DNA of 64,000 bases, from positions 62,001 to 126,000 of the forward strand of contig CANXME010002539.1 in the NCBI GenBank assembly GCA_948144175.1. Reading direction: 5' to 3'. Source of the stretch: Closterium sp. NIES-65. Lineage: Eukaryota > Streptophyta > Zygnematophyceae > Desmidiales > Closteriaceae. Below the pieces are notes generated by a model, which ran no database searches, was not told the origin of the DNA, and saw only the letters and a list, made by a program, of their open reading frames with translations. Below, one piece after another: positions 1 through 64,000 of this stretch (position 1 is the first letter of the stretch; every line of letters begins with the position of its first letter). The translations under genes were made by a program, and so were the position numbers.

Positions 1-1160
1 CAAGGTCAGGTCGTGTGCAGGTCATCAGGTACATGAGGCAGCCAACAAGCTCTAGGTACGGGCCACTCGACTCTACGGACTCATCCGAAGGCAGAGCTGA
101 GAGCGAGTAGCGAGTAGGCAGAGGAGTGGCCGGAGGCGAGGAGTACATGAAGCCGAAGCGCTGAAGGACCTGCTGCACCATGTGTGACTGAGTCAGGGTA
201 ATGGTGCGGCGTGCTCTGTCCCAAGTGATCTGAAAGCCAAGGTAGCTGCGCAGTTCACCCAGGTTAGTGCACGTGTGTCTCTTCTGCAGCTCGGACTTCA
301 CGTGGGCGAGTCCAGCAGTGTCCGCTATGGCAAAGACCAAGTCGTCGACGTACACAAGGATGTAGAACGGCGGCAAAGAAGTATTGGTGTGTAGAAATAG
401 CGACGGGTCGGCAGTAGAGGGAGCAAACCCAAGAGCCGCAAGTGTAGTCCTCAATGTGTCGTGCCACTCACGCGGTGCCTGGCGGAGACCGTAGACTGGC
501 CGCCGGAGGCTCCACTGGGTGCCAGGAGGAAAAGACCCAGTGAAACCAGGTGGGCGACGCAGCCAGATCTCCTCGTGCAGACTGCCCTTCAAGAAAGCAG
601 TGCTGAAGTCAAGAGAGTGTAGCTCGTAGTCACGGTGAGCAGCTATGTGCACCAGTACCCGAAGAGTGGTCATCTTCGGGGTGGGAGAGAAGGTATGAAA
701 GTAGTCAACTCCCTGCTGCTGACTGAAGCCACGAGCCATGTAACGCGCCTTGAAGACAGGCGGAGAACCCGACGGCTGCTTCACCCTGAAAATCCACATG
801 CCACTGACGATGTTCGCCCCAGGAGGGGGAACAGCGTCAACGTAGGTGCCTGTGGACTTCCAGGAAGCCATCTCTGCGTCCATAGCTGCCTGCCACTGAG
901 AGTAGTAGGGACCCTCTATCGCCTCCGCGTAAGAGCGCGGAGTTGGGATGTCAAGTGCATCCGGGTCTCCCTCAGGGGTAAGCAGTACGGACACGAGATG
1001 AGGTGAAGCAGCGGCCAAAAAATGAGACTCCTCCTGCCTGTCCTGGAGGACGTCCGTGCCAAGGGCACACTCACCCCCGACAGACTGAGGACAAACATAC
1101 TCAGACTCAGCAACAAGACTGGCGCCGTAGTCTAGGCGATAGCGAGCAGCAAAGTTGACG
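1..1160 (-). pseudogene. Copia-A reverse transcriptase, partial at window edge
   Basis: Minus-strand translation gives the Copia RT start (a WKSTGTYVDEV-type segment, ARGFSQQQGVDYF) and continues through a VYVDDLVFA-type catalytic YVDD motif to a GLAHVKSELQK-type segment; it runs off the left edge near CTRPDLA. At 719-721 the codon is CAG (Gln), where Copia-B and Copia-C both carry TAG. RNase H is outside the window. Confidence 0.8.
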
Positions 1161-2455
1161 AGATCAGCAACTAGGGCAGACGCAGCAGTGGACTCAAAGG
1201 AAGGGTCAGTAACAACAGTAGCAAGGAGACACGAGACAGTAGGACTGGCAGCACGAAGAGAGTCCGACTCCGGGTCGGCAAGAGCAGGAAGAGAAGACTC
1301 AGGAGGAGGAGGCAAAGAGGCACGCAGAGGAGAAGTGGACGGACGCAGAGACATCCGGTGCGTGCCAGGGACAGGAGGAGGACGCTGACGCGAACCGCGA
1401 CCACTAGTGGGAGCAGCACGGACAGGCGACGCAAGGCAAGACGCAGGCTCACGACGCTCAGCAAGACCTCCAGTAAGACCAGTGTAGGAAGACGGAGCAG
1501 GCAGTGGGGAGGCCGGCTGTAACTGTAACTTTGACGGGACAGGCTCTGGACACTCCAAGGGAGGAGGACGACCTGTAGAAGATGGGAGACCAAGAACTTG
1601 CTGAAGGAGCGGAGCGAAGTACGGTCGAGGCCGCGCAGCGACTCCAGACACAGCAGGGACAGCACCAGCACCCCCAGTGGCAGCACAAGCACCAGTAGCA
1701 GCTCTAGCTCCAGTACCCCCAGCAGGACCGCCTCCAAGACCGACAGCAGTAGCCTCCGCGCCAACACCCGCAGCAGCTCCAGCTCCAGAAGTACCCGCAG
1801 GTCCAGCAGCCCCAGTACTCCCAGTACGAGCACCTCTGGGACCCGTGGCACCAGCTCCCTCAGCAGCAACTGAACCTCTAGTACCCGCACCACCTCCAGC
1901 TCCAGCAGCTCGCCTCTAGCACCGGGCAAACCACTCACGCAGCTCCTGTGGAGAGAGTGGCTCCCGGCGAGAAGAAGCACTCGGAGAACCGCCAGGCACA
2001 GCACCAGCAGGCCTAGCTCCCTCAGGCTCTGCACCCCCAGGCTCAGCACCCTCGGGCTCAGCACCCCCAGGCGTAGCACCCCCAGGCTCAGTACCCCCAG
2101 ACTCAGCACCCCCAGGCTCAGCACCCCCAGTCGTAGTACCCTCAGGCTCAGCACCCCCAGGCGTAGCACCCACACGCTCAGCACCCCCAGAGTCAGCACC
2201 CCCAGGCTCAGCACCCTAAGCAGCACCAGAGTCACCAGCGACCTCAACAGGCTCAACAGCGTCTACTTGGGACACACCTCAAGGGGCAGGACCCTGAGGG
2301 GGGAGGGGGTCTACCGGGGGGGGACTTGGCACAAGGAAGAGCGGTGGCGGGGGGAGGGACGGGTTGCGGTAGGGGAAGAGACGAAAGTAGGGGACAGACT
2401 CGTCGAACGTGACGTCCTGGGAGGGCAGAACACGGCGAGAGGTGGGGTGGTAGAA
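1161..2455 (-). pseudogene. Copia-A integrase-RT linker, low complexity, frameshifted
   Basis: Long linker between integrase and RT made of GGAEP/GGAES-type pentapeptides (about 1980-2220), the motif RREPLSPQELREWF, then Gly/Ala-rich and Pro/Ser-rich stretches. The reading frame changes several times. The linker is unusually long and repetitive for a Copia polyprotein; the same architecture is open in one frame in Copia-C. Confidence 0.7.
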
Positions 2456-3258
2456 CTACCACCCTGGCGCGTCAGGGGGGAAACCCAGGAAGACGCAAGG
2501 AGCAGCACGAGGGGACAGCTTGTCCGCAGACAAGTCGCGGACAAACGCCCGAGATCCCCAGACACGGAACGCAAACGCATCGCCAACCTTCCCCGTCCAC
2601 AGCAAAGCTGGAGAGGTCTCCGGCATGGAGACCCTGGGCTGAAGGTTGATCTGATGCGCCGCGTACCGAACCGCAAACGGCCACAGAAAATGGGGGGCAG
2701 CCGCATGCATCATGGACGTACGAGCGACGTCCATGACCATGCCAATGCGGCTCTCAGCAATCCCATCAGTAAACTGGTGAACCCCCGCATCCTGTAGGTC
2801 AGCACCACTCACCAAGTTCGTAGAGAACGAGGGGAGGTAAAGACCAGACAGGGTGCCAGAGGGGGCCGCCGGACACGGGAGGACAGTGGAGTAGTGAGCA
2901 AGGACAGGACCCCCACAGGGGTCTGCCAGAGAGTCTGCAACTGGCCGGCCAAGCGGCGTGAGTGTGGTGCGGTCTCGAAAGAAGGAGCGAGAAGCCCCCG
3001 AGTTAAGGGTGAAGGTGTGGGAGGCCGAAGCCGACGCAGTACCTGAGAGCGCAGACTCACCAGTACCAGAGGAAGCAGACGCACTAGCACCTAGAGCAGC
3101 AGCCTCGCTAGCACCAAGAGCAGCAGCCTCACCAGCACCTAGAGCAGCAGTCTCAATGCCCGGGTCAGGCGGGAAACACCGGTAATAGTCACCCTCCTCA
3201 CTAATAGACTCAGTATACATAGCAGCAAGAATAGCATCAAAATCAAGGTCAAAGATAG
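2456..3258 (-). pseudogene. Copia-A protease plus integrase remnant with internal deletion
   Basis: Protease signature FTLNSGASRSFF is present with the catalytic Asp replaced by Asn. After LVSGADLQDAGVHQFT the sequence jumps directly to DGIAESRIGMVMDV, so the zinc-binding pre-integrase domain and the first two catalytic Asp residues are missing; about 0.75 kb is absent compared with Copia-D. The junction is near 2766 and keeps the frame. The integrase C-terminal part (KLSPRAAPCVFLGF) remains. Confidence 0.85.
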
Positions 3259-4554
3259 CTACCCCTGCCCTAGACAGCTCGCCCAGCGAGGGATCTCAGT
3301 GGCCTCAGGGAACTGGTGACGCCAAGCGTCCATCAAGCGGCCAAAGTAGCGCAGGGCGGGGTGCGCACCCCCACACTGCTCACCCGCACGGTCGCCGGTG
3401 CGCAGGACGTAGGTGCACGGACCAGTACCCCCACCCCGCTGGCGTGCAGCGTACCACTCACGGAGCTGGTGAGGGGACAGGGTCTCCCGACTGCGCTGCT
3501 GCTGCTGGCGCTGACCACCACCGGAGCCACTCCTCTGCGAAGAGCCACGACCTCCTCCTCCTCCTCCGCCACCGCCTCCTCCACCTCCGCCACCTCCACC
3601 ACCTCCGCTCACACCGCCACCGCCGTCGCCGCCTCCGCCTCCACTGCCGCCGCCGACACCTCCACCCCCACCACCACTCCCACCACCACCCCCACCCCCT
3701 CCACTGCCTCCACCGCCGCCTCCACCGCCCCCGCTAGCTCCTCCAGCGCCCCTGCCCCTCTTGCCCTTGCCAGAGCGACGCTTTCCACTAGGGGTAGACG
3801 CCGCACCGACCGACTCTAGACCAACGAGGTCGGCCGCAGCAGCAGAGGCAATAGAGGGCAAAAGAGGGGAGGGGGAACACCCCTCAAAGATGGGGGTGCA
3901 AGGGTCACCACGAGAGGCTCCTACAGCTACTATGCTCTTTTCTGCTGCTAGGAGGGCCTTCTTGAGGAGGTCAACGGTGAGAGTGGTGGGGCAAACTGAG
4001 AGGAAGTGGTCCCTGACTACGCGAAGGGAGTCAGGGAGACGGGTGACTATGTAGTAGAGGGTGATGTACATGGGGGGGGGGGGGGGGGGGGGTTCTTGGC
4101 GCAGAACTCAGCAGGAAGCGCAGCGCGGTAGCGAGTGTCACTAGTGCGGAGGTGCGTAATGAGTTCAGCGACTGTGGGAAAGGCAGCAAGGTCAGGGAAG
4201 AGGTACAGTAGCATTAGGCGGCTCAGTGCAGCAGTGGCAGGGGAGGAGTAGCGTGCAACTACAGCGTCGTATAAGGTCTGAGCACTCTTGTACTGGCTAA
4301 AGTGCGCACGCTCAGAGGTAGGCAGGTGGCGACGCACAACAAGACGTGCAGCAGCATCGCGCGTGGCCCACTGTGAGCGACCAGTGGCGTCAGCATCAGC
4401 AGTAGGGGGCAGGAGAGGCACCAGAAGTGAGGTCAAAGAGGGAGAGGCCGTCTGCCCTATCGCACTGTAAGAAAAGCTGCAGGTCATCTATCCATACGTC
4501 AAAGTCAATGGCCCGACCCTCAGCGTCAAAAGCGAGGACACTAGGGGTAGCCAT
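3259..4554 (-). pseudogene. Copia-A gag, frameshifted
   Basis: Starts at the minus-strand ATG at 4554 (MATPSVLAFDAEGR..., the same start as in Copia-B and -D). The N-terminal part has the helical UBN2-like Gag character of Copia elements (VWIDDLQLFLQCDR ... LITHLRTSDTRYR). A one-base insertion near residue 50 shifts the frame, and an 18-base homopolymer at about 4075-4092 shifts it again. After that come a basic stretch, a glycine-rich tract of roughly 60 residues, the motif SPHQLREWYAAR, and a Cys-His cluster in which the last Cys has become Tyr (ALRYFGRL). The Gag would package element RNA; this copy cannot make it whole. Confidence 0.8.
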
Positions 4555-4566
4555 GACAGCAGTAGA

Positions 4567-4622
4567 CTAGAAGCGCAAACAGTAGGGTGAGGGCAGTGCT
4601 GTGAAAGAGGCGCTGCTCTTAC
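4567..4622 (-). other. Possible 56-bp intron in the Copia-A 5' UTR
   Basis: Minus strand reads G|GTAAGAGCAGCGCC ... CTTCTAG| and ends 12 bases before the gag ATG. Copia-D has the same structure at the same length (24151-24206). Donor consensus, acceptor AG and a CTCAC branch-like motif are visible. Splicing is inferred only. Confidence 0.35.
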
Positions 4623-5746
4623 CAGACACGGCGGCTCGAGCGGCTCGGCTGCAGGGCGACTCGGCGGCTCGGTTGCTGGGCAGCTCGGTGGCTCGGCTGC
4701 TGTGCGGCTCGGCAGCTCGGCTGCTAGGCGGCTCGGCGGTTCGGCTGCTGGGCGGTTCGGCGGCTCGGCTGCTCGGCTGCTGGGCGGCTCGGCTGCTGGG
4801 CGGCTCAGCTGCTGGGCGGCTCGGCTGCTGGGCGCCTCGGCTGCTGGGCGGCTCGGCTGCTGGGCGGCTCGGCGGGGCCGCTGAGAGGGCGGCGTCCGGG
4901 GCCGCTGGGAAGAGGCGGCGGGGCCGCTGAAAGGAGGCGGCGGGGCCGCAAAGGAAGGTGGCGGGGCCGCAGGTAGGTGGCGGGGCCGCACAGGTAGGTG
5001 GCGGGGCCGCTGGTAGGTGGCGGGGCCGCAGGTAGGTTGCTGGGCCGCAGGTAGGCGCCGGGGCCGCACAGGTAGGTGGCGGGGCCGCGGGTAGGTGGCG
5101 GGGCCGCAGCAGGTGGCGGGGCCGCTGGTAGGTGGCAGGGCCGCAGGTAGGTGGCGGGGCCAGCAGATAGGTGGGGGGGCCGCACAGGTAGGTGGCGGGG
5201 CCGCTGGTAGGTGGCGGGGCTGCAGGTAGGTGGTGGGGCCGCATAGGTAGGTGGCGGGGCCGCACAGGTAGGTGGCGAGGCCGCAGGTAGGTGGCGGGGC
5301 CGCGGGTAGGTGGCGGGGCCGCTGGTAGGTGGCGGGGCCGCAGGTAGGTGGCGGGGCCGCAGGTAGGTGGCGGGGCCAGCAGGTAGGCGCCGGGGCCGCA
5401 CAGGTAGGCGTCGGGGCCGCAGGTAGGCGCCGGGGCTGGTAAGGAAGACGTCAGGGCCGCAGGGCGGCGCGAGGGCCGCTGGGTAGGCGACGAGGCCGCA
5501 GGGCGGCGGATCGGGGCCGGGAAAGGGCGGCGCGATGGCCGCGGGTTAGGCGACGAGGCCGCCGGGCGGCGGGTCGGGGCCAGGAAGGGCGGCGCGAGGG
5601 CCGCAAGGCAGGCGACAGGGCCGCTAGGGCGGCGCGACGGGGCGAGAAAAAAAAAAGCGGGAGCGCGACTCGGGCTAGGGCTGAGCGCGCTCCGGGCAGG
5701 AAAAAAAAATGTCGAATTGGTGGGCCCTAGGAACAGTTGCCACGAG
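4622..5746 (-). repeat. GC-rich leader of Copia-A, two tandem-repeat arrays
   Basis: Between primer-binding site and gag lies more than 1 kb of leader. About 4640-4890 is an array of 15-16-bp units (CGGCTCGGCTGCTGGG on the plus strand); about 4925-5440 is an array of 19-21-bp units (GGTAGGTGGCGGGGCCGCA). Both lack stops over long stretches in several frames, so open frames here are by-products of the repeats and not genes. Confidence 0.8.
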
Positions 5747-5764
5747 GGAACCTACTCGATACCA

Positions 5765-5896
5765 TGTGAGAATTGAAACGAGAATGAATGAACTATGAAT
5801 GAATTGGGTACAAGTACTAACCCTAATTGGGTTGTACCCCTTATGGGCTACCCCACTATAGCCTACACAATATGCATGAGCTATAATGTTCTGACA
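5765..5896 (-). repeat. 5' LTR of Copia-A (132 bp)
   Basis: On the minus strand it starts TGTCAGAAC and ends CTCACA, giving the TG...CA termini of an LTR. It is followed at once (5764 downwards) by TGGTATCGAGTAGG, which resembles the initiator-Met tRNA primer-binding site used by plant Copia elements. It shares the block GGCTATAGTGGGGTAG with the other LTRs of this window. Confidence 0.85.
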
Positions 5897-6619
5897 CCTG
5901 TAACCCTCTGACAAATTCGACGTGGTGCGATTTGTTATCTCGTGTGGCAAACGCTTGCATCTAACTACATGAAATGCGACATGAATCAGCAATTGATCCA
6001 GTAACAATAACTTGGTCTTTGTTGCGAAAGGTTCTATAAAATTTGTAGGCAAAGTTTTGCCAGGTAATGCACGCAAACAAGTTGCTCGGCCTGCCTGAGT
6101 AGTTTTTAGCGGAAAGCGGCGATATTCACGTTATTCGTAAATTCATTCCATTTTTTTTCACGGGCCCCATGTAGTTCCGTGGCGCTATGCTTGGATCTGG
6201 GTAGCTGAGTCCGTCTGTCGATACGGGGGATACAACTAGTTATAGCCTACAATACATGTAAACCAGCGATTGGGTTGTCATTGCCCACGATGAGTAATTT
6301 TAGGCGAGTTCGGGCATCAGGGTGGATCTTCCCACCTAGATACCTATCAAGGCAGGTTGCATACATTGATTGTTCAATTGTTTGGCTGGTATGATTGTTA
6401 GTGTAAAGATGATATGACGACAAAACTGCAGTCTGGTACCGTACTGCGCTACGTCTCCTGTCGGAACTTTGAAGTGCGGTAAATGTTACATCTCAAGCTG
6501 TGAGACAAATAACAGTGGAGACGAACATCTTTATGAATCTTCTGCTGTGATCTTCGTGTGACGTGTTCTAAATGGCAACATCTTGTTCAGGCAATCAACA
6601 TCGTCAAAACCACGTCGTT
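5897..6619. other. Flank between Copia-A and Copia-B, no gene recognised
   Basis: AT-richer DNA than the elements on both sides. I see no convincing ORF, RNA gene or repeat. It is the 5' flank of both Copia-A (minus) and Copia-B (plus), so it is probably the pre-insertion DNA of this site. Confidence 0.5.
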
Positions 6620-6624
6620 GCCAT
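6620..6624. repeat. Target-site duplication GCCAT, left
   Basis: Five bases directly before the TGTCAAAC start of the 5' LTR; repeated exactly at 15015-15019 after the 3' LTR. Confidence 0.9.
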
Positions 6625-6750
6625 TGTCAAACATTTATGCTGTAGTCTTTCTAGGCTGTAGTGGGGTAGGCAGTATGGGATACAGTTTTCTAGGGTTACA
6701 TATTTGTACCCAACTCATTTCCTAGTCCATCATTCCTCATTCTCTTCACA
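6625..6750 (+). repeat. 5' LTR of Copia-B (126 bp)
   Basis: TGTCAAAC...CTTCACA. Differs from the 3' LTR at about five of 126 positions. Followed directly by TGGTATAGAGTAGG, the likely primer-binding site. An LTR this short must carry the whole promoter and polyadenylation signal in little over 100 bp. Confidence 0.93.
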
Positions 6751-6879
6751 TGGTATAGAGTAGGTTCCCTAGTGGGAACAAATCCTAGGGCCCACCATGA
6801 AATCGATTTTTTTTTTTTACCTGCCTGGAGCGCGCTTCGCCCCTGCCCTAGTCGCGCCCGGTGTGCCTGCCCTTAGTGG

Positions 6880-7520
6880 CCCGTCGCGCCATCTTAAGGC
6901 CCCGTCGCGGCCCCTCTCACGGCCCTTCGCGGTCCCTTCGCGGCCCTTCGCGGCCCCTCTCACGGCCCTTCGCGGCCCCTGCGGCCCCTCGCGGCCCCTT
7001 CGCCGCTCTTCGCGGCCCCTTTGTGGCCCCTCGCGGGCCCTTCTTGGCCCCGTCGCCGCCCTTCGCGGCCCCTCACGGCCCCTTCTCGACCCCGTCGCCG
7101 CCCTTCGCGGCCCCTTCACGGCCCTTTGCGGCCCCTTCTCGGCCCCTTCGCCGCCCTTAGCGGCCCCTTTGCGGCTCCTCCACGGCCCTTCGTGGCCATT
7201 CACGGCCCTGCCGCCCCGCCGTCGCCGCCCCAGCAGTAGCTGCCGTGGCGCCGTGACAGCCGCCGCCGTCGCTACCGGGGCCGCAGCCGCCGCCGCCGCC
7301 GCCGACAGCAGCAGCCGCCGCCGCCGCTGCCGTGACAGCCGCAGCCGCCGCTGCCGGGGCCGCAGCCGCCACCGCCGCTGACAGCAGCAGCCGCCGCCGC
7401 CGCTGCCGTGACAGCCGCCGCCGCCGCTGCCGGTGCTGCAGCAGCCGCCGCCGCCGCCGCTGACAGCAGCAGCCGCCGCCGCCGCTGCCGTGACAGCCAC
7501 CGCCGCCGTCCCGGCCCTGC
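6880..7520 (+). repeat. GC-rich leader repeats of Copia-B
   Basis: About 6890-7200 consists of irregular units around CGGCCCCTTCGCGGCCC; about 7205-7515 consists of GCCGCC-type trinucleotide repeats interrupted by GTGACAGCC. The repeat units differ from those in the leaders of Copia-A and Copia-D although the flanking gag and LTR are clearly related. Open frames through here encode only Pro/Ser/Arg or Ala runs and are not treated as genes. Confidence 0.8.
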
Positions 7521-7763
7521 CCTGCAGCTGAAGCGCGGCTCTCCTCTGCCGACCTGTCGCGGCCCTGTCCCTGCCGGCGCGCCTCGGCCCTGCCCCACCA
7601 CTTGCGGACCTCTACCCACCCGCCTTGGTAAGAGCACCGCCGAGCCGCGCCCCTGTCAGTAGATCTGCACTGTGGATGCCCGATTGATCCTGGGGAGGGT
7701 TACAGGCACGTTCGCCTGGGGGGTTATGGGCGCACTTACCCGCTACTGAAACAAGCCCTTTTA

Positions 7764-7791
7764 TCCCAATGGTCTAGTGGTTGGGATTCTG
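7764..7791 (+). other. tRNA-Glu 5'-half-like segment
   Basis: TCCCAATGGTCTAGTGGTTG followed by GGATTCTG matches the first 27 or so bases of eukaryotic tRNA-Glu, including the A-box TGGTCTAGTGG. No anticodon arm, B-box or acceptor 3' half follows, so this is not a tRNA gene. It lies between leader and gag of Copia-B, in a stretch that Copia-A and -D lack. Confidence 0.5.
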
Positions 7792-7857
7792 ACAGCCCCT
7801 GCTACTGAGCTGCTCCTAGCCTGCCACTGCTATTGCTAGCCTGCTGCTGCTGCTGTC

Positions 7858-9020
7858 ATGGCTACCCCTAGTGTTCTCACCTTTGATGCTGAGGGTCGGG
7901 CTGTCGACTTTGAGGTCTGGGTCGATGATCTGCAGCTTTTCCTGCAGTGCGATAGGAAAGACGGTCTCTCACTGTTCGATCTCACGTCTAGCGCCTCTGC
8001 TGCCCCTGCTGCCGATGCTGACTGCACTGTTTGCTCACAGTGAGCCACACGCAATGCTGCTGCCCGTCTTGCTGTGCGTAGTCCCTTGCCGTCCACTGAG
8101 CGCGCGCACTTTAGTCAGTACAAGAGTGCTAAGACCTTGTACAACGCTGTAGTTGCACGCTACTCTTCCCCTGCCACTGCTGCCCTTAGTCGCCTCATAG
8201 TGTCGTACCTGTTCCCGGACCTCGCCGCCTTTCCCACAGTCGCTGACCTCATTACGCACCTTCGCACTAGTGACACCCGCTACCGCGCTGCGCTTCTTGA
8301 TGAGTTCGACGCCAAAAAACCCCCCCCCCCCATGTACATCACCCTCTACTACCTAGTCACCCGGCTCTCTGACTCCCTTCGCTCGGTCAGGGACCACTTC
8401 CTCTCTGTTTGCCCCACCACACTCACCGTTGACCTCCTCGAGGAGCGCCTCCTGGCAGCTATGAAGAGTATAGTCGCTGTAGGAGCCTCTCGTGGTGACC
8501 CTCGTGCCCCCTTCTTTGAGGGGTGCTCCCCCTCCCCCCTTTTGCCCTCTGTTGCCTCTGCTGCTGCGGTCGACCTCTTTGGCACCAAGTCGGTCGGCGC
8601 TGCGTCTGTCCCTAGCGGGAGACGCCGCAACGGCAAGGGCAAGGGGGGCAAGGGCGTTGGAGGGGATGGCAAGGGCGGTGGAGGTGGCGGTGGAGGTGGC
8701 GGAGGGGGTGGGGGTGGCGGTGGGAGTGGTGGAGGGGGTGGGGGCTTCGGTGGCAGCAGTGGAGGCGGAGGCGGCGGCGGCGGTGGCGGTGGCGGTGGGA
8801 GCGGAGGAGGCGGCGGTGGCACCGGTGGCAGCGGCGGCAGTAGAGCTGGTCGGGGTGGCGCTGTGCAGCGGGGCGGCTTCGTTGGTGGTCAGCGCCAGCA
8901 GCAGCAGCGCACTCGTGACACCACGCCCCCCCAGCAGCTTCGTGAGTGGTACGCTGCGCGTCAGCAGGGTGGGGGTGCTGGTCCCTGTGCCTACGTCGTG
9001 CGTACCGGCGAGCGACCGCA
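7858..9020 (+). pseudogene. Copia-B gag with premature stop
   Basis: Start ATG at 7858 (MATPSVLTFDAEGR). TGA at 8041-8043 sits where Copia-D has TGG (Trp); the same frame then continues to about 9010. Layout: helical capsid-like N-terminus to about residue 200, a basic RRRNGKGKGGKG stretch, a tract of about 70 mostly glycine residues (8675-8830), QRQQQQR, the motif PPQQLREWYAARQ, and a Cys-His cluster C-x13-C-x3-H-x4-C that spans the frameshift near 9010. There is no classical CCHC knuckle. Gag would coat element RNA. Confidence 0.8.
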
Positions 9021-10916
9021 CTGGTGAGCAGTGTGATGGCCCGCACACCACCCAGCGCTGCTTCGGCCGCCTGACGAATGCCTGGCGTCTCCAGTTCCCT
9101 GGCGCCACTAAGATCCCTCGCTGGGGCAAGCTGCTTAGGTCGGGGGTTGCTATCTTTGATCTTGATTATGATGCTATTCTTGCCGCCATGTTTCTTGTGT
9201 CTACTAGTGATGAGGGTGACTGTTACCTGTGTATTCTGCCTAACCCGGGAATTGAGGCTGCTGCTCTAGGTGCTGGTGAGGCTGCAGCTCTAGGTGTTAG
9301 TGCGTCTGCTCTTCCAGGTACTGGTGAGTCTGCTCTCTCAGGTACCACGTCGGCTCAGGCCTTCCACACCTTCACCCTTGACTCGGGTGCTTCCCGCTCC
9401 TTCTTTCGAGACCGCACCACACCCACGTCGCTTCGTCGGCCGGTTGCAGTCTCCCTGGCACACCCCTCTGGGGGTCTTGTCATAGCCCACTTCTCCACTG
9501 TCTTACCGTGTCCGGCGGCCCCTTCTGGCACGGTGTCAGGTCCTTACCTCCCCTCGTTCTCTACTAACTCGGTGAGTTGTGCTGATCTACAGGATGGGGG
9601 GGTTGACCAGTTCACTCCTGCGAGTCAACGAGTGACCCACTGCACGTGTGCTCGGACGGGCCGACACTTGGCCACGTTTACCCATCAGCCGGGGTCGAGC
9701 CTGTACACCCTTACTACTGAGTCTCATCCGTCTGCTGCGTCTGGTCAGGTAGCTGCGTCGGGTCAGGTGTTTGCTGCAGCGTCCAGGCCTGGTCCTGAGT
9801 CTGCCCCCTACTTGTGTTGTATCCTGTCTCACCAGACTCTCCTCTGGCACCACCGCCTTGGTCACCGCTCGCTGCCTCGTCTCCGAGGCATGGCCTCCCG
9901 TGTCCTTGTCTCTGGTCTCCCCCGGTCCCTCCCTCCTCTTCCTCCGGGGCCTGCCCCTACCTGCGTTCCCTGCGTCGAGGGGCGGCAGCACGCCGCTCCT
10001 CACTCCTTCGAGTTTCCTATGAAAGAGGCTCCGCTGCAGACACTTCACCTGGACTTGTGGGGCCCCGCTCGTGTCCATGGACAGGGTCAAGAGCGTTACT
10101 TCCTGTTGGTCGTTGATGACTACTCGCGTTACACCACAGTCTTCCCCTTGCGCAGCAAGGGTGAGGTCACTGAGGTGTTGATCAACTGGATCCGCGTAGC
10201 TCGTCTCCAGCTCAGAGAGAGTTTCGGCTCCGACTTTCCTGTTCAGCGTCTGCACTCTGACAGAGGCGGAGAGTTTTCCTTTGACCTTCTGCGAGCCTTC
10301 TGTCGTGCACGGGGCATCCGCCAGACGTTCACGCTTCCGGCCTCCCCACAACAAAATGGGATTGCTGAGCGCCGCATTGGCATGGTCATGGACGTGGCTC
10401 GTACGTCCATGATCCATGCGGCTGCTCCCCATTTTCTGTGGCTGTTCGCGGTTCGTTATGCGGCACATCAGATCAACCTTCAGCCCCGGGTCTCCTTACC
10501 AGAGACCTCCCCTACTCTGCGGTGGACGGGGAAGGTTGGCGATGCGTCTGCGCTTTGTGTATGGGGATCTCGGGCGTTTGTCCGTGACTTCTCTGCCGAC
10601 AAGCTGTTCCCCCGTGCTGTTCCCTGCGTCTTCCTTGGTTCCCCCCTGACGCGCCTGGTTGGCAGTTTTACCACCCCACCTCGCGTCGTGTTCTGTCCTC
10701 CCAGGACGCCACGTTTGACGAGTCGGTTCCTTACTACCGTCTCTTCCCCTACCGCACTGCACCCCTTCCCCCGCCGCCGCTCTTCCTCGCTCCAGGTCCC
10801 CCCTTGGTAGACCCCCTCCCCCCTCAGGGTCCTGCCCCCTCAGGTGTGTCTCAGGTAGACGCAGTCGAGCCTGTCAAGGTAGCTATTGACTCTGGTGCTG
10901 CTAGGGGTGCTGACCG
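9021..10916 (+). pseudogene. Copia-B protease and integrase
   Basis: Open in one frame to about 10650. Protease FTLDSGASRSFF with intact D-S-G at about 9377. Pre-integrase zinc domain with WHHRLGHRSL and CVPCVEG. Integrase core has all three acidic positions: LHLDLWGP, LHSDRGGEF and NGIAERRIG. Beyond KLFPRAVPCVFLG a small indel at about 10650 shifts the frame, so the polyprotein could not continue. The product would process the polyprotein and insert the cDNA. Confidence 0.88.
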
Positions 10917-11795
10917 TGTTGTGTGATGCAATTATATGCATTCACGTCTGTCTGCCTCCCATCATGTGTTCGTGCGCTGCATGCGTGGTGTGAGCGTGTG
11001 CAAGAATTTGAGTTTTGTGCGGTTTGGTTTTTCTGAGTGTGTTTGAATGTTATTTGGCTTGAGCAGATATCTGAAGTGACTCCTCTGCTCAAGAGCTTTC
11101 CAGCGAACCAAGTATCACTTCAATCGGAGCACGAACAAGAAAGTTACGAACGTTGGAGTTCGTATGCTTTTCATATTTGATTGTGGCAACTGTGGGAAGT
11201 TGTGGGGTTGACTCAATATGGGGTACAGACTTTTGGGGGTTGAGAAATTCGTCTTTTCTACTGTAGTTGCTGCCAAATGGTTGGGAGAAACCAAACCAGG
11301 TTGGCAAGTGTGGCCAAGTTGGGTTGAGGTGGATTGTGGAGGTTGAGATAGTGACAAAAGGTCAAAGTTGGGTTGCCTATGGGGAAGGGAATTGTGTGGC
11401 ATGGGGTTTCCTTGGTTGGGGACTCTCTTGGGACCTTCCCTTTCATCCTCCTCATTCCTTCCACCTGGTTTAGTGCTACTCTAACTCTCTTGTGTAGTAA
11501 TTGTGAAATTGTGAGACTATTGTGATTGAGTTAAGTTCTTATGGCAGAATACCCCCCTGTGCGCCGAAATTGATAAGTCAAGATTTACTTCACCTCTTGA
11601 TACGATTCAAATTGGGAATTGTAGCCACCGAATAGTGCTACAACATATCTGAGTTTTGTGAATGTTTGACCGTGAACGTTTTGTCGACGGCGTTTCTTGT
11701 GAACTCGACCTTTCTGTCCAGAAATTGAGACCAACGATTTTGAGAAATTTAGGCCCATAATCTTCATAGACTCCGTCCTTGGTCTCTAACAGAGC
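10917..11795 (+). mobile_element. Insertion in the Copia-B linker, candidate solo LTR
   Basis: The repetitive GC-rich linker is interrupted by about 0.88 kb of AT-richer DNA with no resemblance to other Copia copies. It starts TGTTGTGTGATG and ends CTCTAACA, i.e. TG...CA, which suggests a solo LTR from another family. I do not see a clear target duplication (flanks GACCG and GAGCC), and no coding capacity. Confidence 0.5.
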
Positions 11796-12723
11796 CTGCG
11801 GGTGCGGGGTCTGAGGGTGCTGAGCCTGGGGTTGCTGAGCCTATGCGTGCGGAGCCTAGGGGTGCTGAGCCTGGGGGTGCTGCGTGTGGGGGTGCTGAGC
11901 GTGGGGGTGCTGCGATAGGGGGTGTGGAGCCTGAGGGTGCTGGGCCTGCTTGGGTGGAGTCTAGCGTTAATGGGTCTGAGGTCCTTCGGGTGCTTCGTCC
12001 CGGCGGGAGCTCCCCTCTCCCCAGGAGCTGCGCGAGTGGTTTGCTCGGCGCTAGAGCCGTGCTTGTGGAGCTGGAGGTGCTGCTAGAGCTGGAGGTTCTA
12101 CTGCTGCTGAGGGTGTTGGTGTCACGAGTCCCAGAGGTGCTCGTACTGGAGGTACTTGAATTGCTGGGCCTGGGGGTACTCCTTGTACTAAAGCTGCTGG
12201 CGGTGCTGGAGCTGGCGGTGCTGCTGGGGTAGGTGCTACTAAAGCTACTGCAGCTGGAGCTGTTGAGTCTTCCGGTGGTCCTGCTGGAGCTGGAGCTGCT
12301 GGGGGCGTTGGCGTTGTAGGTGCTGCTGGCGATGGTGCTTCTGGGGGTGCTGGAGTTGGCGCTGCTGGAGCTGGGGGTGCTACTGGCGCAGGTGCTGCCG
12401 CTGGGGGTGCTCGTGCTGTACCTGCTGGTTCTGGAGGCACTACGCGGCCACGGCCGTACTTCTTTCCGCTCCTTCAGCCGGTTCTTGGTCTTCCGCCCTC
12501 TACTGGTCCTGCTCCTTCCTTAGAGTGTCCACTGCCTGTCCAGTCTGAGTCACAGTTACAGCCCACCTCCCCCCTGCCTACTCCTTCTCCCTACACTGGT
12601 CCTACTAGAGGTCTTGTTGAGCGTCGAAAGCCTGCGTCTCGTCCTGCATCGCCTGTTTGAGCTGCTCGCACTAGTCGTCGTGTTCCGCGTCCGCGTCCTT
12701 CTGCGGCCCCGGGCACACACCAG
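11796..12723 (+). pseudogene. Copia-B linker after the insertion, frameshifted
   Basis: Continues the GGAEP-like repeats (about 11800-11960), the decayed ELREWF motif near 12030, Gly/Ala-rich segments and the Pro-rich part that precedes RT. Several frame changes; comparable to 19020-19860 in Copia-C, where one frame stays open. Confidence 0.65.
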
Positions 12724-14040
12724 ATGGCACTGCATCCTTCCACTGCTCCACCGCGTGTCCCTTTGCCGTCTCCTCAAGAGTCCTCTCTTCCTACTCTTGC
12801 TGACCTAGAGTCTGACTCTCTTCGTGCAACCAGCCCTACTAACACGCGTCTCCTGGCTACTGTTGTCACTGACCCTTCCTTTGAGTCCACTACTGCGTCT
12901 GCCCTAGTTGCTCAGCTCGTCGACTTTGCTGCTCGCTGTCGTCTAGACTACGCTGCTAGTCTAGTTGCTGAGTCTGAGTCTGTCTGTCCTCCGTCCGTCG
13001 GGGGTGAGTGTGCTCTTAGCACGGACGTCCTTGAGGACAGGCGGGAGGAGTTCCAGTGTTTTGTTGCTGCTTTGCCTCATCTCGTGTCCATGCAGATTGC
13101 CCCTGAGGGAGACCGGGATGCACCAGACATCCCGACTCCGCGCTCTTACGCGGAGGCGATAGAGGGTCCCTACTCCTCACAGTGGCAGTCAGCCATGGAC
13201 GCAGAGATGGCTTCCTGGAAGTCCACAGGCACCTACGTCGATGAGGTTCCCCCACCTGGAGCGAACATTGTTAGCGGCTTGTGGATTTTCATGGTGAAGC
13301 AGCCGCCGGGTTCTCCGCCTCTCTTCAAGGCGCGTTACGTGGCTCGAGGCTTCAGTTAGCGGCAGGGAGTTGACTACTTTCAGACCTTCTCTCCCACCCC
13401 GAAGATGACCACTCTTTGGGTGCTGCTGCACATAGCCGCTCAGCGCTACTACGAGCTTCAGTCTCTTGACTTCAGCACTGCTTTCCTACAGGGCAGCTTG
13501 CACGAGGAGATCTGGCTACACCGCCCACTTGGCTTCACTGGGCCGTTTCCTCCTGGTACCCAGTGGATCCTCCGGCGGTCAGTCTACGGTCTCCGCTTGG
13601 CGCTCCATGAGTGGCACGACATAGTGAGGACTACTCTTGCCGCTCTTAGGTTTGCTCCTTCTACTGCCGACCCGTCGCTGTTTCTACGCACCGACACCTC
13701 TTTGCCGCCGTTCTACATCCTCGTGTACGTCGACGACTTGGTCTTTGCTACGGCTGACACTGCTGAACTCGCCCACGTGAAGTCCGAGCTGCATAAGAGA
13801 CACACGTGCACAGACCTGGGTGAACTGCGCAGCTACCTTGGCTTGCAAATCACCCGGGACAGAGCACAGCGCACCATTACCCTGACTCAGTCACACATGG
13901 TGCAGCAGGTCCTTCAGCGCTTTGACTTCACGTACTCCTCGCCTCAGGCCACTCCTCTACCTACTCGCCACTCGCTCTCAGCTCTGCCTTTGGATGAGTC
14001 CGTAGAGCCAAGTGGCTCGTACCCAGAGCTTGCTGGTGAT
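12724..14040 (+). pseudogene. Copia-B reverse transcriptase with internal TAG
   Basis: One frame from 12724 to about 14030 interrupted only by TAG at 13357-13359, in the motif ARGFS*RQGVDYF where Gln is expected. Hallmarks: FSTAFLQGSLHEEIW, LVYVDDLVFAT (catalytic YVDD), SYLGLQITRD. Near 14030 a deletion of roughly 14 bases removes the segment that in Copia-C encodes LGCLMYLM and shifts the frame. Confidence 0.85.
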
Positions 14041-14695
14041 GACCTGCACACGACCTGACCTTGCATACCCTCTTAGCATCTTGGCACGCTATGTTGCTCC
14101 TGGGAGACACCGACCTGAGCACATGGCTGCAGCGAAGAGGGTAATGCGCTACTTGTGCAGTACGTCGGGCATGGGGCTCGTGCTTGGAGGGCGGCGTTCA
14201 GTGGTCCTCACAGGTCACGCAGACGCTTCTTGGGCTGACGACCAGGCTACGCAGCGGTCGTCACAGGGTTACACCTTCAGCCTTGGTTCCGGCTCTGTTT
14301 CGTGGCGGTCTACTCGCTCGTCTTGTGTTCTCGACTCCAGCTGTGAGGCTGGGATCTACGTAGGGGCCATGGCTGCACAGGAGCTACGCTGGCTCACCTA
14401 CCTGCTGACCGACCTAGGAGAGCCGCCTCATTCTCCTCCAGTTCTGTACGTAGACAACAAGGCCATGCTGGCCTTGTGTCGAGAGCACAGAGTGGAGCAC
14501 AGAACAAAGCACATTGCTCTTCGCTACTTCCTTGCTCGAGAGCTGCAGCAGCGTGGTCAGCTGCGCCTTGCTTACGTGGCCTCTAGGGCCAACAGTGTTG
14601 ATATCTTTACCGAGGCACTTCAGCCTTGTGATCATCAGCGCTTTTGTACGATGCTAGGTCTTGTGCCTACTTGGCCTCACTTGCTCACTTCCTGA
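14041..14695 (+). pseudogene. Copia-B RNase H
   Basis: Frame downstream of the deletion: CTRPDLAYPLSILARYV, then RNase H residues in HADASWADDQ, SSCEAGIY (Copia-C has EAEIY, so the second acidic residue is changed to Gly here) and YVDNKAMLAL, ending at a TGA after a PHLLTS C-terminus typical of this family. Confidence 0.82.
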
Positions 14696-14878
14696 CCTTG
14701 CTTGTACTGTGATCTTTTTATACCTGCACTTGCTTGTTTACCTTTATATATAATCCTGCATATGAAGTGGCCTTGTGGCCTTCAACTTGTGCTCGGAATG
14801 TGTGGTGACGTTGTGATCCACCCTGAGCTTTGCTTTGCTTGACTGGTCTTGTGACCCCTTGTTCTCACCCACTTTGCC

Positions 14879-14888
14879 TATGGGGGTG
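14879..14888 (+). other. Polypurine tract of Copia-B
   Basis: TATGGGGGTG immediately before the 3' LTR; the same CTATGGGGGTG precedes the 3' LTR of Copia-C (up to 22042) and Copia-D (up to 29232), as expected for the plus-strand primer. Confidence 0.8.
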
Positions 14889-15014
14889 TGTCAAACATTT
14901 ATGCTATAGTCTTTCTAGGCTGTAGTGGGGTAGACAGTATGGGGTAAAGTTTTCTAGGGTTATATATTTGTACCCAACTCATTTCCTAGTCCATCATTCC
15001 TCATTCTCTTCACA
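14889..15014 (+). repeat. 3' LTR of Copia-B (126 bp)
   Basis: Same ends and length as the 5' LTR; followed by the GCCAT duplication. Confidence 0.93.
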
Positions 15015-15019
15015 GCCAT
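15015..15019. repeat. Target-site duplication GCCAT, right
   Basis: Exact match to 6620-6624. Confidence 0.9.
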
Positions 15020-15029
15020 TTGTGCCAGC

Positions 15030-15275
15030 TGTGAGTCCAGACACAAAATCCGTAGCCACTGGTCGCCAAGGGCAGTGGGCAAATTTAAGAACTAAAGTAG
15101 ACTAGGAGTAACGAGCGGAAGAAGGAATGCAAAAGAGGGTTGCGTTATTGAAAGAAGCAAGAAATACAAGGCAAGGGAAGGCAAAGGGTGCTCCACCCAC
15201 ACCTTTAGTGCTACACTTCAGTACTTCATACTGTATGCAATTTATTCACGTGATTTATGTACATTTTTTATGACA
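15030..15275 (-). repeat. Possible LTR of a further retroelement, minus strand
   Basis: On the minus strand a purine tract CTGTAGGGGGTG (15287-15276) is followed by TGTCATAAAAAATG, copying the polypurine-tract/LTR junction of the Copia elements here. TG...CA ends would give about 246 bp. The internal part further right is not recognisable, so this may be an old 3' end. Confidence 0.4.
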
Positions 15276-15287
15276 CACCCCCTACAG

Positions 15288-17614
15288 CAAAAATCAGTTG
15301 CGGGAAACAGCCCCCAAAAGGCTACACCATCTTGAGTGCGCTCCAGAAGACACGGTGGAAGGCAGATGTGTAGTTGGCAGATGTAGAGACGGCAGATGCA
15401 GTAACAGGGGGCGGCATGTGCGACAGCTGCAGCAGGGAACATCGACAAATGCTCAGTGCCTTCAGGTGTAGCAGCAGCAAGTGCAATGGCGGCATATGTG
15501 GCAGCAGCAATTGCACGTCAGCAGCATAGGCGAGAAGGTGGAAAAGTACAGCGAAAGGGAGATAGAGGAGAGAGGATGATGAGAGGAGAAAGGAGGAGAT
15601 GGACGGAGAAAGGAGGTGGGTGGCAGCTGGTATCGTAGGTTCACTCCCGCGAACCCCTCAGCATCCCCTCCATACCATTAGGGGCGGCTGAGGTGTGTTA
15701 GGCCTGCGGCTGTTGGAGTAGGCCCATAGCCATCACCCCCTTTGCCTCCCCCCCATTGTCTGCCACCCTCGCGACTTCCCCCCTATTGGCCGCCACCCCC
15801 ACCTCCTCCCCCAATAGCAGGAACGTAACGGGAGGCACAGGTGGGGCTAAAGGGTGGGGGGGTGTGCGACATGCCCGTAACAAGAGCCACAACAAGGGCC
15901 GTGAAGGGAGCCGCGACGAGCGGCTCGTGACTATCGCGGCTGTTAACGAGAATGGAGTGTTGGCCCCGCCCTCGTTTGTGCGACGCCGACGTCCTGGTCG
16001 GGTCTACAAGAGAAACAGCCGACCGTTCTCAATGAAGGGAGCTGCTCGACGGGCTTCGCCAAGCTGCAGGGGATCACTGTGGTGTTGCCGTCTACCAGAG
16101 AGCTTGACGGCCTTCTTCAGCGGGGCAGGACGACGAAGTGGTCGTCGACCTACACAGGTGTGTCACGGGGCTGGAGCCAAAGACCAGAGAGCTCAACAGC
16201 CGCAGCTGTCTGGGCTAGTCGACAGGTGGGCCTTCGACCAGGAGGAGCAGTTTGACGGGGTGGCCGATGGAGCAGTCCGTCAACCTGATATGTGAACGGC
16301 AATCGACGAGGGGAGCTTGGCGACAGCAGCCAAAAGTGCTAGTTGACTTGGGGTCCGTCGACCAAGGTGTTGCTCGAGAAGAGGTGTGGTCGACCAGAGG
16401 CACTTGGTGGTCGATCAAAACCCCTGGTGGTGACCAAGTCGACCAAGTAACCTGCTCAGCGTGTTCTGCGGAGGCACGCGAACGTCGTCAAGGTCGCAGT
16501 GACGAAGGCGGCTTGAGTTGGTATTTCAAAGTCGACGTGGCTCGGCAGGCGCAGACAACAGCTGACGGATGCACAACGATGCAAGTTGGGCCAATCGCCT
16601 GCGCACACACGTGTACGTGCGCGGCCACCTTTTTGCAGTGCTTGCGCGGCTCCTCTACGCAATACTGTACGCACACACACATGCAGTGTTGGCAGGTCGC
16701 CTTTGTGCAGTGCTTGCGCGGCTCCTCTATGCAACGCTGGTAGGTAGTCGACCAAGTTGAGCTGGCGGTTGACCTGGCTAGCTGCAGAGTTGCTAGGTGC
16801 CTGATGTAGTCAATTTCTGTCATTACTTATTCAATCATTCTATAATGCAACCTTTGCCTAGTGGAAACTCTTGCCGATTTCTCTCGTGAATGCGCAAGTC
16901 CTAAGGAACTAAGCAAAGCTACAATCACTCATAGAAGTTCGTGCCAACACCCCGTAGTCTAGCTCACGACTATTGTAGAGTGACTCTCCGCAGCGACAAG
17001 GAGCGCAACATATGTAGCGACGGGAGCGCGACAGGGGCCTCTGCTAGAGTGGGATGGGCGAACACTGGCCCCGTTCGACAGGCAGGCACCTCATTGGAGA
17101 GCTGGGGTTAGGCTAGAGTTTTCAAAGCAACTTCCTCTAGGCTACCCCCCCCCCACCCATGAAATCGGAAGCAACGCCTCCCGAGGTTGGAAGGAGGGGG
17201 TCGTCATGGCGATGTTGCAACCCCTCGTTCCACCATCTTCATCGTGGGCAGGGTCTAAATTTTTGCATAGGGACGGCATGGGAACCTGGGTAACTCAAGG
17301 GAATAAAAAATATTGGAGAAGTGGAGAAATGAGAGTCGTGCGTGATCAGTGGCTGGTTTGGTTGTGGGAGGAAGGGACTTTTTCAGGGCAGAGATGGGAG
17401 AGGCGAGAGCATGGGCACTGGTGGGAAAACTTTCGTAGGGTATGGGGTGGGTATTCCCTCCCATATGGAACCCTAGCCTAGCCCTTGACCAACCTCCATT
17501 CTGGGGATGAGAGGGCTGGGGTAGAGCTAGGCTAAAGTCTATGCGGGAGAGAAGGGGCTGGGAGCTTTCGGGGGGGATGAACTTGAAGGGTTAACGTCGA
17601 GTTCCAAGGGGATG
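15288..17614. other. Degenerate repeat-rich interval, no gene recognised
   Basis: No supported gene. It contains many GTCGACC-like words at 16140-16760, two copies of a block of about 30 bp (GCAGTGCTTGCGCGGCTCCTCTA, near 16635 and 16710), and G-rich unassigned DNA up to the point (about 17615) where Copia-C homology starts abruptly. Short ORFs here are of low complexity and have no recognisable domain. Confidence 0.5.
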
Positions 17615-17697
17615 AACCCTTCTCCACTATCTTACCGTGTCCGGCAGCCCCCTCTGGCACCCTGTCAGGTCTCCATCCCCCCTCGTTCTCTACGAAC

Positions 17698-20493
17698 TTG
17701 GTGAGTGGAGCGGACCTACAGGATAGGGGGATTGACCAGTTCACTCCTGCGAGTCAGCGGGTGACCCACTGCACGTGTGCTCGGACAGGCCGACACTTGG
17801 CCACATTCACCCGTCGGCCAGGGTCGAGCTTGTACACCCTTACTACTGTGTCTCCTCTGGCTGCTGAGTCTGGCCAGATAGCTGCGTCGAGTCAGGTGTT
17901 TGCTGCAGCGTCCAGGTCTAGTCCTGAGTTTGCTCCCTGCTCGTGTCGTCTCTTGTCCCACCAGACTCTTCTCTGGCACCACCGCCTTGGTCACCCCTCC
18001 CTGCCTCGTCTCCGAGGCATGGCCTCCCGTGTCCTTTTCTCTGGTCTCCCCCGGTCTCTCCCTCCCCTACCTCCGGGGCTTGCCCCTACGTGCGTCCCCT
18101 GCGTCGAGCGGGGACAGCGCGCCACCCCTCACTCCTCGGAGTTTCCTCCAACAGAGGCTCCGCTGCAGACTCTCCACATGGACGTGTGGGGCCCCGCCCG
18201 CATCCGTGGACAGGGACACGAGCGTTACTTCCTGTTGGTGGTTGACGACTACTCGCGTTACACCACAATCTTCCCCTTGCGCAGCAAGGGTGACGTCACT
18301 GAGGTGTTGATCGACTGGATCCGCGCGGCTCGTCTCCAGCTCAGAGAAAGTTTCGGCTCCGACTTTCCTGTTCTGCGTTTACACTCGGACAGAGGCGGGG
18401 AGTTTTCCTCTGCTTGTCTGGGAGCCTTCTGTCGGGCACAGGGCATCCGCCAGACCTTCACGCTAGCGGCCTCTCCACAGCAAAATGGGATTGCTGAGCG
18501 CCGCATTGGCATGGTCATGGACGTCGCACGTACGTCCATGATCCATGCAACTGCCCCCCATTTTCTGTGGCCGTTTGCGGTTCAGTACGTGGCGCATCAG
18601 CTCAACCTTCAGCCCCAGGTCTCCTTGCTAGAGACCTCCCCCACCTTCCGGTGGACGGGGAAGGTTGGCGATGTGTCTTCGTTTTGGGTCTGGGGATCTC
18701 GGGCGTTTGTCCGCGACTTGTCTGCGGACAAGCTGTCCCCCCGTGCTGTTCCCTGCGTCTTCCTCGGCTTCCCCGCTGACGCGCCTGGGTGGCAGTTTTA
18801 CCACCCCACCTCGCGCCGTGTGCTGTCCTCCCAGGACGTCACCTTTGACGAGTCGGTGCCTTCCTACCGTCTCTTCCCCTACCGCGCTGCGCCCCTTCCC
18901 CCGCCGCCGCTCTTCCTTGTGCCAGTTCCTCCCCTGGTAGACCCCCTCCGCCCTCAGGGTCCTGCCCCATCAGGTGTGTCCCAGGTAGACGCATTCGAGC
19001 CTGTCAAGGTAGCTGTTGACTCTGGTGCTGTTAGAGCTGCTGAGCCTTCGGGTGCCGGGTCTGGAGGTGCTGAGCGTGCGGGTGCTGAGTCTGGGGGTGC
19101 TGAGCCTGGGGGTGCTGAGACTGGGGGTGCTGAGCCTGGGGGCGCTGAGCCTAGGGGTGCTGAGTCTGGGGGTGCGGAGCCTGGGGGTGCGGAGCCTGGG
19201 GGCGCTGGGTCTGCTCGCGTGGGCGCTAGCGGTGCTTCGTCGAGGCGGGAGCCACTCTCTCCGCAAGAGCTGCGCGAGTGGTTTGACCGACGCTGGAGTC
19301 CTGCTGCTGGAGCTGGAGGCACTACTGTTGCTGCTGGTTCCGGAGGTGCTCGTACTGGTGGTACTGGAGCTGCTGGGACTGGGGGTGCTGGTGGAGATAC
19401 TGGAGTTGGTACTACTGGAGCTGCTGGAGCTGGAGCTACTTGGGGTGTTGGCGCTAGTGTTTCTGCTGGCGCTGGTGCGTTTGAGGGTGCTGGAGCTGAC
19501 GTTGTTGGAGCTGGAGGTGCGGCTAGCGCTGGTGCTGCTGGTGGGGGTACTGGTGCTGTCCCTGCAGGTTCTGGAGGCCCTACGCGGCCGAGGCCGTACT
19601 TCGTTCCGCTCCTTGAGCAGGTTCTTGGTCTCCCGCCCTCTACTGGTCCTGCTCCTCCCTTAGAGTGTCCACTGCCCGTCCAGTTGCAGTCACAGTTACA
19701 GCCCGCCTCCCCTCTTTCTGCTCCTTCTCCCTACACTGGTCCTACTGGAGGTCTTGCTGAGCGACGTGAGCCTGCGTCTCATCCTGCGTCGCCTGTTTGC
19801 ACTGCTCGCACTAGTCGTCGTGTTCCGCGTCCTTCTGCGGCCCCGGGCACACACCAGATGGCACTGCGTCCTTCCACTGCTCCTCTGCGTGTCCCGTTGC
19901 CGTCTCCTCCAGATTCCTCTCTTCCTGTCCTTCCTGACCCTGAGTCTGACTCTCTTCGTGCTGCCAGTCCTACTGTCACGCGTCTCCTGGCCACTGTTGT
20001 CACTGACCCTTCCTTTGAGTCCACTGCTGCATCTGCCTTAGTGGCTGAGCTTGTCGACTTCGCTTCTCGTTGTCGTCTAGACTACGTCACTAGTCTTGTT
20101 GCTGAGTCCGAGTCTGTCTATCCTCCGTCCATTGGGGGTGGGTGTGCTCTTAGCACGGACGTCCTTCAGGACAGGCAGGAGGAGCTCCAGTGTTTTGCTG
20201 CTGCTTTGCCTCATCTCGTGTCCACGGTGATTGCTCCTGAGGGAGACCCGGATGCACCAGACATCCCGACTCCTCGATCGTACACTGAGGCGATCGAGGG
20301 TCCCTACTCCTCACAGTGGCAGTCAGCCATGGACGCAGAGATGGCTTCCTGGAAGTCCACAGGCACCTACGTTGACGAGGTTCTCCCACCTGGGGCGAAC
20401 ATCGTCAGTGGCATGTGGATTTTCAGGGTGAAGCAGCCGACAGGTTTTCCACCTGTCTTCAAGGCGCGTTACGTGGCTCGAGGCTTCAGTTAG
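17698..20493 (+). pseudogene. Copia-C integrase, linker and start of RT (931 residues open)
   Basis: The open frame begins before residue 1, in the protease-integrase spacer. Pre-integrase zinc motif at about residues 95-140 (WHHRLGHPSL ... CVPC), integrase core about 155-290 with LHMDVWGP, LHSDRGGEF and NGIAERRIG. Residues about 430-510 are GGAEP/GGAES-type repeats, followed by SRREPLSPQELREWF, a Gly/Ala-rich part, a Pro-rich part, and the RT start (WKSTGTYVDEV, ARGFS). The frame ends at TAG 20491-20493, the same codon that is TAG in Copia-B and CAG in Copia-A. Confidence 0.85.
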
Positions 20494-21843
20494 CGGCAGG
20501 GAGTTGACTGCTTTCATGCCTTCTCTCCCACCCCAAAGAGGACCACCCTTTGGGTGCTGCTGCACATAGCCGCTCACCGCGACTACGAGCTTCACTCTCT
20601 TGACTTCAGCACAGCTTTCTTGCAGAGCAGCCTGCACGAGGAGATCTGGCTGCGCCGCCCACCTGGCTTCACTGGGTCGTTTCCTCCTCGTACCTAGTGG
20701 AGCCTCAGGCGGCCTGTCTACGGTCTCCGCCAGGCTCCCCATGAGTGGCACGACACAGTGAGGACTACACTTGCGGCTCTTGGGTTTGCTCCTTCTACTG
20801 CCGACCCGTCGCTGTTTCTGCGCACCGACACCTCTTTGCCGTCGTTCTACATCCTCGTGTACGTCGACGACTTGGTCTTTGCCACTGCTGACACTGCTGG
20901 ACTCGCCCACGTGAAGTCCGAGCTGCAGAAGAGACACACGTGCACTAACCTGGGTGAACTGCGCAGCTACCTTGGCTTTCAAATCACTTGGGACAGAGCA
21001 CGCCGCACCATTACCCTGACTCAGTCACACATGGTGCAGCAGGTCCTTCGGCGCTTCGGCTTCACGTACTCCTCGCCTCAGGCCACTCCTCTGTCTACTC
21101 CCCACTCGCTCTCAGCTCTGCCTTTGGATGAGTCCGTAGAGCCGAGTGGCCCGTACCCAGAGCTTCTTGGCTGCCTCATGTACCTGATGACATGTACACG
21201 ACCTGACCTTGCATACCCTCTTAGCATCTTGGCACGCTATGTTGCTCCTGGGAGACACCGACCAGAGCACATGGCTGCAGCGAAGAGGGTGTTGCGCTAT
21301 GTGTGCAGTACGTCGGGCATGAGGCTAGTGCTTGGAGGGCGACGTCGAGTGGTCCTCACAGGTCATGTAGACGCTTCTTGGGCTGACGACCAGCTGACAC
21401 AGCGGTCGTCACAGGGTTACACCTTCAGCCTTGGCTCCGGCTCTGTTTCGTGGCGGTCTACCCGCTCGTCTTTTGTTCTCACCTCCAGCTGTGAGGCTGA
21501 GATCTACGCGGGGGCCATGGCTGCACAGGAGCTACGTTGGCTCACCTACCTGCTGACTGACCTAGGAGAGCCGCCTTGTTCTCCTCCAGTTCTGTACGTA
21601 GACAACAAGGCCATGTTGGCCTTGTGTCGGGAGCACAGACTGGAGCACAGAACGAAGCACATTGCTCCTCGCTACTTCCTGGCTCGTGAGCTGCAGCAGC
21701 GTGGTCAGCTCCGCCTCACCTACGTGGCCTCTGAGGCCAACAGTGCTGATATCTTTACCAAGGCCCTTCCGCCTTATGATCAACAGCGCTTCTGTGCTAT
21801 GCTAGGTCTTGTGCTTGCTTGGCCTCACTTGCTCACTTCTTGA
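20494..21843 (+). pseudogene. Copia-C reverse transcriptase/RNase H
   Basis: Continues in frame after the TAG; a further TAG lies near 20697 (RT*WSL, where Copia-B has TQWIL). From 20758 the frame is open to the end: LVYVDDLVFAT, SYLGFQITWD, LLGCLMYLMTCTRPDLA, then RNase H (HVDASWADDQ, CEAEIYAGA, YVDNKAMLAL) and a TGA at 21841-21843. Apart from the two stops the catalytic residues are preserved. Confidence 0.85.
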
Positions 21844-22042
21844 CCTTGTTTGTACTGTACTCTTTCTATACCTGCACTTGCTTGTTTTCCTTTAGATATA
21901 CGATCTTGCATGTGAACTGACCTTGTGGCCTTGCTCTTGTGCTCGGACTGTGTGGTGACGTTGTGATCCACCCTGAGCTTGCTTTGTTTTGCTTGACTGG
22001 TCTTGTGACCCCTTGTTCTCTCCCACTTTGCCTATGGGGGTG

Positions 22043-22168
22043 TGTCAGGCATATATGCTATAGTCTGTGTAGGCTGTAGTGGGGTAGTTCATATGGGGTA
22101 CAACACTTTAGGGTTTACTACCTGTACTCGCCATTCTGCTCAATGCATTCATTCCTCGTTTCTTATCA
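22043..22168 (+). repeat. 3' LTR of Copia-C (126 bp)
   Basis: Starts TGTCAGGC after the polypurine tract CCTATGGGGGTG and ends TCTTATCA. Same length as the Copia-B LTR and clearly related, but much more divergent from it than the two Copia-B LTRs are from each other. Confidence 0.82.
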
Positions 22169-22620
22169 TTAGAAGCTCCAATTCTGATTTGAGAAAATCC
22201 ATACATAAAGCCCTCAATAATCCAACGGTTGCCCTACACTCGCTAGAACATTGCTTCCAAGTCCTTGAAATGTTTTTCGCGAGTTTCGTTGTAGACCAAA
22301 ATTTTGTAAACTTAGGCAATAACGTTATTGTCGAGCAAGTAAAAAAATGCACCGTTTATTGGAAGTTGGAATGTAGATTGTATGTTCGTGAGCATGAAAT
22401 GCATCACTGTATCTCCGTTAATTATTCTAGCCACTGCAAACGGATAATCAAGCAGATGTGTAGCGAACATTCGAATATGGTGGTAACCGCCGCAAAAATC
22501 GATCTTCAAGAAGTATTGAATTTTGCGAAGCTATTCCATTTATTTGTCAGCTCGCGGGATCCATAACGCGACTTAGAACACATAATTGAATGCGCGGTAA
22601 TCGAAACATATGCTCAAGAA
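22169..22620 (-). pseudogene. Decayed Ty3/Gypsy reverse transcriptase
   Basis: On the minus strand, with stops and frame changes, one can read FDYRAFN, then KIDFCGGYHHIRM (family form KIDLxSGYHQIR), then FMLTNIQSTFQ (FGLTNAPATFQ) and LDNNVI, in the order of a Gypsy RT from the palm to just before the YLDD motif, and further HFKDLEAMF (HLxHLxxVF). Several stops show it is long dead. It is cut at the Copia-C LTR, so Copia-C probably inserted into or recombined at it. Confidence 0.72.
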
Positions 22621-23033
22621 TCAATCCTCTTGAGCGTGAGTAGTATTAGTGTGACTAAGAAAGGGGTTATTGGGTGGCTCAAAAGCTACATGTATAAGCA
22701 ACTGGTTACGCATCAGGCTTGGGGTCGTCGCTATGGTCCTCGGTACGTTGAGGTGGCACGCCAGCGGATATACTAGAGACATTGAGCTGACATGATTACC
22801 TAAACCTTATAGATAGTGTCGGGTGAAATAAAGAAAAGGGAAAAAAAGCACACACACATACATAAACATAAATGCACATGCACACATCATGACAGTGGCT
22901 GGATAATCATCTAAAAGTTCCACGGATACTAGGGTTGCCACAAAAAGAACCCTGTTTTGCAAGATAAGCGGGAAGATTTACCCTGCAAAGGATAGGCTTA
23001 CGACTGCGGCACAAATCCTATCAGCCAGATATA
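22621..23033. other. Intergenic, nothing recognised
   Basis: AT-rich spacer with a short CA-rich stretch (about 22845-22885). No ORF or RNA gene supported. Confidence 0.5.
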
Positions 23034-23251
23034 TGTCAGAATGTTATAATTGTATAGCCTGCAGTGGGGTACTCTATAGCGAGTACAACCTAATTAGGGT
23101 TTCCTATATGTATGCCAATTGCTCCTTGTCAGATTTATATGACATAGCTACTGTAGGCTATAGTGGGGTAGCACATATGGGGTACAGCTTTCTAGGGTTT
23201 GTACTTGTACCCAACTTTCCCTTAGTCGTTTCATTCCCGTTCAGTTTCTCA
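23034..23251 (+). repeat. Composite 5' LTR of Copia-D
   Basis: 23034-23126 matches the first 93 bp of the 3' LTR closely; at 23127 a new TGTCAG start begins a 125-bp LTR ending TTTCTCA at 23251, followed by the primer-binding-like TGGTATCGAGCAGG. So two LTR 5' ends stand in tandem. Confidence 0.75.
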
Positions 23252-23484
23252 TGGTATCGAGCAGGTTCCCCTGTGGGAACTGTTCCTAGGGCCCACCACC
23301 TTTTTTTTCCTACCCGGAGCGCGCTCTACACTGCCCGAGTCGCGCTCCCCTCTCACGGCCCCGTCGCGCCGCCCTTTCGACCCGGTCGCGCCGCCTTAGC
23401 GGCCCCGTCGCGTCGCGCTTGCGGCCCCGTCTTGTCGCCCTCGCAACCCCTTCACGTCGCGCCGCCCTAGCGGCCGCGTGGCGC

Positions 23485-23800
23485 CGCCCTCGCCTACCCC
23501 TGCGGCCCCGGCGCCGCCCTTCCTTGCCTCGGCGCCGCCTCTGCTGGCCCCGTCGCCTACCCCTGCGGCCCCGGCGCCGCCCTTCCCTGCCTCGGCGCCG
23601 CCTCTGTTGGCCCCGTCGCCTACCCCTGCGGCCCCGGCGCCGCCCTTCCCTGCCTCGGCGCCACCTCTGCTGGCCCCGTCGCCTACCCCTGCGGCCCCGA
23701 CGCTGCCCTTCCCTGCCTCGTCGCCGCCTCTGCTGGCCCCGTCGCCTACCCCTGCGGCCCCGGAGCTGCCCTTCCCGGCCCCGGCGTCGCCTCTACTGGC
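23485..23800 (+). repeat. 63-bp minisatellite in the Copia-D leader
   Basis: About five units of 63 bp, beginning CCTACCCCTGCGGCCCCGGC. The length is a multiple of three, so an Ala/Pro-rich frame of 21-residue repeats stays open, but no start or conservation supports a protein. Confidence 0.82.
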
Positions 23801-24150
23801 CCCGACGCCGCTCCACCCGGCCCCAACGCCGCTCCACCCGGCCTCGCCGCCGCTCCACCCGGCCCCGCCGCCGCTCCACCCGGTCCCGCCGCCGTCCCCA
23901 CGCGGCCCCCCCGTCACCACCGAGCCGCCGGCGCCGCCGAGCAGCTGCCGAGCCGCCCGATCCACCCGAGCCGCCCGAGCCGCCGCGCCACCTGAGCCGC
24001 CCGAGCCCCCGGGTCGCCGAGTCGCCGAGCTGCAGCTGCTGCCGAGCCGCTGTACTCCCGAGCCGCCCGAGCCGCCGAGTCGCCGACCCGCAGTTGCTGC
24101 CGAGCCGCCCGAGTTGCCGAGCCGCCGAGCCGCCCGAGCCGCCCTGTCCG

Positions 24151-24206
24151 GTAAGAGCAGCGCCTCTGTCACTACACTGCCCTTACCCTACTGTTCGCGC
24201 TGCTAG
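24151..24206 (+). other. Possible 56-bp intron in the Copia-D 5' UTR
   Basis: G|GTAAGAGCAGCGCC ... GCTGCTAG|, 12 bases before the gag ATG at 24219. Same length and position as in Copia-A. A CTTAC branch-like motif lies inside. Inferred. Confidence 0.35.
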
Positions 24207-24218
24207 TCTACTGCTGTC

Positions 24219-25500
24219 ATGGCTACCCCTAGTGTCCTCGCTTTTGACGCTGAGGGTCGGGCCATTGACTTTGACGTCTGGGTAGATGACCTGCAGCTTT
24301 TCCTACAGTGCGATAGGGCAGACGGTCTCTCCCTCTTTGACCTCACCTCTGGTGCCTCTCTTGCCCCTGCTGCTGATGCCGACGCCACTGTTCGCTCACA
24401 GTGGGCCACACGCGATGCTGCTGCACGTCTTGCTGTGCGTCGCCACCTGCCTACCTCTGAGCGTGCGCACTTTAGCCAGTACAAGAGTGCCCAGACCTTG
24501 TAAGACGCTGTAGTTGCGCGCTACTCCTCCCCTCCCACTGCTGCACTAAGCCGCCTCATGCTACCGTACCTCTTCCCTGACCTTGCTGCCTTTCCCACAG
24601 TCGCTAACCTCATTACCCACCTCCGCACTAGTGACACTCGCTACCACGCTGCGCTTCCTGCTCAGTTCCGCGCCAAGAGCCCCCCCCTCATGTACATCAC
24701 CCTCTACTACATAGTCACCCGGCTCTCTGACTCCCTTCGCGTAGTCAAGGACCACTTCCTCTCATTTTGCCCCACCACTCTCACCGTTGACCTCCTCGAG
24801 AAGGCCCTCCTAGCAGCAAAGAAGAGCATAGTCGCTGTAGGAGCCTCTCATGGTGACCCTCGCACCCCCGTCTTTGAGGGGTGTTCCCCCTCCTCCCTTT
24901 GCCCTCTGTTGCCTCTGCTGCTGCGGCCGACCTCGCTGGTTTTGAGTCGGTCGGCGCTGCGTCTGCCCCGAGCGGGAGACGCCGCAACGGCAAGGGCAAG
25001 GGGGGCAAGGGTGTTGGAGGGGCTAGCGGGGGAGGCGGAGGTGGCGATGGAGGCAGTGGAGGGGGTGGGGGTGGTGGTGGGAGTGGTGGCGGGGGTGGAG
25101 GTGTCAGTGGCGGCAGTGGAGGCGGAGGCGGCGGTGGCGGTGGCGGTGGCGCTGGGAGCGGAGGTGGCGGAGGTGGCGGCGATGGAGGAGGCGGCGGCGG
25201 AGGAGGTGGAGCTGGTCCGGGTGGCGCTGCGTTGAGGGTCGGCTCCGGTGGTGGTCAGCGCCAGCAGCAGCAGCAGCGCACTCGTGACATCCCCCCCCCC
25301 TTAGCAGCTCCGTGAATGGTACGTTGCACGCCAGCGGGGTTGGGGTACTGCTCCGTGCACCTACGTCCTACGCACCGACGACCGTGCGGGTGAGCATTGC
25401 GGGGTTGCGCACTCCACCCAGCGCTGCTTTCGTCGCCTGACGGACGCTTGGCGTCACCAGTTCCCGGAGGCCACTGAGATCCCCCGCTGGGGCGAGCTGT
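24219..25500 (+). pseudogene. Copia-D gag, nonsense and frameshifted
   Basis: ATG at 24219 (MATPSVLAFDAEGR). TAA at 24501-24503 replaces the Tyr codon of AQTLYDAVV. A frameshift near 24890 precedes the Gly-rich tract (about 25015-25215), which is followed by QRQQQQQR and, in yet another frame, the decayed REWYxAR motif and the Cys-His cluster (CTYVLRTDDRAGEHC...H...C). Confidence 0.78.
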
Positions 25501-28378
25501 CTAGGGCGGGAGTAGCTGTCTTTGACCTTGACTTTGATGCTATTCTTGTTGCCATGTATGCTATGACTATTTGTGATGAGGGTGACTGTTACTGGTGTTT
25601 TCCGCCCGACCTGGGCATTGAGACTGCTGCTCTAGGTACTGGTGAGGATGCTGCTCTAGGTGCTAGCGAGGCTGCTGCTCTAGGTGCTCGTGCATCTGCT
25701 CCCTTAGGTGCTGGTGAGTCTGCTCTCTCAGTAACTGCGTCGGCTTCGGCCTCCCACACCTTCACCCTTGACTCGGGGGCTTCTCGCTCCTTCTTTCGAG
25801 AGCGCACCACACTCACGCCGCTTGGCCGGCCGGTTGCAGTCTCTCTGGCAGACCCCTCTAGGGGTCCTGTCCTTGCTTACTACTCCACTGTCCTCCCGTG
25901 TCCGGCGGCTCCCTCTGGCACCCTGTCTGGTCTTTACCTCCCCTCATTCTCTACAAACTTGGTGAGTGGCGCTGACCTACAGGATGCGGGGGTTCACCAG
26001 TTCACTCTTGCGAGTCAGCGGGTGACCCACTGCACGGACGCTCGGACAGGCCGACACCTGGCCACGTTTACACGTCGGCCGGAGTCGAGCCTTTACACAC
26101 TGACCACTGCGTCTCCTCCCGTCACTGCGTCTGGTCAGGTAGCTGCGTCGGGTCAGGTGTTTGCTGCAGGGTCCAAGTCTGGTCCAGAGTCTACCCCCTG
26201 CTCGTGTCGCCTCCTGTCTCATGAGACTCTTCTCTGGCACCACCGCCTTGGTCACCCCTCCCTACTTCGTCTCCGAGGCATGGCCTCCCGTATCCTTGTC
26301 TCTGGTCTTCCCCGGTCCCTGCCTCCCCTTCCTCCGGGGCCTGGCCCTACCTGCGTCCCCTGTGTCGAGGGGTGGCAGCGGGCTCCCCTCACTCCTCCCA
26401 GTTTCCTCCGACAGAGGCCCCGCTGCAGACCCTTCACATGGACGTGTGGGGCCCGGCCCGCGTCCGTAGACAGGGTCACGAGCGCTACTTCCTACTGGTG
26501 GTTGACGACTACTCGCGTTACACCACAGTCTTCCCCTTGCGCAGCAAGGGTGATGTCACTGAGGTTTTGATCAACTGGATCCGCGCAGCTCGTCTCCAGC
26601 TCAGGCAGAGCTTTGGCTCGGACTTTCCTATTCTGCGTCTGCACTCTGACAGAGGCGGAGAGTTCTCCTCTGGCCTTCTGCAAGCCTACTGTCGTGCACG
26701 AGGCATCCGCCAGACCTTCACGCTTCCGGACTCTCCACAGCAAAATGGGATTGCTGAGCGCCGCATTGGCATGGTCATGGACGTCGCCCGTACGTCCATG
26801 ATGCATGCGGCTGCCCCCCATTTTCTGTGGCCGTTTGCGGTTCGGTACGCAGCGCATCAGATCAACCTTCACCCCAGGGTCTCCATGCCGGAGACCTCCC
26901 CAGCTTTGCTGTGGACGGGGAAGGTTGGCGATGCGTCTACGTTCCGTGTCTGGGGATCTCGAGCGTTTGTCCGCGACTTGTCTGCGGACAAACTGTCCCC
27001 TCGTGCTGCTCCTTGTGTCTTCCTTGGCTTCCCCCCTAACGCCCCAGGGTGGCAGTTCTACCACCCCACCTCTCGCCGTGTTCTGTCCTCCCAGGACGTC
27101 ACCTTTGCAAGTCGGTCCCCTACTACCACCTCTTCCCCTACCGCACTCCGTCCCTCCCCCCGCCACCGCTCTTCCTTGTGCCAGGTCCCCCCCCGGTAGA
27201 CCCCCTCCCCCCTCAGGGTCCTGCCTCTTCAGGTGTGTCCCAGGTAGACGCAGTCGAGCCTGTCAAGGTACCTGGTGACTCTGGTGTTGGTGAGGGTGCT
27301 GAGCCTGGGGGTGCTGACTCTGGGGGTGATCAGCGTGTGGGTGCTATGTCTGGGGGTGTTGAGCCTGAGGGTGCTACTACTGGGGGTGCTGAGCTTGGGG
27401 GTGCTGAGCCTGGGGGTGCTCCCACTGAGGGTACTGAGCCTGGGGGTGCTGAGCCTGGGGGTGCTACGCTTGGAGGTGCTGAGCCTAGGGGTGTGGAGCC
27501 TGAGGGAGCTGGGCCTGCTCGTGTGGCGTTTGGCGGTGCTGGGCCTGGAGGTTCTCCGGGTGCTTCGTCTCGGCGGGAGCCACTCTCTCCACAGGAGCTG
27601 CGCGAGTGGTTAGCCCGGCGCTGGAGGCGTGTTGCTGGAGCTGGAGGTTCTTCGGCTGCTAAGGGTGCTGGTGCCGCGGGTCCCGGAGGTGCTCGTACTG
27701 GGAGTACTGGAGCTGCTGGACCTGCGGGTACGTCTGGAGCTGGAGCTGCTGAGGGTGTTGGCGCCTAGGCTACTGCTGTCGGTCCTGGAGGCGGTCCTAC
27801 TGGGGGTGCTACTGGTGCTGCTGGAGGTACTGGAGCTGGAGGTGCTGCTGGCGCTGGTGCTGCCGCTGGGGGTACTGGTGTTGTCCCTGCTGTGTCTAGA
27901 GTCGTCGCGCGGCCTCGGCTGTACTTTGTTCCTCTCCTTCAGCAGGTTCTTGGTCTTCGGCCTTCTACTGGTCCTCCTCCTCCCTTAGAGTGTCCACAGC
28001 CTGTCTCGTCACAGTTACAGTTACAGCCGACCTCCCCACTGCCTGCTCCTTCTCCCTACACTAGTCCTACTAGAGGTCATGCTGAGCGTCGTGAGCCTGC
28101 ATCTCGCCCTGCGTCGACTGTCCGTCCTGGTCGCACTAGTGGTCGTGGTTCGCGTCAGCGTCCTCCTCTTGTCCTTGGCACGCACCGGATGCTCTACGTC
28201 CGTCCACTGCTCCTCTGCGTGCCCCTTTGCCTTCTCCTCCTGAGTCCTCGCTTCCTGCTCTTGCCGACCCGGAGTCGGACTCTCTTCGTGCTGCAAGTCC
28301 TACTGTCACGCGTCTCCTTGCTACTGTCGTCACTGACCCTTCCTTTGTGTCCACTGTTGCGTCTGCCCTAGTTGCTGC
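25501..28378 (+). pseudogene. Copia-D protease, integrase and linker, frameshifted
   Basis: Protease FTLDSGASRSFF intact near 25768. Pre-integrase zinc domain (WHHRLGHPSL ... CVPC); frameshift near 26385; integrase core with LHMDVWGP, LHSDRGGEF and NGIAERRIG; another shift near 27110; then GGAEP-like repeats (27290-27500), SRREPLSPQELREWL, and the Pro-rich part. Homology ends at about 28378 inside the segment that precedes RT in the other copies. Confidence 0.8.
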
Positions 28379-29232
28379 CCCGGCCCCGCCCCGGCCATGC
28401 TCCGTCGCCTGTTGCAGCGCACCGGGGGCACGTGCACCGCCCCCCCTTCTTTTCCCGTCGCCTGTCGAGGCGACCTGAGGGGGCCCTGGGGGGGTGGGGG
28501 GCGAGCGTCGCCCCTTCTACCGCCTGTTTTGGCGCCCTGGGAGGCCGCGCGTCGCCCCCCCCCCCCCCCCTCCCGTAACCTCCCTACCCGTCGCCCGGCC
28601 CTGCCCTATGTTAGGGTTTGGGGGTGGCGAGTAGGGGGTGGCGGATGTGTGGTCTCCCCTGCTCCTCCTCCTCCTCTGTCTCCCACTGCTGCAGCTGCCG
28701 CTGAGGGGGGTGGGTGTGTGGGAGTCGACGGAGTGGTGCTAGGGGGTGGGGTGTGAGTGAACCTAGGGTGCAGCGGGGGGTGTGTGAAAAGGGGGGTGAC
28801 GTGGGAGTGGAGCTAGGGGTGCAGCAAGGAGTGTGTGAAAAGGGAGTGGGACAGTTGGGGGAGGTTGAACGGAGGCTGTCGTCGTGTCGTCAGTAGCACC
28901 AGTAGTCCGGGGCGCTGCTCTGGTAGCCCAATCGTAGCCAGCTGCAGCAGTCGCCCGAGGGTCCGTTGCTCCTGCCGCTCGACTTAGTCGCGGAGCTTGT
29001 TACTCCAGTAGTCCGGGGCGCTGTTCCGGTAGCCGCTGTGCGAGCGGTGACTCCTGTTGCCCGTGTGTCTGCATCTTCAGCCGTCGCCTCCTATCTCCTC
29101 TCTTCTTACAGTCTCGCCTCCTCCTCCTCACTTGCCCTTTGTGAATGCCTCTAGCTTTGCTTGTCCTTGTAAACTTGCTCTATGCCTGCTTGCTCATTGT
29201 GCTGATTACACCCCACTTTGGCTATGGGGGTG
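28379..29232 (+). other. GC-rich DNA replacing RT/RNase H in Copia-D
   Basis: Starts GCCCCGGCCCCGCC, contains a C run at about 28555-28570 and G-rich stretches at 28620-28880, and has a doubled block (AGTAGTCCGGGGCGCTG at about 28902 and 29009). No RT-like motif in any frame. The last 100 bp ends in the polypurine tract CTATGGGGGTG. Confidence 0.65.
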
Positions 29233-29364
29233 TGTCAGAATGTTATAATTGTCTAGCCTGTAGTGGGGTATTCTATAGCGAGTACAACCCAATTAGGGTT
29301 TCCTATATGTATGCCAACTGCTGCTAGTGCAACCCCCCTCTCCTTCATTCCTCATTTCCTCACA
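29233..29364 (+). repeat. 3' LTR of Copia-D (132 bp)
   Basis: TGTCAGAATG...CTCACA after the polypurine tract; the first 93 bp match 23034-23126. Confidence 0.85.
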
Positions 29365-29413
29365 ATACACACATGATGCTTTACTGTCCCAGACGCGTTT
29401 GCTATGTCCAATC

Positions 29414-30636
29414 CTAATTCTCTTCAGAAGATCGATTTGCACTGGGCTGTTGCGGTTTACAAACCTGCCGAGCCATTTGCAAAGATAATGCACTTCGCCA
29501 AACTGTCCATGTGGGGAACAAAACAGCCGCAGATGCCTCAGCGTGGATTACAACAAAAAGGGCTTGTTGTTTATTACAAGCCCTTTTGCCCGTTGGCGAA
29601 GTTGACGAGCGCTTCAACAAAGCAGATCTATCACGCCCCATATGTGGTGTGACCTCGTAGAACTGTAATGGGCATCCGCTGTGGTCGGTCAACAAGTACA
29701 AACGCTTTTCCAAGAGCCATGGGGAATAACGAATTACACCAATCATAAATCCAGCCGGCTCGCTTCTACTCCCTAAGTGTTGGGCAGGAATCTTGTCCAC
29801 GTGGTGCGCATATAGTCTGAAACTGAAAATACAAAACCACTGGGGTAGTTATATGTTTTTGGCGGTATCCTAGAGGCTTCAGTTTGTTGAGATGAAAATG
29901 CCCATGAGTCGTAAGTGCGAAACTGAGTGCCCTTTCCATCAAATGCTCAGGAATGGACAGTTGTTCCATCAGTTGCATGGAGTCACGGTCTGCCAAGACG
30001 AAAATAACTGAGAAGTTAGGTAAAGAAATCGGTTGTGTCCACCACTGCATCGGATATCCCACCATTCCTGGAAAATATTGCTGGTTTGGAGGGTAGAGAA
30101 TGATGCTGCTGAATCTGGACAGGTTTCCAGCTTTCCGGCAAGAAACCATGTGAGGGTCACGTGATAATGAATGCGGTGGCATGCTAGTGGAGACACATAC
30201 ATGCAACCGTGCGACTTTTCCGGACTGACAGCGTTTCATATCAAGAAACGACTTCAGGTGCAGCAGAAAAATTGCTCCACGCGGGCGTGGCCGCATTCTA
30301 CTGGTTTTCTCCCCTATGTCATGGGAACATTCGGTCAAGACACCTAAATTTGTGGCGAGTTCTTCCTGACCACAAGTCAGCCTCTACATTCCCTGACTCT
30401 TGGAAATGGTTTGCAAGAAATATTTGGAAGCGTAAAAATCAGGCCCCTCCAGCACGTCACATTTTACCTCATCATTCTGTAACCAAGGCAGCTTCACGTG
30501 GAATTCCAACTGCGTAGGAGTGGGTACAGTACACGAATCGTGACTCAGAGGCTGCCTTCTCGTTGACATTAGGGTCACGCACGAACTTCTCTTCGCTCAC
30601 CATTCCGTCGTGGTTCCACCTGTGGAAACAGTTCTG
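29414..30636 (-). pseudogene. Unrecognised decayed coding region
   Basis: On the minus strand one frame is open from 30578 to 29766 except for a single TAG at 30384-30386 (about 270 residues), with non-repetitive, protein-like composition (for example EFHVKLPWLQNDEVKCDV and NFSVIFVLADRDSMQL). A second frame upstream (about 30636-30490) reads MVSEEKFVRDPNVNEKAASE, and another frame continues below 29800, as if one longer protein had been broken by frameshifts. I do not recognise a family. It lies right of Copia-D, with no partner gene. Could also be multi-exon, but I see no good splice sites. Confidence 0.4.
29556..29587. repeat. Perfect 12-bp hairpin
   Basis: AAAAGGGCTTGT (29556-29567) and ACAAGCCCTTTT (29576-29587) with an 8-base loop. 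No adjacent gene end that would make it a terminator. Confidence 0.6.
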
Positions 30637-30729
30637 CTAAGTGCTGGTTGGTGGATACGCTGGTGCTGCTAGACTTCCTATGGGTCCATTCCAGCACTGC
30701 ACCATCAAACAAGCTCGAATTGCTCCCCC

Positions 30730-30825
30730 CCGCAAGTGGCGCCTAGCGTGGGATAAGAACAAGCACTTCATATCCCACGACCCATTTCTCGCACGACCCA
30801 CACTCTACAATCCCGCCACTTGCGG
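30730..30825. repeat. Nested inverted repeats (96 bp)
   Basis: Outer arms CCGCAAGTGGCG (30730-30741) and CGCCACTTGCGG (30814-30825) are perfect; an inner pair CGTGGGATA (30747-30755) and TATCCCACG (30771-30779) is also perfect. Could be a small foldback element. Confidence 0.6.
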
Positions 30826-31250
30826 CGAACCATGACCACATTTCTCTCAGCCAAAAAACGATTTTCATTTCCACTGTTCAGTACAGTGTGATGCCTCCCC
30901 CCGTGCTTGCTTTCTCAAGTAGCACCTATGGAACCATGGTGCGAATGAGCAGTGATTGTGATGCATTCCTTATCTCCTATTCGTCCCGCCTACGGCCGTC
31001 CTTGCGCTCCTACGACAGCATTTTTCACAGAATCACATCTTCCCCCTCCCCCCACGCGCTCGAATGATGCTCCCCTCCAGCATTTCCCCCTGACTGACAG
31101 CACATTTGTACTGTACCCCGAAAAAGCACTAGATCCCTCCGAGCATGGCGTCAGCGATGGAAACCCCCAAGCAATAACGCTTGCTGTCATAACGAAAACA
31201 GACGAAAGCGTGAAACGAGAGCTCACAATAGAGTAGAAACGCCGATTGCT

Positions 31251-31269
31251 GCTGGGTGAGTCACCCAGC
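31251..31269. promoter_or_regulatory. 19-bp palindrome with a TGAGTCA core
   Basis: GCTGGGTGA-G-TCACCCAGC is a perfect palindrome around a TGAGTCA (AP-1/GCN4-like bZIP) site, about 0.8 kb upstream of the B-box gene. A regulatory role is inferred. Confidence 0.4.
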
Positions 31270-31363
31270 ACGCCAGCCAGCAGATCGCACAGCGCCAGCG
31301 CACAGAAGCTCGCACGCAGCGCACATGCGCACTGAACTGGGTGACTTGGGTCACTGGGTCCCT

Positions 31364-31442
31364 CCTTGGGTCCCTCCCAAGTCAGATTTTGAGACCAGCC
31401 AGAGCGCGGCTGACAAAGACCTTGGGTGGGAGGGACCCAAGG
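31364..31442. repeat. 15-bp inverted repeat
   Basis: CCTTGGGTCCCTCCC (31364-31378) and GGGAGGGACCCAAGG (31428-31442) are exact reverse complements with about 49 bases between. Lies in the presumed 5' flank of the gene at 32053. Confidence 0.6.
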
Positions 31443-32052
31443 GGAGTCACTGACTCACTGACTGCCCGCCCACTGGGCCCCGAGTCCTGACCAAAAGGAG
31501 GTCCGCCGACTGACTGTGCGGTGAAACGAAAGGCGTCCCTGTCCGTGAATCACTCGGCCCCAAACCACCATATCCTACTGTACACAGTATCTGTAACCGT
31601 AAAAGAGCCCATGTTCATCTTACGTGTGCCTTACTCCGGCTGTGCTCTCTCGAGCAGCCTCCTTGGTCCAGTCGGCCTTGTTACGAGAACCCGCCGTTCC
31701 CCTAGCTAGAACCCGTCAGCTGCACTTTTCACATGCTACATAGTCGACTCAGCAAGCCAACACGGCACAGAACAGAAGCTTCTTTCAGAAATCAACCTTC
31801 CAGTAATCAGTGAACCAGCGTCACTTCCATTCCAACACACCGTTGTCCCCCTGAGACACTTCCCAGAAGATAGCATCCTAGTGAGTCACCAGACAGCTCA
31901 CAGTAAACAGCTTCTTCCTTTCTCCTCCACCGTTGTGACAAACCGTCGACCGACCGAACGTCCCGCCGGTTTCCACTAAAGCACAAGCCGCGCCTAAGAA
32001 CTATTTCGACTACCGGTAGCAATAGTGGCAACGCTTATCGTTTTTTAGCATC

Positions 32053-33936
32053 ATGAACAGTCTCCGTTACCTCCAAACTTGCTTCGACCCGATGCCTTTC
32101 TGCCGGCGACACTACTACCCCCTGACACGTGCAGCAGCTCCTGTCACCGTCACACGAGAGGTCTTTCCTCGTCCAGATCCCTGCGCCGGCACGTCCGAGC
32201 CTCCCGCCGGTTCCGCTGTCAGCTCTCCCGTGGGCTCTCCTGTGGGCTCTCCCGTTGGTTCTCCCGTCGGTTCTGCCATGGGTTCCGCTTTAGATTGCGT
32301 GGAAACCACCTACGCCCCAGTCCCCTTACACGTGCGCGCGACGTGCGCCCTATGCGCGCGTCCCGCCGCGGTGCGCTGCCACGCCGACCGCGCGGACCTC
32401 TGCGTCGACTGCGACGCGGCCGTGCATTCCGCCAACTGCATCTTCCGCCGCCACGCGCGCTTCGTCCTCTGCGCGCGCTGCGCCGCGCCGACCAACTGCC
32501 ACTGGCCGCCCCCGGCGGCTGGCGCGAACCACACTTTTCCGCCCCGTGCAGTGTGCGGAGCATGTCTTCCGCTTCCCCCTGACGAGACGCTCCCCAAGCG
32601 CCAGAACTTCGACGAGTCCGCCGCATTGCTACCCCCGGGACTTGCGGGCTCAAGCGGACTCAATAGTCTCCTTTTCCTCCCATACTCGGTACAGCAACAG
32701 CAGCCGAAGCAGAAGCAGGAGAAGCAGTCGACGCTGCTTACCGTTCCATCTTGTTTCACTGGCGGTCCGCGAAGCCTGACAGCGGTAACCAGAAGCCAGA
32801 TTGAAGCGGCTTTTCCGCTGATGAATGCGCTTTCGCGGTCCAACGACGACCTCTCCGCGGCGGACCAAGTTCCGCTCCCAAACTCCGCCTCCTGCAGCTC
32901 CCTCACTGGAGCTGCTCCCCCGCGTCCGCCAACTCCGCCGACACTCCAACTCTTCCCCGAAACCGCGGAGAGCGCACCCTCACAATGCAGGGGGGAAAGA
33001 TCGTCTTCGAATACCTGCGGTGGCTTCTCGAGTCAGCCGCAGGCGCAGGCGGCGGTGGCGGAATTTGACGCGGCTGACACGCGAAGCTCGCTGCGACTCC
33101 TCGCGGACGTCGCGGGCGCAGCTGTAGCGGGGACGGCGGAAGCAACGGTGGTGCCGGCATTGCCAGAGCTTGCCCTCCGTTTGCCCGAAGCCCTTACTCC
33201 GGTGGAGGCAGCTGTGCCTGCTGGCTCCTCGAAAAGGGGTTTCGGGGTTTTCCTGACCAATTCTTTCGCGGACGCAAGCATTATTACCACCAACGTAACC
33301 CTTCTGGGCAAAAGGAAGTCTGCGTGTAGTAACGATGCCCCCGCTGTAGCAGACGGACGGAAACAGTGGTCGTCGCTGCCGTCTCTGGTTCCGCCGTTTA
33401 CCCAATCGGCTTCCGTCATCCCACCCCCGCCTCTGGTCTCGGTGGAGTCGACACCACCTGCACCAGCAGCTGTGCGAGCAGCGGCAGCCGCAAGGCGAGC
33501 AGTGAAATCGTCAGCGCCGGTAGCGTCAGAGGTGACATCAGCCGCAGGAGCCGCGGAGCAGACGGATGGTTACTTCCACCTCTCTCCGCGCAGCAACTTG
33601 CGCCATCAGGCCGTGGACCGCCTGCGCCGCATCCTGTCCTCGTGGTGCGCCAAGCTGGCGCTGCGCGGGCGGCGCGTGGTCGACCTCGCGCTGCACGTGC
33701 TTCATCGCGCGCTTCGGGACCTGCCGCTCGGATCCGTCGACAGCAACGCGCTGCGCGTGTTGCTCGCGGCGTGCCTGTGGACGGCGGCGAAGCTGGACGG
33801 CGGCCGGCAGAAGGATGTTCCCAATGGCGTCGCGATGTCTGCCGTCACATTGGTGGAGGTTAGCGTGCTACAGGCGGCGGAGTTACAGCTAATGAAAATG
33901 ATGAATTGGAACCCTCTGGAAGGATTTGAGGCATGA
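32053..33936 (+). CDS. B-box zinc-finger protein with cyclin-box-like C-terminus
   Basis: Single open frame of 627 residues. Residues 98-134 form a plant-type B-box: CALC, then C109, C117/C120 with CD, H125 and RRH134. A second, degenerate zinc module follows (C140-C143, C149, C168-C171). Plant B-box proteins are mostly transcriptional regulators acting through protein-protein contacts. There is no CCT domain. Before the B-box is a short GSPV repeat (about 58-75). The middle is Ser/Pro/Ala-rich. The last 100 or so residues (HQAVDRLRRILSSWCAKL ... VLLAACLWTAAKLDGG ... ELQLMKMMNWNPL) resemble the five helices of a cyclin box. That B-box reading is firm; the cyclin reading is inference from pattern. 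Start chosen as the first ATG of the frame. Upstream bZIP-like palindrome at 31251. Neighbours are convergent with the PUF gene. Confidence 0.8.
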   Translation: MNSLRYLQTCFDPMPFCRRHYYPLTRAAAPVTVTREVFPRPDPCAGTSEPPAGSAVSSPVGSPVGSPVGSPVGSAMGSALDCVETTYAPVPLHVRATCALCARPAAVRCHADRADLCVDCDAAVHSANCIFRRHARFVLCARCAAPTNCHWPPPAAGANHTFPPRAVCGACLPLPPDETLPKRQNFDESAALLPPGLAGSSGLNSLLFLPYSVQQQQPKQKQEKQSTLLTVPSCFTGGPRSLTAVTRSQIEAAFPLMNALSRSNDDLSAADQVPLPNSASCSSLTGAAPPRPPTPPTLQLFPETAESAPSQCRGERSSSNTCGGFSSQPQAQAAVAEFDAADTRSSLRLLADVAGAAVAGTAEATVVPALPELALRLPEALTPVEAAVPAGSSKRGFGVFLTNSFADASIITTNVTLLGKRKSACSNDAPAVADGRKQWSSLPSLVPPFTQSASVIPPPPLVSVESTPPAPAAVRAAAAARRAVKSSAPVASEVTSAAGAAEQTDGYFHLSPRSNLRHQAVDRLRRILSSWCAKLALRGRRVVDLALHVLHRALRDLPLGSVDSNALRVLLAACLWTAAKLDGGRQKDVPNGVAMSAVTLVEVSVLQAAELQLMKMMNWNPLEGFEA

Positions 33937-35082
33937 TGGAGACTCCGCTCCGAGCAATAATTGATGGCTTCACCCTCTCTCATCAGTCGGGGATTCTCCT
34001 GACTGCACGCTCTGATTTAGAAGCAAACGATTAGGACCTACTGAGTGCTAACCATTTTTCGAATCAGGGGAGAGAGGAGGAAAAGCCATTGATCTGCAGT
34101 TTTGAAGCGCAGGAGGCAGAAGACGGGGAGTTTGCGCAAGCTTGCTTCCCCAGGCTTCGTTCCGACCGTCCAGATCTTCCCGCCTCGGGCGCTTTCTGCT
34201 ATTTTTCCGCGCTGCTTTCCGCAGCGTGGCTGCTTCTTTGCTCACAAGCCTTAGTTCTCACTAATATGTAGGTTTAGTAAGCGTATAGTTGCTTGTTTGT
34301 ATATCTCAAGCACAAACCACCTTAATACGAAATGCTATTGCATGCTTTCCTGCTCAGCTATTGACATAGGTATTTCCAGTTTCAGATAATTTTGGTATGA
34401 GACAGAAGTCACAACACGTTGCAAATGCACAACAACATAGCACTACAACAAACAGGCCTCAGAATACAATCCGCTGACCAGCAATAGCAGACACAAATCG
34501 CCACTGGAAGCACACTAAGAGTAGTTTTGCCATGAAAATAAATTGCGGCAGAAGAAAAAGTCCAAGGGATGCTGTAGACCGGAGCATGGGAGTGGAGGAC
34601 TACAGCAGTGAGACAGAAAGTCAGCGGGAGGGAGCTGTTACAATGTGCAGTGGAACAAAGAGTGGAGAGGTAGGCAAAGGAATGGTGGAGGAGACAGGGA
34701 CAACTGGATGGGGTATGGAATGGGTATGGTCTGACAACAGGCAAGCAACCACCGCGCTCGAATGCATAGGGCAACCAACTCAAGATAAATAGGCATGGCC
34801 GGTGCGCGGGATGAGAAGGCACAGCAGTACGAGTCGTCACTTGCAAGGGAGCGGGGCATTGCAATGCGCACTGTGTGCTTACACCACGCTTATGCCTGGT
34901 AGCAGATGCATGCCCCTGAGGGTCTCTGAGGGCTCTTGAGACTTAAGAGCTTTCAGCTGACGCAGCTGTGATGGGTGAAGCGCATGGGTGACCGGATGGG
35001 GGTGTTTGCTGGATGCAAGGTGGTCGCAGGACGACAGAGATACAGGTGAAGCAGGGTGCTCATGAGAATTTTCAAAGGCGAA
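33937..35082. other. 3' flank of the B-box gene, no gene seen
   Basis: AT-richer intergenic DNA between convergent genes. Short ORFs (for example on both strands at 34410-34870) lack composition or motif support. Confidence 0.5.
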
Positions 35083-35507
35083 GCAGGGCTACCTGGGGTA
35101 TGGGACAGTTGCTGTCGAGGTTGGTGTGAGAGAGGGAGGGTGTGAGAGTGAAAGTCTTCTAGTGGTGAGTTCAGCTGGGCAAGGGGGCAAAACGTGGGCT
35201 ACAAGGAAAGGGCTACTCGAGCAGAGCTACCTGGGGTATGGGACAGCTGTTGCAAAGGTAGGTGCGAGAAAGGAAGAGTGAAAGAGGGTGAGTCTTTGTG
35301 GCAGTAAGTGCAGCAAGCGAGGAAAGAGAAAGCAGGGCTGCATAGAGAGGGCTACTTGCATAGAGAACCTGAGAAGGGTTGGGCAGGGCTACTAGACTGG
35401 AGAGGGGGGTGGGGCGGAGGTACTTGGGTAAGGCAGGGCTACTTGGGCAGGGGACGGCTACTTGGGCAGGGCAGAGCTACTCTGGCAGGTAGTTGGGAAG
35501 GGGAGGG
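35083..35507. repeat. Diverged G-rich repeats beyond the PUF gene
   Basis: Blocks around GCAGGGCTACCTGGGGTATGG near 35083 and 35225 extend over about 60 bp each, and shorter GGGCTACTTGGGCAGGG units continue to the stop codon of the PUF gene at 35508. They lie in its 3' flank. Confidence 0.6.
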
Positions 35508-38500
35508 CTACTTGGGGCGGAGGTTGGTGCGGGCGAGGATGCGCTTGCCGTAGGGGCTGCTGCGGAGGGACGGCAGGTGCGGGCGAATGGCCTCCACCAG
35601 GGCTGTGTACAGTGGGCCCTGGGGGAGTGAGCGGGAGGGCGAGGGTGGGACGGGTTAGAGGGAGAGAAAGTATGTCGGGTTGAGTGGGTGCATAAGGGAC
35701 GGCAGGTGTGGGCGAAGGGCTCCACAAGAGCAGTGTACAGCGGCGGCCCCTGGAAGAAAGAGGGAGGGGGTGAAGGAGGGGTTAGAGGGAGAGTAGGACG
35801 GAAAGATGAGGGTGGGCAGAGCACAGGGAGGAGAGGGTGGATTGCGAGGGGCCAGGGAGGAGAGGGCGATTGTTGGCAGAGGGAGGAACTCAGCAGAGGA
35901 GAGGCATGAGTTTCCTGGATTATGGCCTGCCAGTGGACCATCTCTTTCCCCGCCATCACCCATCCCCTCGTCCCCTCTGCCCTCCGTTTCTCGCCGTGTC
36001 CACGGTGAGTGCAGGCTGAATCACATAGTTGGCAAATGGGTCCTGCAGCAATCGGCCGAGAAGAGGTGAGACAACGAGTTCCTGAACGATGAGGTGGCAG
36101 CAGTTGTCGGGGGCGAGCTTGTGGCACTTCTCTTACACCCCTTCCCTCCCACCCGACCCTCCCTCCTGTAAGCCCCAGGGGGCCAGCCTCACCTTAGCCA
36201 CGATGAGTGCAGTCTGAACGACATAGTTGGCAAAGAGGTCCTGCAGGAGCTGGCCCAGGAGGGAAGAGACAACGAGCTCCTGTATGATGAGGTGGCAGCA
36301 GCTGTCAGGGGCGAGCTTCAGGCACTCCCCTCTGACACCCCCTCCCTCGCACCTGATCCTCCCTCCCTGCAAGCCCATAGCCAGCCTCACCTTAGCCACC
36401 GTCAGAGCGGATTGAACCACGTAGTTCGCGAAAGGGTCCTGCAGCAATTGCCCCAAGAGGGGCGAGACGACGAGCTCCTGGATGATGAGGTGGCGGCAGT
36501 TGTCTGGGGCGAGCTTGAGGCACTTCTCCACGACGTTGCTGCTGAACTTCTGCTGCGCCAATGGCGCGTACTGCCCCTGCAGCCGCACCACCACCTCCTC
36601 CATCGCCCACGGCAGCCCCAGGTCCAGCACATACTGCACCACGTAGTTGCTGAAGGGGAGTATGGGGAGAGGGAAGGGGAAATATGGGCAGTTTTGAGAT
36701 GTCTTAAAACTCCAACCCAAAGGAGGAGGCCCAGGGTCGGGCCACAGCATCACAAAGTTGCTGAGGAGGGGAGGAGAGGGGAGGAAGAGGGCAAGGCAGT
36801 GATATGGGAAGAGGGGGAGCTGCGACGTGCATGCGCATATCCACAGCCTCTGGTAACGAAACCCTGGCGGTACTCAGCCATTGGAGAGGGCCTTACAAGG
36901 GGATCAGCATGGCGGTTGTAACGATTTGCAGAAATATAACATGGTAGGATATGTACTTGTTAGAAGGGAAAACATCACTCAATAGATACTTGCAAAGATG
37001 AGGAACTCACCCGAAGGGGTCTTGGGAGAGCACGAGGGCGTTTGAGGCGACCTCAGCGAGGATGCGGTTCTTCTGCTGGCCCTGTGCGAAGTCAATGCAG
37101 CGCTGCAGCACACAGCAGCCGTGGCGGTGCGACGCGATCTCCACACAGTGCGACACCGCAGCGTTGAAAATGAACTGAAAAGGGACGCCGGGATCGTGGG
37201 CCGAAAGGGGGTGTGGGGGGGTGGGGGAGGGGGTACTTTAGGGACTGCAAATGTCTCATATGCAGTAAAAGACGGCTATGTCGAAAATAGACACCACGTG
37301 GCTGTCGTTGAGGTCCTTAATGAGTGTCACCACTCCCTAACCAGATTGTTACACCTCTCTCCTAGTGTTCCCACCTTGCTTGCTGCTCCCGTTCCCCGTT
37401 CACCTCGTTCTGCTGTGCAGACAGGCGCTGCAGGCAGCGCTGCACGACGTGGTTGCTGTTGAGGTCCTTGATGAGTGTCACCACACCGCAACTGTTGCAC
37501 TCTTTTACCTCACACCCCCACCTCAATTACCTCGTTCTGCTGAGCGGACAGGCGCTGCAGGCAGCGCTGCACGACATGGTTGCCGTTGAGGTCCTTGATC
37601 AGCGTCACCACGCCGCCCGCCAGACTGGCTGTCAGCCGCTGCACCGCCTGGGGGTTCGTCACCGTCTCAATCAGCTTCTGCACCGACCGCGTGCTGATGG
37701 GATGGGACAGAAAAGGGGAAGCGGGTGAAAGGGGTTCATCACCATCTCTAACTTCTGAGACGCTAAACCCGGTGCACCGCCTGGGGGGCCGTCACCGTCT
37801 CTATCAGCTTCTGCACCGATCGCGTGCTGTTGGGATGAGCAACGGAAAGGGGAAACAGGAGGGGACAGTTGGTCATCAGAGTCCCTATCAACCCGAAACC
37901 TTGCAGCGGCCACATGCTGTTTTACATCAACCCTTTTTCACCACCATCGACCCAACCACCGCACTCACGCGTGCATGTCGAGTGAGATGCTGACAATGTA
38001 CGTCTGGTTCTCTGTGGCCATGACAAGGGATCTCCTCCCTCTACAGGTGAGATATCTTAAAGACCACCCCATCACACCAACCACCGCACTCACCCGTGCA
38101 TGTTGAGCGAGATGCTGACGAGGTCTGTCTGGTTCTCCGTGGCCATGGCCAGGATCTCCTCCCTCTGCACCTCACTGCACACCTCCAGAGCCTTCTGCAC
38201 CAGGTAGTTGCCAAACGGGTCTGTCATGAGCTCCACCATGTGCGGCTTGATCTCCTTGAATATGCGCGCCACCTCCTCTGAAGTACCTTCATCAAACTTG
38301 CGCTGCAGAAACCTGTGGGCGAGGGGTAGTAGTAATAGTAGTAGGAGGGGAGGGAAGAGCAAGAGGGGGGTCTGTCATGAGCTCCAACATGTGAGGATTG
38401 ATCTCCTTGAATATGCGCGCCACCTCCTCTGCACTGCCCGCGTCAAACTTGCGCTGCAGAAACCTGTGGGCGAGGGCAAGAGGGAGTACTATAATTTGAA

Positions 38501-41500
38501 TACATCCACCAAACGAGACCTCTTTCCTTTAATACGTGTGCCGTCTGCTTTTGATTTCCCTTGCCAAACTTCCACAGCAGAAACCTAATCCCGTTACACC
38601 AGACTAGACTAGACTTGAAACCCACCTGCATCCATGCTGGTCCTTGGCAATGACAGCCATCTGCCCTTCCACCTCATCCAGCGACGAGTACTTTGAGTGC
38701 TGCGCCGACCCCAGCCCCATCCCCATCCCTCCCACCCCATATCCCCCCATCAACCCTCCAGCCCCAGAATATCCCCCCACTGGTGGTGATCCACCGCCCA
38801 GTTCCCCTCCACCCAGCCCCGCTCCAGGCCCAGGACCCATCAGCCCATTCGCCCCACTCGCCCCGTCCATTCTGTTCCTCATGCCACCTCCACCAGGGCC
38901 CAGCATTCCAGGCGCCCCGCTGCCCCCACCTCCCGCCCCCCGTGCTGCCCCTGCAGTGCCGCCGGCAAACCCAGGAGGAGTTCCCCTTCCCCCGCCTGCT
39001 CGCGGACCCCTGTCGGGAGACACATAGGGAGCCGCCCCTACGCGGTAACCAGCCTGGGACGTTACACCCTGCGGTGCACTACCGGCAATGCCTGATCCGC
39101 CCCCTGCTGCTCCCATAGCGCCTGCTCCTGCTCCTGCAGCTCCGAGCCCCATTCCTCCCATGGAATGCAGGAACGGGCAGGACTCTCCCCGTGCACAGTA
39201 CCCGCTCTGGGAAAAGAACTTGCACAGGCCAGACGGAGTGCTGCTGCTGCCGCTGCCTGCTGCCCCTGTGGCAGGGGGGAACCCAAACCCTCCCGCCATG
39301 CCAGCCAGGCCTGGGTTGAGAGCAAAGAGATCCATGCCTGGCGCGCCCCCCCGGAGCATCTGAGCAGCGGCTGCTGCTGCTGCTGCGCCGATGGGGAGGT
39401 TGGCGGCTTGGCCTAGCAGCTGCTGCTGCTGCTCCTGCAGGAAGGCTTGCTGGTGGAAGAGCAGCTGCTGCTGCTGCTGGCGCTGCTGCCGCATGAGCAG
39501 ATCCTCCTCCACCTGCTGCTGCAGCGCCTGCAGCCTCTGCGCCTGCGCCTGGAGCATGGCCATCTGGAGGAAGACAGCAGAAGGGAAAGAAGAAGTCATG
39601 AGATGGACCTGAGGTTGTCGTATGGTAAAAGGGAGAAGTACACGCATGATCAGTGGGCGCGGGAGGGAGGTTTATCAAAGCAAGTTTTTCGGCCCAGCAA
39701 CTAATCTCTTACCTGCTGTGCCTGAAGCAACGAGGACATATCCACATCCGACCCTGCTGCCACCCCTTGTGAAGCCCCCTTCCCTCCCTTATCCTTCGAA
39801 TCCTTCTCCCCCTGCTCTGCCCCTACTTGCTGTGGCTGCTGAAGCCCACCCATGGCAGAGAGCATATCCGCAGGGTTCGCCCCAGGAAACATCCTCGCAG
39901 CCTGCAGGGCAGCAGCTGCTGAAAACGCATCCATGGGTGCGCCAAGCCCAAACCCGTCAAGCCCCATACCCATGCCAAATCCCCCTCTTGGCCCAGCACC
40001 CCCTGCCGCTGCTGCAGCCGCTGCAGCCATGCCGCCCATTCCGCCATACAAGTCCACGCCAGGCGCGCCTGCTCTGGCCCTCAGCAGCTGCTCATACAGG
40101 TGCAGATTGGAGGGGGCGATGCCTGCTGCGCCTGGCAGCATGCCTGGAAGAAGGCCCGCCCCGCCTTGAGCAAGAAGGGCGTCCAGACCCAGAATCCCGG
40201 CGCCCTGACTTCCCAGCCCTGGGGAACCAAGTCCTGGCAGTGCCCCTCCTGCGGCTCCAGCCAGAGAAGGGGAGCTTGCAGCAGCAGTGGCAGCACTAGG
40301 AGCTCCTGGGGTGGAAGCTGCTGGTCCAGCGGCGCTTGATCCTGCCTTATTCGCGCTGGCGTCCGCTGCTGCGCCTTTCCCTGCCTCCCCTGCCTTGTCT
40401 TTGTTTTGGGTGGGGGCAGCAAAGGCTGCGGCTGCAGCTGACAAGCCCATTCCAACAGGCAGACCTGCTGCTGCACCTGCTCCTGCGAGACCAGCGCCTG
40501 CCAGTCCTGCCGCGGCTCCTACCCCTCCCCCTGCACCCACAGCTGCCAGGAGCTCCTCTAAGCTCGCACCAGACGCTCCCGAGGCTCCTCCCATCGCTTG
40601 TAACAGCGCAGCCGTTGTGAAAGGATCTAAACCCACCGTTCCGCCCAGCAGACCTGCAGCAAGAGCGGGTGGTATACCACCAGGGCCTCCAACGGCACCT
40701 GTAAGAGAAGATATCCCTGCAGTGGCTGAGGAACCAAGAGCAGACATGCCACCCATCCCTCCCATGAACCCGCCTACATTAGCCGTCCCTACTACGACTG
40801 GACTCCCCTTGCTGCCATGACTTCCAGAAGGGCTGCTTACGTGCTGCTGGGACCCTGCCTTGCCATGTCCTGATCCGCTATCAGCAGCTCCGTTACTGGA
40901 ACTCGCGTCTCTCGCGGATCCTCCTACACCAAGCCCCTGAAAAGCCGCTGCCAAACCATTAGCTCCAGAGGCGTCTTGACCTGGTCTCTTGTCAGCCAGC
41001 GCTTTCCGTGACAGCTCCCGTTCTTGCAGCGCCTGCTGCTGAGCCACCTGCCGCTGCATCTCCTCTAGAAAGGCCTCCTCATCTGTCCCATCGCCTCCGC
41101 TACCAGCTATCGCCTCTCCATTGGCTTTCCCACCCTCGTTCTGCACCCTCTCCGCGTCCTGTCTCCTCATCTCTTCCATACTTTCCCTCAGCTTGCTGTC
41201 GTCTAGTGCCAAACCGCCGAAAAAACCACCGTCGGCGCCCATCTCGCCTTCTCTTGCAGCGAACTTGGGAGAATCCGTGTACAGCTGGAGGCTTTCCACG
41301 GGAGGAGGGAGCTTTTTCACGCCGGAATACACCTTGTAGAACTCCTCATAGTCTTCGTCTCTTCGGATGTCTGCCAGGGACAGGGGAGTGGAAACGATGT
41401 GTGACGACCAAGTACAAAGGAGGAAAGAGGTAATGGGAGCGTGAAGAATCACACTATCCTCTCCAATGAAGAACCTCGTTCGTAACACCACGTCACCAAT

Positions 41501-42102
41501 TGTGTCTGCATTCTGACTTTTAGACGGAGCCAACGTAATCCTACGTGTTCGCACCTTACAGGAAAGAACGTAAACTGATGAGCACGACACCTCAGACACA
41601 AGGTGTGTTAGTCAGTTAACAGGGACGTAACCTTCAGAGACGTATCCTTGAGAAACGTAACCGTCGAAAGGTACCTTCAAAAGGCTTGACAGCAACGTCG
41701 CCCTCCTCGCTACCAGCGAATGCTCCTGTGTCCGGAGCGATGCCATAAACTTTCTGCAGATTTCAATGATACGCGTCAGGATGATCGTAACCGCAAAACG
41801 CTTACTTAGTCAGGAACCACTTCTCCCTTTGACCAGCACAACAAAGAAAGTGTGAAGTCTTGCAATGGCAAATTCGAATATATCATATTGACAGCTCTCA
41901 ACGACTTGCCAACCTGCAATTCTGCCAGCTGAGGAGGAGCGGATGTAGCTCTTGGGAGCAGCTCTTCTAGAATCTGGTCAATGTCAGCATCATCCTCTCC
42001 TGAAACCCCTGTTCCGTCAGTCTGCTCGTTTATCCGCTGCTCTGAATCCAACTCTCCGCTATCTGGCATTGTTTTTGCACTCTCATCTTTCACGCCTTCC
42101 AT
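35508..42102 (-). CDS. CCCH zinc-finger plus Pumilio (PUF) RNA-binding protein
   Basis: Nine exons on the minus strand: 42102-41914, 41753-41675, 41370-39713, 39563-38626, 38312-38094, 37693-37531, 37174-37011, 36649-36391, 35618-35508; all junctions are GT-AG and keep frame, giving 1259 residues. Residues 1-90 are acidic; 90-640 are Gly/Ala-rich with a Gln-rich coiled part (about 650-700); a C-x8-C-x5-C-x3-H zinc finger sits at 756-775. The PUF domain (about 935-1259) has eight repeats recognisable by DPFGNYLVQKALE, NGNHVVQRCLQ, RHGCCVLQRC, DPFGNYVVQY, SSNVVEKCLK, DPFANYVVQSA and SPYGKRILAR, most like plant APUM7-12. PUF proteins bind mRNA 3' UTRs and control decay or translation, mainly in the cytoplasm. 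The CCCH finger suggests a second RNA contact. Introns 4-8 hold partial exon copies (see separate entries). Divergent from the Alfin-like gene. Confidence 0.88.
35690..35756 (-). pseudogene. Decayed copy of the 5' edge of PUF exon 9
   Basis: Acceptor TTCCAG then GPPLYTALVEPFAHTCRPL, against GPLYTALVEAIRPHLPSL in exon 9. In intron 8, upstream of exon 9. Confidence 0.75.
35990..36330 (-). pseudogene. Two copies of the 3' half of PUF exon 8
   Basis: 36330-36191 reads ECLKLAPDSCCHLIIQELVV ... ANYVVQTALIVAK and keeps a GTGAGG donor; 36125-35990 reads KLAPDNCCHLIVQELVV ... ANYVIQPALTV with a lost donor. Exon 8 has ECLKLAPDN-type KCLKLAPDNCRHLIIQELVV. Both lie in intron 8 after the real exon; the first is still open and could in principle be used as an extra exon. 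Confidence 0.8.
36712..36760 (-). pseudogene. Decayed copy of the 5' edge of PUF exon 8
   Basis: After an acceptor CTCAG (36765-36761), CAACTTTGTGATGCTGTGG and the following DNA align with the exon 8 start CAACTACGTGGTGCAGTATG over about 45 bases. In intron 7, upstream of exon 8. Confidence 0.6.
37265..37490 (-). pseudogene. Two decayed copies of the 3' edge of PUF exon 6
   Basis: About 37490-37404: VVTLIKDLNSNHVVQRCLQR through to a GTGAAC donor, nearly identical to exon 6. About 37345-37265: VVTLIKDLNDSHVV then divergence. Both lie downstream of exon 6 in intron 6. Confidence 0.78.
37765..37832 (-). pseudogene. Decayed copy of the 5' edge of PUF exon 6
   Basis: Acceptor CCAACAG then TRSVQKLIETVTAPQAVHRV and a stop, against TRSVQKLIETVTNPQAVQRL in exon 6. 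Lies in intron 5 upstream of exon 6. Confidence 0.78.
37975..38050 (-). pseudogene. Decayed copy of the 3' edge of PUF exon 5
   Basis: Reads LVMATENQTYIVSISLDMHA followed by a GTGAGTG donor, against LAMATENQTDLVSISLNMHG|GTGAG in exon 5. Lies in intron 5 just downstream of the real exon. Confidence 0.75.
38340..38600 (-). pseudogene. Two decayed copies of the 5' edge of PUF exon 5
   Basis: About 38455-38340: acceptor-like CCCACAG then FLQRKFDAGSAEEVARIFKE, close to exon 5 (FLQRKFDEGTSEEVARIFKE) and breaking down after MTDP. About 38600-38565: RFLLWKFGKG, an older copy. Both lie in intron 4, upstream of the real exon. Confidence 0.75.
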
Positions 42103-43086
42103 GCCAAGATATAGATCGACGGAAGGCTGGATACGAAATCAAACTACACCAGAAGGACTCTTCCGCTTCCGAAAACGGCTGGAGTCATGAGCAGGCGATA
42201 ACTGCGGACAATACAATGGGTGGAATGCGGGTGGATGATTTGACGGACTTCTAGAACGCATCTGTTCTGAAATATAATGCAGCTCTGATAATGATTTCCC
42301 GTTTGACCCATTTGCCTGAGTTGATCTCTTGACCAACCAAACCAACCAAACTGGATTTGGAGAAGTTGTTGCGGGGAGCGTTGGGTGAGAAAGAATGGGA
42401 GGGACGAACGATAAGGGGACGGAGTGGACGGCCAGACCACATGTTCCCACGCTCGTGATTCCCTTTGTTACCCGCCACCGTCTAGTCTGTCGTCGAGCCG
42501 GTGAAGTTCTGATCCGTCCACATCAGCATCTCCACCTTTGCAGCGCTAGCTTCACCATTTTCGAAAATGGCCGTTGGATCACAGTGGTTGGGATCCATCC
42601 GTTGGTGCTTCTCTAAAGCTATTTTAGCTGGACCAGAATGCTTCCAGAGTTTTACTGTATACTCGTCAACGTATGTGATAAAAGAATGAAAACATAAAGG
42701 ATATGTTTCGTTTCAAAATTCGGTGACACAAATGATTTCGCAGAAGAGTTCGTCTGTCTTCGCTTTTTGTGATTGGGCGACGGAGGATTGTCGTTGGGTC
42801 CTTCCCCAACACCTCCTTCCTCCACAAATCGAGACGCGGGTCCGCAGTACTTCCATTTTCATTGAAGAGCTGTTCAGGGTGAAAACTGCATCTCATACTT
42901 TTCCTTTGTTATTTCTACCTGGAAGGTTTTGTATAAGGACGGGATATGTCTGCGCCCCTCTGGCAATCCTTATCGACAAGGATAGAGGTTCTAAATTAGG
43001 GTGCTTTTGTAACTGCATATCCCTAGTTGGCTGTCCTCGGCTGATCCCCTTTTCGGTAGGACTGGTTGATGGAAGGGGGGGGGACC
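42103..43086. promoter_or_regulatory. Divergent promoter interval, PUF gene / Alfin-like gene
   Basis: About 1 kb between two divergent start codons. A TATA-like TATAAG lies at about 42931, some 155 bp upstream of the Alfin-like ATG. No further gene is supported here. Shared regulation is possible but only inferred. Confidence 0.4.
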
Positions 43087-44297
43087 ATGGCGGCCAATCC
43101 AAAAACCGTAGAGGATGTTTTTAAGGACTTCAGTGGTCGGCGAAAGGGCATGTTAAAGGCTTTGACAACCGGTATGCACGACGTAGTCTATATTTTTCAG
43201 ATTTTGTTATCGTCTCGTTGCGAACCTTAAATATGCTTTTCTAGGTTAACACCATTTCGTCGTCCCGCGTGTGAGTGCAGATGTGGAAGATTTTTATCGA
43301 CAGTGTGATCCAGGTTTGTCTTCCGAGGCGATTTTTTAAAATTGAAGACGATAATTTGCATTTAGATGGCTCGGTAGTTCCGCCTCTTTCTTATCGTTCT
43401 GTCGCTATTCGTCGCTTCGCTTGTCGCAGAAAAGGAGAATTTATGTTTGTATGGTTACCCGGAGGAGGCTTGGGAGGTCAATCTACCAGCAGAGGAAGTG
43501 CCACCGGAACTACCAGAGCCCGCTCTTGGAATAAATTTTGCAAGAGATGGAATGCAGAAGAAAGATTGGCTAGCCTTGGTTGCAGTGCACAGCGACGCAT
43601 GGCTCCTCGCAGTAGCATTTTACTACGGAGCTCGATTCGATAAAAATGAGCGGTACGATGTCTTTTGCTTCAATCTAGATCTACATTTTTTTTTTTGCTT
43701 TTTGCTAAATTATGTTGGTCGTGCTGATGCAGGAAGCGGTTGTTTAACCTTATCAATGACTTGCCCACACTATTTGATATAGTAACGGGCAAGAAGCAAG
43801 CGGTTGAAAAGGCAGCAGCCAACAACAGCGGGTCGAACAAGGCGAAGAGCTCTGGCAAGGCGGTAAGTTTTGCCCAGTGTAGTGGCATTTCCCCTCAATC
43901 TGCTGTTCTAGGGTTCCTAACCTTTCTTGTCTGCTGACGGTTCGTGTTCACAATTTCAGCGGAGTGGTGAGGTGCAGACAAAACAATCGAAGGCGAAACA
44001 AGAAACTCCAGAGGAAGAGGAGGACGACGAGGAGGAGCATGGGGAAACGCTTTGTGGCATTTGCGGCGGGCTTTATGGGGCAAACGAGTTCTGGATTGGT
44101 TGCGACCATTGTGATAAATGGTGCGTTTTATCTTGTTTCCGTTCCATTTCTGTCACATTCTTCACAATAAGCGCTTCCATTCTAATACGATGTTGTGTTT
44201 CTGCAGGTATCATGGGAAGTGTGTGAAAATAACACCAGCCAAGGCAGAGCACATCAAGGACTACAAATGCCCGTCTTGTGCAAAGAGAGCTAGATAA
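43087..44297 (+). CDS. Alfin-like PHD-finger protein
   Basis: Six exons: 43087-43171, 43281-43313, 43430-43652, 43733-43862, 43960-44120, 44207-44297, all GT-AG, total 240 residues, the usual length of this plant family. The N-terminal Alfin domain (about 5-130) shows [53 protein letters not shown] and [13 protein letters not shown]. An acidic linker ([11 protein letters not shown]) precedes a C4HC3 PHD finger (LCGICGG ... CDHCDKWYHGKCV ... YKCPSC). Alfin-like proteins bind H3K4me3 through the PHD finger in the nucleus and work with Polycomb-type or ING complexes in gene repression. Every zinc ligand is present. Intron positions were set by frame and by homology to the family. Confidence 0.95.
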
Positions 44298-45858
44298 TGA
44301 TTTGTTGATCCTGTATTATGTTTGCTAGTTGAGCTTAGTGGCCGAATAGCCTTTTCCTGGTACCACCTGATTTGGTGGAAACGAAATATCTGCTGGATGA
44401 TGGTTGGGAGGGGATCTACCTGGGTTAGGGTTCTTGCTAGATAGGGAAATTGTTACGCTTAGCTAGGAGACTAACATGGATACTTCATTGGACAATCTGC
44501 TAATCCCTCCAGCACTTAGTGGATATAAGCTGTACTGTATCATCACCTCCCCACTTTACTGTCTCCTACGGACCCCCATCTCTGTTCCAAGTAATTCTTA
44601 AATGTCTTCAATCAACCACACCCTTCTTATTTCACATGTAAATACCTGTCGTGTGCATATAACCCTCCTCATCTAAAACGCTGTCAGGTTCCCAATCTTA
44701 GAGGGAAATGAGAGGAAGCTAAGAGGGAAAGCCAGTGGGGAGTGGGATGCCAGGCAAAAAAGAGGGAAGCGAGGGGTGAGAGAGGCACCTCAGGAGCAAT
44801 TACCTAGAAAATTTTGGGAGGCTGTGAATGCAGGAAGAAGCAAACAGGGGTGCAAAAGTAGAATGGACGAGATGAGGAGAAGCGGGTGAAACGAGACGAG
44901 TGATGGGAGGAGGACCAAAGGAGGGAAAACAAGGGTGGTAGTGGAAGGGAAAAGGGGCAGTTATAGGGGAAAAGAATAGAGGGCGATGGAGAGAGGACGA
45001 GGGGAAGGGTGGGCGGGATGGGTAAGATGAGGAAGATAAGTAAGAGGTGGAGCGGGGGAGGGATTAATAGGATTAGGAAAAACGGACAAATAGGGGAAAA
45101 GGTGTGCAGGGAAGAAGGAAGGGACAGGGAAAGGGAATGCTGAAAGACAGATGGGAAATGGCAGGAGAGGGGAGTCAGAGGGCAAGTAGAAAAATAACGA
45201 ACGGGGAATGGAAGAAAGGGATGGAGACACAGGGAGAGGGAGGGAGGGAAGGATGGAGGCCCAGATGGAAGCGATGGAAGGACAAAGCGGCGCGAGAGGG
45301 GGAGTGTGGAGGGAAGCTGGAGAGAGAAAAGTGGGAAAGGGAAGGGGATTCGCACGGCGAAGCAGGGAAGGGGGCAGTGGGGGCTGGGCGAAGGGGAAGG
45401 GACGGAAGGAGGTGGAAAAAGACGGAGCGCAGAACAGCAGAGGAGGGAGTTTGACAAGAGGGTACAGCAGACTCAGGAATGGCAGAGAACGGGTGGAAAT
45501 GGTGTGCAGAAGAGAACCGGAAGTAAGCAACATGCAGAGAGCAGGGGGGGGTGTAGTCTCCAGCAAACCATCTTCAGAAAGACCCTTCCTGCCAATTGTT
45601 TCCATCGCATACTAACAAGCCCTTCCGTTGCTTATATCCATTCTTGTCCACACATTCATTGGCTCCTCTAGACTCACAGCCTTGGACAAGGTTCCACAGC
45701 GTTCTGCCTGCAATTGTAGCTTCAGCTAGGGGTGCCCTCAACCTTTCTCTCCCCCACAAAACCTTGAAAAGCAGTTCTCTCGGTGAATTTGATCCTCCAC
45801 ATCATTTGGAATCATAGGGTGACTGCCCCAGAAGAAATATACCACGCATGCATGGACG
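44298..45858. other. 3' flank and purine-rich interval between convergent genes
   Basis: After the Alfin-like stop comes AT-rich DNA to about 44690. About 44700-45540 is strongly A/G-rich on the plus strand (runs such as GAGGGAAGGATGGAGG), over some 800 bp. Long open frames on the minus strand here are Ser/Pro/Leu-rich by-products. No gene supported. Confidence 0.6.
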
Positions 45859-47360
45859 CTATATAGGACGGTGTAGGGCCAGGGACGGCACAACTCCAGT
45901 GCCTAAGCATGTGCGTAACTCCGTCTGCAAGAGAGACATGAGCTCTGTTCCTGTGCGGCGGTACACCCAACCCTGGCCTGGTAACCAGTCAAAGCGTGCT
46001 GGACCACTGCAGGGGAGAGCAGGAGGAGGCAAGCAGTGGATGAAGCATGAGTATCTGCTGAAACAGAAAAAAGTGATACGTGCAAGTCTGCGAATATATT
46101 CAGCATGGACAACCATCTTCGCGTTCAGCCAATAAGCACACGAGGAAAAGTTGTGCTGCGCACAATCTACAAGAAGAACATACAGCTTTAGTCAAGGCAG
46201 CCCATGATAAAACCTGTGACAGTGGTGGCATGGCCTACTGATCAGGATGGATACTACATTGCTACTAGAGGCATACCTTTGTGGGGAAGAAAGCCAAATT
46301 TGCCTGTTTGGAGCTTGCTTGTTGATCACAAAGATCCCGTGTTGTCCGAGACGAAGCGTCAAAACTCCTTGCTGCATAAAAAGAATTGCAGGGAGCATTT
46401 GAAGGAAACAGTGCAGGGTATTTCTCAATAACTGCTTGGGGAAGTGACCCAAAATGATGTGAACTTCAGGTTCCCGGGGTTGCTAAACAGGAAAATGCAA
46501 ACGGAGATAATGACAGGTTGCTGGCCAAAGACTGTGTAAGTGGGACTTCCAAGCTTACCGGAAGCCAGAAAACACTTACTGACAGGTCAACATCGAATCC
46601 TTCAATGTCCACCTCATCACCTAGAACCTGCAAAACCGCCAGACAGCAGCAAGGGAAAACTATGACCGAAACCCTGAAACGATATGGGGACGGAGCTCAT
46701 GTCAATCGTCAACTGGCTAATCATTAAAAGCCCAGATATTGAAGGGAAAGAGCGACTAAATGGGTTATGTTCAGGAGCTCATGCAAATGACAGCATTTAA
46801 ATGTGAGAGCAGAAGCATCTGAGTGTGAACATCTCGGTGCATACATCGAAGTTCTCGTGGAGCCAGTGCAGGGCTTCGTCTGCGAGCCGGTGAAAATCAT
46901 TCTCACTCAGCTCTCCTTCCGCTGCTTCTGCTGCATCAAACGATGACGGTCCGCCCAGTGGCGATGTCGGTTGTGGAGACAACGCCGACAGCTGTCGAGT
47001 CACTATTGGTTGTGATGCTAGTGAAGGCAGCAGCTGTCGGGTCATCACAGTCGGCCGTGATGTCAGCGAAGCGGATGCTGATGAAAATACACGTGTCTGT
47101 AGTTTCGCCTGATTGAAATCATGAATTCCCAACGGTCCTTCGCGCATGAGTTCAACCGGATCGACTGCAAGGACGCGTTGCGTGTCTCGTAACTGGGAGT
47201 CTGTCTCGTTTGAAAAGCGTGCGACGTTATACAGCCTAAGGTTCTCGTCGGTCCAGAGAAATGGTGTTCCAGGCGGGATTCGCGGCAAAGAACCGCACAG
47301 CGGCAGAACTAATCTACGCCGTCCGTGCGATCTAACTGTAGGAATGAACCTACTGGCCAT
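45859..47360 (-). CDS. FH: Frataxin, mitochondrial iron-sulphur cluster assembly factor
   Basis: Four exons on the minus strand: 47360-46845, 46627-46580, 46371-46277 and 46006-45859, all GT-AG and in frame, giving 268 residues. The N-terminus (MASRFIPTVRSHGRRR) is Arg-rich like a mitochondrial targeting peptide and is followed by a variable extension longer than in plant homologues. The frataxin domain starts near residue 155 (ENDFHRLADEALHWLHENFD), continues with EVDIEGFDVDL and GVLTLRLGQHGIFVINKQ, the signature APNRQIWLSSP, and GPARFDW ... WVYRRTGTEL. Frataxin binds iron and stimulates sulphur transfer on the IscU/cysteine desulphurase complex in the matrix. The ATG lies only about 190 bp from the end of a DIRS-like element. 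Identity is firm; the exact start is less so. Confidence 0.93.
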
Positions 47361-47550
47361 TGTCCCTACATTGATCGCGCGGCAGCAACGACCTCCCGAT
47401 AAAAGCTCTTCGCCTAAGAAACAAATAGCCCAGATAATTCGACGCGAGAATCGCAGAAAGCCGTGAACGGGCCTAAGGTCGTGCTTCTAGCAGCGAGTCG
47501 CCGAATGAATGTTTGCGAGGGTGAAATATGGCAAGTTCTGACATCAAACA
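47361..47550. promoter_or_regulatory. Short 5' flank of frataxin up to the YR element
   Basis: Only 190 bp separate the frataxin ATG (47360, minus) from repeat A1 of the element at 47551, so the gene's upstream promoter region is largely replaced by or shared with the retrotransposon. Confidence 0.5.
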
Positions 47551-47730
47551 TTATAATTTTTAAACACATTGATGTTTTTCAAAATTGTGTATTGTGAAAG
47601 CGAAGCTGACTGTACCGAATATTTGGCAGCGTCGAAGCGCGCTAAACGCCCTTCTCCAACTACAAAAACCGTGGGTTGGAGTTCATTCCCTCCACCCACG
47701 TTTCTCGTTTTCCAACGGCTCAATCAACAT
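47551..47730 (+). repeat. Split direct repeat A1, copy 1
   Basis: TTATAATTTTTAAACACATT ... CTCAATCAACAT, 180 bp; same sequence as A2 at 53100-53279. Likely contains the element promoter. Confidence 0.9.
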
Positions 47731-47843
47731 TTCCGTTCGAGTAGTTCTTTTCCCCGTCCAAGCTGGCTAGAACTCGCACCCTTCCCAGAGGCGAGTCACC
47801 CTCAACACTTCTGCAAGACATTTTCAACCACAATCGATCTACA

Positions 47844-49052
47844 ATGGCGTCTACGCCGGCACTTAACCGCGTCAATTCGTCTGCGCCGGTTTCCGACTCC
47901 GACCGTAACGCCCGAGAAATGACGGGCGATCGCCGTAACAAGCGGCGGGCAGAGGAAGGATCGCCCGCCCCAACTGCCGTGGACGTGCTGTTGGGCGGGC
48001 TCGAGGTCAACAAAAACTCGAGCCCGCCCCAGCAGCAGCACCCCTCGGCCCCTGTGGCGCCTGTGGCGCCTGTGGCGCCTGAGGCGCGTGTGGCGCAAGT
48101 GGCGACGGCGGCACCTGCAGCACCTGGGGTGCCACACGCGCCTGACGCGGAGCACACGCCGGCGCCTGTGGCTGGACCGTCGCGTCAGCGCCAGAGGCGC
48201 CGAACATCGACTTCTTCTGACGCGACGACCCCGGCGTTGACCAACGCGTTGACTCCGGACCAGGTCGCTGCGCTTCTGTCCCTGTTACAGCAACAACCCG
48301 CCAGCGTTACAGCTACGGAAATTGCACAACCCGCGGCGTCTGCATCTGCTAACAAGGAAAACGCAAAAAAAGAAAAAGGAGCGCGAGGAACAACGGCGAA
48401 CCGGCACAACAAGGAAGCACCAGCCAGCATCCCACCTGCGCCAGCGGCCGACAACGACACCGACGGCTCCGACGACGATGATGGTGAGGCTCCGGTCCAT
48501 ACCGCAAATTTTCATTCCATGGAGCATCTTCCCCCCCTCCCCTCTACTACTAACACCACTTGGTCGGCGGCGACGTTCAACGACGAGCACGTGCGGGCGA
48601 AAGCGGAGATTCTGGAGGACATGCGGGCCTACCTGAAACACGCAGAGCACAAGCTGCAGCACGGCGACTCGGCGGGCGGACTCGAAATGGTCGTCGCCGC
48701 CCTCGACGACATTTCCGCGCGCTTCGACATGTTTCAAGTCGAAGACGCATCCGACGACCGCGTTGCCAAGCGCTACAAGATGTACCTGGAGAAAAGCCTT
48801 CTCACCTCGCGGCCGTTCAAGCAAGCCGTCGCGGACGTGGCTGCCATGGACCGAGCGGCGGGCGCTCACGCTCGCTCCCACCGTGGTGGAAACCACGGCG
48901 CCAAGGCGTTCGCCCCAAAACGTGGCCCTCCAACCTCGGGCAACTTCCAAGGCTTTCGTGGTTCGTGTTTCCGCTGCGGACAGCCAGGCCACGTCGCCAA
49001 TGCCTGCCCTCGGAATGGGCATGGGGGCCAAGGACCCGCACCGGTTGTGTAA
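47844..49052 (+). CDS. YR element ORF1, Gag-like with CCHC knuckle (copy 1)
   Basis: 402 residues. N-terminal part is low-complexity with a PVAPVAPVAP run; the central part is acidic; the C-terminal half has a helical capsid-like character (NDEHVRAKAEILEDMRAYLK). It ends with a classical zinc knuckle, CFRCGQPGHVANAC, near residues 376-389. The product should bind element RNA. The ORF is identical to that of copy 2 at the protein level, and no stop or shift interrupts it. Confidence 0.85.
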   Translation: MASTPALNRVNSSAPVSDSDRNAREMTGDRRNKRRAEEGSPAPTAVDVLLGGLEVNKNSSPPQQQHPSAPVAPVAPVAPEARVAQVATAAPAAPGVPHAPDAEHTPAPVAGPSRQRQRRRTSTSSDATTPALTNALTPDQVAALLSLLQQQPASVTATEIAQPAASASANKENAKKEKGARGTTANRHNKEAPASIPPAPAADNDTDGSDDDDGEAPVHTANFHSMEHLPPLPSTTNTTWSAATFNDEHVRAKAEILEDMRAYLKHAEHKLQHGDSAGGLEMVVAALDDISARFDMFQVEDASDDRVAKRYKMYLEKSLLTSRPFKQAVADVAAMDRAAGAHARSHRGGNHGAKAFAPKRGPPTSGNFQGFRGSCFRCGQPGHVANACPRNGHGGQGPAPVV

Positions 49053-49674
49053 GGTTCGGGCTATGGTGAAGCGCGCCTCTAGGCGCGATGCACGGTGCAC
49101 TTTTGAGTGCTTAGACCGTGGGCAGCCTAGTAGGGCTTGCGGTGGCCATGGCCAGCCCTAGGATAGGGTGGTAGAAGTTGGCCATAGGCCTAGCTTTGGG
49201 GAAGAGGAAGAATGCCTCTCGGTCCCCTAGGATAGGGTAATAAAGTATGGCCGTAGGTCTAGCTTTGGGGAAGAGGAAGAATGCCTCTCGGTCCCCCGTA
49301 TGCCCCAATTGATGGGATGAGAAACATGCTAGTAGGCATGACAATGTATGACCATGAGAGATAGGGATTTTATTAAAGGCCCCTCTTGTTTGTCACGGAT
49401 TAAAAAAAAAAAAAAAAAAAGGAGGAGAAGGGGAGAGGGAGAAAAAGAGAGTACGTACGCTCCTCACTCAAACCGCCACCATGCATGGCAAGGATGAGCA
49501 GCCCTGGTTCAACCGTTGGAAGCCCAAAAAGGGTGAGAAGGAGCAAGGGGGGGGGAGTAGGGCATAGCGATGTCGCCTAGCCCAAGTAAAGGCACGCGCG
49601 AAAAGACACGAGCTCATGACAAGCGAAGCATGCAAATGCTCAAACAACAATGGAAACACATCCAAAAAGAGAGG

Positions 49675-49685
49675 GAGAGAGAAAG

Positions 49686-49741
<56 letters not shown>
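49675..49741 (+). repeat. GA microsatellite, copy 1
   Basis: About 30 GA units between ORF1 and ORF2; the matching CT tract of copy 2 (about 58648-58730) is longer. This interval holds the 27-bp length difference between the two copies. Confidence 0.9.
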
Positions 49742-49742
<1 letters not shown>

Positions 49743-49893
49743 ACACGAGGGAAGCATGATCATGGTCCCAAGCATCAATCCTCCAGAAAAAAAAAAAAAA
49801 AAAAAACGAGGGGAGGGAAAAGGAGAGAGTATGAGAAAGAGTTTGCCAAGGTGCGATCGGACGCCCTATATGGAATGACGACAAACCGTCCGT

Positions 49894-51987
49894 ATGGTCC
49901 TCACTGTTGACGGTTCATTTTTCGCGCATGCATGTATATGTCACACGCATGAACTAATTAAGGCGTGCAACCTGATTGTTCGCGTTCATTTCCTTGCCGT
50001 ACATACAGGAGCACAACAATACGAGGTGCCTCGCGACGATGGCCCGTACGAATTCGCCGTCACGGACAAAACCGTCACACGGATGTGCGGTCGGCTTCGC
50101 TCGACCTTTGCGTGGTGGAGCTCATGGTGCCCTTGCAGCCTCGTCCTATCCATCATCGCCAACGGTTACTGGCTTCCATGGAGCCACGGCCCACCACAGG
50201 CCTTTCGGGAGCGTAACCACGCTGGTGCATACGCGCATGCGTCGTTCACACGTACTGCCATCCAAGAACTCACAGAGACCGGAGCTGCAGTCGAGACAGC
50301 CGCAAGCGAGCTTACGTGCATAAGCCCACTTAACGTGGTCGAGCAGAAAGAAAAATGCAGGCTCATCCTCGACCTGAGAAAAGTCAACACGAACCTCATC
50401 GTCCCAAAATTCAAGTACGAAGGACTCAGCCGTGTGGCAGACGTGGCACGCGCTGGGGATTGGATGTTTTCTATTGATCTCAAATCCGGGTACCATCACA
50501 TCGATATCCATCCTTCATGCTGGAAGTTTCTCGGTTTTGGATTCGATGGGCGCACTTACTCCTTTCGTTCATTGCCGTTCGGTCTTGCGACAGCCCCATT
50601 CATCTTCACGCAACTCATCAAGCAGCTAGCCCGTCGCTGGCGGGAGCAAGGCATCCGAGTAGTACCATACGTGGACGACATCTTATTCCTTTGCCAGTCA
50701 AAAGCTCACGCGCAGGCTACTTGCCACCGTGTAATACTGGACCTTAAAGCAGCAGGTTTGGTGATAAATGCGAAGAAATCACAGCTGTCACCATCGCAAC
50801 ACCTTCGATTCTTGGGTGTGGAGCTAGACACGGCCACAGGCCGATTTACCATCGGTCCCGAACGACGAGCCTCACTACATGCAACCATTCGGAACCTGTT
50901 GAGCGCAAGCAAGGCATGTCGACCCGTCTCAGTCCGCCAAGTGGCCAGAATCACAGGCATGCTCGCGTCAATGGGCGTCGCGCTGGGCGCAACAGCTCGT
51001 GCTTTCAGCCACGCCATGCTACAAGTGATCAATGACGCACCTTCATGGAAAAGCAGCGTGATCATCCCCCCAAACGCGGCTGAGGAGCTAAACTTCTGGC
51101 TCGAAGAGTTTGACAGGTTCAACGGTGCACCGTTTCACGTTCGAAACAGCTACGACGCTGTCATCCATGTGGATGCTAGCGCTCACAGTTGGGGCGCCAC
51201 TTTGACCACATTTCCTGGCGGCCTCGAAGAAGCTAGCGCAACAATGCCAGAGCCGCTGCGAGCGACGTCCAGCACACGGAGGGAGATCGAAGGTGTGCTT
51301 TGGGCACTCCAAACATACTCCAGCAAGATCACGCACAAACATGTTCTTGTGCGGGTGGACAATCAGGGCGTCTTCTTCATCCTTCGCAAAGGTGGCTCGC
51401 GCAGCCCCGACCTTACCACGGCCTGCCAAGACATCATTCGACTATGCATGGAGCACGGCACGCGTCTAATCATCGAATGGATCCCACGGGAGCTAAACTC
51501 ACACGCCGATGAGCTCTCAAAAGCAGTCGATCATGACGACTACTCGTTGAAGACGCCGTGGTTCCGCATCTTAGAACGGCGTTGGGGTCCCCATTCCATC
51601 GACCTCTTTGCAAACTCCCGCAACTCCCAGCTGCCACGCTTCTGCACTAAAATTCCTCATCCACAAGCCACCGCAGTCGATGCATTCTCGCTCGCATGGA
51701 CATCAGAAAATAGCTTTGCGTTCCCCCCGCCCCATTTAGTTCCGGCCGTCCTCCATCACGCACAGCGCACCCGTGCATCGCTCACATTGATCATCCCACA
51801 CTGGCCGGGTGCAAACTGGTGGCCACTTTTACAACCTTCCCCACGCAACTGGGCACCGTACATCCACGCGCACATTCCCTTGACACACGGCAGCCAATGC
51901 CTGGCAGCTGGAACACATTCCGCTGCTTTTTCAGGCACTGGATTACCACACAGCCCAATCATCGCACTTCGGGTGGTTTTTGACTAA
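49894..51987 (+). CDS. YR element ORF2, reverse transcriptase/RNase H (copy 1)
   Basis: 697 residues. RT motifs: LILDLRKVNTNL, FSIDLKSGYHHIDIH, FRSLPFGLATAPFIFTQ and PYVDDILFLC (catalytic YVDD). RNase H follows with HVDASAHSWGA, EIEGVLWAL and VRVDNQGV. After it comes WGPHSIDLFANSRNSQLPRF ... DAFSLAW, a block typical of DIRS-order elements. The enzyme copies element RNA to DNA for a circular intermediate. No protease domain. The first 90 or so residues, from the ATG at 49894, look unlike RT and the true start may be further in. Seventeen bases separate it from ORF3. Confidence 0.9.
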   Translation: MVLTVDGSFFAHACICHTHELIKACNLIVRVHFLAVHTGAQQYEVPRDDGPYEFAVTDKTVTRMCGRLRSTFAWWSSWCPCSLVLSIIANGYWLPWSHGPPQAFRERNHAGAYAHASFTRTAIQELTETGAAVETAASELTCISPLNVVEQKEKCRLILDLRKVNTNLIVPKFKYEGLSRVADVARAGDWMFSIDLKSGYHHIDIHPSCWKFLGFGFDGRTYSFRSLPFGLATAPFIFTQLIKQLARRWREQGIRVVPYVDDILFLCQSKAHAQATCHRVILDLKAAGLVINAKKSQLSPSQHLRFLGVELDTATGRFTIGPERRASLHATIRNLLSASKACRPVSVRQVARITGMLASMGVALGATARAFSHAMLQVINDAPSWKSSVIIPPNAAEELNFWLEEFDRFNGAPFHVRNSYDAVIHVDASAHSWGATLTTFPGGLEEASATMPEPLRATSSTRREIEGVLWALQTYSSKITHKHVLVRVDNQGVFFILRKGGSRSPDLTTACQDIIRLCMEHGTRLIIEWIPRELNSHADELSKAVDHDDYSLKTPWFRILERRWGPHSIDLFANSRNSQLPRFCTKIPHPQATAVDAFSLAWTSENSFAFPPPHLVPAVLHHAQRTRASLTLIIPHWPGANWWPLLQPSPRNWAPYIHAHIPLTHGSQCLAAGTHSAAFSGTGLPHSPIIALRVVFD

Positions 51988-52004
51988 TTGAGAATGTACG
52001 CGCC

Positions 52005-53054
52005 TTGTGTCCGGATCCGCTCCCAAAGCTACACAACCAACTCATCAACATGCTCACACAATCGCGAGCGAATTCGACAATCCGTACATACGAACCGTAC
52101 TGGGCCAAGTTTCGGGCCTTCTGCACAAAGGTGGATCTTCCATTTCTTCCCGCATCCGACATGACCCTCGCGCTATACTTGGTGCATGCAATCCAACGCA
52201 AAGCAACCTTGTCTGTAGTGCAGCTCACGTGCTCGGCAGTCAGCTTCGCCCATCGCATGACTGGAAGCAAATGCCCGACTGTCGGACCGTTTACCACCCA
52301 AGTGCGGGACTACGCGAAACGACACTGCCCTCGCCCTAGTCGTTTGAAGGAGCCCGTATCAATCCAACAAGTTCGGGACATGTCCGCGAACTACTTGCAG
52401 TCGGACAATCCCGCTGAATTTCAGAAGGGGTTGATCCCTATCCTCATGTACTCCGGATTTTTGCGATACTCCGACCTCGTTGCCATCCAGTGGCAAGACA
52501 TCCAATTCGACGATGCAGTCATGTGGATCCTCATCCCACACTCAAAAACGGACCAGGCTGGTCGTGGAACCTGGATTCCCATCGCCGCAACGACGGACCC
52601 TTGTTGCCCCGTGCGCTGCACCCAACGCTTCCTCCAACTCGCTGGCTATGGCCCTCATTCCGAGGGGTCGTTGATTCGCGTTTTCAGCCACGCTTCAGCC
52701 AACAAGGGCCAGGCCAAGCCACCCTCGTACACAACGATCCGAAACTGGTGTAAAGAAGCATTCGCCAAAGTAGGAATTGGGGAGCAGCAGCTCGGCACGC
52801 ACTCCTTCCGAAAGGGCGCGGCAACCGTAGCCGCCAACATCGGCGTGCCGGACAGAATCTTCAAAAGGATGGGCAGGTGGCGAAGTGACACCGCCAAAGA
52901 GATGTACGTCACACCATACGTCGGACATCTTATCAAGGCATCCCGCGACCTACAGGACCCGACATACGCGCTGCCCCCAGAACAGCACGCAGAGGCACTC
53001 TTACGCAACCGCAAGCCACCACTGGCCATGTCTCAGAGGCCCCAGTTGCAATGA
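52005..53054 (+). CDS. YR element ORF3, tyrosine recombinase (copy 1)
   Basis: 349 residues. Phage-integrase fold with the expected catalytic set: Arg154 (GFLRYSDL), Lys181 (HSKTD), His266-x-x-Arg269 (THSFRKG), Trp292 in place of the second His (GRWRSD) and nucleophile Tyr301 (AKEMYV). It replaces a DDE integrase, inserting a circular cDNA by strand exchange, which fits the split repeats. Its last codons lie inside repeat B1, which begins at 53042. Identical in copy 2. Confidence 0.92.
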   Translation: MCPDPLPKLHNQLINMLTQSRANSTIRTYEPYWAKFRAFCTKVDLPFLPASDMTLALYLVHAIQRKATLSVVQLTCSAVSFAHRMTGSKCPTVGPFTTQVRDYAKRHCPRPSRLKEPVSIQQVRDMSANYLQSDNPAEFQKGLIPILMYSGFLRYSDLVAIQWQDIQFDDAVMWILIPHSKTDQAGRGTWIPIAATTDPCCPVRCTQRFLQLAGYGPHSEGSLIRVFSHASANKGQAKPPSYTTIRNWCKEAFAKVGIGEQQLGTHSFRKGAATVAANIGVPDRIFKRMGRWRSDTAKEMYVTPYVGHLIKASRDLQDPTYALPPEQHAEALLRNRKPPLAMSQRPQLQ

Positions 53055-53279
53055 GAACGATGCCAAATTATAAGGACAAGAAAGCAAGCTTTCTCAATAT
53101 TATAATTTTTAAACACATTGATGTTTTTCAAAATTGTGTATTGTGAAAGCGAAGCTGACTGTACCGAATATTTGGCAGCGTCGAAGCGCGCTAAACGCCC
53201 TTCTCCAACTACAAAAACCGTGGGTTGGAGTTCATTCCCTCCACCCACGTTTCTCGTTTTCCAACGGCTCAATCAACAT
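53042..53279 (+). repeat. Split direct repeats B1-A2, copy 1
   Basis: B1 (53042-53099, CCAGTTGCAATGAGAACGAT...TTCTCAATA) runs directly into A2 (53100-53279). Confidence 0.9.
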
Positions 53280-53398
53280 CCCCACCACCCACCCCGGACC
53301 AACTACAAGACCACAGCTGCTTGGACGGACGACTCCATAGCTAGTAATATTTGCATGTACTAGCATGTGTTTACGAACGATGCATATGTTGTAATAAG

Positions 53399-53450
53399 CC
53401 AGTTGCAATGAGAACGATGCCAAATTATAAGGACAAGAAAGCAAGCTTTC
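53399..53450 (+). repeat. Split direct repeat B2, copy 1 (3' end)
   Basis: Matches B1 for 52 bases up to AAGCTTTC and then diverges (GAGCAC), six or more bases earlier than in copy 2, so the 3' end is slightly shortened. Confidence 0.85.
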
Positions 53451-53509
53451 GAGCACATTGTTCGAAATTTTTGCCCATTTTACAGTAAGGCCAACGTGTG
53501 GACCTTCGA

Positions 53510-54030
53510 GTCTCTTCCCCCCTAGGGGACGGCTCTCAGGCCACGCTAGGACCCTTGGTCCCCTTCCCTCCCCTGGGGGACGGCTCTCAGGCCACACGGG
53601 GACCCTCGGTCCCCTTCCCCCCCTGGGGGACGGCTCTCAGGCCACACGGGGCCCTCGGTCCCCTTGCCCCCCTGGGAGACGGCTCTCAGGCCACACGGGG
53701 ACCCTCGGTCCCCATCCCCCCCTGGGGGACAGCTCTCAGGCCACACGGGGACCCTCGGTCCCCTTCCCCCCCTGGGGGACGGCTCTCAGGCCACACGGGG
53801 ACCCTCGGTCCCCTTCCCCCCCTGGGGGACGGCTCTCAGGCCACACGGGGACCCTCGGTCCTCTTCCCCCCTTGGGGGACGGCTCTCAGGCCACAGGGGG
53901 ACCCTCAGTCTCCTTCCCCCCCTGGGGGACGGCTCTCAGGCCACACGGGGACCCTCGGTCCCCTTCCTCCCCTGGGGGACGGCTCTCAGGCCACACGAAG
54001 ACCCTCGGTCCCTTCTTTTTATTGGGAGAC
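53510..54030 (+). repeat. 50-bp minisatellite, about ten units
   Basis: Unit GGGGGACGGCTCTCAGGCCA followed by CACGGGGACCCTCGGTCCCCTTCCCCCCT. Because 50 is not a multiple of three and the unit lacks stops, all three plus-strand frames stay open over about 600 bases. Each unit holds a GGGGACC-CTC-GGTCCCC hairpin. Not a gene. Confidence 0.9.
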
Positions 54031-54169
54031 GTCCTTGGGTGCGCGTTGAGTTGATCCTGTCGTAAATGTAGTTCTCCCGCGCGACCAGTAGAGTCTTTAA
54101 AAGTGTTTTTCCGCACCCGTGGTGTTGAGCCTATTTTTCTGCCACCAAGTAACAATAGGAGCATAGAGA

Positions 54170-54931
54170 TTAATGGAAAATAATCGAAGAGATCATAACA
54201 GAAGAAAAACTTAAACTTAAAAGACTTGCAGCACGTAGGCAACAAATGACGCCCAGTCGAACGACTTTAGGCGCTGTAGTAGCAATTTCGTAACTGCCGC
54301 TCCAGCGGCCATTTCGTCCCTCGAGCGCTGGTGGCGATTTTGCCACTGGCGCATGTGGTAATTTCGCCACATGCGCGCATGTGGCGATTTCGTCCCTGGC
54401 GCGCGGCAATTGCGCCAGTGGCGATTTCGTCCCTGGCGCGCGCCACTGGCGCCAGTGTCGATTTCGTCCCTGGTGCGCGCCATTAGCGCCAGTGGCGATT
54501 TCGTCCCAATCGTGCGCCACTGGCGCCATTGGCAATTTTGTCCCTAGCGCGCGCCACTGGCGATTTCGTCTCTGGCGCGCCTGTTGGCGTTTTGTCCGAC
54601 GCACTTCGATCTCAGTTGAGCGCCCGCTAGTTACAGTCGCACTCGTGATAGTTTGCCCTTCATGGAAAATCAAGCGCCTGGGTTGAACGTGCAAGTGAGT
54701 ATTAGCTTAGAAGGTAGTTTCTAGCGACAAGGAAACGGTCGAGGTGGTTGGACGAGAATTGGAGTGAAACTGCAAAGTTCTGAAATGAAGTCGTGGGTGG
54801 AGGCCGAATGGCCTCCAACTCTCGTTATGTACTCGGCGAATTGTAATTCGCTGTTGCTTTGCTTCGTTAGAGGCAGCTGCGCTTTCACAATACACATTTT
54901 TAGAAAGTGTTACACACTTTCGAAAAAATTC
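54170..54931 (-). mobile_element. Relic of an older YR element: diverged A repeat and gag position
   Basis: Directly after B2 of copy 2 (minus strand) comes a diverged A repeat (about 54931-54735): GTGTATTGTGAAAGCG and, further on, a TTGGAGGCCATT...CCTCCACCCACG block align with repeat A. About 240 bases downstream of its start a minus-strand ORF (54694-54170) begins, about where gag begins in the intact copies, but it is filled by the minisatellite. No RT or recombinase remains. Confidence 0.6.
54290..54600 (-). repeat. Second minisatellite, about 35-bp units
   Basis: Repeats around GGCGATTTCGTCCCTGGCGC followed by GCGCCACTGGCGCCAGT, with variable unit length. Lies inside an open minus-strand frame (54694-54170) that starts at the gag position of the relic described next. 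Confidence 0.8.
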
Positions 54932-54990
54932 ATATTGAGAAAGCTTGCTTTCTTGTCCTTATAATTTGGCATCGTTCTCATTGCAACTGG
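54932..54990 (-). repeat. Split direct repeat B2, copy 2
   Basis: Minus strand CCAGTTGCAATG...CTTTCTCAATAT, full length compared with B1. Confidence 0.85.
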
Positions 54991-55109
54991 CTTATTACAA
55001 CATATGCATCGTTCGTAAACACATGCTAGTACATGCAAATATTACTAGCTATGGAGTCGTCCGTCCAAGCAGCTGTGGTCTTGTAGTTGGTCCGGGGTGG
55101 GTGGTGGGG

Positions 55110-55347
55110 ATGTTGATTGAGCCGTTGGAAAACGAGAAACGTGGGTGGAGGGAATGAACTCCAACCCACGGTTTTTGTAGTTGGAGAAGGGCGTTTAGCG
55201 CGCTTCGACGCTGCCAAATATTCGGTACAGTCAGCTTCGCTTTCACAATACACAATTTTGAAAAACATCAATGTGTTTAAAAATTATAATATTGAGAAAG
55301 CTTGCTTTCTTGTCCTTATAATTTGGCATCGTTCTCATTGCAACTGG
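55110..55347 (-). repeat. Split direct repeats B1-A2, copy 2
   Basis: B1 55347-55290 followed by A2 55289-55110 on the minus strand. Confidence 0.9.
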
Positions 55348-56384
55348 GGCCTCTGAGACATGGCCAGTGGTGGCTTGCGGTTGCGTAAGAGTGCCTCTGC
55401 GTGCTGTTCTGGGGGCAGCGCGTATGTCGGGTCCTGTAGGTCGCGGGATGCCTTGATAAGATGTCCGACGTATGGTGTGACGTACATCTCTTTGGCGGTG
55501 TCACTTCGCCACCTGCCCATCCTTTTGAAGATTCTGTCCGGCACGCCGATGTTGGCGGCTACGGTTGCCGCGCCCTTTCGGAAGGAGTGCGTGCCGAGCT
55601 GCTGCTCCCCAATTCCTACTTTGGCGAATGCTTCTTTACACCAGTTTCGGATCGTTGTGTACGAGGGTGGCTTGGCCTGGCCCTTGTTGGCTGAAGCGTG
55701 GCTGAAAACGCGAATCAACGACCCCTCGGAATGAGGGCCATAGCCAGCGAGTTGGAGGAAGCGTTGGGTGCAGCGCACGGGGCAACAAGGGTCCGTCGTT
55801 GCGGCGATGGGAATCCAGGTTCCACGACCAGCCTGGTCCGTTTTTGAGTGTGGGATGAGGATCCACATGACTGCATCGTCGAATTGGATGTCTTGCCACT
55901 GGATGGCAACGAGGTCGGAGTATCGCAAAAATCCGGAGTACATGAGGATAGGGATCAACCCCTTCTGAAATTCAGCGGGATTGTCCGACTGCAAGTAGTT
56001 CGCGGACATGTCCCGAACTTGTTGGATTGATACGGGCTCCTTCAAACGACTAGGGCGAGGGCAGTGTCGTTTCGCGTAGTCCCGCACTTGGGTGGTAAAC
56101 GGTCCGACAGTCGGGCATTTGCTTCCAGTCATGCGATGGGCGAAGCTGACTGCCGAGCACGTGAGCTGCACTACAGACAAGGTTGCTTTGCGTTGGATTG
56201 CATGCACCAAGTATAGCGCGAGGGTCATGTCGGATGCGGGAAGAAATGGAAGATCCACCTTTGTGCAGAAGGCCCGAAACTTGGCCCAGTACGGTTCGTA
56301 TGTACGGATTGTCGAATTCGCTCGCGATTGTGTGAGCATGTTGATGAGTTGGTTGTGTAGCTTTGGGAGCGGATCCGGACACAA
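55335..56384 (-). CDS. YR element ORF3, tyrosine recombinase (copy 2)
   Basis: 349 residues, identical to copy 1, with Arg154, Lys181, His266, Arg269, Trp292 and Tyr301 all present. Two intact, identical recombinases facing each other mean that both elements are potentially autonomous. Confidence 0.92.
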   Translation of the reverse strand: MCPDPLPKLHNQLINMLTQSRANSTIRTYEPYWAKFRAFCTKVDLPFLPASDMTLALYLVHAIQRKATLSVVQLTCSAVSFAHRMTGSKCPTVGPFTTQVRDYAKRHCPRPSRLKEPVSIQQVRDMSANYLQSDNPAEFQKGLIPILMYSGFLRYSDLVAIQWQDIQFDDAVMWILIPHSKTDQAGRGTWIPIAATTDPCCPVRCTQRFLQLAGYGPHSEGSLIRVFSHASANKGQAKPPSYTTIRNWCKEAFAKVGIGEQQLGTHSFRKGAATVAANIGVPDRIFKRMGRWRSDTAKEMYVTPYVGHLIKASRDLQDPTYALPPEQHAEALLRNRKPPLAMSQRPQLQ

Positions 56385-56401
56385 GGCGCGTACATTCTCA
56401 A

Positions 56402-58495
56402 TTAGTCAAAAACCACCCGAAGTGCGATGATTGGGCTGTGTGGTAATCCAGTGCCTGAAAAAGCAGCGGAATGTGTTCCAGCTGCCAGGCATTGGCTGCC
56501 GTGTGTCAAGGGAATGTGCGCGTGGATGTACGGTGCCCAGTTGCGTGGGGAAGGTTGTAAAAGTGGCCACCAGTTTGCACCCGGCCAGTGTGGGATGATC
56601 AATGTGAGCGATGCACGGGTGCGCTGTGCGTGATGGAGGACGGCCGGAACTAAATGGGGCGGGGGGAACGCAAAGCTATTTTCTGATGTCCATGCGAGCG
56701 AGAATGCATCGACTGCGGTGGCTTGTGGATGAGGAATTTTAGTGCAGAAGCGTGGCAGCTGGGAGTTGCGGGAGTTTGCAAAGAGGTCGATGGAATGGGG
56801 ACCCCAACGCCGTTCTAAGATGCGGAACCACGGCGTCTTCAACGAGTAGTCGTCATGATCGACTGCTTTTGAGAGCTCATCGGCGTGTGAGTTTAGCTCC
56901 CGTGGGATCCATTCGATGATTAGACGCGTGCCGTGCTCCATGCATAGTCGAATGATGTCTTGGCAGGCCGTGGTAAGGTCGGGGCTGCGCGAGCCACCTT
57001 TGCGAAGGATGAAGAAGACGCCCTGATTGTCCACCCGCACAAGAACATGTTTGTGCGTGATCTTGCTGGAGTATGTTTGGAGTGCCCAAAGCACACCTTC
57101 GATCTCCCTCCGTGTGCTGGACGTCGCTCGCAGCGGCTCTGGCATTGTTGCGCTAGCTTCTTCGAGGCCGCCAGGAAATGTGGTCAAAGTGGCGCCCCAA
57201 CTGTGAGCGCTAGCATCCACATGGATGACAGCGTCGTAGCTGTTTCGAACGTGAAACGGTGCACCGTTGAACCTGTCAAACTCTTCGAGCCAGAAGTTTA
57301 GCTCCTCAGCCGCGTTTGGGGGGATGATCACGCTGCTTTTCCATGAAGGTGCGTCATTGATCACTTGTAGCATGGCGTGGCTGAAAGCACGAGCTGTTGC
57401 GCCCAGCGCGACGCCCATTGACGCGAGCATGCCTGTGATTCTGGCCACTTGGCGGACTGAGACGGGTCGACATGCCTTGCTTGCGCTCAACAGGTTCCGA
57501 ATGGTTGCATGTAGTGAGGCTCGTCGTTCGGGACCGATGGTAAATCGGCCTGTGGCCGTGTCTAGCTCCACACCCAAGAATCGAAGGTGTTGCGATGGTG
57601 ACAGCTGTGATTTCTTCGCATTTATCACCAAACCTGCTGCTTTAAGGTCCAGTATTACACGGTGGCAAGTAGCCTGCGCGTGAGCTTTTGACTGGCAAAG
57701 GAATAAGATGTCGTCCACGTATGGTACTACTCGGATGCCTTGCTCCCGCCAGCGACGGGCTAGCTGCTTGATGAGTTGCGTGAAGATGAATGGGGCTGTC
57801 GCAAGACCGAACGGCAATGAACGAAAGGAGTAAGTGCGCCCATCGAATCCAAAACCGAGAAACTTCCAGCATGAAGGATGGATATCGATGTGATGGTACC
57901 CGGATTTGAGATCAATAGAAAACATCCAATCCCCAGCGCGTGCCACGTCTGCCACACGGCTGAGTCCTTCGTACTTGAATTTTGGGACGATGAGGTTCGT
58001 GTTGACTTTTCTCAGGTCGAGGATGAGCCTGCATTTTTCTTTCTGCTCGACCACGTTAAGTGGGCTTATGCACGTAAGCTCGCTTGCGGCTGTCTCGACT
58101 GCAGCTCCGGTCTCTGTGAGTTCTTGGATGGCAGTACGTGTGAACGACGCATGCGCGTATGCACCAGCGTGGTTACGCTCCCGAAAGGCCTGTGGTGGGC
58201 CGTGGCTCCATGGAAGCCAGTAACCGTTGGCGATGATGGATAGGACGAGGCTGCAAGGGCACCATGAGCTCCACCACGCAAAGGTCGAGCGAAGCCGACC
58301 GCACATCCGTGTGACGGTTTTGTCCGTGACGGCGAATTCGTACGGGCCATCGTCGCGAGGCACCTCGTATTGTTGTGCTCCTGTATGTACGGCAAGGAAA
58401 TGAACGCGAACAATCAGGTTGCACGCCTTAATTAGTTCATGCGTGTGACATATACATGCATGCGCGAAAAATGAACCGTCAACAGTGAGGACCAT
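56402..58495 (-). CDS. YR element ORF2, reverse transcriptase/RNase H (copy 2)
   Basis: 697 residues identical to copy 1, including the YVDD and RNase H acidic residues. Located 17 bases upstream of ORF3 in the direction of transcription. Confidence 0.9.
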   Translation of the reverse strand: MVLTVDGSFFAHACICHTHELIKACNLIVRVHFLAVHTGAQQYEVPRDDGPYEFAVTDKTVTRMCGRLRSTFAWWSSWCPCSLVLSIIANGYWLPWSHGPPQAFRERNHAGAYAHASFTRTAIQELTETGAAVETAASELTCISPLNVVEQKEKCRLILDLRKVNTNLIVPKFKYEGLSRVADVARAGDWMFSIDLKSGYHHIDIHPSCWKFLGFGFDGRTYSFRSLPFGLATAPFIFTQLIKQLARRWREQGIRVVPYVDDILFLCQSKAHAQATCHRVILDLKAAGLVINAKKSQLSPSQHLRFLGVELDTATGRFTIGPERRASLHATIRNLLSASKACRPVSVRQVARITGMLASMGVALGATARAFSHAMLQVINDAPSWKSSVIIPPNAAEELNFWLEEFDRFNGAPFHVRNSYDAVIHVDASAHSWGATLTTFPGGLEEASATMPEPLRATSSTRREIEGVLWALQTYSSKITHKHVLVRVDNQGVFFILRKGGSRSPDLTTACQDIIRLCMEHGTRLIIEWIPRELNSHADELSKAVDHDDYSLKTPWFRILERRWGPHSIDLFANSRNSQLPRFCTKIPHPQATAVDAFSLAWTSENSFAFPPPHLVPAVLHHAQRTRASLTLIIPHWPGANWWPLLQPSPRNWAPYIHAHIPLTHGSQCLAAGTHSAAFSGTGLPHSPIIALRVVFD

Positions 58496-58645
58496 ACGGA
58501 CGGTTTGTCGTCATTCCATATAGGGCGTCCGATCGCACCTTGGCAAACTCTTTCTCATACTCTCTCCTTTTCCCTCCCCTCGTTTTTTTTTTTTTTTTTT
58601 TCTGGAGGATTGATGCTTGGGACCATGATCATGCTTCCCTCGTGT

Positions 58646-58647
<2 letters not shown>

Positions 58648-58722
<75 letters not shown>

Positions 58723-58730
58723 CTTTCTCT
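58648..58730 (-). repeat. CT microsatellite, copy 2
   Basis: Longer counterpart of the GA tract of copy 1; together with T runs at about 58583-58600 and 58994-59014 it accounts for the length difference between copies. Confidence 0.9.
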
Positions 58731-59363
58731 CTCCCTCTCCCTCTCTTTTTGGATGTGTTTCCATTGTTGTTTGAGCATTTGCATGCTTCGCTTGTCATGA
58801 GCTCGTGTCTTTTCGCGCGTGCCTTTACTTGGGCTAGGCGACATCGCTATGCCCTACTCCCCCCCCCTTGCTCCTTCTCACCCTTTTTGGGCTTCCAACG
58901 GTTGAACCAGGGCTGCTCATCCTTGCCATGCATGGTGGCGGTTTGAGTGAGGAGCGTACGTACTCTCTTTTTCTCCCTCTCCCCTTCTCCTCCTTTTTTT
59001 TTTTTTTTTTTTTTAATCCGTGACAAACAAGAGGGGCCTTTAATAAAATCCCTATCTCTCATGGTCATACATTGTCATGCCTACTAGCATGTTTCTCATC
59101 CCATCAATTGGGGCATACGGGGGACCGAGAGGCATTCTTCCTCTTCCCCAAAGCTAGACCTACGGCCATACTTTATTACCCTATCCTAGGGGACCGAGAG
59201 GCATTCTTCCTCTTCCCCAAAGCTAGGCCTATGGCCAACTTCTACCACCCTATCCTAGGGCTGGCCATGGCCACCGCCAGCCCTACTAGGCTGCCCACGG
59301 TCTAAGCACTCAAAAGTGCACCGTGCATCGCGCCTAGAGGCGCGCTTCACCATAGCCCGAACC

Positions 59364-60572
59364 TTACACAACCGGTGCGGGTCCTTGGCCCCCATGCCCA
59401 TTCCGAGGGCAGGCATTGGCGACGTGGCCTGGCTGTCCGCAGCGGAAACACGAACCACGAAAGCCTTGGAAGTTGCCCGAGGTTGGAGGGCCACGTTTTG
59501 GGGCGAACGCCTTGGCGCCGTGGTTTCCACCACGGTGGGAGCGAGCGTGAGCGCCCGCCGCTCGGTCCATGGCAGCCACGTCCGCGACGGCTTGCTTGAA
59601 CGGCCGCGAGGTGAGAAGGCTTTTCTCCAGGTACATCTTGTAGCGCTTGGCAACGCGGTCGTCGGATGCGTCTTCGACTTGAAACATGTCGAAGCGCGCG
59701 GAAATGTCGTCGAGGGCGGCGACGACCATTTCGAGTCCGCCCGCCGAGTCGCCGTGCTGCAGCTTGTGCTCTGCGTGTTTCAGGTAGGCCCGCATGTCCT
59801 CCAGAATCTCCGCTTTCGCCCGCACGTGCTCGTCGTTGAACGTCGCCGCCGACCAAGTGGTGTTAGTAGTAGAGGGGAGGGGGGGAAGATGCTCCATGGA
59901 ATGAAAATTTGCGGTATGGACCGGAGCCTCACCATCATCGTCGTCGGAGCCGTCGGTGTCGTTGTCGGCCGCTGGCGCAGGTGGGATGCTGGCTGGTGCT
60001 TCCTTGTTGTGCCGGTTCGCCGTTGTTCCTCGCGCTCCTTTTTCTTTTTTTGCGTTTTCCTTGTTAGCAGATGCAGACGCCGCGGGTTGTGCAATTTCCG
60101 TAGCTGTAACGCTGGCGGGTTGTTGCTGTAACAGGGACAGAAGCGCAGCGACCTGGTCCGGAGTCAACGCGTTGGTCAACGCCGGGGTCGTCGCGTCAGA
60201 AGAAGTCGATGTTCGGCGCCTCTGGCGCTGACGCGACGGTCCAGCCACAGGCGCCGGCGTGTGCTCCGCGTCAGGCGCGTGTGGCACCCCAGGTGCTGCA
60301 GGTGCCGCCGTCGCCACTTGCGCCACACGCGCCTCAGGCGCCACAGGCGCCACAGGCGCCACAGGGGCCGAGGGGTGCTGCTGCTGGGGCGGGCTCGAGT
60401 TTTTGTTGACCTCGAGCCCGCCCAACAGCACGTCCACGGCAGTTGGGGCGGGCGATCCTTCCTCTGCCCGCCGCTTGTTACGGCGATCGCCCGTCATTTC
60501 TCGGGCGTTACGGTCGGAGTCGGAAACCGGCGCAGACGAATTGACGCGGTTAAGTGCCGGCGTAGACGCCAT
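59364..60572 (-). CDS. YR element ORF1, Gag-like with CCHC knuckle (copy 2)
   Basis: 402 residues identical to copy 1, ending with the same CFRCGQPGHVANAC knuckle. Its ATG is 293 bases inside the element, exactly as in copy 1. Confidence 0.85.
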   Translation of the reverse strand: MASTPALNRVNSSAPVSDSDRNAREMTGDRRNKRRAEEGSPAPTAVDVLLGGLEVNKNSSPPQQQHPSAPVAPVAPVAPEARVAQVATAAPAAPGVPHAPDAEHTPAPVAGPSRQRQRRRTSTSSDATTPALTNALTPDQVAALLSLLQQQPASVTATEIAQPAASASANKENAKKEKGARGTTANRHNKEAPASIPPAPAADNDTDGSDDDDGEAPVHTANFHSMEHLPPLPSTTNTTWSAATFNDEHVRAKAEILEDMRAYLKHAEHKLQHGDSAGGLEMVVAALDDISARFDMFQVEDASDDRVAKRYKMYLEKSLLTSRPFKQAVADVAAMDRAAGAHARSHRGGNHGAKAFAPKRGPPTSGNFQGFRGSCFRCGQPGHVANACPRNGHGGQGPAPVV

Positions 60573-60685
60573 TGTAGATCGATTGTGGTTGAAAATGTCT
60601 TGCAGAAGTGTTGAGGGTGACTCGCCTCTGGGAAGGGTGCGAGTTCTAGCCAGCTTGGACGGGGAAAAGAACTACTCGAACGGAA

Positions 60686-60865
60686 ATGTTGATTGAGCCG
60701 TTGGAAAACGAGAAACGTGGGTGGAGGGAATGAACTCCAACCCACGGTTTTTGTAGTTGGAGAAGGGCGTTTAGCGCGCTTCGACGCTGCCAAATATTCG
60801 GTACAGTCAGCTTCGCTTTCACAATACACAATTTTGAAAAACATCAATGTGTTTAAAAATTATAA
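60686..60865 (-). repeat. Split direct repeat A1, copy 2
   Basis: 180 bp, same as A1 of copy 1; marks the right end of the inverted pair. Confidence 0.9.
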
Positions 60866-61248
60866 TGCCTCATTCCTGGGCATTTGCCTTTTCACTAGTA
60901 CCAATTGAGAATCACTGCGCTGCAGTACACAGATCCTACATGTGCATGAATATATAAAGCATGCACATGGTACCAGTTATTCCCCAACCCAGCTTCTTTC
61001 ATGATCCTACACAACAGATACTCTTCTACACCTCTGGCGAGACATATAAAACTTCTAGCTACTACAACAGTTTCTTAAAAAACCCTACAGCATCTCAAGT
61101 GCTACCTAAAAATCCCTACGAACCACAACCCACTGGCCCCCTTCGATTCTCACCCCCCAAGAAGTACCCTTCCTCCAGATAATGCTTCCTTAACATCCAC
61201 TGAACGACCAACCAAAAGCCCTACCTGATTTCTTCTTCCACCAACCCC
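60866..61248. other. Interval between YR copy 2 and MurA
   Basis: AT-rich, no gene seen; contains the presumed 3' UTR of MurA (minus). Confidence 0.5.
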
Positions 61249-64000
61249 TCACAACGTGAATTCAGCAGGGAGGCATGGCAGGCGCTGAATCCTAGCCCCC
61301 AGCCCTCTGAGCTTGGTATCCAGGCGCTCATACCCCCTGTCAATATGCGCCACGCCCTCTATGTGCGTGCGGCCCTCCGCTGCCATCCCTGCCAGCACCA
61401 GCGCTGCTCCTGCCCGCAAGTCAGTGGCTGCCACGGGGGCGCCGTACAGCTGGCTGCCCTGATCCCTGCCGCTGATGATGGCGGTGTTGCCTGTGATCTT
61501 GATCTTGGCTCCCATCTTCTGCAGCTCCTCCACTGCTTGCTCAAAGCATGGTATGATGACATGCCATTGCACAGCACACACGTTGCCAGCCACAATACAG
61601 CATGCAATAAGACCCATTCGCGCCATGGATTATCGCGTGCGAACCCACCCAACGCATGCATACCACAAACACCATGCCATGCGGACACACAAGAATCCAC
61701 CGGTTAAATGAATGATTCAAGCAGCAGAGAAACAGCGACAGGACAAACGCCCGCACACTCCAAACCATTCAGCAGCTCGGCAGCACAAAACAGAGCGCCC
61801 CAAGGCTGTTCGCCGCACTCACCATGTCTCATCCGTGACTCAAACACTGTCTCCCGGATGACGCTCTGCCCGCTGGCAGTGGTGAGCGCGGCCATGAGCT
61901 GCGGCTGCATGTCCGTTGGGAAGCCCGGGTACGGCAGCGTCGTCACGTCCGCTGCTCTCAAAGGCCAGATGCCCGGCGAGATCTGCTTGCAAGGGGAAGA
62001 GAGGTGGAGAAACGAGAGCAAAAACCAGAGAGTGAACAGCTTGACATGCCAAACTTCACCACATCTCCTTACACCCATTCTTACTGTACCAAACGTTCCA
62101 TACTTAACATCTGACAATATTCTCCACACGCCTTGGACATGCCTCGCACACCTGTACCTACTGTACCACACAGCCACACTGTACCAACCATACCTTGAGA
62201 GTGCCGATCTTGGTCTGCTGCACGCGGCACCCCATGGCTCTGAGCTTGCTGATCACAGCCATCAGATGCCGCGGGATCACCGGCGACAGCGACACCACCG
62301 ATCGCGTGATGGCCGCAGCTGCCAGGAAGGTTCCCGCCTCAATGCGGTCAGGTATGATGGTGAACTCGGCGGGCCCCAGCCTGGGCACGCCCTTAATGAC
62401 GATCGTGTTGGTGCCCGCCCCCCTGATCTGCGCGCCACACGAGATGAGGAAATCTGCCAGATCCACCACCTCGGGCTCCTGGCGGGAGAAAAGGGAGGAT
62501 AGGAGGGGATGTGGAGGTTGGTTTTGGGAAATACGGAGATAGGCCAGGTTCACCACCTCAGGCTGGTGATGGGAGGCGGGAGGAGAAACAAGGAGCGAAG
62601 GGAAGAGAAGTGAAGGGACAGAATTGAAAACCACAGCAGTCAGTGGTGGCTGCAGAGGCGACGATCGGAAAAGACAAGAAGCGTCGTCAGCAACCCAGAG
62701 CAACATTCCAGCGCATCATGTTGGCACGCCTACCTCCCCCTTAGTGGTTACCTGAGCGAAGCATCATGTCGCCCGACTCTCCCCCAGCGCTCACCTGGGC
62801 GACGTTAGAGAGAGTGGTTTCGCCGTCCGCGAGCGACGCGGCCATCATGAGCGTCTCGGTGGCGCCCACCGAGGGGAAGTCCAGGTAGAAGCTCCCGCCC
62901 TTGAGCCGCCCGCCGTCCGCCGTCTGCACGTGCACGCGCCCCTGCCTGCGGGCGGGGAGGGGGGAAGAGAGGGGGAGCGAGGGGGAGAGAGGGGAGGGTA
63001 GAGGGAGGGAATGAGAATTGAAAAAGGGAGAAAAAGTGAGGAGCTGCGGTGATACGATTGAGAGTGCGGTGGGGATGACACAGGGGGTAACGAGGGAGAG
63101 AAAGCCAACTAGGCTCGCGGATAACGGAATGCGACATTGCCCATTAGGCTTTACAGACAGCCTAAGAAGACTTTTCGGGCGACTACAGTGGGCAAAACAC
63201 CAGAGCTAAAAGCAGCGGCAATGGCTAGAACTGGCCCCGATTGGCGGTTAGGTGGACACGCGTAATGGGCGCGCTAAATGAACATCACACCACAAAAAAA
63301 AAAGACTCAATGCGCTCACCTGATATCGACCTTTGCGCCCAGCGCCTCGAGGCCGCGCACGTGGAGGTCGATGGGGCGCGCGCCGATGTTGCAGCCGCCG
63401 GGCAGCGGCACCACCGCCTCCCCCTGTCTCCCCACAAGCGCGCCGATCACGAAGAAGCTGGCGCGAAGCTTCCGCACCACGTCGGGGCACGGCTCCACGG
63501 ACGACAGACAGGACGCGTCGACCAGCACGGATGAATCCTGGCCGTCCACGCCTCGCTGTATTTTCACGCCGACCGATTGGAGAACCTGAAGACCGACGCA
63601 GCGGATTAAAACGCACACAGACGGGTAGAAGACGAGGAGTAAGTAGGAAGACATGATGTTTAGTATCGTCAGGGGTAACATGACAGTGTGATGACACGGC
63701 AGTAACGGTATGGCCGTACTGACATGGCAGTAAGACATGGGAGTAATGGCATGCCAGTAATGACATAGTAATGTTGGCACGGCAGTAGTGCCATGAGAAT
63801 AATGACATGGCCCCAATGCCATGGAAATGCAACTCTCGACACAACGAAGTTTTATTTTTTCGCCTGAAATGACGAAGGTAGGTGCTTGAAGGAAGGAATA
63901 GGAGGCAGGGACGGATATCACTCGGGCCGAACCTGGAACATCCGCCTGATGTCATGTAGGTCCGGCACCCGACGCAAAACGAGAGGCTCGGAGGAGCAGA
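61249..64000 (-). CDS. murA: UDP-N-acetylglucosamine enolpyruvyl transferase (MurA), N-terminus beyond right edge
   Basis: Six exons visible on the minus strand: from beyond 64000 to 63933, then 63585-63320, 62945-62795, 62478-62194, 61982-61823 and 61532-61249; all GT-AG and in frame, about 404 residues of a domain that is about 420 in bacteria. MurA moves enolpyruvate from PEP to UDP-GlcNAc, the first committed step of peptidoglycan synthesis; in streptophytes with a plastid peptidoglycan wall it acts in the chloroplast. Seen here: [17 protein letters not shown], the loop with catalytic Cys ([16 protein letters not shown]), [49 protein letters not shown] with the conserved Asp, [19 protein letters not shown] and HIDRGYERL. 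The catalytic Cys makes it a fosfomycin-type target by family knowledge. Any transit peptide and the Lys of the N-terminal motif lie outside the window. Confidence 0.95.
62531..62562 (-). pseudogene. Decayed copy of the 5' edge of a MurA exon
   Basis: In the intron before exon 62478-62194, an acceptor CACCAG is followed by [12 protein letters not shown], against [13 protein letters not shown] at the start of the real exon. Same pattern as in the PUF gene. Confidence 0.65.
63655..63830. repeat. Imperfect short repeats in a MurA intron
   Basis: Many variants of ATGGCAGTAATGAC, about 12-25 bases apart, in the intron between the first two visible exons. Confidence 0.6.

Follow-up and report, generated by a model that had tools for sequence, protein, structure and literature searches.

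In a PUF gene of Closterium sp. NIES-65, within a 64,000-nt stretch of genomic DNA (the window), the five introns separating exons 4 to 9 contain at least ten partial copies of the edges of neighbouring exons, together with splice sites. In our view these copies most probably arose, with a probability of roughly 0.85, by tandem duplications of about 85-200 nt that reached across splice junctions and left an inner copy to become intron and decay there. The pattern is not confined to this gene.

The PUF gene lies on the minus strand. Exons 4-9 join into a single open frame of 617 aa, with GT-AG borders at the introns, and the product matches the Pfam families PUF (E=1.4e-70) and zf-CCCH (6.6e-8). 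A scan of viral contigs with the PUF protein returned no relatives. Elsewhere in the window, a supposed B-box gene (32026-33936) was discarded, as it gave no Pfam match. The exons of the PUF gene are:

38626..39563, minus strand, exon 4, CCCH zinc finger and start of the PUF region
38094..38312, minus strand, exon 5, with an extra 125-nt unit at its 3′ end on haplotype L009
37531..37693, minus strand, exon 6, open-frame join
37011..37174, minus strand, exon 7, without any edge copy that passed
36391..36649, minus strand, exon 8, open-frame join
35508..35618, minus strand, exon 9, contains the stop codon

The intronic copies, in the order of the gene, are:

38483..38586, minus strand, older exon 5 5′ edge copy, acceptor AG present, intron 4/5 (70/107 identical, z 5.5, p 0.003)
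38368..38463, minus strand, younger copy of the exon 5 5′ edge (96 of 219 nt), acceptor intact in front (0.906 identical)
37970..38045, minus strand, exon 5 3′ edge copy with donor (unit D), intron 5/6 (0.867 identical, one stop, a 1-nt gap)
37769..37826, minus strand, exon 6 5′ edge copy with acceptor, intron 5/6 (0.914 identical)
37404..37489, minus strand, exon 6 3′ edge copy 1, donor GAG/GTGAAC, intron 6/7 (0.919 identical)
37292..37336, minus strand, copy 2 of the exon 6 3′ part, donor gone, intron 6/7 (0.822 identical)
36710..36806, minus strand, weak exon 8 5′ edge copy, including the acceptor and the intron tail, intron 7/8 (z 4.7, p 0.003; 75/112 identical)
36193..36330, minus strand, exon 8 3′ edge copy 1, open, donor AAG/GTGAGG (0.797 identical)
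36000..36132, minus strand, exon 8 3′ edge copy 2, donor lost (0.812 identical)
35695..35743, minus strand, exon 9 5′ edge copy with acceptor, intron 8/9 (0.878 identical, a 1-nt gap)

The copies are 45-138 nt each, taken out of longer exons, and all ten sit on the side of the edge that they copy. This polarity had been pointed out in a preliminary description of the window made from the sequence alone, together with differing ages of the copies, and both observations hold: identities range from 0.80 to 0.92 across eight copies. Exon 8 copy 1 (36330-36193) is open with its donor intact, as had been noted. The remark that other copies have stops applies to one of the eight codon-aligned copies; the remaining seven have none, and a 1-nt gap occurs in two of the eight. 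The older copy of the exon 5 head (38586-38483) is an addition to those listed earlier. No copy of the exon 7 edges passed (exon 7 head, z 3.0-3.4), nor did any copy of the exon 4 3′ edge in the edge tests on this gene.

Exon-intron pairs were scored against dinucleotide shuffles. Six adjacent pairs in four of the five introns gave scores of 76-168 with z 9.8 to 33.3, the remaining 24 of the 30 pairs staying at z 3.9 or below; antisense scores over all 30 pairs were 19-62 (raw scores, without z). In these four introns the similarity is far beyond what chance would give. The earlier claim that every one of the five introns carries exon copies is upheld, with the fifth, intron 7/8, weak: it gave z 0.8 against whole exon 8 with the flank left out, z 3.8 (p 0.010) against the first 80 nt of exon 8, and z 6.8 in a scan without exon guidance. 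Within the window, a dispersed or introner-like element was rejected as their source, since no dispersed relatives of the copies were found there and the best match at another place in it was of 30 nt (E 0.014).

Each repeat unit lies beside its source and joins exon letters to intron letters from a single junction, the exon share varying from 45 to 138 nt in units of 126 to 198 nt. The 3′ end of exon 8 and its copies form a 198-nt head-to-tail tandem of 2.7 copies (36000-36528). Introns with copies have a median length of 400 nt versus 178.5 nt for those without (11 versus 12 introns, p 0.00015), a comparison that does not give the direction of cause; the shortest copy-free introns are of 80 nt. 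In two genes, 38-39% of intron letters could be traced to exon edges. A second haplotype (L009) carries one additional 125-nt unit that spans the donor of exon 5, the sole indel of at least 8 nt in 9 kb between the haplotypes, which indicates that copy number is still variable at this junction. Mixed exon-intron units, the 198-nt tandem, polarity, longer introns and the extra haplotype unit all speak for the proposal, made in the preliminary description, that tandem duplication occurred and its inner copy became intronic.

The following sequence of events would account for these features. Small tandem duplications of about 85-200 nt would be frequent in the Closterium sp. NIES-65 genome. Where such a duplication straddles a splice junction, gene function would be kept if the outer edge remained the one chosen by the spliceosome; the inner exon edge, now intronic, would be spliced out and would decay. 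Repeated events and unequal exchange within the small arrays would add further copies, so that introns would lengthen with sequence of their own exons. Because a copied exon head stays hidden only when it is upstream of the exon, and a copied tail only when it is downstream, the splicing filter alone would yield the polarity, which in our view is probably caused by selection and not by duplication directed to edges. The copies are probably not spliced in normally.

A search for such copies beyond the window, scored for polarity, was performed in a sample of three families (chaperonin, synthetase and DEAD). The chaperonin and synthetase sample comprised 60 loci, of which 11 were dropped for stops within the match, and manual merging of haplotig partners left 27 exons; the merged pairs L045/L046, L059/L060 and L061/L062 are diverged or badly aligned and may be paralogues. 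The DEAD sample consisted of 10 of 48 matches. Edge copies were present at 25 of the 37 exons and absent at 12: 21/27 exons in the chaperonin and synthetase families, where all 34 copies face their own edge and 33 of them lie within 12% of it, and 4/10 exons in the DEAD family (polar, 4/4). The pooled sample therefore has 38/38 copies facing their own edge, in line with the pattern first seen in the PUF gene, and all 38 cover at most 90% of the exon match. Antisense controls were positive in 1/74 cases (0/54 for chaperonin and synthetase, 1/20 for DEAD), and controls against sequence 780-1480 nt away in 5/86, in a 43-row sample with haplotig pairs counted twice.

A second PUF gene has copies in 5/5 introns tested, with p 0.005 in nine of ten edge tests (z 15-45). 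In a gene that we take to be MurA-like (Pfam result, EPSP_synthase), one of four introns carries an edge copy and three do not; the coordinates of this copy were derived from the 87-nt period:

62528..62604, minus strand, exon 5′ edge copy and its acceptor, within intron 2 of the MurA-like gene (z 5.1, p 0.003; period 87, z 6.5)

Two genes identified by their Pfam matches, Alfin and Frataxin, are free of edge copies (0/5 introns in the Alfin-like gene, 0/3 in the frataxin gene).

The same polarity might arise if duplication were directed to splice junctions, for instance by DNA breaks opened in transcription or splicing, so that it would mark where duplication occurs, beyond what selection tolerates. 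That every sampled copy faces an edge is what such targeting would give, but the filter explains it too. Copy-free introns are as short as 80 nt, and a 130-nt duplication there necessarily takes in an exon edge; moreover, the exon share of the units is variable. We regard directed duplication as unlikely.

The preliminary description had also offered that the copies are alternative exon ends, kept for swapping or adding parts of PUF repeats and so altering RNA recognition. Two inner splice sites would keep the normal C-terminus: the donor of exon 8 copy 1, open and intact, would add 66 aa in frame if used, and the acceptor of the exon 8 5′ copy 37 aa. The exon 6 3′, exon 8 and exon 9 copies also have fewer amino-acid changes than simulated neutral copies, and weak constraint (an omega of 0.3) fits the exon 8 copies. 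However, seven of the nine inner sites tested would not keep the normal C-terminus, the donor of exon 8 copy 2 is lost, and of the 19 changes seen in the exon 8 copies alone, 11 are at first or second codon positions, strong coding constraint (omega 0.05) being rejected (P 0.005). Such constraint had been suspected from pairwise silent differences; a three-way split placed the excess on the exon-copies branch. Furthermore, the chaperonin and synthetase genes have such copies too, and swapping of PUF parts is not their reason there. Exchangeable alternative exons are thus a poor and improbable account of the copies.

Exon 8 does bear on a further possibility, that an insertion or gene conversion brought in the intronic pieces from a diverged paralogue or allele whose silent sites had already changed. 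Changes unique to the exon, compared to its copies, number 2, 0 and 10 at codon positions 1, 2 and 3, and with this silent excess the exon 8 copies fit neutral decay at equal rates poorly (P 0.005); the best-fitting model, under the three mutation models tried, puts 60-70% of the divergence under coding constraint. Allowing for AT and CpG mutation bias made the misfit smaller, though it persists, and doubling the exon rate improved the fit (P 0.15 and 0.035). The simple form of the tandem-duplication reading is therefore incomplete at exon 8. Against a paralogous source, the copies of exon 5 and that of the exon 6 5′ edge are consistent with neutral decay, the copies are arrayed in tandem next to their own exon and include intron letters from that junction, and the one further PUF gene pair that the genome yielded is, taken as a whole gene, clearly different. 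We consider such an origin slightly less probable still than alternative exons.

Chance similarity, low complexity or misassembly is refuted for all but the intron 7/8 copy considered by itself: the introns are pyrimidine- or G-rich and that copy relies on a pyrimidine tract, but the z values of the six pairs, the antisense controls and the absence of dispersed matches elsewhere in the window exclude chance in four of the five introns, and the repeat groups of the PUF gene recur on a separate contig with 0.46% substitutions.

Related processes have been described. In a potato RdRp gene (PMC4974935), a tandem duplication across an intron-exon boundary led to the gain of a new intron with a cryptic donor. 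As in Closterium, the duplicated piece spans the boundary and the inner exonic segment is intronic; in Closterium, however, existing introns are extended, at many junctions in several genes and with stacked copies. In the Rogers model (PMC3443670; Drosophila, PMC2891723), introns are gained by tandem duplication of exon segments with AGGT; an exon part is likewise tandemly duplicated and becomes intronic, whereas the Closterium copies carry the splice sites of existing introns, whose positions are unchanged. AGGT intron gain was rejected for the PUF gene, as the copies lie inside introns beside existing splice sites and no intron of the gene model has exonic sequence at both ends. Tandem duplication of exons, including mutually exclusive ones (PMC9013439), also repeats exon sequence inside a gene, and Exonize reports partial, inter-boundary and intronic matches as commoner than full ones (PMC12343006). 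The copies reported here, by comparison, concern edges only and are strictly polar; duplication of whole exons was dismissed on the lengths of the sampled and PUF copies given above.

A literature search at title and abstract level, mainly of open-access work, found no earlier description of dense polar exon-edge copies in introns. Such copies apparently record one route by which introns can lengthen without gene breakage; as the traces fade, lengthening that does not involve transposons is hard to observe. Their polarity illustrates that splicing can protect genes from a kind of mutation by which they would otherwise be broken.

Because the haplotypes differ in copy number, a single species could serve to measure gain, loss, selection and splicing error. 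Among 22 haplotig pairs (of 26; two further pairs aligned badly), 12 of 20 indels of at least 30 nt resembled neighbouring sequence (score at least 0.55), minisatellites included. At exon 5, unit M appears to have taken the place of the exon's end in the window; the haplotypes probably came to differ by a loss, through exchange of the exon edge with a copy. A more general but tentative reading, to which we give somewhat less than an even chance, is that splice junctions are unstable tandem-repeat loci throughout the genome, many introns growing from copies of their own exon edges that still exchange with the exon. Unequal recombination could then swap an exon end for a copy, and the introns would be a changing reserve of exon ends.

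The duplications themselves may originate from break repair, paired nicks or exchange. Adjacent nicks are reportedly the subject of a plant paper cited among work on small tandem duplications. Break repair is described (PMC8355091) as producing short head-to-tail duplications, and is a possible source in Closterium, where the junction of one young unit, a clean two-copy case of 41 nt, could be read and has 3 nt shared.

Exons 4–9 of the minus-strand gene, reconstructed from the sequence, join into 617 aa in a single open frame. Pfam matches a CCCH zinc finger and, in five stretches, PUF, both in this one frame at window 35508–39563. Of the 323 residues of the solved yeast PUF4 structure, 318 are covered by the match to the PUF portion. 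The preliminary description had claimed that the introns of this gene hold partial copies of the adjoining exon edges, with heads (5′ edge and acceptor) and tails (3′ edge and donor) each lying beside their own edge. Self-search of the window gave direct pairs inside the gene at 126, 129, 133, 151, 198, 278 and 396 nt. Exon-by-intron alignment placed eight copies, each adjoining its source exon, and two further copies emerged once flanks were included.

Exon-edge copies in the PUF gene
Aligned copy: exon 5 head
Aligned copy: exon 5 tail
Aligned copy: exon 6 head
Aligned copies: exon 6 tail, two
Aligned copies: exon 8 tail, two (copy 1, 36193–36330; copy 2, 36000–36132)
Aligned copy: exon 9 head
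38586–38483, minus strand: older exon 5 head copy, z 5.5
36806–36710, minus strand: weak exon 8 head copy, z 4.7

The claim was borne out: six adjacent exon-intron pairs, spread over four introns, reached z 9.8–33.3 (intron 7/8 being the weak case), and each of the ten copies lies facing the edge from which it derives. For those four introns chance similarity is dismissed: the remaining 24 of 30 pairs stay at z ≤3.9, and antisense scores are 19–62 against 76–168 for the six adjacent pairs. No clearly related sequence, such as a dispersed repeat would leave, lies elsewhere in the window. Tandem duplication straddling splice junctions, the inner copy turning into intron and decaying, is the best-supported explanation: the duplicated units carry intron letters from beyond the splice site, and that of exon 8 recurs 2.7 times in tandem with a 198-nt period. 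The coding end and stop are apparently repeated in the 3′ flank (window 35421–35556; 61/87, z 3.9, p 0.003; 19-nt array of 3.6 units), resembling an edge copy at the gene end.

The rival idea, that the copies are alternative exons, found no support, since seven of the nine inner sites, if used, would not yield the normal C-terminus; those preserving it are the donor of exon 8 copy 1 (+66 aa) and the acceptor of the exon 8 5′ copy (+37 aa). Neutral decay fits both the copies of exon 5 and the copy of the exon 6 5′ edge. Copies of the exon 6 3′ edge, of exon 8 and of exon 9 had fewer amino-acid changes than simulated neutral copies, and in the first two cases this deficit persists with mutation bias modelled. 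A three-way split of exon 8 and its two copies over 133 nt assigned 2, 0 and 10 changes at codon positions 1, 2 and 3 to the exon alone, and 3, 4, 4 and 2, 2, 4 to the respective copies. Across window 36000–36528, silent divergence of exon 8 from its two copies exceeds the equal-rate neutral prediction, and copy-unique changes look near neutral. Equal-rate neutral decay fits poorly (exon silent changes, P ≤0.005); strong constraint on the copies (omega 0.05) was rejected (P 0.005); the data agree with omega 0.3 and partly with a doubling of the exon rate. Of the models tried, the best fits came from those placing 60–70% of the divergence under coding constraint. Exchange between exon and copy, suggested by the haplotypes, could produce such a pattern, though the numbers are small.

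The assembly containing the 64-kb window (C2241:62001–126000) comprises 874 Mb in 2400 contigs, and most inspected loci are present on two near-identical contigs, as if it held both haplotypes. The other haplotype of the PUF gene (contig C626) differs from the window at 41 of 9000 sites in a 9-kb alignment, whose single indel of at least 8 nt spans the exon 5 donor and measures 125 nt. Here C626 carries three units, the exon edge (E), a middle copy (M; donor intact, plus a 1-nt insertion) and a decayed copy (D), and the window only E and D. Over the first 60 alignment columns, counted by eye, M differs from E at seven sites and from D at five, far more than the haplotypes differ from each other, so that M probably predates their split. 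The E units differ between haplotypes at two sites, and at both the window agrees with M. Most simply, M was lost in the window's lineage through exchange between E and M, which would have left exon 5 with the end of the copy; the two differences may instead be private changes on C626. In the 22 haplotig pairs that aligned well there are 20 indels of at least 30 nt, of which 12 resemble neighbouring sequence, minisatellites included.

In a second PUF gene (L012, haplotig L011), every one of the five introns examined contains copies. Nine of ten L012 edge tests gave p 0.005 with z 15–45 (the tenth, z 0.0), and certain edges, read from the sequence, occur three times. Short-unit arrays lie before and within this gene (L012 1101–1415, ~21 nt; 4143–4372, ~16 nt), the 16-nt array differing by one unit between haplotypes.

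Exons of three families were sampled elsewhere in the genome. For chaperonins and synthetases, one haplotig was taken per exon, matches containing stops were excluded and copies were sought within 700 nt; 21 of 27 exons had one (chaperonin 9/13, synthetase 12/14). Each of the 34 copies is on the side of its own edge, with 33 placed no more than 12% away from that edge and none spanning >90% of the exon match; none of 54 antisense tests passed. A synthetase exon on C946, matching profile 223–373, is followed within 1 kb by matches to 331–364, 327–362 and 328–401; for chaperonin exons, a second, partial profile match lies on the expected side on C43, C1626 and C1052. DEAD helicases had copies at 4/10 exons, 4/4 polar, with one of 20 antisense tests positive. 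Pooled, 25/37 exons have a copy and 38/38 copies are polar (sign test 7e-12, which treats copies as independent, yet some exons share a gene or are paralogues). The edge-copy pattern is a property of the genome, not of the PUF gene alone. Five of 86 tests against sequence 780–1480 nt away were positive, in an earlier run with haplotigs double-counted; these may be further copies.

Introns with copies are longer (median 400 nt, n = 11, against 178.5 nt, n = 12; p 0.00015; 23 introns of five genes, weak intron 7/8 counted among those with copies). Edge copies make up 38% of the intron sequence in one PUF gene and 39% in the other, and 0% of intron 7/8 at the same threshold. Copy-free introns can measure as little as 80 nt, so any 130-nt duplication in one of that size has to take in an exon edge, which may be why edges dominate.

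The component elements are already known: published accounts describe a tandem duplication crossing an intron-exon boundary in potato (PMC4974935) and intron gain out of duplicated exon segments in Drosophila (PMC2891723), the latter route also being treated in a review (PMC3443670). Among the papers listed in the literature searches, none was seen to describe such density, strict polarity and extension of existing introns across several genes of one genome.

Within the window, the edge-copy test was applied to 18 introns of four genes. In the PUF gene four of six introns gave z >5 and a fifth z 3.8 (p 0.010); a MurA-like gene had a copy (z 5.1) in a single intron out of four, and edge copies were absent from all five Alfin-like and all three frataxin introns. 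A scan without exon guidance over 22.1 kb, most transposon sequence left out, found 17 direct-repeat groups, 10 of them between PUF-gene exons 5 and 9, one each in its 3′ flank, its exon 4 and a MurA-like intron, and four elsewhere; three antisense segments passed. The EPSP_synthase-family gene at window 61249–63585, which we take to be MurA, the peptidoglycan enzyme, has at least four introns in this eukaryotic genome. Two inverted DIRS-like elements (reverse transcriptase, tyrosine recombinase) occupy window 47547–53450 and 54939–60866; their parts 49742–53450 and 58646–54939 are 99.97% identical across 3709 nt, reflecting either an assembly effect or insertion in inverted orientation not long ago. 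Each contains direct repeats of 181–184 nt, and an array of ~50-nt period lies between them (53500–54015).
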